This document shows positions 1 to 64,000 of a stretch of DNA of 64,000 nt, one piece after another. The translations under genes and the position numbers were made by a program. Source of the stretch: Bryum argenteum (taxonomy: Eukaryota; Streptophyta; Bryopsida; Bryales; Bryaceae); assembly GCA_037043015.1 (NCBI GenBank), contig CM073322.1:25758364-25822363 (forward strand), in the 5' to 3' direction. Position 1 is the first letter of the stretch, and each line of letters starts with the position of its first letter. Below the pieces are notes generated by a model that made no database searches, was not told the DNA's origin, and was given only the letters and a program-made list of their open reading frames with translations.

Positions 1-33
1 ACAACTTATTATGGTAGAGCAGCCAAAAATGGC

Positions 34-1877
34 GCAGTGCCGAAAATGGAGCCCTAGCAATCTTCACTGTCACGTACATAATAGCTTCTCCATACAACAG
101 TACCATGTACACACTGCAGAGATTATAGGGCGTCACTTTAGGGCACCATTTTAGGAACACCTATATTTCCATCTTCAAAAATTCATTACTTACTGTAGAA
201 GAGTCGAAAAATGATGATTCCACTTGCTCTAGTTTTCTACTAATTTTCCCCATGCAAAAAAATTGCTTGCACTGGCAACATTCCTGTAGATTTTCTGTGC
301 TGAAAATTGCGCCATTATAGGACACCTTACCATATACATTGTTCTTCAACTACATGAATTCTGGCTATGTAGGTTTTTTTAAATAGAGTGTCAAAATAAT
401 ACTTGAATTTATGTAAGATGATTGTTATAATTTTCATGGATTTTGGTGTTAACATGAGTGGTTAATCCGAAGATTTGAAACATTTTTGGTTTGTGATGTT
501 GATATTCATTGCTCTGTATGATTTGGCAAGTATTCGCTACATAAGAGATCGTTGATTAGTGAAACAAACGTTAGGGTAGAAGCAATTACCGTACCACCAT
601 AGCGAGTTCGGTCCTCAACGAACAAATATTTAATTTTTTTGAAGAAATAAGCTTTGTATGCGAGAAGTAGACTTCAGTTTTGAAAGTCGTTCTTTTTGTT
701 TCTTGGAAAATCCTATGCAAAGGAGAGAGGTGAACCGAAGGCTCTGACTGTTGTTGTTGCAGTAACTCATCCAATTTCGTTCCTCTTGGCTTGTAATTTC
801 TAATTTTTTACGTTTCTTAAAACAAAAATATTTATGAAAGAACTTGCTATGGTGGTACAGTATATTGTGGCGTCCCCCACAAATTTTTAAAAAGTAAATT
901 GAACACAAGGCAATCATTCATAAGCAGAGTCAAGTTCTTGTAATAGTGCATGGCTTTGAAAAAGAGGCTCTAAGGAGGGAGTAATCTTTAGAAGAGCTTT
1001 TCTTATATAACGATTTGTTGCATACATTATAAGGTGTCACTTCATGTCATCATTTCAGAAACACCTACTTTAAAAATTCATAACTCATTGTAAAAGAATT
1101 CAAAACTGATGATTCCACTTCCTTCATCTTTCTACTAATTTTCCCCATGCAAGAAAATTGTTACATGCATCCCTACAGTTAATTGAACCACTGCTGAACA
1201 CCTTGGAATTGGAGCTCAGAAGCGACACCACATAAAACCAAACTGCTTTTGTATGTTCCAGCAGACTCCACTTGGTCATACTGTCAGCTGGACATGTGTG
1301 ACGGTGCCGAACATTCTGTCCCGGGGGGGGTTGACACTGTGGTCCCCGTCGACTGTTGTCCGAAGGAGGTTTCATGGAACCTTCGCCGGAAGATGCGAGT
1401 TCGAATCTCCGCTGCAGCAGCAGCCCGTACAGCACATTACTGTCAGTCTGTCTTGGTCCACGTGCGTATTTCGACGTTGCCTTTCTGCTGACGCCATTTG
1501 CATGACGCACGGTCGTACCAAATCAAGCAATGCTTCTAGAATAAGATGCTTCATGTTTAAGATGGCTCTCTCCGAAATAATACTTGCTCACCCATGAGGA
1601 GTATAGTAAAGTTGCCAAAAAGTTGCGGAAAAGCTATAGGAAAGTGCAAACAATTTTCGAAATTTTTGTGCGTGGGGAAAATTAGAATAAAGCTAGAACA
1701 AGTGGAATCATCATTTTTGGACTTTTTTACAGTGAGTTATGAATTTTTGTAATTGGAAATATAGGTATTCTTAAAATGGTGCCCTCAAGTGACACCCAGT
1801 AATGTTTGCATCGAGTACATGGTTGTGTTGTATGGAGAAGCTGTGAGTAAAGATTACTAGAGCTCCATTTTCGGCAC
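34..1877. mobile_element. 1.84-kb element with long terminal inverted repeats
   Basis: About 220 bases at 34-254 recur in reverse complement at 1672-1877; shared landmarks are GCAGTGCCGAAAATGGA at the outer end and AATTTTCCCCA at the inner end. A third, partial copy in the left-arm orientation lies at about 1020-1165. Between the arms is a GC-rich block (1240-1560) unlike the AT-rich arms. Long TIRs around foreign-looking cargo resemble non-autonomous Mutator or foldback elements. I see no transposase and no clear target duplication, so the class is inferred. Confidence 0.55.
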
Positions 1878-1885
1878 TGCTTTAT

Positions 1886-3354
1886 TATTGAATGTTTCGT
1901 GCTCTATGCAATTCTCTTTCAAGTTTCACTTGGTAGTCATATTGCGAGTTTTTGTTGAGAAACATAAAGATATATAATCGCAATTTGGCAATGAGCATCT
2001 CTACATTCTTAAATTCAACATAAAGATTAGATTATGTCTGAAAAAGCACATGGATGCACTATGGGATTGGATTTTGGCAACAAATTTTGCAAACAATATC
2101 CTCATGCTTTATTGCTTTTAGACTGAGAAGGCTCGTACATACCTACTTATCTTTGAGAATGACACTTCTATAGGGGTAAGCTTCAACAACAACAATTCAT
2201 AAAGAGTACATAATCATGTTCCATACTCTTCTAAGATTTTGTTGCTAGTCAAATGGTGAATAATCAACGGAATAAATGTAATCTTTTTCTTATAGATCTC
2301 TCATCAGTGGAAAAAGTATGTAGTTTCCACCAAGCTTTTCACCAAGAGTTTCCACCAAAGTTTTCACGAGAATTTCTATATAGGACGACTCATTCCACCA
2401 ATTTTAATGAAAATTAATGGAAATTAAAAATCCAAACAATTTTCCATTAGTGTTCATACATTCAAATTATTGATCATGTTTGGCCTTTCATACTTAGCAA
2501 GTCCTTTCGTATGTAGAGCACAAAATAAATGAAATTATGGGCTCGAAAATCATTTTGTGAGCGGTTGCTTGAGTTTTGCGGCGCTGGTGGAGATGCTATG
2601 GAGGGACGCAAAGCAGTAGCCTCATGCGCCATGAAAGGTGGCACACAACGGATGGAACACTTTTGGGAGGGTCCCCTTTTTACACCACCTTTTCCAGCGA
2701 CGAACTGTAGTTAATAGAGTTTCCAGAATGCAGGTCGATGTTTTTGAGAAAGAGCCAGAGATCGAAAGAACAGGATTCTTCTTCGTCACTTTCTTCTTTT
2801 GTTGTGTTGGCTCTTCTTGGATAGGGCCGAGAGTTAGGTAGTTCCCCGAAGTCACTTTAGAAGTGCATCAGTGTTCTAGCGCACTATATGTATAGCAGAG
2901 TGCATGCTGCACCTGCATGTCACACACTTCAGTTGCTAGGATTCTCTCCTGCAGTTGAAGTCTCAGAGACGCATTAATTTCCGCACTCCTTGTTCGTCCA
3001 GAGAAAAATTCGGCGCACAAGAATTTGCAGTGAGATTGGAATCTCACTTCAGTTGAGCTCATTTCTTTTGCTGTTGCTGCATGCCGGAGACTTAGCGAGG
3101 GTTTCAGGTTTGTGCCAGTTCAGCTATGTTGTGTTAGAGCTCTGGAATGCCAGCGGTCTCTTGAAATTCAAGCTTCTGCTATTTTTTATGAGCGTTAGAG
3201 GATTTAATTTTATTTCGTTAGCGACTTAACTTACTATCGTGATGTATTTTTTCGTGACGCAGAGGTGATGCTGACGCGGCGGTGAGCACTGTGTGAATGC
3301 ATGTTGAGCTAGTCAGAGTGTAGTGAGATTTTTTTTGGCAAGAAGAGAGGTGAA
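1886..3354 (+). other. Upstream flank of the ABCG gene
   Basis: No gene is recognised. The stretch holds short AT-rich repeats near 2330-2380 (variants of TTCCACCAAG) and becomes more GC-balanced from about 2530 toward the ABCG start codon, as expected for promoter and 5' leader. No convincing TATA box was found. Confidence 0.4.
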
Positions 3355-5281
3355 ATGGCAGAATCCACCGTTCCTGAGGGGGACATATGGTTTGAGAGAA
3401 AGCATGGCGGGTCGAGGGATTGGTCTGATACAGGGAGCGGTCGCATTCCGTTCAAGAATTTGAGCAGTCGCCGTCGTGAGTCGGACGATCAGATGGAGCT
3501 TCAGTGGGCTGCACTGGAGAAGCTCCCGACGTATCACCGCCTTCGAACTGCCATTCTTGATTCTAACGACGGCGTTGCGAATGGAACTATTGATGTGAGA
3601 CACCTTGCCAAAGGGCAGAGGACGAGCATCGTTGATAAAGCTTTGGCCACCAGCGAGCAAGACAATGAGCGTTTCTTGTCCAAGGTCAAGGAACGTTTGT
3701 TAAGGTGAGGACGACGACGCTGCTCTTTTCTTTGGCACATTTTGTGATGCCGGACGAGAATTAGTTGCTTCGTTTCCGGAATTTAGTATGTTGTTGCTGT
3801 ATGAAGGCTGTGAACGGAAGTCTATGAGTTTGGGATCTTCGATTAAATCTGTACGAAATTGATTGGCGCCTCATGTTGTACGCTTAGAATCATCACCGTC
3901 TTGATCCATTCGTGCACATCACGTCCCTGTACAATTGGCGAATTGCGCACGCGAGAATTTTCGACATTGATAGCGCTATTTTCTCAAGAGCACGTTCAGA
4001 TCGTGTTTTTATGAATTTGGTGCAACATTTAACAATTTCTTGATTTTTTAAAATCCAAAAGTGGTTCGTGGGAGTCCATTCAGATTCGTATGTACTCTTC
4101 AGAAAAAAGTCACTGAGGGTTTCATGGTGTTTAAGCCCTCAGGTTCCCGCGATTTTAATTTGTAATCAAATATTGCTCAAGATGAATTCTATGAAATATC
4201 TCAGCTCTCCATTTTTTCATTATATTAGTTTTTCAAATTTAGTTAGAAGGTGGCTTAGTCTTATGGTGGTCGAAAACTTCTCTTGATGCTGAGAAGCTGT
4301 TTCGTCGTTTTAGGTGAGAAATTTGTGGAGTGAGAAAGTTAAATCCTCTCAAGCACTTGCGGGGTTTGAAACCATGCTTGCTTGAGCTTTAGTTTCGGCA
4401 CGAGAATAATCAGAATGCATTTTTTCGATTGTGGACAAGTAGATCATACTTTACATATTCTGTTAGGGATGTGTACTAGGTACCGTAACTTACTGCTTCT
4501 GCTTTCGATTAGATCTTTAGAGGAATTTATAGAGAGGTACAAGCGGATGCTATTGCTAGAGAAAGACAATTTGAAACTCCTATGAATAAATTAGAGACGA
4601 CGTACTGAGGCCATAGCCGTGGTCTTAAGTACTTGGTGACAGCATGGTACTGATAATTATGCACTGTCAGCTACGGTAGATCTGCAGGCAGTAGTTCAGT
4701 GCCGGTTGCGTATGACGATTAAAAAGGTGGTACAGAAATCTGAGGAAATGTTGGCCCTTACCAGCCTCGTTACACTTGATTGGATAGTTATTGACATGAA
4801 TTGATCATATCGTGCAGAGTGGGCGTACAGCAACCCTGCGTTGAAGTGCGGTTTGAAGATTTGTCTGTGAATGCAGACGTTTACGTAGGAAGTCGGGCGT
4901 TGCCGAGTTTAACCAATTTTACTCGGAACATGTTGGAGGTAGTGTTTCAGTGTCGAAGATTCACTCTGCAGTGTGTATTTCTCAGGCGTTCTTTTATACC
5001 TTGAAAAAGTCAAGTCCGGTTATGATAGTGATTTGACTCTTGTCCATCTTAATGCAGGGTACATTGGCAAAATGTGGACTTTTTCCAAATAACAAGAGGG
5101 ATTTTCCTATCTTGCATGGAGTTAGTGGCATCATCAGACCTGGCAGGTACTAGAATTTGGCACAGGCCCAGCTAGATGGAAAAGTACTACGGATTGGAAT
5201 GTACTGGTGGGAGTACGGGAGTTTGGGGTTATTGGAGGAGTTCACGAAGTGATACTAGTCTTAGTTTATGCATTTAAAAGA

Positions 5282-5316
<35 letters not shown>

Positions 5317-8300
5317 GGTTTCTCCCGTTTATTGACACTTACTGAAAGTTTCAAGATTGTAGAATAATACAAGCATTTGGAATGTGTCCAGCTGGCTTTA
5401 CTGCATGGAATGATTGTGCTCATCAATACATCTTTACGAAAGAGAAACTTTTCTCATTGTTTCACTTGATACAGGATGACTTTACTCCTGGGCCCTCCTG
5501 GTGCTGGCAAGACGACGCTGCTACTGGCTTTAGCTGGAAAGCTTGACAAATCCCTGAGAGTATGACCTCTTCCTTGCTAACTTGCCAGCTTGCAGCAGTT
5601 GATTCGAATGAAGTATGATATATTGTGAAGTTGGATGAACCTGAAGCGCTTACTTTGGGGATTCTGCTTGCTTCGGTTTCCTTAATACTGTTTGAACTGG
5701 TTGGAGAAAATCATTGAGCTTATCGTAACTTTGAATGTTGTAATTCCCTTCGGAGTTTTCTTTTACATACTTGTAGTTAATTGACACTTTTCTCGTATTA
5801 AATGACGATCTGACGTCAATTTGTTTCTTATCACAGGTGACGGGAAATATCACTTACAATGGCCATACTTTTGACGAATTCGTTCCGCAACGAACTTCCT
5901 CGTATATCAGCCAAACGGACAATCATATTGGGGAGCTTACGGTTCGAGAAACATTGGATTTTGCCGCAAGATGTCAGGGCGTTGGCTACAAATACGGTGA
6001 ATAACCATAAATTACCTTACAATGCCTTAAAATCTGCACTTTAAACTTTGATTCGAAGAATTACTTTTTGAGAGTCTGCTATGGAGTGAAAGTAGAATGC
6101 GTGCACCTAATAACAATAATTATCTCGTGATTATCAAATCCATGTCAATCAGAATTATATTTTTGCAGAATGTAGGATCATTGTGTCATCGTTGCTAAAG
6201 CTTCGCTACATGTTCTAGCACGGGTCGTCTTGAGAAGTTGCCTTTGATAACGCTCAAGACGACTGAATTCTGTGTTCTCTCCAATTCTTGCAGATATGCT
6301 GACAGAGCTTGCCCGTCGAGAGAAGCAACAAGGTATTCACCCCGATCCGGATATAGATGCATACATGAAGGTGAGACTAATGTTTATTCCCAGGTTGATA
6401 TAAGGTTGATATATTTTGGTGGTATACAATCACTCGATGTGAATTCTAACTATCAGTGTTGAATTTGTTTATCACGTTAGGCTTCTGCCGTTGAGGGGAA
6501 GAAACATAGTCTCTCAACAGAGTACATCATGAAGATTCTGGGCCTTGATATATGTGCCGACACAGTTGTAGGCAATGAAATGCTTCGTGGAATATCCGGA
6601 GGCCAGAGAAAACGTGTAACAACAGGTAAAGTAATCACCGTCATGGAGGAGTAAAATTCTCTACCTTCGGTTTTTGGAGTTTTCCGAATTTATGAAACGG
6701 GCGAAAGCCTTGTCAGAAGGCTCTCTGCAACTTGTCGTATGACATATCTTTATCTTTGAGGTGAAATTTGTGTGATTAGTTGATTTTTACCAAGTTGTTC
6801 ACCGTCTTAGCTTTCTCTTCCTATTCATGCAGGTGAGATGATCGTTGGACCGAAGAAGACTTTGTTCATGGACGAAATTTCTACTGGTTTGGACAGCTCT
6901 ACTACCTTCCAGATTGTGAACTGCACCCGAAATTTTGTGCACCTGATGGAAGGAACCGTATTAATGGCTCTCCTTCAGCCTGCACCAGAGACATTTGAGC
7001 TATTTGACGACATCTGTTTACTAGCTGAAGGTCATGTCGTGTATCTTGGACCAAGAGAAGAAATCTTGGAATTTTTTGAGACTGTTGGGTTCAGACTTCC
7101 TCCTCGAAAAGGAATCGCGGATTTTCTCCAAGAGGTACCAGAGGATTTTCGAGATTTTCAACCTTTTTATGTTGAGAATTTTAGTATGTCAATGTATGAG
7201 GGGATGGAATCCAATGCATTTCTAGTAGCTTCGATTTTAAATATTTGTTTGTTTTCCTTTTTCATAAGCAATGATGCGTTAGGAAAGTAGATCTCTTAGA
7301 AAGCGTTTCTGACTGCAGGTTACATCGAAAAAAGATCAAGAGCAATATTGGTATGACCGCAGAGTGCCATATCGGTATATACCCGTTGCTGAAATAGCCG
7401 AGCAGTTTACGAGTTTTCGAGTTGGCAAGGAGCTGGACGAGAAGCTTGCCACTCCCTTCAGCAAATCTGACAGCCATCCAGCAGCTCTTGTCACGACTAA
7501 GTTTGCGTTGTCTAAGTGGGATCTCCTCAAAGCGTGTGTGGAGAGGGAGGTTTTGCTTATGAAACGAAATAGGTTCTTATACATATTCCGGACCTGTCAG
7601 GTGAGCATTCACTACTCTGCAGCCCCTGCCTTGGATGTCAATATTTCTAAATTTCCTGACTTTCTTACTGAAGATGAGGAATTGTTATCAATAATATCTA
7701 TGTAATGCAAAGCTTGAAGCTTGGTAATGATTTACCTGATAAGTTCTTGATTCGAAATGTTGTAGGTGGCGTTTGTAGCAATTATTACTTCCACGCTTTT
7801 TTTCCGAACACGTCTGCATCCAACCAACGAATTATACGGATCGCTATATCTCGCTACACTCTTCTTTGCGCTAGTGCACATGATGTTTAATGGTTTTTCG
7901 GAAATGTCCATCACGGTGGCTCGATTACCCGTTTTCTACAAACAACGAGACAATCTCTTCTATCCCGGTTGGGCGTTTTCAGTACCGAGTTTTCTGCTGC
8001 GGCTTCCATATTCAGTGGTCGAATCTATAATATGGTCATGTATCGTTTACTACATAATAGGGCTCACTCCAGAACCTGGCAGGTAACGACTTTGTGCCTG
8101 CATGGTGCTCAAGTAGATAACTCGCTTTTTGAAGTGGTGATTCTTGTTCATCATGTATGATTTCACATAGATTCAGACGAATCATTATTTCGTGAAGCAG
8201 TGTGTCTTCTTGTACTGCTGTTCAGTTTACATGCTCTTGCATGTCTAGCTCTCTAAGTTCGCATTAGGGCACCCAACTGTGAATTGATAATGTTTTGTTT

Positions 8301-11300
8301 GTGACAGGTTTTTCCGGTACATGCTACTTCTGTTCTTCATGCATCAAATGGCAGTTGCTCTTTTCCGGCTTATAGGCGCACTTGGTCGGAGTATGGTGGT
8401 GGCCAACACTTTTGGTTCGTTTGCTTTGCTGGTGGTCTTTGTATTGGGTGGCTTCATCCTTTCAAAGCGTAAGTTCTGCTGCTCTGTATTTTTCATTTCA
8501 TTTGTTTGCTCTCAGAATTGATATTTAAGAACACACTCAAATTTCTCCTGGGTGACGAATCAAGTTAAATAGATACCTCGATTTTGGATCATAAATGGAT
8601 CATCGGAAATTTAGAGTTGGCTTGCTCAAAAGGATGTCTCTTTCATAGCAACTTATGACTAAGTTCATACGGCTTAAGGTGACTGTTCTTATTCTTATAG
8701 TATGTATGTCTCTTATTTGTATCGTACAGAAAGCATACATCCTTGGTGGATATGGGGATATTGGATTTCACCTCTCTCGTATGCCCAAAATGCTATCGCT
8801 GTTAACGAGTTTCTATCCCCTCGGTGGCAGAAGGTAACATTTCTTCCCTTCTAGTGTTTCAGTTGTGGGAATCCAGTTGCTGAATTTTATTCTACTCTAA
8901 ACAACCTTTTAAGTTGAATTATCCACTTTTATAGCTGAGCTTGAAGCTTCGTACTTCTCTCATTTTCTCATTTATCAAGTACATGTAGGATCCTTGCTTC
9001 TCAATTAAGTAGCACTCTGATTTTTTTTATTTGTTGGAGTTACAGGCCAGTCAGATCACGGGACAACCTCTGTATCGGAGTATATTGGAGAGTAGAGGAA
9101 TCTATACTCAATGGTATTGGTATTGGATTGGCCTCGGCGCCCTTATTGGTTACATTGTGATTTTCAACGTATTGGTGACTTTTGCTCTTCAACACCTTAG
9201 CCGTGAGTGATTCACCTCAGTTTCTTCCGAAAGATTTTAAGTGTTTTCCTGCCTGTCATGATAGGATGACTTCCTCTATTTTGATAAGCATAGTTAGAGC
9301 ATTGTTTTAATCCAAAATATTCTTCACTCTGACACCATACATTTTCATTGACTCAAATATGAGCAGCAATGGGTAAACCGCAAGCCACGGTCGCTGAGGA
9401 GACTGTGAAGGAGAAGGTTGAGGGACGTAACATAGCGTCTAGGAGAAAGAGCATGAGTGCGCGTGATGGTCATTCAGTTCACAATGGCGCGCCAGCTGGT
9501 TAGTATCGGTTCCTTCTCTTACTTTTTAAAAACCATTCTTAGAGCATATGAGATCCACTTTCTTGACCTTTGTATTGCTTTGAGTTGTCAAATTGCATTG
9601 TGAGCGGAAGAATCACAAGAGAGAATTCTAATAGTGAAATTTTCACTTCTCCAGTAGAGGTACAGATGGAAGATTATCCTCGTGACGTGCCACCTGAAAC
9701 AGCGGTTGATATTTCGAATCTCCAGAAAATTAATGGCCATGAGAAGAAGGGCATGATTTTACCTTTTGAACCCTTGGCATTAACGTTCCATGACGTTAAC
9801 TACTTTGTTGACATGCCCGCGGTGAGTTACTTCTAGTTTTGGTGTGGAATTTAAAAGACTCTGACTAGAGGATTTATCGAACTGGTTTGCATGATTGGTT
9901 AGTTCACTCAGTCAAGTCGATTTATGGTACCAGCATTTTATGAATCCCTTCTGTAATCAGATGTATGAGTGCCTTATGTGTGTAAATGGTCTGCAGAATA
10001 TGAAAGGTGAAGGAGTTACTGCTGATAAGCTGCAGCTGCTTCGAAATGTAAGCGGAGCATTTCGGCCTGGTGTGCTGACTGCGTTGATGGGTGTCTCTGG
10101 AGCTGGAAAGACGACGCTCATGGATGTCCTTGCTGGGAGGAAAACAGGAGGTTATATCGAAGGCGACATTAGGGTGTCTGGGTACCCAAAGGTGCAGGAG
10201 ACATTTGCACGTGTAGCTGGGTATGTAGAGCAATCGGATATCCATTCTCCACAAGTCACAGTTCACGAATCTTTGATATTCTCATCCTGGTTGCGGCTAC
10301 CTAAGGACGTTGATGATAAAACTCGAGAGGTGAGTAGCCCTTCAATCACTATTTTCTTAACAAGGATACTCTGTTCAAGGATGATATTGATGAATTGTTA
10401 CATCGTGCAAGTAGGCATTCCTTTGAGCTATCCATACAGCTGCCATGATAAATCACTTGTATCAAGTAATGTACTCGGTTTAGGTGGTCATTCCTGAATG
10501 GAGACCGATTGGTTTTTGCAGACCTTTGTGGAGGAGGTCATGGAATTAGTGGAGCTGGGCCCATTACGGCAATCTCTGGTGGGGCTTCCTGGTAGCACAG
10601 GACTCTCAACGGAGCAAAGAAAGCGTCTGACCATCGCTGTTGAGTTGGTCGCCAACCCGTCCATTATTTTCATGGATGAACCTACATCGGGTCTGGATGC
10701 TCGTGCAGCAGCGATTGTGATGCGCACTGTCCGGAACACAGTGGATACAGGGAGGACAGTTGTTTGTACCATTCACCAGCCCAGTATCGACATCTTTGAG
10801 GCGTTTGATGAGGTACTGGTCGCCTTTATGCATTGATGTGATTATAAGCCATCTTAGCTTTTACTCAAAGAGTGCTGCACCCATGTGTTTAGATTATGAT
10901 AGTGTTCGTAATTGTGCCTGTATCGACCATCATTATTATGCCATTTTGATTGAGTCTCAATCATTTGCCCCTTCATGAGTTGCGCTAATTGCACTCTTCT
11001 GTACTGTATGCAGTTGTTGCTCTTGAAACGTGGTGGACAAACTGTATATGCTGGACCGCTTGGTGAACAGTCAAAGCTCTTGGTGGAGTATTTTCAGGTG
11101 TGTATACCGTAGACCTAGGTGAATCGAGGCTTGTTATATTTATTATACACTTTGGGTTTTTTAACTCAAGCTTTTACTCTTAGTGCAAGATCGTGAGAAG
11201 TCAATCTAAGATGACAAGCGCCATGCATATCACTTGGGATTAACTTTATGAACAATTTGTTGTTGTGGAGCAGGCAATCGAGGGAACCCCTTCAATCAAA

Positions 11301-12926
11301 GAAGGCTATAATCCCGCAACATGGATGCTGGAGGTCTCAACTCCAGCCGCAGAGCTGCGGATTGGGAAAGATTTTGCAGATATTTACAGAGATTCCAGCT
11401 TGTTCCGGTGAGGAGTTTGTTTTTTCGCAGCTTATTTCTCATGTCAAATGTCCTTTTTGAATTAGCTCAAATTGGCGATGTTTTCTTACAGTTTAGTGGC
11501 TATTTTTCTCCAGACGCAATGAGGAGATGATCAAGTCATTGAGTGCTTCTAAACCTGGATCGCATGACCTGGAGTTTCCAACTCAGTTTTCACGATCTTC
11601 TTTGACACAGTTCAAGGCCAACCTGTGGAAGCAGAAACTAACGTACTGGCGTAGTCCTTACTACAACGCCGTGCGATTTTTCTTCACAGTCATTTGTGCA
11701 CTGATCTTTGGATCAGTCTTTTGGAATCTCGGCTCCAGGAGGTAATTTTCAACTTCCTCACCGTATCTGCTACTTTAAGATGTTTCGACCTTTCCAATGA
11801 TGCGCACATATCATGGTTTGTCTGTTCGTATATTTGTATCTCCTATTGAAGAAGTTATGCATTGTCCCTTTCAGAGGTACACAACAAGACATCTTCAATG
11901 TAATGGGAGCTTTATACGCTGCTGTATTGTTCTTGGGAGTAAACAACGCTTCCAGTGTGCAACCGGTAGTAGCAGTTGAGAGATCAGTGTTTTACAGGGA
12001 GCGAGCAGCGGGCATGTATTCACCCTTGCCTTATGCCTTTGCTCAGGTATGTTTACCGAGGCTTTGATGGGTCAATATGCTTTTTCTATCGTATGCTATG
12101 TTGTTTATTTTTTGATCACAAACAAAAAGCTAGAAACTAATTCAGTGTGTTTGAGCTGCAGGGTCTGATTGAAATTCCTTATATCTTGGTTCAGACTTTT
12201 GTATACGGACTCATCACATACTCCATGATTCAGTTTGAATGGACTGCAGGTAACTACAATTCATCACTAGGGGGGAATTTGTTCAAGAGCTGAGATGTAC
12301 ATTTGATGCATTTCTCACCACTTCTTTTACTGATAAAATTCTGGTGATGATTTGCAGCTAAATTCTTCTGGTATCTGCTATTCATGTTCTTGACATTCTC
12401 ATATTTCACATTTTACGGAATGATGGCCGTGGGATTGACTCCCTCACAACAACTGGCAGCAGTCATCTCTTCTGCATTTTATTCAATCTGGAATCTGTTC
12501 TCCGGATTTCTCATTCCCCGTCCCGTAAGTAACTGTCTCCTTACTTTCTGAACGATCAAGTAACATTTCTGTTCTCTGTTTGAATGATTCAATTTTCTAT
12601 TTTTCACTTCTTCAGTGAGCTTCAACCTAATAAACTGAAATGGGGTTTTAATGCAGAGTATGCCCGTCTGGTGGTTCTGGTACTACTACCTAAGCCCTGT
12701 GGCATGGACACTCTACGGTCTGATAGTTTCGCAGCTTGGGGATGTACAAACAGTCATCAACGCTCCCGGCTTTACCGGACAAACGGTTGAACAGTATCTC
12801 AACTCCTACTTTGGTTTCGAACACTCTATGGTTGGGGTTTGCGCTGTTATTCTTGTAGGTTTTGCTGCTGCCTTTTGGCTAGTTTTTGCGTTTTCTATCA
12901 AGTACCTCAACTTCCAGAAACGCTAG
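3355..12926 (+). CDS. Full-size ABCG (PDR-type) ABC transporter
   Basis: Plasma-membrane ATP-driven exporter of the plant pleiotropic drug resistance family; the substrate cannot be read from sequence. Exons: 3355-3704, 4818-4938, 5058-5146, 5475-5559, 5837-5996, 6294-6370, 6481-6625, 6833-7134, 7319-7600, 7766-8082, 8308-8468, 8730-8833, 9046-9202, 9367-9498, 9655-9821, 9997-10329, 10522-10812, 11014-11097, 11274-11407, 11514-11741, 11875-12046, 12162-12249, 12358-12524, 12657-12926. All phases join, giving 1471 aa, normal for the family. Reverse NBD-TMD-NBD-TMD order: NBD1 Walker [10 protein letters not shown] (193-201), signature SGGQ (333-336), Walker B LFMDE (353-357); NBD2 Walker [10 protein letters not shown] (915-923), signature LSTEQ (1022-1026), Walker B IIFMDE (1042-1047). 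Each half ends in a hydrophobic domain with PDR motifs such as VFYKQRD and [11 protein letters not shown]. Nothing is broken. Intron 3 carries a 32-T tract (5284-5315). Confidence 0.95.
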
Positions 12927-14028
12927 ATGCTGTAGAGATATTCCTTTTGTACATAGTAAGCCTTATGGAACAATTGTTCTATAATGAGTTGAGACGTACA
13001 ACCCTGGTAAATTTTAGTACTGGAACAACCCCAGTTCTTTCTCTTGTTTTTGAATAGAAGTGTAGATAGTTTAGTTAGTCTTTGCAGGTTACAATACCGG
13101 CAAGACTAGAACTTTGCAACTATGCCTTCTAGGGCAAATGATGTTGCAAGCGTGTAATTCATACAACAATGAATGAAGTCAATTTCAACTTGACTGTATG
13201 GAATGTGACCATGATGGAGTGATGTTCATATGGAATGTTTTAAATTGGTGTTCACATAGCTATCCACTTCTCAGTACAAGTGTCGATGATCCACATTTGT
13301 TCGTCCAAGTGTCATACACGTTTGTTTGTCCAGTACTGTTCATCCAAGTTAGTTTGTCGACTTTGTTCATCTAAGTTTATTCGTTGCCTAGTCCACTCAT
13401 CTCACTCTAGGCAAGTTTGCTTATTTGTCTAAGTTTGTTCTCACTCTCAGCAAGTCCATTCATGTGTCCATGTGAGTACGTCTTTGAGGTCTCTGGCAAG
13501 ATTGAAGTAATTACAACAATCCCGTTAATATTTTATTGTAGCTTCTACGAGATTTTGGTAGTAAATAATTACTTATTTTAAGAAGGAATTTCAAATTTTA
13601 GATTAAAAAAAAATGAATCCTTTTAAACTTACATAGAATTGAATTCCAAACATAGAGCACTTAAAAATAATGAAATTTAATCCCGTGTAATTTGTAAGCT
13701 TTATGTTTAACTAAGTTGAGTTGTAAAGCTTTTGAAAGCTTTAGGTTTACTCATCTGAGTTGTAAAGAATTTCGATGTTTACGAGTCCAAGATTTGAGAT
13801 ATTTGTTTTTTGGAAAAATAATGATATACTGCCAAAATTTGGTAGAGGCTAAAGTAATCATAAAAAAGTCTGAAAAATAATGAATCTCATACTTTTGGAT
13901 TTTTTAGGTATTTAAACCGGAAAACAATAAACTCTATGATGAAATCTTTACTATGTGAATCATTTAGCAAAAGTTGAATCCGGTAGTGGCTAGGGTATGT
14001 GAGAGAAGAAACAATTTTCTTACGTACA
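12927..14028. other. ABCG 3' flank with degenerate short repeats
   Basis: This contains the 3' UTR and AT-rich spacer. At about 13290-13480 there is a degenerate series built on variants of TTTGTTCATCCAAG. No gene is seen. Confidence 0.45.
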
Positions 14029-14352
14029 GATGAATTGTATGAGAGAAATTTCATTGTCATTCTAAGCACATGCATGTACACGAGCAAGATCGTTTGAGTA
14101 TGGTATGTATAACAAACATTCAAGTTTGCACATTTTTTGAGCAGTTTGAAGTGAATATCAAGTAACGTGTACACATGAAGTATCCATGGATTGTATGAGA
14201 GTAATGTCATTACCATTACATGCACCTACATGTGAATCTTGCAAAAATGATTTGCACGGTATTCATAGTCCACAAAGTCTCATCGCATCAAACGTAGAAA
14301 AGAAAATTTTAATGCCATTCTAGCTAGGCTTTATCAATCTGCATGTATGACA
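14029..14352. repeat. Degenerate direct repeat, period about 160 bp
   Basis: The motif ATTGTATGAGAG followed by a CATT-rich stretch and CATGCA/CACCTACATG appears near 14033 and again near 14191, with a weaker third trace around 14310-14350. Copies are strongly diverged; function unknown. Confidence 0.4.
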
Positions 14353-14999
14353 TACATAGCATGGTGAAAGTCAAGCCCACCAAGCAGATATATCTTATGA
14401 AACTTGACGCTTGCGACATTCCAAAACTTGGTGCAATTAGTGAAAAGCCTTACTTCCTCAGGGTATTGACAAAGTTGACAGAGTCCATCAACAGAGACAC
14501 GCGTCCATCAACACACACCGAGACTAAATAATAAATACTAATGGCGATAAGAACTCGATCGAACATGTGCAAGGAGTCAAATCAGCTCTTAAATGTGCTG
14601 ACATACTTTGATTTTGACACTTGGTGATGATTTTCACTTTCTCTTTGAGGGCCAGATATCATACCTCTTCGCACTGTTTGCAAAGCATTGTATGGTTTGC
14701 ACTTGCACTCATTGAGCACTCCCTCGGATTGTCTCAAGCTCACCTGATCACTTCACTCTTTGCAAAGACTCTTGACACCGGAAGCTTGTCTAGTAGAAGT
14801 TGGTGGGATTAACTAGTGCCAATTGTGTTCCGTTCTTGTTAATTTGTGTCTATTGTGCTCTTTTCTTGTTGAGAAATCGATTGGCGTCTTGCTTAGATGG
14901 ACCAAATTTGAATGCCGTCATTCGTTCCAGTGTGGAGCTTTCGGGTTCTCGAAGTTTGATTGCGTGTGTACTGAGCTTTTCGTGTTCGAGCAGAGAACG
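14353..14999. other. Spacer upstream of the H3-like ORF
   Basis: No gene is recognised. The last 200 bases before the H3-like ORF are GC-balanced and could be a leader, but no core promoter element is clear. Confidence 0.35.
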
Positions 15000-15305
15000 A
15001 TGGTGCGCACCAAGGAAGTTGCTCGTAAATCCATGTCGTATGGATGTGGTGAGGCGCCCAGAAAAGAGGCACCCAAGCAGTTGGCTGCGAAGAAGCTGGC
15101 ACCCTTCAAGCCTCTGCTGATGCAACCAGCGGTGAAGCGAAGGGTGAGTATCGGCGAGCAAGCAGCGCCGAAACGAACAGTCGTCACGCGAGCTTCTTCT
15201 TCTTCCCAGCTGCAGGAGGTGGTGGTCACCGACGAGAATCCCACTCCCCACCAGCAATCCGCATCTCCAGACATGGCAATCTCCGGTATCGTGCCACCAA
15301 TGTAA
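15000..15305 (+). CDS. Histone H3 N-tail-like ORF, probably a degenerate H3 gene
   Basis: An uninterrupted 101-codon ORF starts VRTKEVARKS, close to the H3 tail ARTKQTARKS, and continues with APRK, KQLA, KK and LAP in the order found in H3. Residues equivalent to K4, K9, S10 and K18 are kept; the K14 equivalent is E. The histone fold is absent: after about residue 37 the sequence is Ser/Pro/basic with no H3 similarity I can see. Downstream DNA at about 15365-15450 faintly recalls the H3 C-terminal coding region around the FEDTNLC segment, suggesting a decayed full H3 copy. Alternatives are a tail-only H3 mimic or chance conservation in a pseudogene. No intron is required. Expression is unknown. 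Confidence 0.45.
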   Translation: MVRTKEVARKSMSYGCGEAPRKEAPKQLAAKKLAPFKPLLMQPAVKRRVSIGEQAAPKRTVVTRASSSSQLQEVVVTDENPTPHQQSASPDMAISGIVPPM

Positions 15306-16039
15306 AGAGGAGCTGCAGGTGTTGCATGGACACGAAGAAGGTCATTGCATTGCATGAGCTCGATCTGCATGGAAGACGACCACTCTGCCTGCTCATTGTG
15401 CAAGAATCTTGCAATCGATGCATGTGTCCCCGGCAACATCCCAGCAATCGAAGCTCTTCTAACATGCTAATTCCGTTCCTTTCTTGAACTTTGTGAGAAT
15501 TGTTGATGCTCATTCTTCGATTGAACATCCTTTGCAAGATTCCTACATCGATCGGTCACCAGGCAGTGTCCGGTGTCCGTGCATTGACAATCTGTTGAGA
15601 TTCAGGACTCTTAAACTTGACCTTTAAATTTTTCCTTTTTTCGAACTTTGATATCACATGACGCTCATTTTTCATTTGAAGAGTTTTGGAGAATGTTTGT
15701 TCCAGTACATTGTGTAGTTATGACTTGAGTTTGTCATTTGTATCTTGTTTTTGTGATTTACAGACATTTTATGCAAAATGTCATCGTCATAATCTTAACT
15801 TTGAACTTTGTAAATCAAATCCCTTATTTTTCACTTCAATTGTTTTTCATTTTCTAAGTCCCGCTTTAGTGTTCAAGTTGAATTCGTATACAAGTCTAAC
15901 TTGTAAATTGTCTACCATCTTCATTATGATTACATCAATTGGTTGAGGTCAAATGAAGATAAAGTTACATAATAGATGATTGGGTATTACTTTTTGTGTG
16001 TGATAAGGGTGAAACACAGTCTGGTGAAGCATTGCTGAA
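15306..16039. other. Flank of the H3-like ORF
   Basis: Apart from the faint H3 C-terminal resemblance near 15365-15450, this is AT-rich spacer without a recognisable gene. Confidence 0.35.
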
Positions 16040-16400
16040 CCCTTAATGGTCCTTGGGGTCTGAAACGGGCAGCCCAAAATTGAATCACAACATCTTTTGG
16101 ACTTGGGCATCATGAATAGTGCACTTTTAAAACTTGGGCGTCATGAATGGCCCAATCAATGATGAGCTTGCAACCTTCTACAAGTTTATGTACAACCCAA
16201 CCTACCTACTACAATCTTTCCAAAGCACAAAATTACTCATACAAATTGTCATCTGAATTATAAAATTTCACTTCTTGAATGAATAAGAAGAAGGTGACCT
16301 ATTTGACATCAAAATATAAGTGAAAAGTTGAGTACAATAAAAACTACAAGGCATATTCTGTTGGAAAAGAGCCCCTCGGGCTCACAAGGACCTATAAGGG
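16040..16400 (+). mobile_element. TTAA-type MITE, family A copy 1
   Basis: A 361-bp non-autonomous element with ends CCCTTAATGGTCC and GGACCTATAAGGG. It is closely similar to 59433-59765 in the same orientation and to 20893-21265 in reverse. Its flanks (TGAA left, TAAA right) are diverged from the TTAA seen at other copies. A second right-type end, GTTTAAGGG followed by TTAA, lies at 16574-16586, so an older fragment may abut this copy. TTAA targets and CCC termini suggest piggyBac-type mobilisation (inference). Confidence 0.65.
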
Positions 16401-16846
16401 TAAAAGTGCGTGCTCTAAAGTAAGTAGCATAGGAGAGGAGGCTGAGGAGCCCAAGGGTTTTCATTTTGAGAACGGACCACACGCATTGCTTCACCATATT
16501 TACATCTTTAATATATTCGTGAAAACGAGAGTTTTCTCTATCATCCTTAAAAACATTATGTCCAATATAGGGCGTTTAAGGGTTAAAAGAAAATATTACT
16601 TATCAACAACTCTTGTGAAGTTTATCAAATATTTACCATAAAAGTTTCTCCCCCCACATTATTTCTTACCTCACGTAATCATATCATGTGCAAGAATTCT
16701 TTACCGAAGTGTAAACAAGAATTGAATACTTCAATGGCGGTTCCCCCCGAACGAGGAACGCGACGAAGAGGCCACCTTATCCAACACGCTTGAAATTTGA
16801 CCTGCTTCGATCACTCCTTGGATCAATTGCAGCTGTTTCCGCAGCT
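16401..16846 (+). other. CYP97C upstream region
   Basis: About 450 bases between the MITE and the CYP97C start codon hold the solitary MITE terminus at 16574-16586 and the presumed promoter and leader. No TATA box is convincing. Confidence 0.4.
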
Positions 16847-19800
16847 ATGGCGACGCCCTCGCTCCGCATGCCAGGGCCAGCCACAATCTCCTCGTCCACC
16901 TTCATTCCCACAACCAAGTTCACGCTCTCGTACCCTCCCTCCCGTACCACCAACTCCCGGGTTAGCAAGCTTCGGGTGCGCTGCAGCAATGGCAATGGCG
17001 ATGGCGAGGACAAAGTGGACAAGTCCGGGGCGGGGAAATCGTGGGTGAGCCCGGACTGGCTCACCTCCATCCTGCGTCTGGGCAAGGGACCCGACACTTC
17101 TGGCATTCCCGTGGCCGATGCCAAGCTGGAGGACGTGCAGGACCTGCTTGGAGGCGCCTTGTTCCTCCCCCTCTTCAAATGGATGAAAGAATCGGGCCCC
17201 GTCTATCGCCTCGCTGCTGGTCCCCGCAATTTTGTTATTATCGGCGACCCTGAGGCTGCGAAACATGTGCTCAAAGGCTATGGGACCAAGTATTCAAAGG
17301 GGTTGATCGTTGAAGTCGCGGAGTTTCTGTTTGGCTCTGGGTTTGCTATTGCTGAAGATCAGCTCTGGACGGTACTTATTCCTTAAACCCTACCTTGCTT
17401 ACACCCCGTCTTGTTGCCTCTTTCAGTTTAAAATGCATGAATTTGTTGATAGAAAAACAATCGCAAGCAATGTCGATGGATCTTGTCCATAATTCCGTGC
17501 TGCAGGTTTAGACTGTCTGTTATGATTGAACCACGAATTCTGGTTTCTTTCGAATGGAGTTTATTTGCGAAAACAATATACTGTGAAAATTGGTACCTTG
17601 AAATGGTTTTGTGAGATTGAATTCAGATCGAAGGGAAGATAAAGAATGGTGTGATTATATGATAGTTAGCATGCATCAGGATACTGCATGGATCTGTTAA
17701 TAGAAAAACGATCCCGAGCAACGTCGATGGCTTTCGTCCATAATGCAGTTTGAGCCCATGCTCTAGCCTCAGGCCTGTCTGTTATGAATGAACCATGAAC
17801 TCTGGTTCCTTTCAAATGGAGGAAGGCAGGAAAATCATATCCGCGAAAACTGGTCTTTCTAGATAGTATGTTGAGATTGAAGCTAGTTTGAATCTAGTTC
17901 GAAGAAAAGAATGTGATTTTGTGATAGTGATCTGGTATGAATTTTCAAAGACAAAAAAGTAAACCCTCTATACTCCATCAAATGAAGAGAATATCGCACA
18001 CTCCTGCGTTTGAGGGATTTTGAGGGGAGCGATTCAATGATTTCATGAAAAATCTACGTGGGTCACTTACAGTTTTTGGAGTTTCTACCTTCGATCTACT
18101 TGTTGAAAGATTGTATGAGCTATTGTACTGGTTTTGCAATAACCAAGTATTGTGATTCACGTTTGTGCAGGTTCGGAGACGAGCAGTGGTACCCTCACTA
18201 CACAGAAAGTATCTATCAACAATGGTAGATAGAGTATTCAACAGATGCTCCGACACATTAGTAGCCAAGCTTGAGAAAGTGGTGGAGTCAGGAAGTGCAG
18301 TAAACATGGAAGCTCAATTCTCGCAGCTGACATTGGACATCATCGGTCTCTCAGTCTTCAACTACGAATTCGACTCTCTCAAAACCGACAGCCCAGTTAT
18401 TGATGCCGTTTACACGGCTCTCAAGGAAACCGAGTCCAGGTCCACTGACATCTTGCCCTACTGGCAGGTCAGCCCTTTTGCCATACATTCCATCACCGCT
18501 TTGAAAATATCGTATGGAGGTTTAATATGATGACTGGGATGCAGATTCCTTTTCTATGTAAGATAGTGCCGAGGCAACAGAAAGCTGCGAAAGCGGTGGA
18601 GATTATTAGGGAGACAGTCGAGAAGCTGGTTTTGCAATGCAAGCAGATGGTGGACGCCGAGAAGGAGACTTTGCAAGGAGATGATGAGTATGTGAATGAG
18701 TCGGATCCAAGCGTATTGCGCTTCTTGTTGGCAAGCCGAGAAGAGGTATATCATTAATCTCACCGCTTAACACTACCAGCATAGAAATACCATGAATCCT
18801 AAAATCTCTTGAAGTGGAGATATTTTTCGTAGAAGAAGGAAAAGAGTTCGCGTAATCACAATGTTCAAGATTTGACTACAATCTCTTGGAAATAGCACAT
18901 TCCCTGTTGGTTATCGTGTCTCTCGGTTCATGGAGTAACCAATTTTGACTTTGGACTCAGAAGCAATCCAATGCACCTGTGAAGATCATCTCAGAACATG
19001 GGTTTTGTGAAATATTACATGCCCTAAGTTTTGGATTTTCGAAACTAGGGCATGAAACTAATCTCATGTTTTGGACTGTAAATTTGAGGTCCCTGCTTGG
19101 ATTGGGTGCTCCTATCATATTTTCTATGCTACCTCTCTCGTCTATTCTTCAACAAACCGTGTCTGAGGCTGCTTGTGGTCATGGCTGCAGGTATCAAGTA
19201 CGCAGCTTCGAGACGATTTACTATCAATGCTCGTAGCAGGGCACGAAACTACAGGGTCTGTGTTGACATGGACCGTGTACCTTCTGAGTAAGGTGACCAA
19301 GGCACTTACTCCTCGTAAGAATGTACTTTGCTTATTGTGTGCGCATGAGAACCTGTTCGCTTAGTGGATTCATTTTTGTTTACAGAATCCATCTGCTCTG
19401 GCCAAGGTTCAAGAGGAGCTTGACAGAGTGTTAGGAGGCCGAAAACCACAATTTGCTGACATCAAGGAACTGAAGTATCTAACGCGCTGCATCAACGAAT
19501 CAATGCGAATCTACCCGCATCCTCCGGTACGTATGATCTCGTACTAGATCAACCCTCCATGTAAGCATTTCATCGATTTCATTCATGTATGCTTATTCGT
19601 TTGTGCAGGTTTTGTTACGGAGGGCTCTTTCGGCCGATGAATTACCTGGAGGTTACAGAATAGAAGCAGGTCAAGACGTGATGATTTCTGTGTATAATAT
19701 TCATCACTCTCCCCAAGTCTGGGATCGAGCTGAGGAGTTTCTTCCGGAACGGTTCGATTTGGATGGTCCTGTGCCCAATGAAGCCAACACAGACTACAAG

Positions 19801-20334
19801 TAAGCCCTGATTACTTGACAAAAGAATCATTTTCTACAAGAGCCGCTCTCGGTATGTAAATCATGAGGGTTCGCGCATTGCTTTTTTGATTGTAGGAGTA
19901 GCTATAGTCTAATAGATTTTTGGGGATGCAGGTATATTCCATTTAGTGGAGGGCCTCGCAAATGTGTGGGTGATCAATTTGCCATGCTAGAAGCCACGGT
20001 GGCTTTGGCAGTGCTACTCCAGAGGTTCAAATTCGAGTTGGTTCCAGACCAGGTCATTGGAATGACCACTGGAGCGACAATCCATACCACAACGGTACAC
20101 TTCTCCTCTTCAAATGCAATCACATACTGGAGTTTTCCTTACAACCTTAGTTTCTCAATGCAACTGCTGAAAGCCTAAATTTTTGTAACTAACTTGAATG
20201 TGTTTCTTATATGCGGACTTGGTGGCTTGGGATACCAGCGTTTCTGATGGGCATTTTGGTGTGTTGACCAGGGGCTATTCATGACGGTGGCGGACAGGCA
20301 AAGCAAGAAGGTGCCAGAGCTCATCCTCGCCTGA
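16847..20334 (+). CDS. CYP97C: CYP97C carotenoid epsilon-ring hydroxylase (LUT1 type)
   Basis: Plastid cytochrome P450 that hydroxylates the epsilon ring of alpha-carotene derivatives to make lutein. Exons: 16847-17371, 18171-18467, 18545-18745, 19191-19292, 19386-19526, 19609-19799, 19932-20094, 20272-20334; 560 aa, phases consistent. The N-terminus is Ser/Thr/basic-rich, as in a transit peptide, followed by the CYP97C landmarks SWVSPDWLT and [11 protein letters not shown]450 motifs: I-helix AGHETT (357-362), ExxR as ESMR (413-416), and the heme loop [10 protein letters not shown] with Cys497. The assignment to 97C rather than 97A or 97B rests on [14 protein letters not shown] and LCKIVPRQ. 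The first ATG after the in-frame upstream sequence is chosen because it opens a plausible transit peptide. Intron 1 has an internal duplication. Confidence 0.95.
17437..17941 (+). repeat. Diverged tandem duplication in CYP97C intron 1
   Basis: Bases 17437-17687 and 17688-17941 align end to end: shared phrases include GATAGAAAAAC/AATAGAAAAAC, CGATGG, CTGTCTGTTATGA and TTGAGATTGAA. The copy accounts for about half of the 800-bp first intron. Confidence 0.65.
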
Positions 20335-20730
20335 TTTAGGTAGCATATTCTTCTTACTGTAAGTAGCAAACGGACTGAGTACAAACGGCGTTCTTAGTTG
20401 AGAAAAACTCAAGTTAAAATATGCCGTCAATTTAAGAATGGTATCTTCTTACACACGATTAGTCTCCAGATCGATACCAGAAATGTGTTCTCACCATTTT
20501 GAATCTTGGATGGACTACTTCCTATTACAAAAGTGGTATTAGATCGGTAGAGTTGTTTCATTCTGTCGGTAGTAAAATTCTTATGTGCAGTTTAATGCTC
20601 CATTTCTAATAACAAAGTGAAAACAGGGATGAATCGTCCGCAGAGGAACAGTTGTGTTGGACAGATGTCTGTATAAATTGCCGTTGTCACCCGATTCTAG
20701 CATGAGATCGGGTCAATTACGATTCGGATC
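20335..20730. other. Spacer between CYP97C and tRNA-Pro
   Basis: This includes the CYP97C 3' UTR and the tRNA upstream flank; no further gene is seen. A CAA motif, common upstream of plant tRNA genes, lies just before the tRNA. Confidence 0.4.
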
Positions 20731-20802
20731 GGGCACTTGGTCTAGTGGTATGATTCTCGCTTTGGGTGCGAGAGGTCGCGAGTTCGATTCTCGCAGTGCC
20801 CC
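20731..20802 (+). tRNA. tRNA-Pro (UGG)
   Basis: A 72-base intronless cloverleaf. The acceptor stem GGGCACT pairs with AGTGCCC, with C as discriminator. The anticodon stem is CTCGC/GCGAG around loop TTTGGGT, giving anticodon TGG. The T arm is GCGAG-TTCGATT-CTCGC. Internal promoter boxes A and B are intact and a T4 pol III terminator follows at 20803-20806. This is the nuclear cytosolic proline tRNA type. Confidence 0.97.
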
Positions 20803-20892
20803 TTTTGTTTTTGTCATCCTGCTTTTGAAGGGGTTTCATGGTTATGTTGAGGCCGGTTTTTGACAACAAAGCGCCTCAATTGGTTTCCTTAA

Positions 20893-21265
20893 CCCTTAAA
20901 AGGCGCCTGTCAGTCCCTCGGGCTGTTTTCCAACAGAATCTTGCCTGTATCTTGCCTGTAGCTCTTTTGATTCTCAAATTTTCACTTATATTTTTATATC
21001 ATTCTGGTCACCTTTTTGTGATGCATCTACAAAGTGAAGACCTACAATTCAAATCGCAATTTGTATGAGTGATTTGTGCTTTGAAAGGATTGTGGTAGGT
21101 AGGTTGGGATTGCACAACACCTTGTAGGAGGTTGCAAACTCATCATTGATTGGTTCATTCATGTTGCCTAAGTTCAAAAAGTGCACTATTCATGTTGCCC
21201 AAGTCCAAAAGATGCTGAGATCCAATTTCGGGCTGCCCATCGAGGAGTGGAAGGACCTTTAAGGG
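20893..21265 (-). mobile_element. TTAA-type MITE, family A copy 2 (inverted)
   Basis: A 373-bp copy of the family at 16040-16400, in reverse orientation. The ends are CCCTTAAAAGGC and GGACCTTTAAGGG. TTAA is intact on the left (20889-20892) and reads TTGA on the right. Together with copy 1 it brackets CYP97C and tRNA-Pro as an inverted pair. Confidence 0.7.
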
Positions 21266-21275
21266 TTGAATCTCC

Positions 21276-21515
21276 AAGCACACAGAACATGCCGTATTTA
21301 TTCCAAGAATCTTTTCCATACATACAAATTCTTTGTACTTCTAAAGTAGGTAGAATCTTCTCATGATGGGTACAAAAAATAGTCTGTAAGTACATATAAA
21401 TCTAGCGTAGCCATTCTTTGTACTTCTGAAGTATTCATAATCTTCTCATGAAAAGTATGTACAAGTACAAAAAGTAGTCTGTAAGTACATATAAATTTAG
21501 CCAGAAGTACGTAGC
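21276..21515 (+). repeat. 85-bp tandem duplication within a dispersed repeat
   Basis: The unit beginning ATTCTTTGTACTTCT starts at 21328 and again at 21413 and includes AGTCTGTAAGTACATATAAA twice. The whole block is related, in reverse complement, to about 60090-60312, so it belongs to a dispersed repeat family. Confidence 0.65.
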
Positions 21516-22148
21516 CAAAGTTTGAAAATATTGAACTATGGAAGTACAAGACTTTTGAAGTATGCATGGTCTTACTAAAAAGGTATAGGAAGACACTACA
21601 AATTTTGTAAAAGGTGTTTACTTAATAATACCCAAAAGATACCCAAAATGAGTGGATGAAAAAAGTTTGACAAGTTTTGAGCCTTGCTCAATTTTAGGAG
21701 TCAATAAAGGAAAAGAACCATATATGTTGTGTTTTTCATGCTTCTATATTTTTTCTCTCGTTTCAATCTATATGTTTGTTCCTCTAAGAGGGAAACACAA
21801 GTGTACACCACATCTTGTTGTTGGTGTACTTCGTGGTATAGTGAAAGAATATTTCTTGCATCAATGCGGCCCTTCATGTAGTACACGAGTTCGCCTTTAC
21901 CGCACCAAGCTCTCTACTCATCCCCCCTCCATTCTCAATAGATGGCATGGTTGGCAATCGGCTCGCGGATTGACCTCATGTGAAGTTGTCTAGGTGACTA
22001 CAATGCATGGTAAGGCTCTCTAATGGGGATGGGAGACCAAAGTTAGAGTCAATTAGCATGCATATGCTCCATGTAGTGCCATTGATGTGGGAGAGGGAGA
22101 CTAGGGTTTGTCCCTAAGCATGAGTATGCTCTATGCAGTGCACAACCC
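21516..22148. other. Spacer, no gene seen
   Basis: Low-information sequence with short ORFs only. The block 22020-22140 holds a partly repeated phrase around CATGCATATGCTCCATG and AGCATGAGTATGCTCTATG. Confidence 0.35.
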
Positions 22149-22445
22149 ACATGAAAGGTTAATTCTTCCAAAAGCTTTACGTGGCGTTTTCTCATTTGTT
22201 GATGTCGATGACATTATATACCACGTCGTGTACTGAATACACCATGGTATACTCACCACTCACTTCAGCTGCACCAGGGCGTATAAAACCTGCTCCTACA
22301 TGAAAGGTTAATTCTTCCAAAAGCTCTACGTGGCGTTTTCTCATTTGTTGATGTCGATGACATTATATACCACGTCGTGTACTGAATACACCATGGTATA
22401 CTCACCACTCACTTCAGCTGCACCACGGCGTATAAAACCTGCTCC
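22149..22445. repeat. 149-bp near-perfect tandem duplication
   Basis: The block 22149-22297 is repeated at 22298-22445 with only a few substitutions (for example AGCTTTACG versus AGCTCTACG, CAGGGCG versus CACGGCG). Each unit carries TTATATACCACG and ends with GTATAAAACCTGCTCC, a TATA-like motif. The near identity marks it as recent. No ORF follows that I can recognise. Confidence 0.9.
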
Positions 22446-24583
22446 CTTTGGGCCAAGATTTCCACTCATGTTCCCCTTCAAGAACCAAATGCGCTCTAGA
22501 TTGCCCAAAGCCTACTATAGAATCAGATTAGTGTTAAAATTAAAATTTACTAATCTTAAATTAGCTTCGCAAATCACAATCACTGTCATGATCAAAAAAT
22601 GAGATGTATTTTTCAAACTAATGAACTCTTTCTGATGAAAGAAAATAAGCTTCGACCTCTTCTTGGAACAAACAACTATGGTAGGCAGTCCTAAAAGCGC
22701 CAGGGGACCCAAAAGCGATCTCATTTGTAGATTGTGAAGATACAGATGTACCTCATTTGTATATAACGCAATTGGGTCAAATCTTACTTAGCACTTTGGA
22801 ATTTTGTATAAAATTCACAAATGCGAATTACATGTTGCAAATTTTTGCAATCCTCCCGAAAACCTATTTCGAATGTGGTCATAATTTTATTTTGAATTTA
22901 CTAGTGCTAAAAATAGGTCAGATCTCTTAAGGTGGCGCTTTTAGGACAGTCTACCTTAAGACAAATTATAAAGAACAGCAGCCATGAGGCAATGTAACAT
23001 CTAAAGAGCATCTTCGGAGTCAACCAAGAATGGAAAGTAGGATATTGTGCACATGGCACATGCTAAATGAGAAAACAACTGCAGGGCTCTAACTACCATA
23101 TATTTGTTACTAATCCGTTAAAATTTTTAGTTAAGAACAAGAATATTCTCCACATGCTTAGCATATTTTTAATACAATTGCATTTGTTTAGTATTGCATG
23201 GACTTGAATGATTACATCAACATTACATCACCATTCATGTATTAATGGAAGCTCATATTGCAGCAGTGTCCTCTTTAACAACAAGGTACATGGCTTTTAC
23301 AATTGATGATCCCGTTTCCGTCATACCTTTGACATTCTCCTTCTTGGACTTGTCAAATGACATGTGCAAACGAGTAGGTGATACCTTGAGCTATCAAGAT
23401 TAATTGTTGGCATTTGATGCCATATTCCAGAATGATAATTTCAAATTTTTTAAATTTTTTTTTAAAATTTTTATATGTGTTTATTTAATAAGAAAATTAG
23501 AATTTAGAGAGTTGAATGAAGTCGTTAAGTCACAATAATTAAAAAATTGACTTTTGGTAATATTCATTTCGAGAGAAGAGCACATCATGGCTAATGGTGT
23601 TTCTTAATCTTGATATGTATTCAACACCTAAAGATCCAAGAAAGAAGAAATGGCTTTTTGGGGTTTGTGTAAGAGGAAATTTTAGCCAACTTTGATCATT
23701 ATGATCTCATAAATAAAAAAACCAACACTTCCAAAATTGATGTGTGTGTAAGGAGTCAAGCTAACTTTTAGATCCTGCAGTTGGATCATTTGAGTTGTGC
23801 TTAAAAAGATTTTGGTTGAACTTGAGGTAGACAAATGTCATTTTTGGTCATCTAGGCAATTTTGCATCAAGGATCTTTAAAGGGTAAGTGTAGTGGTGAG
23901 AGGGCAATGAAAAGAACTTTGAAAGGGAGTAATTGTACTAGGTATTTAGGCAAAAACTTACCAACAAAGGAGGTGCCACCAACTTGCACCAACCACATGT
24001 TTCTTATTTCGAAATGTACTATTAGATGGCTATAGGCATACGAGGTGCATTAAATTCACTAGCAAGATTGATGAATTCTATTTGATGAATTACCACTTTA
24101 GAGTCTCTTCACCTTGAACGAAGCTAGAACACACGTCAAGTTGGTAATTATACAACATGGTGGAGGCGAACACAACATGTTGAAGCTACTTGCCAACAAA
24201 TTTGTTATTGACTCATGGCTTGCATGCTTGCCGCAACGCTACGTACATATCTAGGGCTTTTCTCCAATTGGCTACTATAAACTATGACTTGTAAACAAGA
24301 GAATAAATATGCTATTTTCTTCTGAAGTATGGTAGTGCTTTTAAGGATTACAGGCAATATAGACCAATTTTTGGTATTTATCTATGAAATGGGAAAGGAG
24401 AAGCCGTGAAGTTGCCTTCATGCTACGCCCTATCATGCAAGGTCAAGATGCTCTGATACATACCAATGATGATACAAACGACACTTTCCCCATTCAAAAA
24501 CAAAACAAATTTGCCACACTAAAACGCTTTGCACTCATGCCACATAACACCAAGTGTGAACTCCTCAAAAGGCACCACAAGCC
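22446..24583. other. AT-rich intergenic stretch
   Basis: More than 2 kb without a recognisable gene on either strand. An A/T run is at 23440-23480. The phrase AAAAGCG(C/A)... near 22690-22710 recurs inverted near 22930-22950 (GGTGGCGCTTTTAGGACAG against CTGTCCTAAAAGCGCC-like), which brackets about 250 bases as a possible small inverted-end repeat. Confidence 0.4.
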
Positions 24584-24775
24584 TTGGCTTGGCGAGTAGG
24601 GCTTATGGCCTGTAATGAGGAGGTCGTGGGTTCTACTCCCCATGCCGGCATGGTGCTCACCACCTTAGTCCACCCAATAATGGTAGGGGGTTCTTGGACC
24701 TCGTTGTATGGGTACCTCAAAGCCCTTTCGGGGGATCCCATGTCGGGTATCTCTAAGGCACTACCAGCTAGGTAG
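24584..24775 (+). repeat. Possible tRNA-derived SINE head
   Basis: TGGCGAGTAGG (about 24589) resembles a pol III A box and GTGGGTTCTACTCCC (about 24628) a B box, at tRNA-like spacing. The sequence does not fold as a functional tRNA because the T stem is mismatched. A GC-balanced body follows to about 24900. The SINE identity is inferred from the boxes only. Confidence 0.3.
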
Positions 24776-25411
24776 GAACTAGCATAGTGTTCACGCCGAG
24801 AGGGGTTGGTAGTCCCGTCATTAGTGTGATGACCTTTGGGCATACATGCAAGGATAGGTCGAACGAACACTCTCTTCACGCCAGCCTCTAAATAGGTTGT
24901 TGTTTCTCTTCTTGAACCTCTATTTATGCCTAAATTCGTTCTTTCATTTTCTACAGGAAATAAGGTCCCACAGGTTTGAATGGATGGACAAAGGCAAAGG
25001 GCCATGTGGTAGGGGGCGGACATGCTGACGAAAGCGCCACGAAATATACCGCCAGCCGCGCCCGCCTTCCTGGCAACCACAAGCCCCGATACCCGTGGAC
25101 CACCGCCACCTCAGTTTCTTCCAGGTCTCAGCCAACAAGAACATGCCACCTGACATACAGCCTGGCAGACTTTCTCGGCACCTTCCTTCCCCCCGTCCGA
25201 GCCACTCCTGCCAGCCCTCCTCGCTCGCCCCCCCCCGCGACGACCCCGTCTCGCCTTGCTCGCTTACTCTCCCCCTGCCCTCAATCAATCCCTCCCCCCT
25301 CGCCGGCCACTCTTCGGCCAAAACCCATCTCCCCCAAATCTTTTCTCCCCATCCCCTTCCCTAGAATTTCTCACACTTCTTATTAGGTTTTGGCCAGGTC
25401 CTGGATCGAGC

Positions 25412-27291
25412 ATGGATTGCATACCGTGCTTACGGAGACGGCACAATGATGATAGTAAGTTCGGCATCGCCAAAGTGGTCAATCATTCAGGTAGCTTCTC
25501 TTTCCAATTTCCGGATTCTAGAACGGGGTAGCGAAGTATCAGTAGTTATGGTGGAATGAACGAGGTTTTGTCTGTCGGTAGGTCAAATTGGGTAGTGGTA
25601 CTGTTGTTTTGGCAGCAGGTGTGCCATCATCGCAAGAAAGGCTTTCGACCGGGAGTTATAACAGCAATCAGAGCAATGTTCCATTCTCCCCGACACCTGC
25701 GCTGCAGCCTGGAAGACCCGGTGGAGCTTTGAAGTTTACCATCCAGGAGCTCAACAAGATCACTGGCAACTTCTCGGAATCGCACAAGATTGGTCAAGGA
25801 GGGTTCGGTTCTGTGTACCAGGGAAAGCTCCGGAACGGCACCACTGTTGCCATCAAACGAGCCAAAAAGGTCTGCAGCTACTCTGCTACTTTCATAATTG
25901 TGAGTCAGATTGTAAACCGACAGTTTTAACGTCTTTTTTGTTTTGCTCTGAAAATGGCAGGATGCATTTGCGACCCGAGTGTCGAGAGAGTTTCAGACGG
26001 AAGTTGACATGCTGTCCCAAGTGGAGCACTTGAATTTGGTCCGGCTGATGGGATTTTTGGAGGAGAAAAATGAACGCATTCTTGTCACTGAGTATGTGCC
26101 CAATGGAAACTTGAGGCAGCATCTGGATGGTATATATTCTGGAACCAATGGCACTCATCTCCTTCCATTTCGTGGAGGTGAAAGATTCTAATGAGAGATT
26201 TATTTATGCAGGTACGACTTACGGGGTGATTCTGGACATGAGCAAGCGATTGAATATTGCGATTGATGTTGCGCAAGCTCTTACGTATCTGCATTACTAC
26301 ACTGGTAATTGAGATGAGTAATGCGTGTTTATGAGTGTGAATGTTAACGAGTAATGAGTGTTAATTGGTATTTATTTGGTGTCTTGATTGGTTATTGCAG
26401 ACAGGCCTATTATTCATAGAGATGTGAAAGCTTCCAACATCTTGATTACTGATACCTTTCGGGCGAAGGTGGCTGATTTCGGTTTTTCTCGAGCTGGTCC
26501 ATCGGGAGATGGTGGTGCTACTCACGTTTCCACGCAAGTGAAGGGCACCGCTGGATACTTGGACCCTGAATACTTGACTACGTATCAGCTGAATGTGAAG
26601 AGTGATGTGTATTCCTTTGGAATATTGCTCGTAGAACTTTTCACTGGGAGACGTCCTATAGAACTGGGTCGTACCAGCAATGAGCGTGTCACTGTAAGAT
26701 GGGTAAGTCACCTTACTATTTTTGTCTACAGTCTTCTTGACATGAACTCTCACGAGCTAAGTGTGACATTCAGTAAAATTAGGCCTGCACTTACTGTCGG
26801 CATGCTTTACTGGTCTGGGCTACATTGAGTAGTCCTTACGCACATTTTCAAATGTTTTTCTCATCGTGGGAAAGAAATGTTCGCGATTTGTGAGAGAGTT
26901 TTTTTTGTGTTTGTTGATGTTTCAGGCATTTAAGCAATTCGTGGAAGGAAAGCTGAAGTCCATAATCGATCCGAAGATGCATCAACAGCCAGGAGACTCA
27001 CAGATATTGGATCGGATATTTGAGCTGGCTTTTTCATGCTCAGCACCGACCAAGATAGATAGACCGAACATGAAGGAGGTGAAGGAGATTCTTTGGAATA
27101 TCAGGAAGGACTACCAATTTAGATTAGATCGACAATCCGAAAATTATGATCCAGACCACTATGCTGATGACTCTTTTGACAGTAACAACCGGGGGCCTCC
27201 TAGAACTCCCAGGGGAAGTCGGTATTCTGGAGACTCGGAAAGTGTGAAGGCCCGAACAAGCCGACGGTCCGAAGATGCTCCGAGGCATTGA
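25412..27291 (+). CDS. Calmodulin-binding receptor-like cytoplasmic kinase (CRCK / RLCK-IV type)
   Basis: Ser/Thr kinase without signal peptide or membrane segment, of the family that includes Arabidopsis CRCK1-3 and is linked to calcium/calmodulin signalling. Exons: 25412-25490, 25619-25869, 25961-26129, 26212-26304, 26401-26702, 26926-27291; 419 aa. Seen: glycine loop GQGGFGSVY (85-93), Lys106 in VAIK, alpha-C Glu near 124, HRD (203-205), DFG (223-225), activation segment ending [10 protein letters not shown], then the lobe-C motif [10 protein letters not shown]. The N-terminus ([10 protein letters not shown]) has two cysteines that could be acylated (inference). Exon 1 could instead stop at the stronger donor after 25454, also in frame. 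The tail is acidic and Arg/Ser/Pro-rich. An AATAAA signal is at 27329-27334. Confidence 0.9.
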
Positions 27292-27328
27292 TACTCGCAG
27301 GAACTACAGCATTGATCACTGTCAGGTC

Positions 27329-27334
27329 AATAAA
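27329..27334 (+). promoter_or_regulatory. Poly(A) signal of kinase copy 1
   Basis: Canonical AATAAA 38 bases after the stop codon. The matching position in the broken copy 2 reads AACAGA, so the signal is lost there. Confidence 0.6.
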
Positions 27335-27377
27335 GGCAGAATCTGTACGGAAAGGGAGCTTACCTCCATAAGTTTTT

Positions 27378-28439
27378 GAAGAAACAGATTCAGCACTTCT
27401 TTGCCGATTACCTAACTTTATTTAGAATTCAAAATCTTGCAGCACTCAAAACTCTTCCCGCGACTCGAATCCGGAGATGACGAATCTGAGGTATATCTCA
27501 ACAATGCATTTACCGACAAGTATTCATCCTGCAAGAAAGAGTTTTTTTTTCAATAGGAAGCAGCATTTGAAAAGTGGATTGTGCCTTTTTGCAGGAAAAG
27601 TGGGGGTGAGCCTGTCTGAAAGATGAGTAATGCTCAAGGGGGAAGATCGATGCTATCGATCGGATCTCACTGTGCGCATCTTTTGTTTGGAGCCAAAGCG
27701 GCTTCATGAGGAGACTTACTTGTCATTGCTTACCCTTGAATTTCAGGTTCGCTGTACAAATTGAACTTCAGATATGATGTATCATGTACAGATTCCAAGA
27801 TAATTATGGCCAATTCCTTTGATTCATCTCTTTTTGTGCAGATACGTATTCTGAGTCTTGGCCAATTTCTTTGATTCAACTCTTTCTGCACATACAGCGA
27901 CTTCAAGAAATGAGTTCATTAGAGTATATGATTTAGAAAAGTAACAATGTAGAGTGTATGAACTATGAAGGATCAAAGCAGTAAATTTTGAAATAAAGTT
28001 TGACATGAGAGCATGAAGCAAGAAAATTGAAAAAAAAAATGTCAGTAGATTAATAAAATCCATAGTGCCAAAGTTGACTATGTACATAGACATGTTATAT
28101 AGTGGTCAAAATCTTATCCACTTTCCACGACCAACCAAAACAACTCCAATTCAATATGGCATGCTAGAATAAAATTTCTCTATTGGAGAATTTCATAACG
28201 ACACATTGAACTCAAGTACTCAACACGTGGTTGATACGGGTGGATCTTGAATATGGGTGCAAGCAATCATCAGAAGGTTCCGTATAAAGAGTGATCAAGA
28301 TGACTTCTCAAGTATCTTCTGGTCTTTTTAGTGTGTGCGTTCTATCTGTAGGACGTAGCTTATGTTGTGTTAGTTAGAGCATCTAGTTATAGTGCTAAGG
28401 ATGTGAAGAGCACTCATTAGTACTTGGGAGTTCAAACAA
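27378..28439. other. Spacer between kinase copy 1 and transposase relic
   Basis: No gene seen. A short near repeat, GGCCAATT(C/T)CTTTGATTCA, occurs at about 27808 and 27859. Confidence 0.35.
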
Positions 28440-28517
28440 TGAGAATTTTACAATCATGTCACATGGGATTCAAGACTAGGGATTTGAGTTGGCATTGTAA
28501 AACAAGTGAATGACTCC

Positions 28518-28631
28518 TCCAAGAATCATCTTTGATGAATCTTTGCTTTACCTATGGAAGTGTTATCATGCTGCTCCAAGAACCATCTTTGATATATCAT
28601 TGATTTAGGTATGAAAGCATTATCATGCTGG
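28518..28631. repeat. 57-bp tandem duplication inside the transposase relic
   Basis: Units start at 28518 and 28575 with TCCAAGAA(T/C)CATCTTTGAT and both end in TTATCATGCTG. The duplicated segment encodes the region of the second catalytic Asp (QHDN) on the minus strand. Confidence 0.8.
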
Positions 28632-28725
28632 AAAATGACATTACTAAGGTTCTTATCTCTCTTGACTCAAGTACAAATCTCCATGCAAGATTGAAATATA
28701 GTCCTTTGTACTTTAAGCCCATCTA

Positions 28726-28815
28726 CCTTTTGTAAATCACCTACACCTTTTGTAAATCACCTACACCTTTTGTAAATCACCTACACCTTTTGTAAATCAC
28801 CTACACCTTTTGTTG
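28726..28815. repeat. 20-bp perfect tandem repeat, about 4.5 copies
   Basis: The unit CTTTTGTAAATCACCTACAC is repeated without change. It lies in the transposase relic, expanding codons for KGVGDLQ on the minus strand. Because 20 is not a multiple of three, it shifts the frame at each step. There are no spacers, so this is not a CRISPR array. Confidence 0.95.
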
Positions 28816-29443
28816 TTATGTAACTCCATAACATCAAATACCCTTCACCATGCTTCACAGTTTGCTTCATTGCATAATCAAGCAAGATTTTTTTGTCAAT
28901 AATCCAACAAAAAATCCTCCCACTCATATTGAAACAAACTTTCTTCGTTTCATCCTTAAATACAACTCTTTTCCAAACCTCTATTGTTTACTCTTTATGA
29001 ATTCTTGCAAGTCGTAGCCTCTCTCGTATATTCTGTAAGACAAGCAAGACTTAGAAATCTTCTCACAAGCACTCGATACAAAATCTCTAAATGCATGGCA
29101 AAGTGTTAGTACAAAAATCCACTTCTCTACCCTCTCTCAACACTTTTTCTGCTTGTATTGTCGTTTCTAGCCCTCCAACTGCGACGGAATGCATTGCACG
29201 TCGTCTCTCTAAAAAGGTGAGAATATGTAGAGTAGTGAGAATCTTTAGAGCGGTGAGAATCTTTGGAGCACCTTGTTTTGGCAATTCTAACTTACTACAA
29301 TGTTTCTTATTCACTCTATTCACCATACTCTGTGAGAAACCCAAAGACTTTGCAACCACTCTTGTACTTTGACCTTCCATCAAAAAAGCAACAATATCTC
29401 TTACTTTGTGTCCTGAAATTGGCTTCATTCTACGAGTTTTCAT

Positions 29444-30585
29444 TCCTATTCATCAACAATAATTTCTACAAGAAGAGAAGAAAAATTACAAAAAACTCAT
29501 CAAAAAACACATGTTTCTATCTGTTTTACACTAATCTTAAATTGCTCCCAAAGCCACCTCAAAAAATGAGTCTATAAGGGTACATGCACGTTTGTACTTC
29601 TCCCTCACGCTGTAGATATTTTTTACAAGCGAAATCCAAGTGTAATGTTAATTGTCAAATACTTGTGCCTATATTTGAGAATCTTATTTATTTTAACATT
29701 TTAAATATATTAAGTTTTCTATTGTAAATGCAATTTACAAAACATCTTAATGTTGACATGTCAATAAGGCACGCTAAATGGCAAAGTGTTTTTGATGAAT
29801 TATAAAAATTAAACACAATTAGTTAATTAGTTTTTAAATTTTAATATAATTATTCATGATTCATGGTCCAACCGTGGCAACGATGGGAATCATACTAGAT
29901 AGTATGTTTGGTTAAGAATTCAAATTGTTTGGTCTTAAGGAAATATGTTAGCTCACATATGCTTGATCAGTCAAAGGTGTTTGCTTACATGTGCTTATAT
30001 CTAATTTCAACTTAGCACAATAGAAAACTTTGGAGTTATGCCACGTAACAGTGAGTGTAGATGAGCGTTTATTTATGTCTTCACTCTAAGTATGTGCTAG
30101 AATGTGCTCCGGACACGCTTAAAATACATGGAAATAGCTTAGAAATAATTTTAATCAATTTTAAGTTGCAATTTTATTGGAGCACATCTATCTTCATGTC
30201 GTCCAGACACACCATAACGAGGTGTTATGAACCTTTAAACGCAGCCTTGCCTGACTATTTTTAGTCAAAACACAATTTTGAAATAAATGTTGTAGATAAA
30301 AATGAAAGTAAGCTTTTAAGATCTTAATATTACAAACTTCCAAAAGGCTAATTGAATATGTGAACCAAAATTTGAGTCATGAGGCCATATAGATTGCAAG
30401 ATCATAAGGTATTAGTACATAAAAGAGACTACAAAATTTTATCATTTTCCTGAAAATATTATCAACAAACCAATTGCAATCAAGAAGTCACCAACTAGGA
30501 AGTTGTTCACATTCATCCTAATTATACCCTTGCACCAAAAAAAACAATAGCTTTGCAATGGTAATAACTACCAAAAAGTTTACAA
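29444..30585. other. AT-rich spacer
   Basis: No gene seen on either strand; AT-rich with A/T runs around 29690-29850. Confidence 0.35.
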
Positions 30586-30705
30586 AAGGAAAGTAGTCCA
30601 AAATTAAACCTTTTGCACTCAAATCTATGCCTTACCTTCAAAATACTGTCGATTAGGTCAAGGTTTTTACCACTAAAACAAGACTTGATTTTGAATCCAA
30701 CCGAA
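30586..30705. repeat. Dispersed repeat family R, copy 1
   Basis: The phrase beginning AGTAGTCCAAAATTAAACC and continuing TTGCACTCAAATCTATGCCT also occurs at about 35571 and 48860, and a related downstream part at about 40490. The nature of the element is unknown. Confidence 0.6.
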
Positions 30706-31313
30706 GAACCCTTGTCCGCAGAACCCTTGTCCGTCAGGGGTGTTTCGAAGCAATGGCACGCACTTACGTAAGCGCTTTGAAACACCCTGTAACACGATGT
30801 GAAACTGCTTTGATGTGCCCAAAAGAGTCACTCCTGTTCTGGAGATATGAACATTATCATCTTATGGTGGATGTTCAAGCAAAAGCTGTGTCTGTGTTTA
30901 GCAGATAACACGGAGATCAAACCCTAACCAAGTACCACGGCGTAGAGTGATCACACCCTACTTTGCCGACTCACAAATACCTCGTAGTTACAGGTAAGCC
31001 GATGTTCGTAGGCCCAGGCTCTCGTAGCTAATGAGTCCTCACTCATCAGTTTCTTGAGAGTTTGCATGATCCAAGATTCTAGACTCAATGTTAATCGTGT
31101 GTACGACACATGGCAACTGCGAGCAACAGCGACGGCCGACAGAGCTAGGAAGGGAGGCGACCGACGGCCAGATAACATTTTCGAAGACTCTTTTTAATAC
31201 TTTTTCGAAGTATTTCGACTTATCCCTTCCTGCACGGGGAGTCCGGACGCTTCCGAGGGTCGAAATCCTCCGAAAATCTCTGCATGTCATCTTAATATAG
31301 AAGGTGACAAAAC

Positions 31314-33830
31314 AAGGTCCCACAGCTTCGAATGCATGGAAAGGACCGTGTGCTAGAGGGCGGACATGCTGACGAAAGTGCCACGAACAATACCGCCAGC
31401 CGCGGCAGCGGTATTTATAGCAACTCCAACCCCCATAACCGTGCAATACCGCCACCCAAGATTCCCACGTCTTCGAACCAATAATCTCTCGCCATCTGGC
31501 AGCCAGCCGGGCAGTCGTTCCCGGCATTTTCCCTCTCCCGACTATGCCACTCCTGCCTCGCCCCCTCTCTGCTCGCTTTCTCTCTCCCCCTCGATCAATC
31601 CCTCGGCCACTCTCCGGCCAAATCCGATCTCGCCAATTCTCTCTTTCTTAGGATTCTTCCATCTCAACTCTTCATAGTAGAGCAGTGTAGCAGGAGCATA
31701 ACTCCCCTGTCTGTCTTCTATGTAGCGCAATAGCCAATTTTGTACTTCGCTTCTCTCATAACCCGAGCAGAGATTTCAAAAGAATTCCTCCATCTCCTTA
31801 GTAGGTTCTTCCCAGGCCCTGGATCGACCATGGATTGCATACCGTGCTTACGGAGACGGCACCACGAAGATAGTAAGTTCGGCAACGCCAAAGTGGTTCA
31901 TCATTCAGGTTGCTGCTCTTTCCAATTTTCGTTTTCTAGGACGGGGTAGCGAAGAATAAGTAGTTATGGTGGAATAGACGAGGTTTCTTGAGTCGGGAGT
32001 TCAAATTGGGTAGTGGTCCTGTTGTTTTGTCCGCAGGTGTGCCATCATCGCAAGAAAGGGGTTCGACCGGGAGTTACAACAGCAATCAGAGCAATGTTCC
32101 ATTCTCCCCGACACCTGCGCTGCAGCCTGGACGACCCGGTGGAGCTTTGAAGTTTACCATCCAGGAGCTCAACAAGATCACTGGCAACTTCTCAGAATCG
32201 CACAAGATTGGTCACGGAGGGTTCGGTACTGTTTACAAGGGAAAGCTCCGGGACGGCACCACTGTTGCCATTAAACGAGCCAGAAAGGTCTGCAGCTACT
32301 CTACTACATTCATCATTGTGAGTAAGACAGTTTTAACGACAAACATCAAACCGACAGTTTTAACGTCTTTTTTTGTTCCGCTCTGAAAATGGCAGGATGC
32401 ATTTGAGACCCGAGTGTCGAGAGAGTTTCAGACGGAAGTTGACATGCTGTCCCAAGTGGAGCACTTGAATTTGGTCCGTCTAATGGGATTTTTGGAGGAG
32501 AAAAATGAACGCATTCTTGTCACTGAATATGTGCCCAATGGAAACTTGAGGGAGCATCTGGATGGTAAATCTTCTGGAACCAATAACACTAATCTCCTTC
32601 CATTTCGTGGGGGTGAAAGATTCTGATGAGAGACTGATTGATGCAGGTACGACTTACGGGGTGATTCTCGACATGAGCAAGCGATTGAATATTGCGATTG
32701 ATGTTGCGCAAGCTCTTACGTATCTGCATTACTACACTGGTAAGTGAGATCATGAGTACTGCTGATTGAAGATGCAATTGCCGAGTGTTAATTGGTATTT
32801 ATTTGGTGTCTTGATTGGTTATTGCAGACAGGCCTATTATTCATAGAGATGTGAAGGCTTCCAACATCTTGATTACTGATACCTTTCGGGCAAAGGTGGC
32901 TGATTTCGGCATTTCTCGAGCTGGTCCATCTGAAGATGGTGTTACTCACGTTTCCACGCAAGTGAAGGGCACCGCTGAATACTTGGACCCATAATACTTG
33001 ACGACGTATCAGCTGAATGTGAAGAGTGATGTGTATTCTTTTGGAATATTGCTCGTAGAACTTTTCACAGGGAGACGTCCTATTGAACTGGGTCGTTCCA
33101 GCAGTGAGAGTGTCACTATTAAATGGGTAAGTCACCCTACTATTCTTCTCTACAGTCCTCTTGACATGAACTCTCACGAGCAAAACCATGAGAAAGTGTG
33201 AAATTCAGTAAAATTTCTGCATTTACTGTCGGCATGCTTTACTGATCTGGGCTGCTTTACTGGTCTGGGCTACTTTGAGTAGTCCTTACGCATATTTCAA
33301 ACGTAGTGCTAGTTTTTCTCATGGTGGCAAGAAAAGGTTGCGATTTGTGAGAGGGTTTTTGTTGTGTTTGTTGATGTTTCAGGCATTTAAGCAATTCGTT
33401 GATGGCAAGCTGAAATTCATAATCGATCCGAAGATGCATCAACAGCCAGGGGACTCACAGATATTGGAGCGGATATTTGAGCTGGCGTTTGCATGCTCAG
33501 CACCGACCAAGAAAGACTGACCGAACATGAACAAGGTGAAGGAGGTGCTATGGAATATCAGGAAGGACTACCAATTAAATCAACAATCCGAAAATTATGA
33601 TCCAGACCACTATGCTAACGACTCTTTTGATAATAACAGCCGGGGGCCTCCTAGAACTCCCAGGGGTAGTCGGTATTCTGGAGACTTGGAAAGTGCGAAG
33701 ACCCGAACAAGCCGATGGTCCGAAGATGCTCCGAGGCATTGATACTCGCAGGAACTGCAGCACATGATCACTGTCAGGTAAACAGAGGCAGAATCTGTAC
33801 GGAAAGGGAGCTTACCTCCAGAGGTTTTTA
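31314..33830 (+). repeat. Segmental duplication, copy 2
   Basis: This corresponds to 24962-27377. It begins at AAGGTCCCACAG and ends at GGAGCTTACCTCCA. It contains the decayed kinase. Confidence 0.9.
31830..33742 (+). pseudogene. CRCK-type kinase, decayed duplicate
   Basis: Same six-exon structure as 25412-27291: 31830-31908, 32037-32287, 32396-32564, 32647-32739, 32828-33126, 33383-33742. The N-lobe is intact (GHGGFGTVY, VAIKRARK), as are HRD and DFG. Two nonsense codons break it: TAA at 32992-32994 replaces Glu of LDPEY in the activation segment, and TGA at 33518-33520 replaces Arg in the late C-lobe. In addition the preceding Gly of GTAGY is Glu, one codon is deleted at about 32940, and the poly(A) signal is mutated. 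Otherwise the reading frame and splice sites survive, so decay is recent. A truncated transcript encoding an N-lobe and partial C-lobe could still be made. Confidence 0.9.
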
Positions 33831-34189
33831 AATTAGGTGAATTTAATAATTTTCAGGTAATTTTTGGGGCCATAATTATTTGGTAAATCAATATATCGGG
33901 GTCAGTTGGTTCATTGCTTGCACCCCTACAAAATCACCCGTTGCCAACAACACCTAATGCCCCTGATTCGACCTGCACTCCCCGAGATCATATTGTCACA
34001 AACAAACTATCCACCTTGTATAATAACCACTCCCTAGTACATTTTTTCCTTTCCCCCTCATCTCTTTCACCATTCTATCGTCATCCCCATCCCCCTTCCA
34101 TCTCCAGTCTTTCGTCCCCTGTAGAATGTCTCCGTCCTCCAGTGCCCTTGTCTCCGTACCCCCACCCTCCATTCCCTCCCTTGTCTCTC
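33831..34189. other. Spacer leading into minisatellite
   Basis: AT-rich at first, then increasingly C-rich from about 34050. No gene seen. Confidence 0.35.
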
Positions 34190-34497
34190 GCCTCCCGTCT
34201 CCGGTTTATGTCCCCCACCCCCAGTCCATGTCCCCCATCCCTGGTCCATGTCCCTCATTCCCAGTCCATGTTCCACGTCCCGGTCCATGTTCTCCGTCTC
34301 TGGTCCATGTGCCATGTGCCCGGTCCAAGTCCCCTATGCTCAATCCATGTCCCTCGTCCTCGGTTTATGTCCCCCATCCCCGTCCCTAGTCCATGTCTCC
34401 CGTCTCCAGTCCATGTCTCCCCTCCCACGGCCATGTCCTTATCCCCCATCCATGTCCATGTCTCTTATCCATGTCCATCCCCCTTGTCCATGTCTTA
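34190..34497. repeat. Degenerate GTCCATGTCCC minisatellite
   Basis: Many variants of GTCCATGTCCCCCATCCC, spaced about 20-24 bases, fill this stretch. They leave long open frames on both strands that give only Pro/Ser/Val/His or Gly/Asp/Met/Trp repeats, which I treat as non-coding. Confidence 0.85.
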
Positions 34498-35570
34498 GAA
34501 AAACAAACTATCTATCTCAAACAATAGATTCTGAAAAGTAAGATACCTCGACAATGTCATGGCGAGTTTGCACCTATTTGGAGTGTCAAATTAGTTAAAC
34601 AAGACAAGGTTATGACAATAACAACAGGGGTTAGTTTGCATGGAGCATACATGGTGAGCTTGGAGGAGTTTTAGGAACTTCATACGAACCTTTACTAGTA
34701 GAAACATGGCTTGAGGGGAGGAGGTAAAGGAGAAATGGCGAGTATACCACCGTGTACTCATAACACAACCCTATGTAAAACGCCTCGGGCATCCCTTGTA
34801 TAGATTGAAAAAATTCGTAATTTCTTGTTGAGGCTTACACGGCGATCCATTAATCTAGCTACGGAGCTTAAGAGCGTACTGCTCCTCCATTTTACGTGGC
34901 CACAAATCTCGTGTAGTGTAGTGGTATAATCAACCTCGTCTTGTGCTAGTGCTAGAGAGTAACTTTAGCTTGCTATGGGCGTCCTTCAGTTCAGTTTTGC
35001 CTAATTTGAAAAGTCTTGCTTTAGTGTGTGGCGAAGCTCATCCAAGACACCTTCTGAGTCACTCTCCATACATATGCAATCTGATTTAAAGTTTTCACGT
35101 TGTTGTTCGTGACTTTATGATCAAATCTATAGAAATAAGTATTTCTAAAAATAAATCAACATGGTAGTCGAACTGTAAGTTTAAGATTCTCTTAGCCCCT
35201 AAGGGGCTAGCCGAATGAGGCCCGATTGGGGTCGATTTGACTTTGGTTTGCCTTTGACCAACCAAGTATAAAATGCATGAAGTTGAAAACTTTTGTAAGT
35301 TAGAGTTTTCTTTGAACCATTCAAGGTTCCAAAATTCCTCATACTTTGGAAGATATTTGCAGTCGTAGTTTGAAATCACTATTAGATTGTGCTGAAATTT
35401 GTCCCAAACTGCAGAATATGCTCATATATTCTTAAAATGTGCCCAAAATCAATCAAATTGCAAAAACCTCAAAAATTCACCAAAATTTGAGATCTTGCCT
35501 TTTTTCAAGTTTTGTTTTTCTCCGTGTGTAAATAAGGTTTTAAGACATGATCTCAATGTTTGGATTTTGA
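34498..35570. other. Spacer, no gene seen
   Basis: Unremarkable AT-rich sequence. A short palindrome, AGCCCCTAAGGGGCT, is at about 35198. Confidence 0.35.
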
Positions 35571-35930
35571 AGGAAAAATAGTCCGAAAGTAGACCTTTTG
35601 CACTCAAAGCTATGCCTTATCTTCAAAACATTTTTGTTTAGATCAAGGATTTCAACACTAAAACTAGACCCTATTTGGAATTCATCCCAAGTAATAAAGT
35701 TGAAATCCAACGGTGGGTGAAGGAGATATAGCTCCTAAAAAAGAAAAATTTCCCACTTTTTTGATTGTAAAAACATCATTGCAAGTCTAATACCGAAAGT
35801 ATTTGAATAAAAGAACTTTCAACTAGGAAATCACCTTAAGACCACACTTGTGAAAAAATATTTGTGAAAAGAATATTTTGATTCTAAATATACGATTGGA
35901 ACAAAAAAAAACATATTTCAAAGAGCAAAA
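35571..35930. repeat. Dispersed repeat family R, copy 2
   Basis: The longest copy. Its left part matches 30586-30705 (TTGCACTCAAAGCTATGCCT). Its right part, from AAAACATCATTGCAAGTC to TTTGATTC, matches about 40580-40715. Confidence 0.6.
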
Positions 35931-36822
35931 ACTAATGAAACCGTCACAAGAATTCATGCCGTTAATTTATCAAATCTTGATTTGAGATATTAAGGCTTTC
36001 ACTATAAGAACATAGACTTTGTTTGGTATCCAACCCAGTAGATTTCGTCCAAAAAGGAGCTCTTCAAAATTATGGGTTGTCATCCTAAATAATCAAATTC
36101 AACACCTAGCAGGTAAAGAAGTTATTAATATGCAATTCAAGAGTATTACTAGGAAAGAAACTGAGATAGGCAATGTGTGTTTCTACCTTTCGCTTTTATT
36201 TATCCAATTATCACCAAGTAGCAAATGGTATCCCATTTAACTTCTTCATTACGACTTTAGTGAGTTTCGAAAACTTTCAAAAATATAAATCATAGTGAAC
36301 AACTCATGTAAGACAATATATTTCTTCTAGTGTATGCATCAAAATAAATATCTTCTAAATTTTTTTCTTTTAGCTTTTGCAAATGGGCTTCTCAAATTGC
36401 CAAGAGGGCCTTTTACTAGCCACATTGTTGATGTACCAAATTCAAAATTTCATGATATTGTCATTGATTAATGATTTTTTCAGGAATAGAATATATTCAT
36501 AATTGCATTGCATATGTACATCTCACAAAATTCAAGAGCGATGACCGAATTCGGTGTAAAACAATGCAAATTTTCTTAAAAAGTGGTAGAAGTCTAAAAC
36601 ATCTTTCGTCACAAAGTCTTTATACAACAAATGAGAAAAATATCCATTACGTACATGGTACAATGAATCGCTTTTCTGATGATTCTTGTAACCTAAAAAA
36701 ATATAATAATTCAAACTGCCGTAAATCCAAAACTACACTATGTAGTGAATTCTAAAGTGCTATGTCCCATAGGCACATCATATAGGGTAGGTCGAACTTC
36801 CATTTTATCCGGACACTCTTAA
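35931..36822. other. AT-rich spacer
   Basis: No gene recognised. Confidence 0.35.
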
Positions 36823-37083
36823 CCCCTAAAGGCCCATGATGTTTTGGGAGCTTGAAATCCCAACACTGACCACTATGTACTAATGCGGGTACGTCCAATA
36901 TTTTTGGAAATTTTTGATAACTTCAACCGTAGGATCTTGAAGTAGACTACCATAGGTAGTAGTGTGAAAATTTTCAACCGTTGGATCATCACTGGATGTG
37001 AGATCATAACATTTGAAGTTGACTGTAAATTTTTTTTGGCCTTGACCGTAAAAGCCGAATCGGCGGCCGTGGGCCTTTAGGGG
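36823..37083 (+). mobile_element. TTAA-type MITE, family B copy 1
   Basis: A 261-bp element with ends CCCCTAAAGGCCCATG and CGTGGGCCTTTAGGGG, flanked on both sides by intact TTAA (36819-36822 and 37084-37087). It matches 60583-60843 at roughly nine bases in ten, same length and orientation. TTAA duplication with C-rich termini fits the piggyBac superfamily. Confidence 0.85.
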
Positions 37084-37695
37084 TTAAATTAGTGCTACCA
37101 GCATTTCTCGGAGGGTCCATAAGCCAATGGGATTTTTTCCCAGAATCCCCAGAATTTTTTATTTGGACCCCCTGACGATCAATTTTGATACTTTTGAATT
37201 CAAAAATGGAGACTGCAGCCCCGGACAACTATGGAAGCCTACTCTTGGCATCTTAAGCCTATACATCAAAAATTTAGGGGGTTCTATACCCTTCCCCTCC
37301 CTTGCCCCGGAAAACACTCATAGCACTCATTTTATCCACACCAACCCCACAAGGGTTAGGTGTTCTTCTTTATTTATTTGAAACATAAAGTCGGTGATGG
37401 GGATTTGAGAGGTACCGTACAACTTGACGCCATAGCCTTGTCGGCATCCCATTAATAACCGGTACGCAAGCATTGACTTATCACTTGGTCGTGTCCGCAT
37501 CGACGTGCCACCGCGTCTGATCGTTGACTTTCAGGCCATCGCCTCCAATTCAAGCATCGTCCTCATCAAGGATAGCAAGATGCAACTAGACTCTAGTTGC
37601 AGAAAGGTTTATTTAAAAAAACAGAACAACCTACTCTGCTTTTTCGGTTCATGATTGTGTTCCTGTCAATTGATTGTTTATTCCTCGTCAAAGGG
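37084..37695. other. Upstream region of the small secreted protein gene
   Basis: No gene until the TATA box at 37696. The last 200 bases are GC-balanced and likely promoter. Confidence 0.4.
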
Positions 37696-37701
37696 TATAA
37701 A
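37696..37701 (+). promoter_or_regulatory. TATA box of the small secreted protein gene
   Basis: TATAAA in the context GGGTATAAATCACC, 125 bases before the ATG at 37826. This predicts a transcription start near 37725-37730 and a leader of about 100 bases. Confidence 0.6.
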
Positions 37702-37825
37702 TCACCAGAGCAGCTCTTCAGTTCCAATTCCTCAGTGACAAGTCCTCGTCCACATCGAAAGGCTCTCGATCGATAGTCAGTAAAGTTACACAGTTTAGAT
37801 TCGTTACTAGCAAGTTAGTCCAGCG

Positions 37826-38296
37826 ATGGCGAATTACGCAGGAAAGACAAGCTTGCTACTACTGGTGGTACTGGCGCTCGTGGCGGTGGTGGCGGCCGGT
37901 GGGGACTCGCAGTGCGCCAAGAGCTTCGCAGTGAAGGGACGCAAATTCAAGCTCCAGAACCGACCCCTCTCGCCAGGCGAAGGCGTGGTGTGCCCCGAGG
38001 GCAACCCCAGCAGCACCGTCACGTTCTGTAATGTGGGGAGCAAGTTGAAGATCTTCGGTAACTTCGCGGCCGCGGACCTCGGCGTGTGCGACCCCTCGGT
38101 GAACCCCTACACTCTGCCCGCGGGCGCCCTGGTGCCTTACGAGCAGTACGACGATATTGTTGTGCTCCGCCCCGAGGGACGAGTGCCGTCCGCGTTTCGT
38201 GTGATGGTTTTGAATGGCAAGAATATTGCGTTGGGTCTTAGTGGTCAGAGATATGGCGTCTCCACCTTAGTCGACGCCGGCCCTGCCAATTGCTAG
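37826..38296 (+). CDS. Small secreted cysteine-containing protein, family not recognised
   Basis: Single-exon gene, 156 aa. An N-terminal signal peptide is clear: a Lys-containing start, then the hydrophobic core LLLLVVLALVAVVAA ending about residue 24. The mature part has five cysteines (30, 57, 68, 88 and the final residue 156), is Gly/Pro/Val-rich and has no membrane segment. The odd cysteine count leaves one free or intermolecular. Codons are distinctly GC-rich (many C/G third positions), unlike the surrounding spacer, which suggests high expression. A TATA box lies upstream and AATAAATAAA at 38369-38378 downstream. I do not recognise the family; a secreted defence- or wall-associated protein is only a guess. 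Confidence 0.75.
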   Translation: MANYAGKTSLLLLVVLALVAVVAAGGDSQCAKSFAVKGRKFKLQNRPLSPGEGVVCPEGNPSSTVTFCNVGSKLKIFGNFAAADLGVCDPSVNPYTLPAGALVPYEQYDDIVVLRPEGRVPSAFRVMVLNGKNIALGLSGQRYGVSTLVDAGPANC

Positions 38297-38368
38297 CTAA
38301 CCAGCTCGACACTGGTGTATCACTAGCCCGGTCGATTCGGTATTCCGGTCCCAGTCACCTTGTTCTAT

Positions 38369-38378
38369 AAATAAATAA
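38369..38378 (+). promoter_or_regulatory. Poly(A) signal of the small secreted protein gene
   Basis: Overlapping AATAAATAAA about 73 bases after the stop codon. Confidence 0.6.
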
Positions 38379-38396
38379 ACTGCTCGCCTCTGTCGA

Positions 38397-39660
38397 CATA
38401 CAACCCACTTGTCACTTTGTCACATCAAACCTGTCCCAAGTTGTGCATGTTTTCGGAAATTTTATTTTTGATCGATTCGAGCATACCTGAGATGGAAGTT
38501 TTAGTGGCTGTCAAACCGGTTCAGTTATCGACCCCGGAATTCTTCTTGAATCTCTTATCTCTGCTTACATGCTTCCCACTTGTCGGTGGCACTTTTGTTA
38601 CTGAATCATACCCGACTGTCCCAAGTTGTGCATCTTCTCGAAAAACCTTGTTTTTGATCGACACAAGCACGCATCGACGGAGGTAATTTTCTTATTTGGG
38701 TAGCTATCGATCCGGTTTCTGTCCCCTTGGACTGTTTCAAGGATCGCTTGTTGGTGTCTACAAGTTCCTCACTTATCAAGAGCACTTCAGTGTCCGATTT
38801 TGATTTTGATCTGTACGATCAAGCATTTCTGCAAATGATGAAGTATGATGCGGTGGCCACACTGGGATAAAACTCACTAGTCCAACCTCCGACTGCAGAT
38901 CGAAAAGCCTGCTGAACTGACAGTTACCAATTTCGGACCACACCGAAACGCTGGAACATGAAAAAGGTTTTTCAATTTTAGAATGCTCTTTTCCTGTTCA
39001 TGGTGTGCACAGAACACCAATATTAACATAATTTATAAATGATCTTATCCTCCATTCTCCAACTGACTGCCGGTAGCAAAATGTTGGCGTTTATATTTAG
39101 GAGATTCAGCCTCGTATTCTGTTCCGAACGTCTGGACCGCCGGTCCAACTGGTAAATGCACATCAGCGTGGCTTTCGTACGAGCATGTGACTGGTGATGG
39201 ATAGTTGACATCGATGTGATATTTCCATAAGCCAAGATCGTGTATGCCGAAAGTTTCATTCTTATTTCCGTTAAGTTAAGTGATGCAATGGATCGGTCGA
39301 GATCGGATTCGTTCGGCAGTGATTGCGGCAGTGATTGCGAATCCTCCGCCGACGTGACTGTGCATGCGTTCTCAGCTCTTGTGAGTGCGCCGAGCCCTGT
39401 TTCAGAAGAAAAGAGCACTGTAGTAGCCTATTGATAGCTGTGTTGGGACTTGGGGAATTGAAGTCTGCATGGGGAGTCCAGGTCAAGATAGATAGAAACT
39501 CCGGTCCCTTTCTAAGGGGCCGACGTGAATGAAGTGTCCGTTTGTAATGCTAATATCCTGATGGCCACCGGACAAGGGGAAATTGGAACAATAATACTTC
39601 CCCGTTCAGGTCAACATATTTCAAAAACTTTAAACCAATTATTGTATTAATGATTGAACT
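38397..39660. other. Spacer with a diverged direct repeat
   Basis: TGTCCCAAGTTGTGCAT followed by a TTTTTGATCGA stretch occurs at about 38430 and again at about 38619. Short ORFs at 39020-39530 on both strands have no recognisable family. No gene called. Confidence 0.35.
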
Positions 39661-39662
39661 AA

Positions 39663-39960
39663 TACACAATGATCTAGGGCAAGTTGCCTTGTCCGGCTAC
39701 GGGAATCTCTAAGTCAAGTCACTCACATGAGTTCGAGCCCAATTGGTTGCTCAAGAACACATTAGAAAATTAGTAAAGTGGGGGACAAATTCTCCATATA
39801 TGAAGCCCTTGGGGTCGCTTTATAGAATGAAAAACAAGGTCAGGGGGCCAATCGACAAGAACGTGTGGCCAATTCATATTTTTAGTGCGGTTCATGCTTT
39901 AGATTTGTTCACAATAGAACACTCCACTAAATTTATAGTCTTGTAATAAAATCAAGAAAT
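39663..39960 (+). repeat. Possible SINE-like repeat
   Basis: GAGTTCGAGCCC at about 39730 matches a pol III B box. Downstream, GAAGCCCTTGGGG with flanking sequence matches, in reverse complement, the block near 49960-50010 (CCCCAAGGGCTTC). A dispersed short element is likely; the SINE class is inferred from the B box alone. Confidence 0.3.
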
Positions 39961-40014
39961 TACCCGGATATTATGAAATTGACCCTTCCATTTTTGTAGC
40001 TTCCAGTTTTTGGA

Positions 40015-40225
40015 CACTACTAGGAATTGTGTCCTGAAATGTTGATTGAATTATATGTCTAATATGATATAAGAGACTTGTGTCTGAAATGACATAGAAG
40101 TATGTCATTTTCGACATAATTATATCTACAATGACTTATTATTATGTCATTTAGAACACAAGTCTCACATGTCATATTGGACATGTAAGTCCAATCAATA
40201 TTTTAGGACGCAATTCTTACTAGTG
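40015..40225. mobile_element. CACTA-type foldback MITE with GGA target duplication
   Basis: A 211-bp element that is nearly one long palindrome. It starts CACTACTAGGAATTGTGTCC and ends GGACGCAATTCTTACTAGTG. The 3-bp duplication GGA lies at 40012-40014 and 40226-40228. CACTA/TAGTG ends and a 3-bp target duplication are the hallmarks of the CACTA (En/Spm) superfamily. The inner arms continue pairing (GACTTGTGT against ACACAAGTC), so a transcript would form a long hairpin. Confidence 0.85.
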
Positions 40226-40489
40226 GGACCATGGGTCATGTTATTACTTGTCTTCTACTTAATATTCCGCTAAAATGGGACGTCTCAACTTTTTGGACTA
40301 TAGTTCAAAACCATGTTATATTTCAAAATTTGAAGGTGATATATGGAGTATGATTATTATGATTATAAATACAAGTGATATTACAAAAATTGTGACACTA
40401 CAGAGTACATCATTGTGTAGGGATGCAAATGTAAGTTCTAGTGTGACAAAATGGCACTTGGAATAGTGCCATTTTCACAGAATTGAGGT

Positions 40490-40770
40490 TTTAATTGGAA
40501 TCCATCCCGAAATTAACGCTGCAATTTAACGGTAAAGAATAAATGTCTCCTCCAAAATCATCTATTTCATCATTTTTCTTATTGCGGAAACATCATTGCA
40601 AATCCGATAGAAAAAGTATTCTTGAATCGATTAATTTTCAAATAGAAAGTTATTAAATTTCATCTTAAGACTATGATTGTGTAAAAAATTCATGAAAAAA
40701 TAATTTGATTCCACATTATTGTCTTGCAATGGTAAACATGCTTTTATTTGAAAAAACACAATTGAAAGCT
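40490..40770. repeat. Dispersed repeat family R, copy 3
   Basis: Related to the right half of 35571-35930 (AAACATCATTGCAAATCCGA, then CATCTTAAGAC and AATTTGATTCCAC). The family's left half is missing here. Confidence 0.5.
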
Positions 40771-41313
40771 ACCTTTACTAAGATGCATGCTATTAATTCA
40801 TACTTCATTATATGGGTTTGAAATATTTTACCACGGAAATTAGTCTCAATTTCATACATGCCCCAAGTAGATCTGTCAAAAATGAAATTCAAAAGAAGAA
40901 GTATTGGCACTTCAAAGTTTAAGCCCTTTATTCAGAATGTTGTTTTTCAACACTATGGATATTTAGAGGTTGAGTATGTAAAGAAGAAAGTTTGTGTAGA
41001 TCTCTAAATATACTAATCACCTTAAATTCTTGACATTGTAAAGAAAAAGGTTTAAATACTCAATTATGGTTCTAATATTGCCAACCTATGACAACCAAGT
41101 GAAACAATTAGATTGTTGAAGTAACTTGCAATATTTTTCGAAGTATTTGTAAAGCATGGCACTACCACGTATTAGGTTGAATGAGGTTTTTATGAAAAGG
41201 GTGTGTTAATTTTGTCAAATCAACCACTCATTTTTGGATTTGTAAATTTGTGGACACTCCTTCAAGTGTTAAGCTTACATTAGCATTGCTAAATTTCACC
41301 TAAAATCTTGAAT
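40771..41313 (+). other. Upstream region of the CFAP20-domain gene
   Basis: AT-rich sequence without a recognisable gene or core promoter. Confidence 0.35.
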
Positions 41314-44300
41314 ATGGCTCATCGCCTATCACGACCAAGTCAATACCAAGGGGGTGCTTCATACAATGTCTTCACTGCTCAAGTACAACCTTAAAACTTA
41401 TCAATATTTTGAAAAATATATTTGTTTATACAAGTTATTTTGCTAAGATGTTTAAGTGTTTCATGCATATTTCTATTACTTGTCTATATAAAAAACATGA
41501 AACTTTAGGTTTCAGACATATATTTGATTGGGTCTTAAAATTGTAGAGGATACATCTATATTAACATGATATTGTACAGAAAATAATAAATGATTATGTA
41601 GTTTTTTTTTTCTTATTAGTGATGATATTACGTTCTTTCTCAAATTTATGACTTCAATAAGCATGCAATTTGTGAAGGTTGTGAGATTTGAGTTTAATAA
41701 GTGCCGATATTGAAATAAATCCAAAAAGTCTTGTAGAATATCATCATTTATTACATTGATAAGCATAATTAAATATGTAGTATGAATGTGGGTAATGGAT
41801 CAATATGAAGTTGTTTAGGTTCATGTCTCGTACTGAAGTACTATCTATATCAATATAATATTTTTTATTAGATATTGTCTTATTGCCACCTTATGCATTT
41901 ATTATTAGTTGACAATTTTTTCTTCTTGTTTGATGTAGGGGAGCAATCCAACTAATGACTGTCAAGTATGTGGCAAAGGCATTCAAAAGGTTAGCTCAAA
42001 TTCAATATATACAACTATTGAGATTCGAACATTAAGAAATATGTTGCAAATTAATATGCATTAGTATATATTACCTCATTGTATTTTTATGTACATTAAA
42101 TCCATATCCACGCAAATTTACAAATAAATTTGTAATCTTGATTTTGTGAAGTTATATGACAAATCCGTGAAGACATATATTTATAGTTTATGTGGGAAAC
42201 CCTTTTCAAAAATTCAACTTCCGAAAGATAGTATAGCAGGTCTAGATTGCAAACTTTAGTATATTTGCATAATTAGGTCTAGATTGCAAACTTTAGTATA
42301 TTTGCATAATTATGTCATATGTTATGTACATAATTTCAAGAATGTTTGGCTATATGAATATTGTGAAATTTTGTACTTCTAAATATTAATTTGTTTAAAT
42401 AGGTCTACACTTACTACAACCATTTATAGTATTACAAGTCTTTATACCAATGGGCCAACCCTTTGCATTTGATTTGAGGTAAGAGATATATAGGTTTTTA
42501 TACTTTTAATATTTACATTTATTGTAACTTTTGAAATTGATCACTTGTGTCTAGACAAGAGGCCATTTAATTGTAAATGATATCACATCATGAATTCAAG
42601 TAGTTTCATAATTGAATATTTTATATAAGTATATGATCACATGCAGTTTAGAATTTATTCCCCGCACCATGTGTTATACATTGGGAATTTCAATAAATTT
42701 GGAACTAAGCAAGCTGAATCCTTGGAGCAATTTGATTTAGTATATGTTACTCATTAGTAATGTACATAGCCAAATTTAGGTTGATGCGTACTTACTCTAA
42801 CAAATACATGTAATATAACAAATTCATGTGCACTTGTTGTACTCACAAGGATGGCACTTGACAATTTCCCAATTCAATAAATATGGTGTTTACTTTTCAA
42901 GTTTGATGTTAGTGGTTTTGACTTATATTATCATGAAAGATATATTTGAGTATGGTAACATGCTCAAAAATGGCACAATGTTTAAATTAGTAAGCTAACT
43001 GACGAAAGGCTAAGAAAGTTAAGTGCAAAAAAACAAAAACACAAAGTCTGTAGGAGATTGTACAAGCTGGAGTAAATAAAATTTTGATTAGAATAGTTAT
43101 GAATTTGGGTAGTAAGAATGGTAGATGCTCCTAAATCCTCACACTCTAGAATGTACACCATGGGGGTCATTAATCTTTGAAGTTGGAGTTCTATTGTACT
43201 TCCTCCTTGTATTCTCCTAGTGTGTTATTTTTAATCCAGTGTGGTTTTTAAGTATCCTACCTTCTCAATCATCTATATTTATAATTATCTATCAAACTAA
43301 GAAATCTTTTCATGGATTTAGGGTTACCGATACAACAAATACAAGCCGAAAAATGTACTTTTCTACATCATTTAGTGATCTAAAGTCAACACCACTGCAT
43401 TGTCAAATACCAATATCAATGGCAAGAATACTAGTCAATATCAACATACTTTAGAGTCTATATGATACATCTATATATACTCCATGTTATTAGTCATTGT
43501 TGTAATTAAATTTACTTGATAATCTTATTATCACTCAAATTAAAACTTGTTTCACATTGTGATATTACAAATTTTAAAATTCTCTTATATTGTCAAAGCA
43601 TATTTGTATTACAGGTTATTTGTGACATATGGTTATCATTGTCAATCAATGTAGCTGAACTTTTTTCATTTTGTTTCAAGGGCATGGTTTTTCGGTAAGC
43701 TTTCTTTTTTCTTACATCAAATTATTTAAAATCTTAAGCAAATACTCATTAATTTTTTTGATACATAATGTAAAACAAATAGAAATTTATTTCATGTTAT
43801 TATTGATTGCAAATTTATAGACTTATATTTATTGTATTTCATGAGTGTATAACGTGGCTTTCTTTGGCATGCAGTTCAATAGACACAATAGCTATAAATC
43901 CGGTTTGTAAGATTCGAAAAGTATTCACAATGCGCAATCAATTAAAGGATTTTGACTCAACTAATAGCTCTTTTGCTAATAATTGTGAGGATTATTTACC
44001 CCAAGAGCATGTCTTTGCACTTGATGTAAACAATACAACTCAAGTATTGGATGTGGCAACTCTACAAAAAAGTTTCAAAGGTTTAAATGATCTTACAAAT
44101 AGTAAGTCATGTCAACAATGATAATTTTTATCAGTTGATCCCTTTTTATAACAAGAAAACCAAGTAATCTTCTTTAATCTTACTCACTATTAGTTTCTTG
44201 ATAGGTACACAAGAAGAATCAATGAAGCTCCAGAAAGTTAAGATGAACAAGTTGGACACAAGACAAGTTAATATTTTTAGCATATTATGATAATTAATTT

Positions 44301-47300
44301 ACCTCATCATTACAATCTCTACAAAATTCTTATATTCTTAATTTTTTCTCATGGTATAATTGTTTTTTAATGTTAGGAAGTTGATGTTGTCATATCTGCC
44401 TAGGTTGTAATTTTTAGAAAACAAAGTTTTTGTCATGTTTTCTTGCTAAATTTCTATCACACAATTTTTTTCCATCTTCAATGGTATTTGATCAAAATTC
44501 CTTAGTGATATTTAACAAATGCAGTTGAATTTTATATTTGTAAATGGTGCAAGATTATTCATTGTTAATTCTATAGAAGAACTAATGCATTGCATTCGAA
44601 TATAGTTAAAAGTGACATAATTGTGTCTTTATGGTGATGTTTTGTGTGATATAGGTACATGTGGCATTTGGATCCAGAATTCCCTTAGCACTATCTACTA
44701 TACAAATTAATACAAATCTTCCTTGTGACAATAAGCCTCATGTCATTAGAAAAAATCATAAAGAAGGAGAACGCATAGAAGCAACTCACCTTATCAAAAA
44801 TTGTGAATTACCATCATTAATAATCAAAGAAGACCAAGCTGACAAACAATCGGTGGAAAAAACAGAGACGATACAAAATCTTCTCAAGCATGCCAATTCC
44901 TTCAATAAAAACCATCACAGATTTGGATCAAGAAGAGACCGAGGAATAGCAGATTTGAATGGGCTATCCCCAAGTGACGAGTATTGTGAAAGATCAAAGA
45001 ATGTACAATTCATTAATGATGAGTTCAAACTACCTCCTCATATGATCACCTCAAAGGATATAAAATGTAAGTCAAATTCCATCACCGTTGAAGATGACAA
45101 CTTTTTGGTACAATCTTCTCCTAATAAAGATCGTGTTTCAAGCACGATTTTCGAAGAGACTGAAACAACTATTGATCATCAAAGTCTAAATGATGAAGAC
45201 GGCTCTAAACAAGCACGACACTTGAAAGCATTAAATTGTGAAACTTTGAACCCTTTGACATTAGAGACAAATCTAGATAGAGAAGGTTGTGAAGAAACAA
45301 CGTTAACTTCTAAGAAAAAAGCTGAAGATGCCAAATCACTTGAATCAAGACTAGGTCTCGGAAAAAACACACGAAGGGGTTTTAATTCTGATAATGAAAA
45401 AAAAAAAGAATATAAACAAACAAGATATCTAGACTCTCCACCTGGAAGTCCTCCTTGTGGTTGGAAAAATTGCACTAAAGATGATGAAGTAAAGCCTTTA
45501 AAAATAACATCATTCTTCAACAAAATTTGTGATGACATGAATAATATTAGAAGTTCAAATGACACTGATGATAGTTTACATTCAATGGCTTCATTTGATG
45601 CCATAGAAGATTATGGAGATTCCAAAGAAGAAGGCATAAAATTGCTTACAAATGATGATGCGATATACAACTATAAAAAAAAATCTATGCAAGACATAGA
45701 GAATATTATATCAAATGTTAACGATGAAGTTCTTCTAGGAACAAAAACAAATCTAGCAAAATCAAGTGTTGGGGATTTTGATTCAATGTTTCAAGATTCA
45801 AAATTTGGGAATTTAATGTCATATGAAGATTGTGGCATTGGGAACAAAATGTCGTTAGATAATGACATTAAGCATGTACAACATCATCCTTCAAACAGTC
45901 CATACAAGTCTTTCAATCATAATGATGATATCAACAAGTATATATGTAATGATTTCATACCAAAAAATACATGCATCAAAGACAACATGAAAGGTATAAC
46001 ATCATCGTCTATCAGGAATGAAAAATAAATAGTACAAGTTGTAATTTCTTGTAAGTATTGTAGACTATATACATAGTCAAAGACAATGATAACTTGTAAA
46101 TGTCTGTACCAACAATAAATATGAAATACAATGAATTGGTGCTAGATTCAACATTTGGCACAAATTCTTGCGAGACATTGGGAATATCCAAAACTCTCAA
46201 AAGTGAGGTAAAACCTATACTTATTATAATGATTTGAGCTTTTAGGTATCGATTATTGATGATGCTCAAAATTTCTTAAATTAGTCCAAAATAATCTCAA
46301 ACTAGCAAAAGAGGGTGGTGTGAAGCCTCTAAGAGGAGTGTCTGGGTCACGGATTTTATTTACTATTAATTCTTGATGCTACAATGATGCACAATGTGGC
46401 ATTATGTCATGCTATATATGAGATGTCAAAAAAATCACTTATACTAAATTATTTCATATATGAAATATTGATGGATAAACAAATCTTAAATGTAGGATGG
46501 AGATATTGAAGATTGTAAAAAGGATCTTGTTTCTTCATATAAAACTTATAATGATTGTGATTATTTTAAATCTAATGACAATGAAGATTTGAAGGTGTCT
46601 ATAAATAAAGGTTTACCACAATTGGATTCAACATACAAGTGAGTAATATTTCTTATACCATTTGGTACTGGAAGTTTTTTGTACATTACGAATTAAAGAG
46701 TTGTTATGAGCATAATTTGTGTTGTCATGTTCAATACAAACAAATAGATGGTGGAAATCAATATAAGAAATTTACTTGAATTCGTAGCTTTGCCAATGTA
46801 ATGCATGAGGTTTGTTTTGTTTTATATAGAGATATAGAGACTCCAACCTCTCTTAAAAAAAACTCATCTCCATCTTTAGAATGTAAGGATTATAGTGAAA
46901 AGAAATGTGAACCGCTTCTTGAACATGAGAATCCAAGAATAAAAGATCTCAACTCCACTTTGAGACATAAAGGTACATTTCTTAATAAAATAATATCAGT
47001 CTTTATTCTTTACTTTAGTCAAAACTCTTACAACATCATATGTAGGAATTTCGTCGTTTAATTTTTTTAAATGTTGAGAAATAATGTAATCTAGAAGAAT
47101 ATCAGGTAGAGTATTAATTGTTTGCATAACTATTTGTTTCACTATAGTTCTTTATCTAGATTGGTTTGTTTGTAGTCTCCAAATAGTAATATATGAATAT
47201 AATTGTCTTTCATATCTCTACGGTAATAAATAAGTGTACAATATATATAGTTGAATTTTTTAATCATCCATATAACATATGCTTGCATTGTTGGTGCAGA

Positions 47301-47397
47301 CAATGAACGACCAAATGATGATTTGGATTTATTATATGATCCTACTTTAGATTGCTATTATGATCCAAAAACTAATAGATACTATGAACTCAAATAG
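41314..47397 (+). CDS. CFAP20 (DUF667)-domain protein, CFAP20DC-like
   Basis: Probable ciliary protein. Exons, all phases consistent: 41314-41382, 41939-41989, 42152-42239, 42403-42478, 43322-43433, 43615-43694, 43875-44101, 44205-44266, 44655-45993, 46146-46207, 46496-46638, 46830-46972, 47300-47397; 849 aa. Exons 1-7 encode a CFAP20 domain: YQGGASYNVFTAQ, YDKSVKTYIYSL, KIQLPKDS, VLQVFIPMGQPF, STPLHCQIPI, IWLSLSINVAEL and CKIRKVFTM follow that family's order. The rest is long, Asn/Asp/Lys/Ser-rich and probably disordered, ending LDCYYDPKTNRYYELK, a compact aromatic motif. Long size and an N-terminal domain point to CFAP20DC (human C3orf67) rather than CFAP20 itself, which is about 190 aa. 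The donor of exon 5 is weak. The gene is more AT-rich than its neighbours. Expression in sperm cells is inferred. Confidence 0.75.
42239..42312 (+). repeat. 37-bp perfect tandem duplication across a splice donor
   Basis: The unit GGTCTAGATTGCAAACTTTA (first 20 of 37 bases) starts at 42239 and again at 42276. The first copy begins exactly at the exon 3 / intron 3 junction, so the donor AG|GTCTAG exists twice. Confidence 0.85.
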
Positions 47398-48852
47398 AAG
47401 TCATTCTTGGATTCATTGCTTGTTATATTGTGTAACAAGCTTAGCTATGAAAACAATTTGTGTGGATCAAGTGCAACCACACTTGTGACTATTGGTGCTT
47501 TAAACTTGACCAAATTTTCTATTATTTAGTAAGTTTTCAAGTACTAAAATTAATAAAATTCTTGACAAGGCCAAAAAAATCTATTATGCTTATTTATAAG
47601 AATGAAAAAACATACTCTTTCTAATTGGAAGTAAATAGGAAGAAAACTTGACTTCTTAAAAAACATATAGCTCCTATATTACTTATATGTTTAAATAATT
47701 GTTATCCTTAGTAATATCTAGACTAAGCTATATAACTGGCAAGAACTTTATTCCAATGTTTTTGGATATAATCTTATATTTGTTTGCAGTACTCCACATA
47801 TTACCTTCACAATGGTCCTTTTTCAAAATTAAGTAGCTTATTGACATCCACAGCAATGAACCACCTTCCAAATTACAGCACCTTCCTGTAAAGTAAAGCA
47901 ACCTTGAGGATGACGCTTATGGTGTTATAATCATTATTTATGGTGTGAAGAGAAGGATTGAAATCCTCAACAACGTTCTCACCTTTTGTCAATGTAATTG
48001 TAAGAAATTTTTTTAAACCCAAAAGTAAGCTAGAAGCTTAGATAAAATATTTTTAATTTAATATTATGTTAAATTTTAATTAGTTAACATAATATAATTT
48101 TTAGTATAGTGTGTTCAAAAAATATAATAAACTAAGTTTATATTTGTGAACACATATTTTAGGAAAAGGATTTCCTTTTTGTACACTATATTGTTAACTT
48201 CTTACTTGTATTGTGTATGTGTACCAGGATCCTTTCTATGTAACAAAACGAATAGCCATGTGATGATTAGACATAGAAGTATATAAGGTGACTTGATTTA
48301 TGATTGACCCAACTTACTTTAGATCTCAGTTGATGAACAAGAGTACATAGAGATTAATACCTAAGGTGATGAATTATTCATAGTTGAAGTGATGGAAAGC
48401 AGTTACAATCATATCTGCAACTCAATACAAGTATATTGAAGTTATGGTGTTACCGGTGTAGAATGGTAAATAGTGTAAAATATCATATGTGGATGAAATG
48501 TTCAAAATCATTTCAAGTCAAACAAATTTGATACAATGATGTCATTTTTTATGACTTTTCTTTCCAAGAATCCTCATGTTAGTTTCAACGATGCTATGGA
48601 TAATGACTTATTCTTTGAAGATGAAAGTGGCTAGTTTGCATTGTGTTAGAAACAACATCTACAATTTTTCTCAATCACTAATTAAAAAATAAATTATATT
48701 CTATCAGCTAGATGGGGTGAATGGGGTGAATGGGGTGAAGCTCTTAATGTATAATCTCAAAAATATCCATTTGTTATTGTATTTGAAGCCCTATCAAATT
48801 TCTTGGCTCAAAAAATAGCCTTTTAGTGGTGAAAAGTGCCAAAACGTCTACG
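47398..48852. other. AT-rich spacer downstream of the CFAP20-domain gene
   Basis: No gene seen. A three-copy 10-bp repeat (GGGTGAATGG) is at about 48714-48742. Confidence 0.35.
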
Positions 48853-48930
48853 AGGGGAAAATAGTCCAAAGCTAGACAACTTGCACTCGAATCTATGCCT
48901 TGCCTTCAAAACACCTTTAATTTACTGATT
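48853..48930. repeat. Dispersed repeat family R, copy 4 (short)
   Basis: ATAGTCCAAAGCTAGAC followed by TTGCACTCGAATCTATGCCT matches the left part of copies at 30586 and 35571. Confidence 0.55.
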
Positions 48931-50013
48931 TAATTTAGATAGTCGGGCATTTTATTCTCACTATGCAATTGAGTATGTAAAACCTCGTCAATTATACTTA
49001 AGAATATAGTTTGGCACATTTAGAGGAAATATCGTACTATACATGTCTTCATTTACGTATATTGTAGTGTAAACTACTCTTTTGATAATGTTCCCTAAAC
49101 AATATGATACAACTGTGTCGTACGAGGACATGCATGCAACATGATTGTATTCTTTAAGTAATCAAAGCTAATTGTGTAAATCGAAGTAATGAATTTGTGA
49201 AAGCCTCATCATAAATATGGTCTTTATTTGAATACTGACAACTTTCTAGTTGGAATATTTTTAACCATATAACTTTGGTATTGGATTTAGTGTTTAATAT
49301 TTATTTGTAAACGTATAAATGTAACATGGGAAAGATATGCAACATGACAATTGTTGTATTTTGAGTGATTCTAAGACACACACGAATGACATGACCATGT
49401 TGAGTGACTTTTAGGCACAAACTACCTTTCAATTCGTGTATCTCATAAAACCTTTGACTCACCTGAGAGTCTGTAAGCAACTACCATCTTCCTACATATC
49501 CTATTTATTTTCAAAGCCTTGTTCTCATAATTACGTAAGAAACTGGATTCAGTTGATCGAGAATTGTTCGTCATACTTCAACTCCTTGACTGGAATATTG
49601 GTTGTTATTACGAGGGGCAAGCTATTAATGGGGAAAGAGCTATTAATGGGGCCAACGTATGACAAAATCCTCAATTTTAATTGGTCCATTTGTTGAAATT
49701 GGCCTCAAGAGCTTTATATGGGGAGTCAAACCCAATTTTTAGAAATTATATTATAATAGGTGGGAGACAAGTTATGACATGGCCCATGCTCCAAAAGTCC
49801 AGAGATACAAGAATTGAAGTTCAAATCATGGCCTAGAGGCCGTTGCTTGAATTTAATACAACATCAATATTTCACTAAAAGATTTTGATGTAAACAAATC
49901 AAAAGCATGGAATTTAGCTAATAATATAAATTAGCCCGAGAGCCTTGTTTTTTTCTTCTACATATTGGCCCCAAGGGCTTCACACATGGGGGAATTGGAC
50001 CCCCCTTTATTAA
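48931..50013. other. Spacer with SINE-like fragments
   Basis: No gene. GGCCTCAAGAGCTTTATATGGGG (about 49698) and GGCCCCAAGGGCTTCACACATGG (about 49968) are diverged direct repeats of one short element, also related in reverse to 39780-39815. Confidence 0.4.
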
Positions 50014-50440
50014 CCCATAAAAATCCTGGAAAACCAATTCGGTTTTTTGAGATTTTGGGCAACTCATTTTAAGAAAATAAGTAGATATTTTTGCCTAAGA
50101 TTTTTACTGGGTGCTCCCCATAGTGTAATGTGTACAGTATGTGATAAAATTTGCAAAGCCAAATTTTAATTTTAAAACTTTCATCTAGAAATTTTAGGTT
50201 TCAAGTCCAAAACGGGTTGTTTAAGATTAGCTTTTTTAAGTTTTTTTTTTTTTTTTTTTTTTTTGAAAATATGTTTGTTACCAAATTATTATTCAAATTC
50301 CAAAGTGTCCAAAGTCAAAAAATTTACCAATTTTACAAGGGCAGTCTCCAAAACTTTTAAAATCGATCTTCACAATTTATAGTAATTTTACAATTTTTTC
50401 TTTCAAGAATTGCCAAAATTTGGGATTTTGGATTCTTTCC

Positions 50441-50479
<39 letters not shown>

Positions 50480-50982
50480 CAAAAGTCACATACTCATAAA
50501 TGCACCTACTTACCGTTCAACTTTTTCTTAAACTTCACACATCATATGTGGTGCTTGTTTTACTATATTGTTATTTTTAGACCTTCTTTCATAAAATAAT
50601 GCACATTAAGGTCAAAAAGTGGAATGAGTCTCTAAAATTTTGCATGAGAATACCCAACTTGATTACCTACATGGAAAAAAACGAGGGATAAATGTTTGGA
50701 GTAACAATCATCAAGTTGCTCTTGGCACCATTTAGACAATGCCTCTCGGACAATGGCAAAAAAAAGTGTTGGACAAACTTTGATTGTTACGATCTCACAA
50801 ATGACAAACATTCAACGGTTGAAATTTTGACTAGTTCTTTGTATACAAGTTAGGTACAAGATCTTACAGTTCAAAGTCTAAAACAAGAAAAAAAAGTTTC
50901 TCCATTTCCCCATTTCCCAACAGAGGTGAAAAATTGCAGTTTTTGGTTTTGGAGGTCGAGGAAATGCTTAGATTTTTAGGGG
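50014..50982. mobile_element. Possible TTAA-type element of about 970 bp
   Basis: TTAA plus CCCATAAAAATC on the left (50010-50025) faces GATTTTTAGGGG plus TTAA on the right (50971-50986), giving about 12-bp inverted ends inside TTAA duplications as in families A and B. The interior is AT-rich with poly-T tracts at 50241-50264 and 50445-50479 and no coding capacity. The pairing of these ends may be coincidental. Confidence 0.35.
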
Positions 50983-50986
50983 TTAA

Positions 50987-51709
50987 TTGTTTAGTGTGTG
51001 TTCCAAGTGGCCCATGGAGCCAGTTGGGCTCAAAATGTGTGTAAACTTGCTTGAAGATTTGTTGTGTAGAACATCGTGAAAATTATTCTGAATTTTACAT
51101 GATCTACTATAATTTTATCACAAGATTGCACGGTTGAGATCTAAATAGCCTATCTTTATTCTCATTTATGATACTTTTCTCTCTTTTCATTCTGTCTCGT
51201 TTTTAATAATTTATATTTTACACACATAGGCGTAGAGCCCATGGCAGTTATTTATGACACTTTTCAAAAACTTATGTTTTTAAGCTAAAAAAAGACCTAG
51301 GATATCTTAGGGCTTAAAAGTAAAGCCCTTGCTACAGTCCGGTACGTAACCCTATACAGTATACAACATGCCAAACTAGTGGCCGAATATCCACGTGCAC
51401 TCGTGCAATTGTGCACTACAGTGTAACATTTACCATCATCATTTGGATGAAGAATGCATAACGAAAAATGGATGAAATCCAAATCATCATCACCCCTATT
51501 CAACGCTGACTACTCATTGCCCGGGAGAAAGTGACCCTGGACAGAGCAGTTCGTCCAATACCCGGCCGCCCGGATATAGACCCCATGCCCACGGGTAGGA
51601 TCCGGTAACCGCGCACGTCGTCTCCTTCTCCGTGACTTCGATGGTAAGGGAAGCTCAAGGACACAGCCAGAGCTCTTTGCTTGCATTTTGAATCTCATCG
51701 CAGCAAGCA
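50987..51709 (+). other. Upstream region of the PDI gene
   Basis: No gene. A CCACGTGC G-box-like element sits at 51391-51398. GC content rises from about 51530, as expected for promoter and leader. I looked for a CCAAT-N9-CCACG ER-stress element and did not find one. Confidence 0.4.
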
Positions 51710-54700
51710 ATGGCGAGACGGACGCTTCTAGTGTTGCTGGCGACATTGCTGCTGCTGGGATCCGTGGCATGTCTGGCGAATGCCACCGCCTCCGCCGAAG
51801 CTGCAGATGATGTGGATTTGATGACAGACGAGGCGGCGTTGTTGAACGCCGAGGATGACGGTGGCGAGGATGAGGAGCTTGAGGGATCTGGCGAGCCTGT
51901 GGACGAGAAGGATGTTGTCGTCCTCGGTGGAAAGGATTTCGCCGAATTCGTCGCCAGCAATCAGTTCGTCTTGGCAGAGTTTTACGCCCCCTGGTGCGGA
52001 CATTGTCAGTCGTTGACGCCTGAGTACGCTAGAGCCGCCACCGCGCTCAAAGACTCGGGTGTGAAGCTTGCGAAAGTTGACGCCGTTGAGCATAGCGATC
52101 TGGCTCAGGAGCATGGTGTTGAAGGATATCCGACATTGTACTTCTTTGTTGATGGCGAGAAGCGGCCCTACAATGGCGGACGCACCAGGTCTGTACTCTC
52201 TTTCAAAGCTCAGATTGACGTACACATTTGCACTTGCGTGTTGTTTTTTTTCCAGAATTAGATTGTACAGTTACTATGAGGCAATTCTATAACACCTATC
52301 TGCATCTGATTATACAATGAGTTATTACAGAGTATAGTCGCTCACAATTCACTGGATTGCGTTCCACGAAGTGTTAAGAGAGGTTTCAGCGTTTGCGTTC
52401 CGAGTTAATGAATGCTCGAAGATGCTATTACGCGTTGTTTAATGCATTTCGTGCTCTGGTTGATTTTGTAATCGGGCTCAAGAGACATGCTTCTGTATGC
52501 TCTTTTGATTCCCCACCGGGATCTTGACCTTTCGATTAGTGATAAAGATAGCAATTGTTACTGAATTGGAGGGATTCGCATGATTTGGGATATCGAATCG
52601 CGCTCCGAGTACTATAAGTTTCTATTCTGCGAAGTCCATTAATCATCGTGCTGAATTTGGTAAAATTGTATCAAAGATCTTTGTAGATGCTGCTCTGTGG
52701 ACAGAGTATCTGCTTGATTTCGTCAGGTGCTTGTCTTGAGAAATTCAGTCACGTATTTCTCAAGAATGCAGTGTGGTGTTAGTCCTTTCCGTTTTTCGAA
52801 CCTCCGAGTCCTATCAGTAATTATTAATCGTGATTTTGCAGCGATGAGATTGTTGCGTGGATTAAGAAGAGGACTGGTCCTGCCGTCAGCACCATTAAGT
52901 CAGCTGCTGATGCGGCTGCATTGTTGGAGAGTGAGGGTCCTAACGTCATCGCCTACCTTTCAAGCGTGGAGGGTGCTGATGCAGAGGAGTTCGCTGCTGT
53001 AGCAAGGCTGGAGGATAATGTCGAGTTCTATATGACCGCGGATGAAAAGATTGCGAAGGAGTTCGGTCTGAAGAAAGCACCTGCTCTTGTGTTGCTGAAG
53101 AAGCATGATGAGAAGGTTTCTACTTTTGGTATGTTCCGAGTAACTCTTAGGTTTAGGGTTTATGGTTCATTTTCTGTAACTGCTTACAGTCATGTGGCAG
53201 GCTAACGACTCATGGTGTGCGAAGGTCTAAGTATGCCTCAAAACTGTTGTTTGCGCAGATGGATCGTTCGAGAAGAGTGCTATTGCTGACTTTGTTGCTG
53301 AGAACAAACTTCCTCTTGTTATTCCATTTAATCGTGATACGGCATCAGTTATATTCGAGGGTGATGTCACTAAACAAGTAAGTTGGATTTATTCTTGCTT
53401 TTGCTTTCAAAGTCACTCCTGCAAAAGAGGAATATGTTCTCTATCTCCTGAATCTCCATTTTGATTACGTAGAGAAGCTAACTTTTCGCTTACTTTCACA
53501 TCAGCTGCTGTTGTTTGCAACGCCTGCTGAGTATGAGAAAGTCCGCGCTCATTATGAAGAAGCAGCGAAGGCTTTCAAGAAGAAGGTAAGACATGATGCA
53601 TTTTTGAAGCATTTTGGTTGGCTTCATATTCGGCCTTTCAAACCTGCTTCTTAAACTGCACAAAATTCGATTTGTGCAGATTACTTTCGTCCTCATTGAT
53701 CTTGCGGATGAGGAGGTGGCTACTCCCGTTTTGGATTTCTTTGCACTTGAGAATGAGGACACAAAGGTACTCTTGAATACTCCACTTGTCAATTTTTTAT
53801 ATTAATTAATCAGGTAGTTGCGTGTAAGTATTTGTCCTCGCATTGCACAACACGTTGACCACTCTCGAATGATATTGACGTTCTGATCGCAGATAATTGG
53901 CGTTTCTCAGTCGACACCTTTTCAAGTATCGGATTGTATATGAGCTGTATTGAACTGTGTTCTCATGATTTTTGTTTGCAGATCATTGGATTCGTTTCCG
54001 AGGAGTCTTCTGGCAAGTACTTATATGAAGGAGACTTCAGCGTGGATTCCATCAAGGTAAATTTTCAATGAGAAGCCTCTACATCATGCACATCAGTTGA
54101 AGCACGTCAATGTATCAATTTAGCGTACTCTAGCTGGCAAGACATAACATTGTTGCAATTTTTATTGCAGAAATTCTCGGAGAAGTTTTTGGCTGGAGAG
54201 CTTACTCCATTCCGCAAGTCGCAGAGTCCACCTGAAACGGTAAGTCGGATGTGCTCTTCTCTTTTCAGACTCTCTGATTTAGTAAGGATCGTGGAATTTT
54301 ATTTTCACAATATCCGTGTGGTCGGCCAAGATCAAGCTAATGGTAGACTGGTTGGTGTTTGCAGAATGATGGACCTGTGAAAATCGTCGTTTCATCAACT
54401 TTTGAGGAAATTGTTCTTGATAAATCCAAGGATGTCATTTTTGAGGTACTTGTTTGATCTGATTGTCTCCGTGTTCACCAAATAAGCTCCGTTGTTGAAT
54501 TTTTTTGCTTAGTGATAAATTGGAAAAAGTCACTACCTATACTCGTGCTGATTCTCCTCTTCTTCAGGTGTATGCCCCATGGTGCGGCCACTGCCAATCT
54601 CTTGAGCCAGAGTACAACAAGCTCGGAGAAGCTTTGAAGAACATCAGCACAATTGTGATCGCGAAGATGGACGGCACCAAGAATGAGCACGAACGCATTA

Positions 54701-55243
54701 ATGTACGCACGTTTTTATGCCTCCTTGATCAGGAACTTCGTAATGTGTAGACCGTGAAACGCATTCGTCTTTCGAAAGGTCTTACACCACTCACTTTTCG
54801 TTTACCTCACATGTGGACGTCTGGTTTGCAGATTGAGGGATACCCTACTATTCTCTTCTATCCAGCAGGCGACAAGACCGCTGAGCCAGTAAGTGATATC
54901 TCTAAGAACAGATCATGCTCTTCTGGAAATCTTACCAATGATAAGAGAATCTCGATTAATATCAAGTCTGCCATCCATATCCGTGTCGACATGCCTATTC
55001 ATTGTGATTAATCCTAGATCTCGTTTGAATTGATTTCAGACCCCTCTTGACACGGAGAGGACAGCAGCTGGCTTCATCAAGTTCCTATCGGCTCATGCCA
55101 CTCATAAATTCACAGCCCCCGAAGTGTCAGAGCCCGAGCCAGAGACCGAGCCTGAATTGGAACACGAACACGACGACGATGATCAAACAGAGGAGGAAGG
55201 TGAAGAATCAGTTGACGAGGAGGAGGTGAAGGATGAGCTTTAG
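51710..55243 (+). CDS. Protein disulfide isomerase, KDEL-retained (PDIL1 type)
   Basis: ER lumen oxidoreductase that forms and reshuffles disulfides in secretory proteins. Exons: 51710-52188, 52842-53128, 53259-53377, 53505-53585, 53680-53766, 53982-54056, 54171-54239, 54365-54445, 54568-54702, 54832-54888, 55040-55243; 557 aa with consistent phases. Order: signal peptide (1 to about 25, [14 protein letters not shown]), an acidic leader (about 35-66), thioredoxin domain a with CGHC at 96-99, inactive b and b' domains, domain a' with CGHC at 432-435, and a very acidic tail ending in KDEL. The acidic N-terminal leader matches the plant PDIL1-3/1-4 subgroup rather than PDIL1-1. Both active sites are complete and nothing is broken. 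Confidence 0.96.
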
Positions 55244-58200
55244 ATTTTCGGGTAAAACGTTCAGTAGCGAGTAAGTAGTTCAACTCCTGTTAGTTCAATA
55301 CGAGAAAGCAACAACCATGGCAAGTCCTCTACAGCTTTGTTTATTCTATCCGCCACAGCAAAATGTGGTTATACCCGCATGCGAAAAGAGCTGCCATTAT
55401 TAAAACGTAACATGAGGTGTTCGTGATTCATCAGTTTCTCTTTCCTATTATTTTTGCCTGTTGCCGACCAGAATGAATGTGGACTGGCCCAGGGAGATGT
55501 CACGGTTTTGCAGGGATTCAGGAGTGTATCGTAACGTGCGGGAATCCTTTCCAATTTTGTGTATTGGAAGGTGATTTTCGCCCAGCCGCCTCAAGGGGCA
55601 GTTTTCTTCACCTAATTACTTCCAGAAGTGGGCTGTCCTTTAGTTAAATCTGTCGTCAAGTTATATCAATCGTGGAATATCTTGGTTAAGTCTAAGAGTT
55701 ATCCTCTTCAGTGGTAGGGATGATGCCACTTACTTGAGCTACCTTGGTTTGTACAGTGGGATACTATGGTTTGGTCCCTTCTTCAGGAGATTATTAATTC
55801 ATGCAAAGGGATTCAAATTCCCGCCGAGTTTTAGTAGTTTCAAAAGCGGGTTTCTTGCAATTGTTACATTTCATATACTATACGTGCATGTGCATTTGGA
55901 ACTACCAACAACCTTCAAATGTTCGAATAACCATTCACCCGATTCCGTCAAGCAATCAGATTACAGCGAACTTCAAACCACATATTGAGCTGTAAGTGGA
56001 TAGAACGTTACTCGTGCGCACATTCCAATGTTCAGAGTCAAATGGCGAAACCAAAAAGGTCCATTGTGTTTGGCAAATCATAAACCCTACGTGAAGCTCC
56101 GTTAGGTTCATAGCCGCAGCCCCATCGGTGCCAGTTTGACATTAAGACTACAAGTTCTAGGTCATCCGATCGAGGTTTCTTACGACATTTATCGTATAAG
56201 CTACTTGAAGGCGAACTTTCTTCCAAATCGTTCCAAGCCCAAGACACGTCCAGAAATTCGTGCAACCAACTGCTGTAGTGCGACCTTACAGAAGAAATTT
56301 CCAAACACAATCATTTACAGTATGCGGCAATGCAACTTAGTGAGGTCAGCAACGAAACCAGGTCTTGATCGAACATCTATTCGTTCAATTCCTAAACTGC
56401 AACCACAATTCGATAAAGATGTAGACTGGGCCCCTTCCACCTAACGCATCGAGGATTGCTGCAACCATGGGCCCTAAAAAGAATGCAGTTCTCGAGTCCT
56501 CGGTAGCATAACAACGAGTATTCAAGAATCAAGTCACGATCTATATGGATTGTTTAAAGGAGAAAAAAATCAAGTGACACTCCTAATCATCCGAGATTTT
56601 CCTGGCGGATTCAACCTCCACGTTGCCTACTTTTAACAGATACAAGATCGCTTGAGATGCTTTCGCTTTGCGTGTTGCATTGATGGGCCCCGTGAGGGGC
56701 AATCCAAAAATTGGGGTATGCCGGTAAGTGTACTCAGCGCACGGTATTCTTTAGTAAAAGGCGAAAGAATAGTTCGCTCTGTGCTGAGCACCCGGCTGTG
56801 TACATCAGTAAGAGCCGTGTGTTGGCAATTATACAGGCTTCGTGGAAATGCGTGCAGTAACGAATATGGGAGAAGTGAGTGTGATCAAAGTACTGCAATG
56901 GATGACGACCTCCGGAATTTACACCCACTTCTTTTCCGTGGTGTTAAGAATCCTCAGTACGTTGTCACATATCCTCCGGTGCACGCCGTTTCGTTTCTTA
57001 GCTCGCCTGCTCAAAGTCCACGAGCAAGCTTATTTACCGATTCGGGTCAGTATGAACTCTGAACCCTATGCATTCAAATCTTGGAACATCAATTGATTGC
57101 TTCAATCTTGACTGTGGGCAAGGACATTGAGCATTGAAGTTTGAATGGCATTTCTTCAAGTCTCGTACAGGATCGCCATTCAGTGGCCGTAATAGTCACG
57201 TTTGCGTGCTCCGTTGAGCCAATTCTGTGTGGAGATTTTATGAATGTATATCATCATCCATATGAATGCTGAAAGTGATGCTTAAATCAGCGCAGACTGT
57301 GCTACCAGGATATTTCGTGCACGGAGTTTGAATTTCTGTTTCGAAGTTGGGATTGGGTGAGGGCCGCGCGGACGCGAGCCCCCTCTGCCACAAATTATGA
57401 CGTGTATGCCTCCCGTAGGAAGATACTAGAGTCGCCCGGCCCGAAGTGCAATGGGACAAACTCCTCTAGGCCATCCACATTCGGGATCATGGATCGACCC
57501 CGCCCAGGTAAGTATCTGATTAGTGTCAATCTGGGATACTTGAATGGCATTATCGACCTACGACTCACCAAGACGTATGGGACATCAGCATCCCTTTCTC
57601 CAACATCGCCTTCGAGTGATGATAGTATTCTCGGTTGTGCATTTCGAAGAAGTCGAAACGCACCTGTTTGATGAAATCAATCAGTTGTAGGGAAATTCGG
57701 AGAAGAACTTCTGTTACTACAACTGCTTTTTGGATATGCACCGGTTATGCTAGGCGCTTGGACAGCATTGCTGTGCCAGGGCTCTCCGAGCAAAATCCGT
57801 TGCACGCACTTAGTTTTAAAGAACCATTCCTGATCTGCTTCGAACCTCATTAGGTCTAACACCTGACCCCGGTGTGTACATGCACATTCGTGCTGTACAT
57901 GCTTTCAATCAATTCAGAAACACGATTGCATCGATGGCGAGATCCAAGTACCATATCTGAAAGAAAACAACAGGATCACTGATTAAATTCACAGATATGT
58001 CATGGAACACATACATACACAGTATCCATATATTTGCAGCGTCGAATCTCACCAACCATTGTGCTGAGTGATGATTTGACAGCACAAACCGGCTTCATGT
58101 ACAGAGTTTCAAAAGAAAAATGGGAGACAGTGAGCACATAGCTACGATTTGATATGAACTCGATCGACATGACCGGCGCCATGCCAGTTTCAATCGCTGT

Positions 58201-59432
58201 CCCGATCAATATTGTAACTAGGTCGGTTGCAATGTAAGGTTTTCCTTGAAGATATCAGCATCAGGTACTCTTGTGCTGTAGGATATTATCGACTTGAGCG
58301 TCTTGATATTATTCATTGATAGGTGTGGGCTGACTTTCTTTACGAAATCTGCGAGACGCCTGCACCCCAAATAATGTCAACATCCTTTGCAGACACGATG
58401 ATTCGGTGACTGTGAGAGCCTCGTTTGTTAACGCGGCTTGATCTGACTCCAGGAGCTGGATGTTCAAAGAATTTTCACAAAAACTTCTTCATTACTCAAC
58501 TCCAGGTCAAAATTTTGAAATCACTCTTAAATTTTTCCTGAAAGATGAACCTATCAAGCAAAAGGCTGCATTGCCAATCGTGTGATTTGTCCATCGGGAG
58601 AGATTTGGTGGGTAGTTATGAGGTTGCCTACTAACTTAAGGAAGGGCACAAGATCTTGACTCATTGGTTGTTCAAATAATGTTCATCATGCCTATGTAGG
58701 AAAGACTATAAAATCCAAGGCCCGAATTGTCATTTCTTAAAATAGTGTGACCTTAGTATCGATTAGATAATCTCAAAGGTTCAACTTCCTTGATCAATTT
58801 TGTACTGTATAACATACTGTATTACTCACATATTTTGCAATCAAAAACCTAAAATGCTTCGCAAAAGAACCATCCATCAAACAATCCAGTATCCTCTACT
58901 GTGAACAATAAACAACTACTGTACTCTTGACTGTGTTATAAAATTCTACTTTTCTTTATTCTACTTTTTTTTTTTCGATTGAGCCAATATAGGCATGTTC
59001 CTGCTCGTCAATCACAGCATCAGAGGTGGACAAGAGAGAACTTTCAGAGCATCATAGTGTACCATGAAGATCCGCAGCAATGTTAATTGTTGGTGAAAGT
59101 CAAAAGAGCATCTGGACGGTTGGCATTTACGAGTTACCGTCCTGAACCATAAATGAGCCCACTATATGACAAGCACATAACAATGAATGTTGCTCATCTG
59201 TGGTCAAAGGGGGCACACTCCAGCCACCGCCTCATTACAATTCGTGCTCCCTGCCAGAGATGCCCATGTCTGGCTCCTGCATTGAATCATAAAATATTGA
59301 CTCACTTTAGTGGCGGTGACCGAATCAATTCGTGACTGCAGTAACTAAGGTAGGGTGCTGACCGTCCATGTTGTACGCAAATATGTACTCACAGGGTACA
59401 TTCAATCTTGATCTATCTCACATTCAACTTTA
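55244..59432. other. 4.2-kb GC-balanced stretch with no recognised gene
   Basis: Base composition, especially 56000-57700, is closer to that of genes than of the AT-rich spacers. Several short ORFs (for example 56652-57062 on + and 57357-57671 on +) show no family, signal peptide or consistent splice partners. It could be a non-coding transcript, a decayed gene or simply old unique DNA. From about 58400 it becomes AT-rich. Confidence 0.35.
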
Positions 59433-59765
59433 CCCTTAAACGCCCATGGGGTCTGAAAGGGGCAGCCCAAAATTGGATCACAGCCTCTTTTGGACTTGGG
59501 CATCATGAATGAACCAATCAATGATGAGCTTGCAACCTCCTACAAGGTTATGTACAATCCCAACCTACCTACCACAATCCTTTGAAAGCATAGAATCACT
59601 CAAACACAAATTGTGAATTGAATTGTAAAATTTCATTTTTTGAATGCATCACAAGAAGGTGACTAGTTTGACATCAAAATATAAGTGAAAAGTTGAGTAC
59701 AGTGAGAGCTACAGAGCATATTCCGTAGAATAAAAGCCCCTCCGGCTTCATTGGGTGTTTAAGGG
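59433..59765 (+). mobile_element. TTAA-type MITE, family A copy 3
   Basis: A 333-bp copy of the element at 16040-16400, same orientation. It starts CCCTTAAACGCCC and ends GGGTGTTTAAGGG; TTAA is intact on the right (59766-59769) and TTTA on the left. Confidence 0.75.
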
Positions 59766-60089
59766 TTAACTGAACAAGCTCCAAAAGAACAAATTGCGGA
59801 GTGCGGAGGCAAGCTGGCTGCGAAATTGCATTGATTCATCATCTGCACTGGTCCTCTTCTTCAGGTGGTGAGTCCCTATCATAGCCCTGCAGGTAGTCTC
59901 ATGCGCTTGTCTCATTTCATATTTTGTTGCATACGGATCCAATGTGTCCTTCAAAGTTGGGATTTTGGATAACTTTGCAGAAATACTAAATAATAATAAA
60001 ATAAAAAATAAAAGTCTAAGTTGACTCTTGGTGTGTAAAAAACCTCCGATACGAAGTGAGAACTGTTGAGAAAAAAATACTGATTCTGG
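59766..60089. other. Spacer between MITE A copy 3 and a dispersed repeat
   Basis: No gene seen; short A/T-rich run at 59990-60015. Confidence 0.35.
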
Positions 60090-60312
60090 CATTTAGATGC
60101 TAGAAGCAAGGTTACTGGAGGACATGAATATTCCCGTATTTCCAGATTTGGCTATGTACTTCTATCTAAATTTATACGTACTTACAGAGGATTTTTTGTG
60201 CCTGTGAGCACCCATTATCAGAATATTGTAAATACTTTAGAAGTACAAAGAGTTTATGTGTATGTGAAAGATTCTTAAAATAAAGATGGCATATTCTTTG
60301 TACTCTGGTTGA
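60090..60312 (-). repeat. Second copy of the dispersed repeat at 21276-21515
   Basis: In reverse complement it reads ACAAAGAATATGCCATCTTT, AAGAATCTTTCACATACAC and TTTGTACTTCTAAAGTA, then AAGTACGTATAAATTTAG, matching the 21.3-kb block in the same order. Only one unit of the 85-bp tandem is present here. Confidence 0.6.
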
Positions 60313-60582
60313 CCATGGGTAGAAGTACAACCCATTTGATGAATTAAGCTAAATAGTTCACTATTGAGCTTTGCAAACACTTTTTCTCTATTACCATAGT
60401 GTGGTTGGGGTACAATATCTTGGGACAAGTTGTCTGTAATTAGAGCGTTGTGCAATGTAGTATTATTTAGATTTTTTTGAGAGATAATTCCCGTAAGTTT
60501 GCCAATTACCAGTGTTTCTCTTAGTATTTTGTAATTTCCACAAAATTTTATATTAAAACGGTCATTCATTTCTATGTATTAA

Positions 60583-60843
60583 CCCCTAAAGATCCACGAT
60601 GTTTTGGGAGCTTGAAATCCCAACACATACCACTATGTACTAATGGGGGTACGTCCAATATTTTTGGAAATTTTTGATGATTTCAACCGTAGGATCTTGA
60701 AGTAAACTACCATTGGTAGTAGTGTGAAAATTTTCAACCGTTGGATCATCACCAAATGTGAGATCATAACGTTTGAAGTTGACTGTAAATGTTTTTTTGC
60801 CTTGACCGTAAACGCCGAATCGGTGGCCGTGGTCGTTTAGGGG
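60583..60843 (+). mobile_element. TTAA-type MITE, family B copy 2
   Basis: A 261-bp twin of 36823-37083, flanked by intact TTAA at 60579-60582 and 60844-60847. The ends are CCCCTAAAGATCCACG and CGTGGTCGTTTAGGGG. Confidence 0.85.
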
Positions 60844-61088
60844 TTAAATGATAACATTTACTTTTGTGGCTTGTTGGAGAAAGGGGGAGAGGAAGTAGAA
60901 ATGACAATCTTGGATATCTTGCCATAATGTAGGAGAAGGTTATCATGAAAATACCATGAGGAGCACAATTGTTAGCCTGTCACACAATATTAATTTCCCT
61001 CACAACAGGTGATTTACGGAAAGTTCATCCATGTGGATTCCAAATTACACCGTGATTTCTTGCAAACTTTTGTATAGGGCAATCACTA

Positions 61089-61305
61089 CACTAAATTTGA
61101 TAATTAGTGTTAGATTATTATAAGATTTGAAAATGCTATAAGTTTTTACTTTTGTTTAAATTTTTTTGCCAAGAGCATTGATTCTGATACTATATAAGGA
61201 CCCCCATCTTGGCCAATATAGTGGATAAAATTATTGAACAACAGTAAAAACTTATAACATGTTTATGTAAATTAGTGTATCTAACACCAATTATCAAATT
61301 TAGTG
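61089..61305. mobile_element. TA-flanked MITE with 27-bp inverted ends
   Basis: Left end CACTAAATTTGATAATTAGT and right end ACCAATTATCAAATTTAGTG form a near-perfect terminal inverted repeat flanked by TA on both sides. Pairing resumes internally (ATAAGTTTTTAC against GTAAAAACTTAT). TA duplication suggests Tc1/mariner-type mobilisation; no coding capacity in 217 bp. Confidence 0.7.
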
Positions 61306-61970
61306 TAGCTCCTCAGGCAATACTGGAAAATAATCCCTCTCCTCGTTGGGCTCCACCCTCCTCGTCGGTGATTATTGCCCTGTACAAAATCTGAAACGTG
61401 AGAGAGCTGGGAATTGATTGAGAGATTGGGATGCGAGGCAGGGTATCTAGGAATGTCGGTCGCCAGAACTAGACCTCCACGCAATGGCAATCGGGCAGGG
61501 GCAGGGAGTGGGGGAGATAGTGAGATAGGCAATCGAGGGTGCTCTTTTATTGGAACAAGGAATGAAGGCGCAGTCACCAAGATTATGACTGTCAGTCTCT
61601 CTCTCTTTCTCTTTCTCTCTCTCTCCCCCAACCCACCTCCTTCACGTCCCAACAACAATCGCCGCAATTCGCCATCGCCAAAATCCACATTGCTCACTCG
61701 CCATAACAATCCACCAATACGCCATTCTCACCATTCACCCATATAGCTAGCTGATAAGGGCCGCGCGGGCTTTAGATGCTAGCTTTCGGCAACCTGCTGC
61801 AGTCAAGGTGCTAATTGACGATGGCTTGCTAACTGCATGGACGCACTCATGAATGATCGAGGTGATGCGCACCGTTGCTGATAAAGGTACGTAACCCCGT
61901 TTCTTGCATGAATTTATTGCTGCTGCAGGTGATATAGATCCTTTGCAGCTGCGGCTGCTCATTTTGCATA
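61306..61970. other. Spacer with CT microsatellite
   Basis: A CTCTCT/TTCTCT microsatellite lies at about 61593-61626 in otherwise unremarkable DNA. Short open frames on both strands show no family. Confidence 0.4.
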
Positions 61971-62190
61971 ACCAACATTGTCTGGGTCTTCTGCGAAACT
62001 AGCATCGTCTGAGTTTCCTGCGAGCTAGCATTATCTGGATTGTTTACAGAACCAGCATTGTCTGAGTTTTTTTTCAGGACTAGCATTGTTTGGATTGTTT
62101 GCAGAACTAGCTTTGTCTGGGTTGGGATCGCTTCGCATCCTCTGGGTTTTTTCGCATGGTCTGGATTCTGTGCAAAGCCAGCATAGTCTG
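61971..62190 (+). repeat. Degenerate minisatellite upstream of CSLC
   Basis: About six diverged units of roughly 33-36 bases built on AACTAGCATTGTCTGG and a G/T-rich linker ending TTTGCAG. It lies 200-420 bases before the CSLC start codon, in the probable promoter or 5' leader. Confidence 0.75.
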
Positions 62191-62395
62191 GCTATTTGCG
62201 CCTGATTGTTGAGGGATACATAATTAAGAACAGCGTGAGGATAGCTTAATTAAAGAGTGGAAGAAGTGGTGCTGGAATCCGGACGGTGTTTTCTGATTGA
62301 AGCTCAGGGCTGAGCGTAGGTTTGGGAGGCATGCAGCAAGTGAAGGTAGCGTACGGGAGGTTCATCTCTTTTGTTTCGGGCGTTTTGATCGAGCA

Positions 62396-64000
62396 ATGGC
62401 GCCCCAGAGGTTTGACTTTGGGGAGTGGTGGAGCAAGGAGGAGCTACACCCAGTAGTAGTAAAGTTGGAGAATCCCAACTACTCACTCCTGGAGATAGCA
62501 TCTCCATCAACAGCAACTCAATCAAATAAAAAGGAGTCTAACCGAAGCGCGAAGCAGTTGACATGGGTGGTGTTGTTGCGAGCGCACAAGGCAGCAGGCA
62601 GTGTAGCATGGCTGGCCTCCGGAGTAGTCGTCTTACTCGCAGCGATCAAAAAACGGCTCATTCTCGGCCAAGGATTGGCACGCCCCGCGCCTCACAAGAG
62701 CAAAATGCTCAAATTCCTCATCGCCTTCCTGGCGCTGGCGCTCGTCCTGCTCTGTGTCGAGCTCGGGCGCGTCCGCAGGCTCCCGAATGTTCGCTACATC
62801 TATGTGGGATGGTCGCACGTTCGTGCCTGGTACATTGCCCCGCCGCTCCTGAGACTGACGAGCTTCTGCATCTGGTTGTTCCTGCTCCAGTCCGTGGACC
62901 TCACTGTGCTCACTGTCTTTGGATATGTTTATATCAAGTGGAAGAAGATCAAGCCTGTTCCTGTCAATCCTTCCTTGGAGAGTGATGATGCTGAGAATCC
63001 CGACGCTGGTCATCCCATGGTGCTTGTCCAGATTCCCATGTGCAACGAACGAGAGGTACATTAGCATTCAACTCACAAAACTTTTGACTTGTGTATGATC
63101 TCACTCACTTTTGTTCACCTGGCTACATTGACATGTGAAAATTTTGTATTTGAGTTGCTCACTCTTGCCATTAGTTGCGCAATCTACTGAGCTTTTATGG
63201 TTATTCTTCTACTCCAAAATCTATGATCTTTCTTTTGTATCGGATTTTAGCCAGTTAGTTGCTCACTCTTACCTTAACTTAATTATAGAACTCTTCTACT
63301 CAATTTTTTCTACACAAACTGCCTTTTTTCTTTTTCCAATCATTCATTTGGTGAATCTCATCATGAGTCATTTATGAGTCATTTGATTCATGATGATTTA
63401 TCTTCTTTTGTGCACTTTCTTCTCCATAATCCAACCTCTTCTCTTTTGTATCAGATTTTACTCATTCACTTGCTCACTCTTGTCATAAGTTGCACAAAAT
63501 TTAGTGTCTTGTCTAGGATCTGGATCTTACCTATTTGTTGTGCTATTTTCGGGAAATTCAATGGTATGGAGGATGTGTGTAGGTGTACGAGCAATCAATT
63601 TCAGCAGTGTGCCAATTGGATTGGCCAAAAAGCCGCATTTTGATTCAAGTCTTGGACGACTCATCGGATGCCGAGACTCGTGTGTTGATAAAAAGCGAGG
63701 TAGGCAAGTGGCATCAACGAGGAGTCAACATTGTGTATAGACACCGCTTGGACCGCACGGGATACAAGGCGGGCAACTTGAAATCTGCCATGCAATGTGA
63801 TTACGTGAAGGATTATGAGCTTGTTGCCATCTTTGATGCTGACTTCCAACCTAAATCTGATTTTCTCAAACGCACGGTCCCCCATTTCAAGGTCTGAACT
63901 CACCCCATATTCTCTCACCAAAACTCTACTCCTTACTACTTCTCTTTCCAACCTCAACCTAAAATCTTGTATTCCATGTGCCAATGTGCATAAAGTCATG
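62396..64000 (+). CDS. Cellulose synthase-like C (CSLC) glycan synthase, 5' part
   Basis: Golgi GT2 enzyme of the family that makes the beta-1,4-glucan backbone of xyloglucan. Exon 1 is 62396-63055 (220 codons) and exon 2 is 63583-63891 (103 codons); the donor GT follows at 63892 and the gene runs off the window. The start gives the CSLC N-terminus with DFGEWW and [15 protein letters not shown]. Hydrophobic segments precede and follow the 100-160 region (for example [17 protein letters not shown] and the stretch before YVYIKW). Catalytic motifs seen: [16 protein letters not shown] (Asp245-Asp246) and FDADF (Asp305-x-Asp307). The TED and QxxRW motifs must lie beyond the window. A minisatellite sits just upstream. 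Confidence 0.93.

Follow-up and report, generated by a model that had tools for sequence, protein, structure and literature searches.

CFAP20, FAP20, and BUG22 are one protein, and its solved chains mostly comprise 190 to 195 residues and have no long tail. Flowering plants are described as retaining a BUG22 copy (PMC3268115). WDR90/POC16 also has an N-terminal DUF667 domain, here followed by WD40 propellers; in vitro, the versions of this domain from seven species bind both tubulin and microtubules (PMC7500955). Animal CFAP20DC (C3orf67) combines an N-terminal CFA20 domain with an AFGS[RK]/AFGT stretch, a long linker, and a C-terminal YDPxLxxYxDPxxxxYYEL tag and appears on gene lists for ciliary dyskinesia (PMC13410081) and male infertility (PMC7602585). 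Judged by titles and abstract openings, no functional study of CFAP20DC was among the matches listed in our literature searches. By title, no paper on a plant CFAP20DC was among these matches or among those listed for moss sperm proteins, for FAP20 and land plants, for CFAP20 and RNA polymerase II, or for Bug22, angiosperms, and cilia, and the literature search found no paper on the Marchantia locus tag. This is in agreement with the remark in the initial annotation of this DNA that CFAP20DC-type proteins are little described in plants.

Here, we describe a gene in a 64,000-nucleotide stretch of Bryum argenteum DNA (the window) that adds a member to the already known CFAP20DC family. By sequence, the moss protein has the same layout: the CFA20 domain lies at the N terminus, a conserved AFGSR stretch and then a long, poorly conserved linker follow, and the C terminus carries an aromatic tag that, unlike the linker, is highly conserved.

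Gene structure

The moss CFAP20DC gene extends from 41314 to 47397 on the + strand of the window and has 13 predicted exons that join in phase into one open frame:

41314 to 41382, + strand: exon 1, start ATG (the first in-frame ATG downstream of an in-frame stop at 41290), GT donor
41939 to 41989, + strand: exon 2, AG/GT, phase 0; GSNPTNDCQVCGKG alignable with relatives
42152 to 42239, + strand: exon 3, AG/GT; YDKSVKTYIYSLCG alignable with Ceratodon
42403 to 42478, + strand: exon 4, AG/GT; alignable with relatives
43322 to 43421, + strand: exon 5, probable corrected end with a GC donor (earlier end at 43433 with a GT donor), from the alignment of relatives and the CFA20 score
43615 to 43694, + strand: exon 6, AG/GT; alignable with relatives
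43875 to 44101, + strand: exon 7, AG/GT; the CFA20 domain ends here
44205 to 44266, + strand: exon 8, AG/GT
44655 to 45993, + strand: exon 9, long, with motifs VHVAFGSR and SPPGSPPCGW; from splice sites and alignment
46146 to 46207, + strand: exon 10, AG/GT, phase match; weak homology support
46496 to 46638, + strand: exon 11, AG/GT, phase match; weak homology support
46830 to 46972, + strand: exon 12, AG/GT, phase match; weak homology support
47300 to 47397, + strand: exon 13, OCRE-like C-terminal tag, stop TAG; last 25 residues as in Marchantia, Riccia fluitans, and Calypogeia

The earlier 13-exon model contained 849 codons plus a stop, and all 12 introns had a GT donor, an AG acceptor, and agreeing phases. 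Its coordinates, phases, and splice sites hold in the sequence, with the probable exception of the end of exon 5, which in that model inserts four residues that are missing from all 10 aligned relatives. For intron 5, with the donor placed after any position from 43400 to 43435, we scanned GT-AG, GC-AG, and AT-AC pairs for those that stay in frame and keep IWLSL. Among the six candidate pairs, the four AT-AC pairs were rejected because they leave a stretch too short compared with the relatives, and the GT-AG pair (end at 43433) because it leaves four residues too many. The GC-AG pair, with its donor 12 bases upstream, drops the extra residues and gives a stretch of the same length as in the relatives; the CFA20 domain score increases from 98.4 to 103.5 bits. 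Because the four residues are absent in the 10 relatives and the domain score rises, exon 5 is predicted to end, probably, at 43421 with a GC donor, giving a predicted protein of 845 residues.

Other features of the initial annotation were recovered. Exons 1 to 7, described as mostly shorter than 115 bp, include six of 51 to 112 bp and one of 227 bp; the 1.34-kb exon corresponds to exon 9 (1,339 bp); and the compact C-terminal motif is present in that the translation of the final exon ends in ...YYDPKTNRYYELK, followed by the stop. The open stretch containing exon 9 spans 457 codons, compared with a mean of 102 and a maximum of 165 for the longest stretch in 200 copies of the AT-rich block generated with a first-order Markov model. 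As far as sequence can tell, the predicted moss CFAP20DC gene is confirmed as intact-looking and real.

Identity of the encoded protein

The N terminus of the joined 13-exon protein matches the Pfam CFA20 profile (PF05018) with 95.1 bits (E, 5.4e-27; cutoff, 24), as expected from the CFAP20/DUF667 domain originally proposed for the joined exons, and the match stops in exon 7 at residue 187 of the 849-residue model. The outcome named in the initial annotation as a refutation, a lack of any CFAP20 match for the joined exons, did not occur. The top match was a Ceratodon protein (66%, 388 bits), along with lycophyte, liverwort, and fern proteins; animal CFAP20DC came next, with up to 150 bits (35% over 96% of residues 1 to 280; E, 2e-38). 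The plant proteins that outscore animal CFAP20DC have no functional name, and the best homologues bearing a name are CFAP20DC, with a match spanning the domain and the AFGSR stretch. Over the N-terminal part, the moss protein is 31 to 35% identical to CFAP20DC of four animals; its SPPxSPP motif was not found in four aligned animal sequences.

The CFA20/DUF667 domain is common to CFAP20, WDR90/POC16, and CFAP20DC, and the moss gene might on that basis not be CFAP20DC but one of its paralogues, CFAP20 or WDR90/POC16. However, solved CFAP20 chains, which share the CFA20 fold, reached at most 30.2 bits against the moss protein, far below the animal CFAP20DC score; the profile search found no WD40 family at E values up to 1; and the length, the AFGSR stretch, and the C-terminal tag agree with CFAP20DC. 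Based on length, scores, and the missing WD40 repeats, we regard either paralogue as highly improbable. These results support that the moss gene is an orthologue of CFAP20DC, in line with the CFAP20DC-like identity assigned initially.

In a search with the predicted structure of the Marchantia orthologue, the 18 best PDB matches were chains of CFAP20-holding entries (E, 4.6e-10 to 5.6e-6; TM by target, 0.58 to 0.62; rmsd, 4.3 to 6.5). The mean pLDDT of this model is only 39.9.

Distribution and phylogeny

Relatives were found in liverworts, a lycophyte, ferns, green algae, ciliates, and animals. The homologue searches, which required shared 5-residue words and applied length limits and in which one name is listed per cluster, returned 92 proteins, 88 with an organism name. 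To our knowledge, all of the named taxa fall in groups in which cilia are made at some stage of the life cycle. None of the 88 named proteins was from a seed plant in these searches, which had no seed-plant positive control, and there was no match from cycads or Ginkgo, which make motile sperm. CFAP20DC was not detected in seed plants, and this says less than loss. CFAP20DC is a little-studied protein common to animals, ciliates, green algae, and spore-bearing plants.

The orthologues Marchantia MPTK1_1g16110, Ceratodon M758_7G151000, and Physcomitrium P0011 have the same architecture as the moss protein, which is more AT-biased than the plant orthologues. Public databases already list plant orthologues under the labels "hypothetical" or "CFA20 domain-containing," and some of the public models are cut, those of Ceratodon and Diphasiastrum lacking the tag and that of Physcomitrium lacking the N terminus.

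In a tree of 19 sequences, all CFAP20DC-type proteins, the moss protein clusters with Ceratodon and Physcomitrium (moss clade support, 100/99) as sister to these two (89/78). Its branch (0.35) exceeds that of Ceratodon (0.19), and this, a GC3 of 0.246, the apparent GC donor of exon 5, and a whole-protein FYMINK/GARP value of 2.28 (0.86 to 1.96 in 11 relatives) are what might be seen in a pseudogene decaying in an AT-rich region. However, the branch of Physcomitrium is longer still (0.42), the FYMINK/GARP value of the domain (1.77) lies inside the range of the relatives' first 200 residues (1.04 to 1.97), none of the 13 exons interrupts the frame or breaks phase, and the domain and tag are conserved. 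Since the frame is open and conserved, we consider decay very unlikely.

Proposed role

Our main reading, to which we assign a probability of roughly 0.7, is that the locus encodes a functional CFAP20DC in which a disordered tether connects a tubulin-binding CFA20 module to a tag that binds a partner and which would act in sperm flagella or basal bodies. By analogy to CFAP20 and POC16/WDR90, the CFA20 domain may dock in sperm on axonemal or basal-body microtubules, either doublets or triplets; the linker would serve as the tether, while the tag would fold as a small beta-meander and capture a conserved, perhaps proline-rich, partner. The ciliary role put forward in the initial annotation is supported because the domain belongs to the CFA20 family, the named taxa are all from cilia-making groups, and no seed plant is named among them. 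A need for CFAP20DC in spermatids only would fit the lack of seed-plant matches. Most likely, CFAP20DC helps to build or stabilize the tail of swimming sperm, and antheridial expression of the moss gene is predicted. In moss, cilia occur only in sperm, and the role of CFAP20DC is therefore testable there without lethality, with the C-terminal tag as a concrete site for mutation.

In the consulted parts of a mammalian axoneme paper and an ependymal basal-body paper, CFAP20 is named and CFAP20DC is not; the latter paper revises the model that assigns closure of the basal-body inner junction to the WDR90 DUF667 domain. We counted the lack of the name in both papers, this revision, the low pLDDT, the TM and rmsd values of the CFAP20 matches, and the lack of cycad and Ginkgo matches against a microtubule role in sperm.

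The C-terminal tag

The tag comprises the last 25 residues (...LYDPTLDCYYDPKTNRYYELK), follows the pattern YDPxLxCYxDPxTxxYYEL in the moss protein, and matches Marchantia, Riccia fluitans, and Calypogeia at 25 of 25 positions, Styela at 18 of 25, and Peromyscus at 16 of 25. In the alignments, it is hardly changed, nearly letter for letter, across mosses, liverworts, and ferns and is recognizable in animals, a green alga, and ciliates; it is not visible in the Paramecium and Bryopsis matches.

The tag resembles the OCRE domain of RBM5 and RBM10 in its aromatic YDP..YYDP..YY pattern and beta-strands. In contrast to that domain, it has only ~25 residues and scores under the Pfam cutoff, and the profile search found no RNA-binding family in the moss protein. 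Against OCRE (PF17780; cutoff, 24.7), the full moss protein scored 16.5 bits, and the tags alone scored 22.6 (moss), 20.3 (Peromyscus), and 24.5 (Cymbomonas) bits; with all scores below the cutoff, we do not claim OCRE membership.

Nevertheless, the scores of the three isolated tags, the solved sequences closest to the tag (RBM5 and RBM10, though at E values of 1.2 to 6.7), and the binding of the RBM5 OCRE domain to polyproline motifs of spliceosomal Sm proteins (PMC5127646) would be consistent with CFAP20DC working off microtubules, as a cytoplasmic or nuclear factor that uses its OCRE-like tag in cilia assembly or RNA work. We find this unlikely: the moss tag matches only 21 of the 52 OCRE profile positions, the protein begins with CFA20, a ciliary domain, and the named taxa are ciliated groups. 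Retaining a microtubule-associated role in sperm, we tentatively raise the possibility that the tag of ~25 residues acts as a polyproline reader of OCRE-like, single-unit type and ancient origin, which would join the CFA20 domain on tubulin to a conserved partner in cilia. If true, the tag would serve cilia as a general docking module, one not described in the literature searched and testable in moss sperm. The scores below the OCRE cutoff and the invisibility in Paramecium and Bryopsis were counted against our main reading. In the Marchantia model, the three-strand C-terminal unit has the top 10-residue confidence (pLDDT, 82 and 85).

An apparently intact CFAP20DC gene with one revised junction

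The gene is on the + strand at 41314–47397, where the initial annotation had placed 13 exons of a CFAP20DC (C3orf67)-like gene. Rebuilt from the sequence, these exons agree in phase and keep an open frame, with 12 introns that have GT donors and AG acceptors and 2550 bases, i.e., 849 codons plus a stop. The start codon is the first in-frame ATG downstream of a stop at 41290. Exon 9 lies within an open stretch of 457 codons; the longest in 200 first-order Markov copies of block 40001–51000 was 165. The predicted CFA20 (DUF667) domain was confirmed, as the joined protein matches Pfam PF05018 at 95.1 bits (E 5.4e-27; cut-off 24 bits) over residues 12–187. Residues 1–235 are also matched by eight different CFAP20-type sequences of solved structure, with scores no higher than 30.2 bits and E values from 3.2e-6 to 0.015. 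The name CFAP20DC is retained. Judged from its sequence, the gene is real and intact, and is an additional member of the already known CFAP20DC family.

The exon 5 end at 43433 is the part of the initial model that we changed. It gives four extra residues (in MARILVICDIW) that face a gap in all 10 relatives in an 11-sequence alignment. For intron 5, six site pairs preserve both the frame and IWLSL. One of them, a GC-AG pair that moves the exon 5 end to 43421, gives PISMVICDIW, of the same length as PITMVKRDIW in Physcomitrium, raises the PF05018 domain score from 98.4 to 103.5 bits, and yields a protein of 845 residues. Introns of the GC-AG type are a recognized minority. Based on the alignment and domain score, exon 5 probably ends at 43421 with a predicted GC donor. 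Separately, a 37-bp unit in 2.1 tandem copies (42238–42316) straddles the boundary between exon 3 and intron 3, so that the donor sequence AGGTCTAGATT is present twice.

The gene sits in an AT-rich block (40001–51500; 26–36% GC per 500 bases); the remainder of 37001–54000 has 40–58%, and 36001–37000 is again low (31–36%). Its base composition follows this block. GC3 is 0.246 vs 0.375–0.752 in six neighboring open stretches, which were read in the ORF frame, may include non-coding ends, and leave out a seventh, P450-like piece read out of frame. FYMINK/GARP is 2.28 for the whole protein vs 0.86–1.96 in 11 relatives, and 1.77, not an outlier, for the domain alone.

Relatives and regional conservation

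Three protein searches (18, 73, and 37 returned) gave 92 different homologs, by given names 69 from animals, 14 from land plants (mosses, liverworts, a lycophyte, and ferns), three from ciliates, two from green algae, and four without an organism name. Among the named homologs, seed plants are only "not detected," because each cluster row carries one name and sensitivity is limited. In a tree of 19 sequences hand-picked from the 92 (first 290–300 residues), the window protein clusters with Ceratodon and Physcomitrium (support 100/99; branch lengths 0.35, 0.19, and 0.42, respectively), and this moss group falls inside the land plants (100/100). Paramecium has a long branch.

Regional identities were computed with the initial, uncorrected model. 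The CFA20 domain is identical at 105/173 positions in Marchantia and 73/173 in Peromyscus; the linkers are identical at 19/142 and 19/209 positions in Marchantia, and at 68/211 and 42/136 in Ceratodon. The last 25 residues, here called the tag, are identical (25/25) in Marchantia, Riccia fluitans, and Calypogeia, and match at 23/25 in Physcomitrium and Adiantum nelumboides, 18/25 in Styela, and 16/25 in Peromyscus. Public models without the tag are those of Ceratodon (1/6 identical; marked partial), Diphasiastrum (5/22), Adiantum capillus-veneris (zero residues in that region), and Riccia sorocarpa. Including the window protein, 65 of 93 sequences match a regular expression for the tag and 78 match [AV]FG[ST][RK]. 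Blepharisma, the ciliate Protocruzia adhaerens (P0083), and two further homologs (P0080 and P0091) do not match the tag expression, yet their ends carry similar aromatic residues; Bryopsis and Paramecium do not match and end differently. This conserved tag is the part of the gene that merits follow-up.

Against the OCRE profile (cut-off 24.7 bits), isolated tags scored 22.6 (window), 20.3 (Peromyscus), and 24.5 bits (the chlorophyte Cymbomonas), and whole proteins lower (window, 16.5; Marchantia, 17.8; Adiantum, 16.4; Peromyscus, 13.6); the tagless Ceratodon model had no OCRE match among the matches listed in a whole-protein Pfam search. Among solved sequences, RBM5 and RBM10 came closest, without reaching significance (E 1.2 to 6.7). 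With all scores under the cut-off, we do not claim OCRE membership; the sequence likeness is a lead. In excerpts of PMC5127646, exposed tyrosines of the RBM5 OCRE domain bind polyproline helices.

Predicted structure and possible function

For the Marchantia ortholog (MPTK1_1g16110), a structure predicted with 18 sequences has a mean pLDDT of 39.9, with 49–78 per 10-residue block at residues 21–180, <50 nearly throughout the linker, and values of 82 and 85 for the tag, where the model has three strands. The top 18 Foldseek rows (E 4.6e-10 to 5.6e-6) correspond to chains from axonemal entries also listed for CFAP20 in the solved-sequence search, followed by seven rows of D-glucuronyl C5-epimerase (E 3.3e-4 to 7.1e-4). 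This weak model supports the domain fold only.

Excerpts of PMC7500955 report in vitro binding of POC16/WDR90 DUF667 domains to microtubules and free tubulin, and those of PMC12218126 and PMC11779644 place CFAP20 at the inner junction as well as at other axonemal sites. By analogy, the CFA20 domain would make the window protein a putative tubulin-docking module, with the linker as a tether and the tag as a partner-binding element. At the basal body, the simple inner-junction analogy is weakened because an ependymal basal-body paper, as excerpted, revises the earlier DUF667 model and assigns the junction core to WD40 proteins. According to an excerpt of PMC3268115, flowering plants retain a BUG22 copy, though many ciliary proteins are lost.

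In the open-access literature, no paper on a plant CFAP20DC gene was found by title under CFAP20DC, a name that appears in gene lists in the excerpts of two papers. By title, none of the matches listed for C3orf67 concerned a plant gene or cilia, DUF667 with sperm gave no plant paper, and no paper was found for CFAP20 with Marchantia or for the locus tag Mp1g16110.

Other features of the window

An ORF at 14817–15305 has, within 15000–15305, a start (MVRTKEVARKS...) that we take to resemble a degenerate histone H3 tail. A stop-to-stop ORF of 161 aa (37811–38296; 61% GC over 37826–38296) begins, by eye, like a signal peptide. Neither had a Pfam match at E 0.001. Kinase-like pieces at 26361–27291 (75.5 bits) and 31964–33204 (19.9 bits, below the cut-off) have ORFs that are similar by eye and are perhaps copies of one locus.
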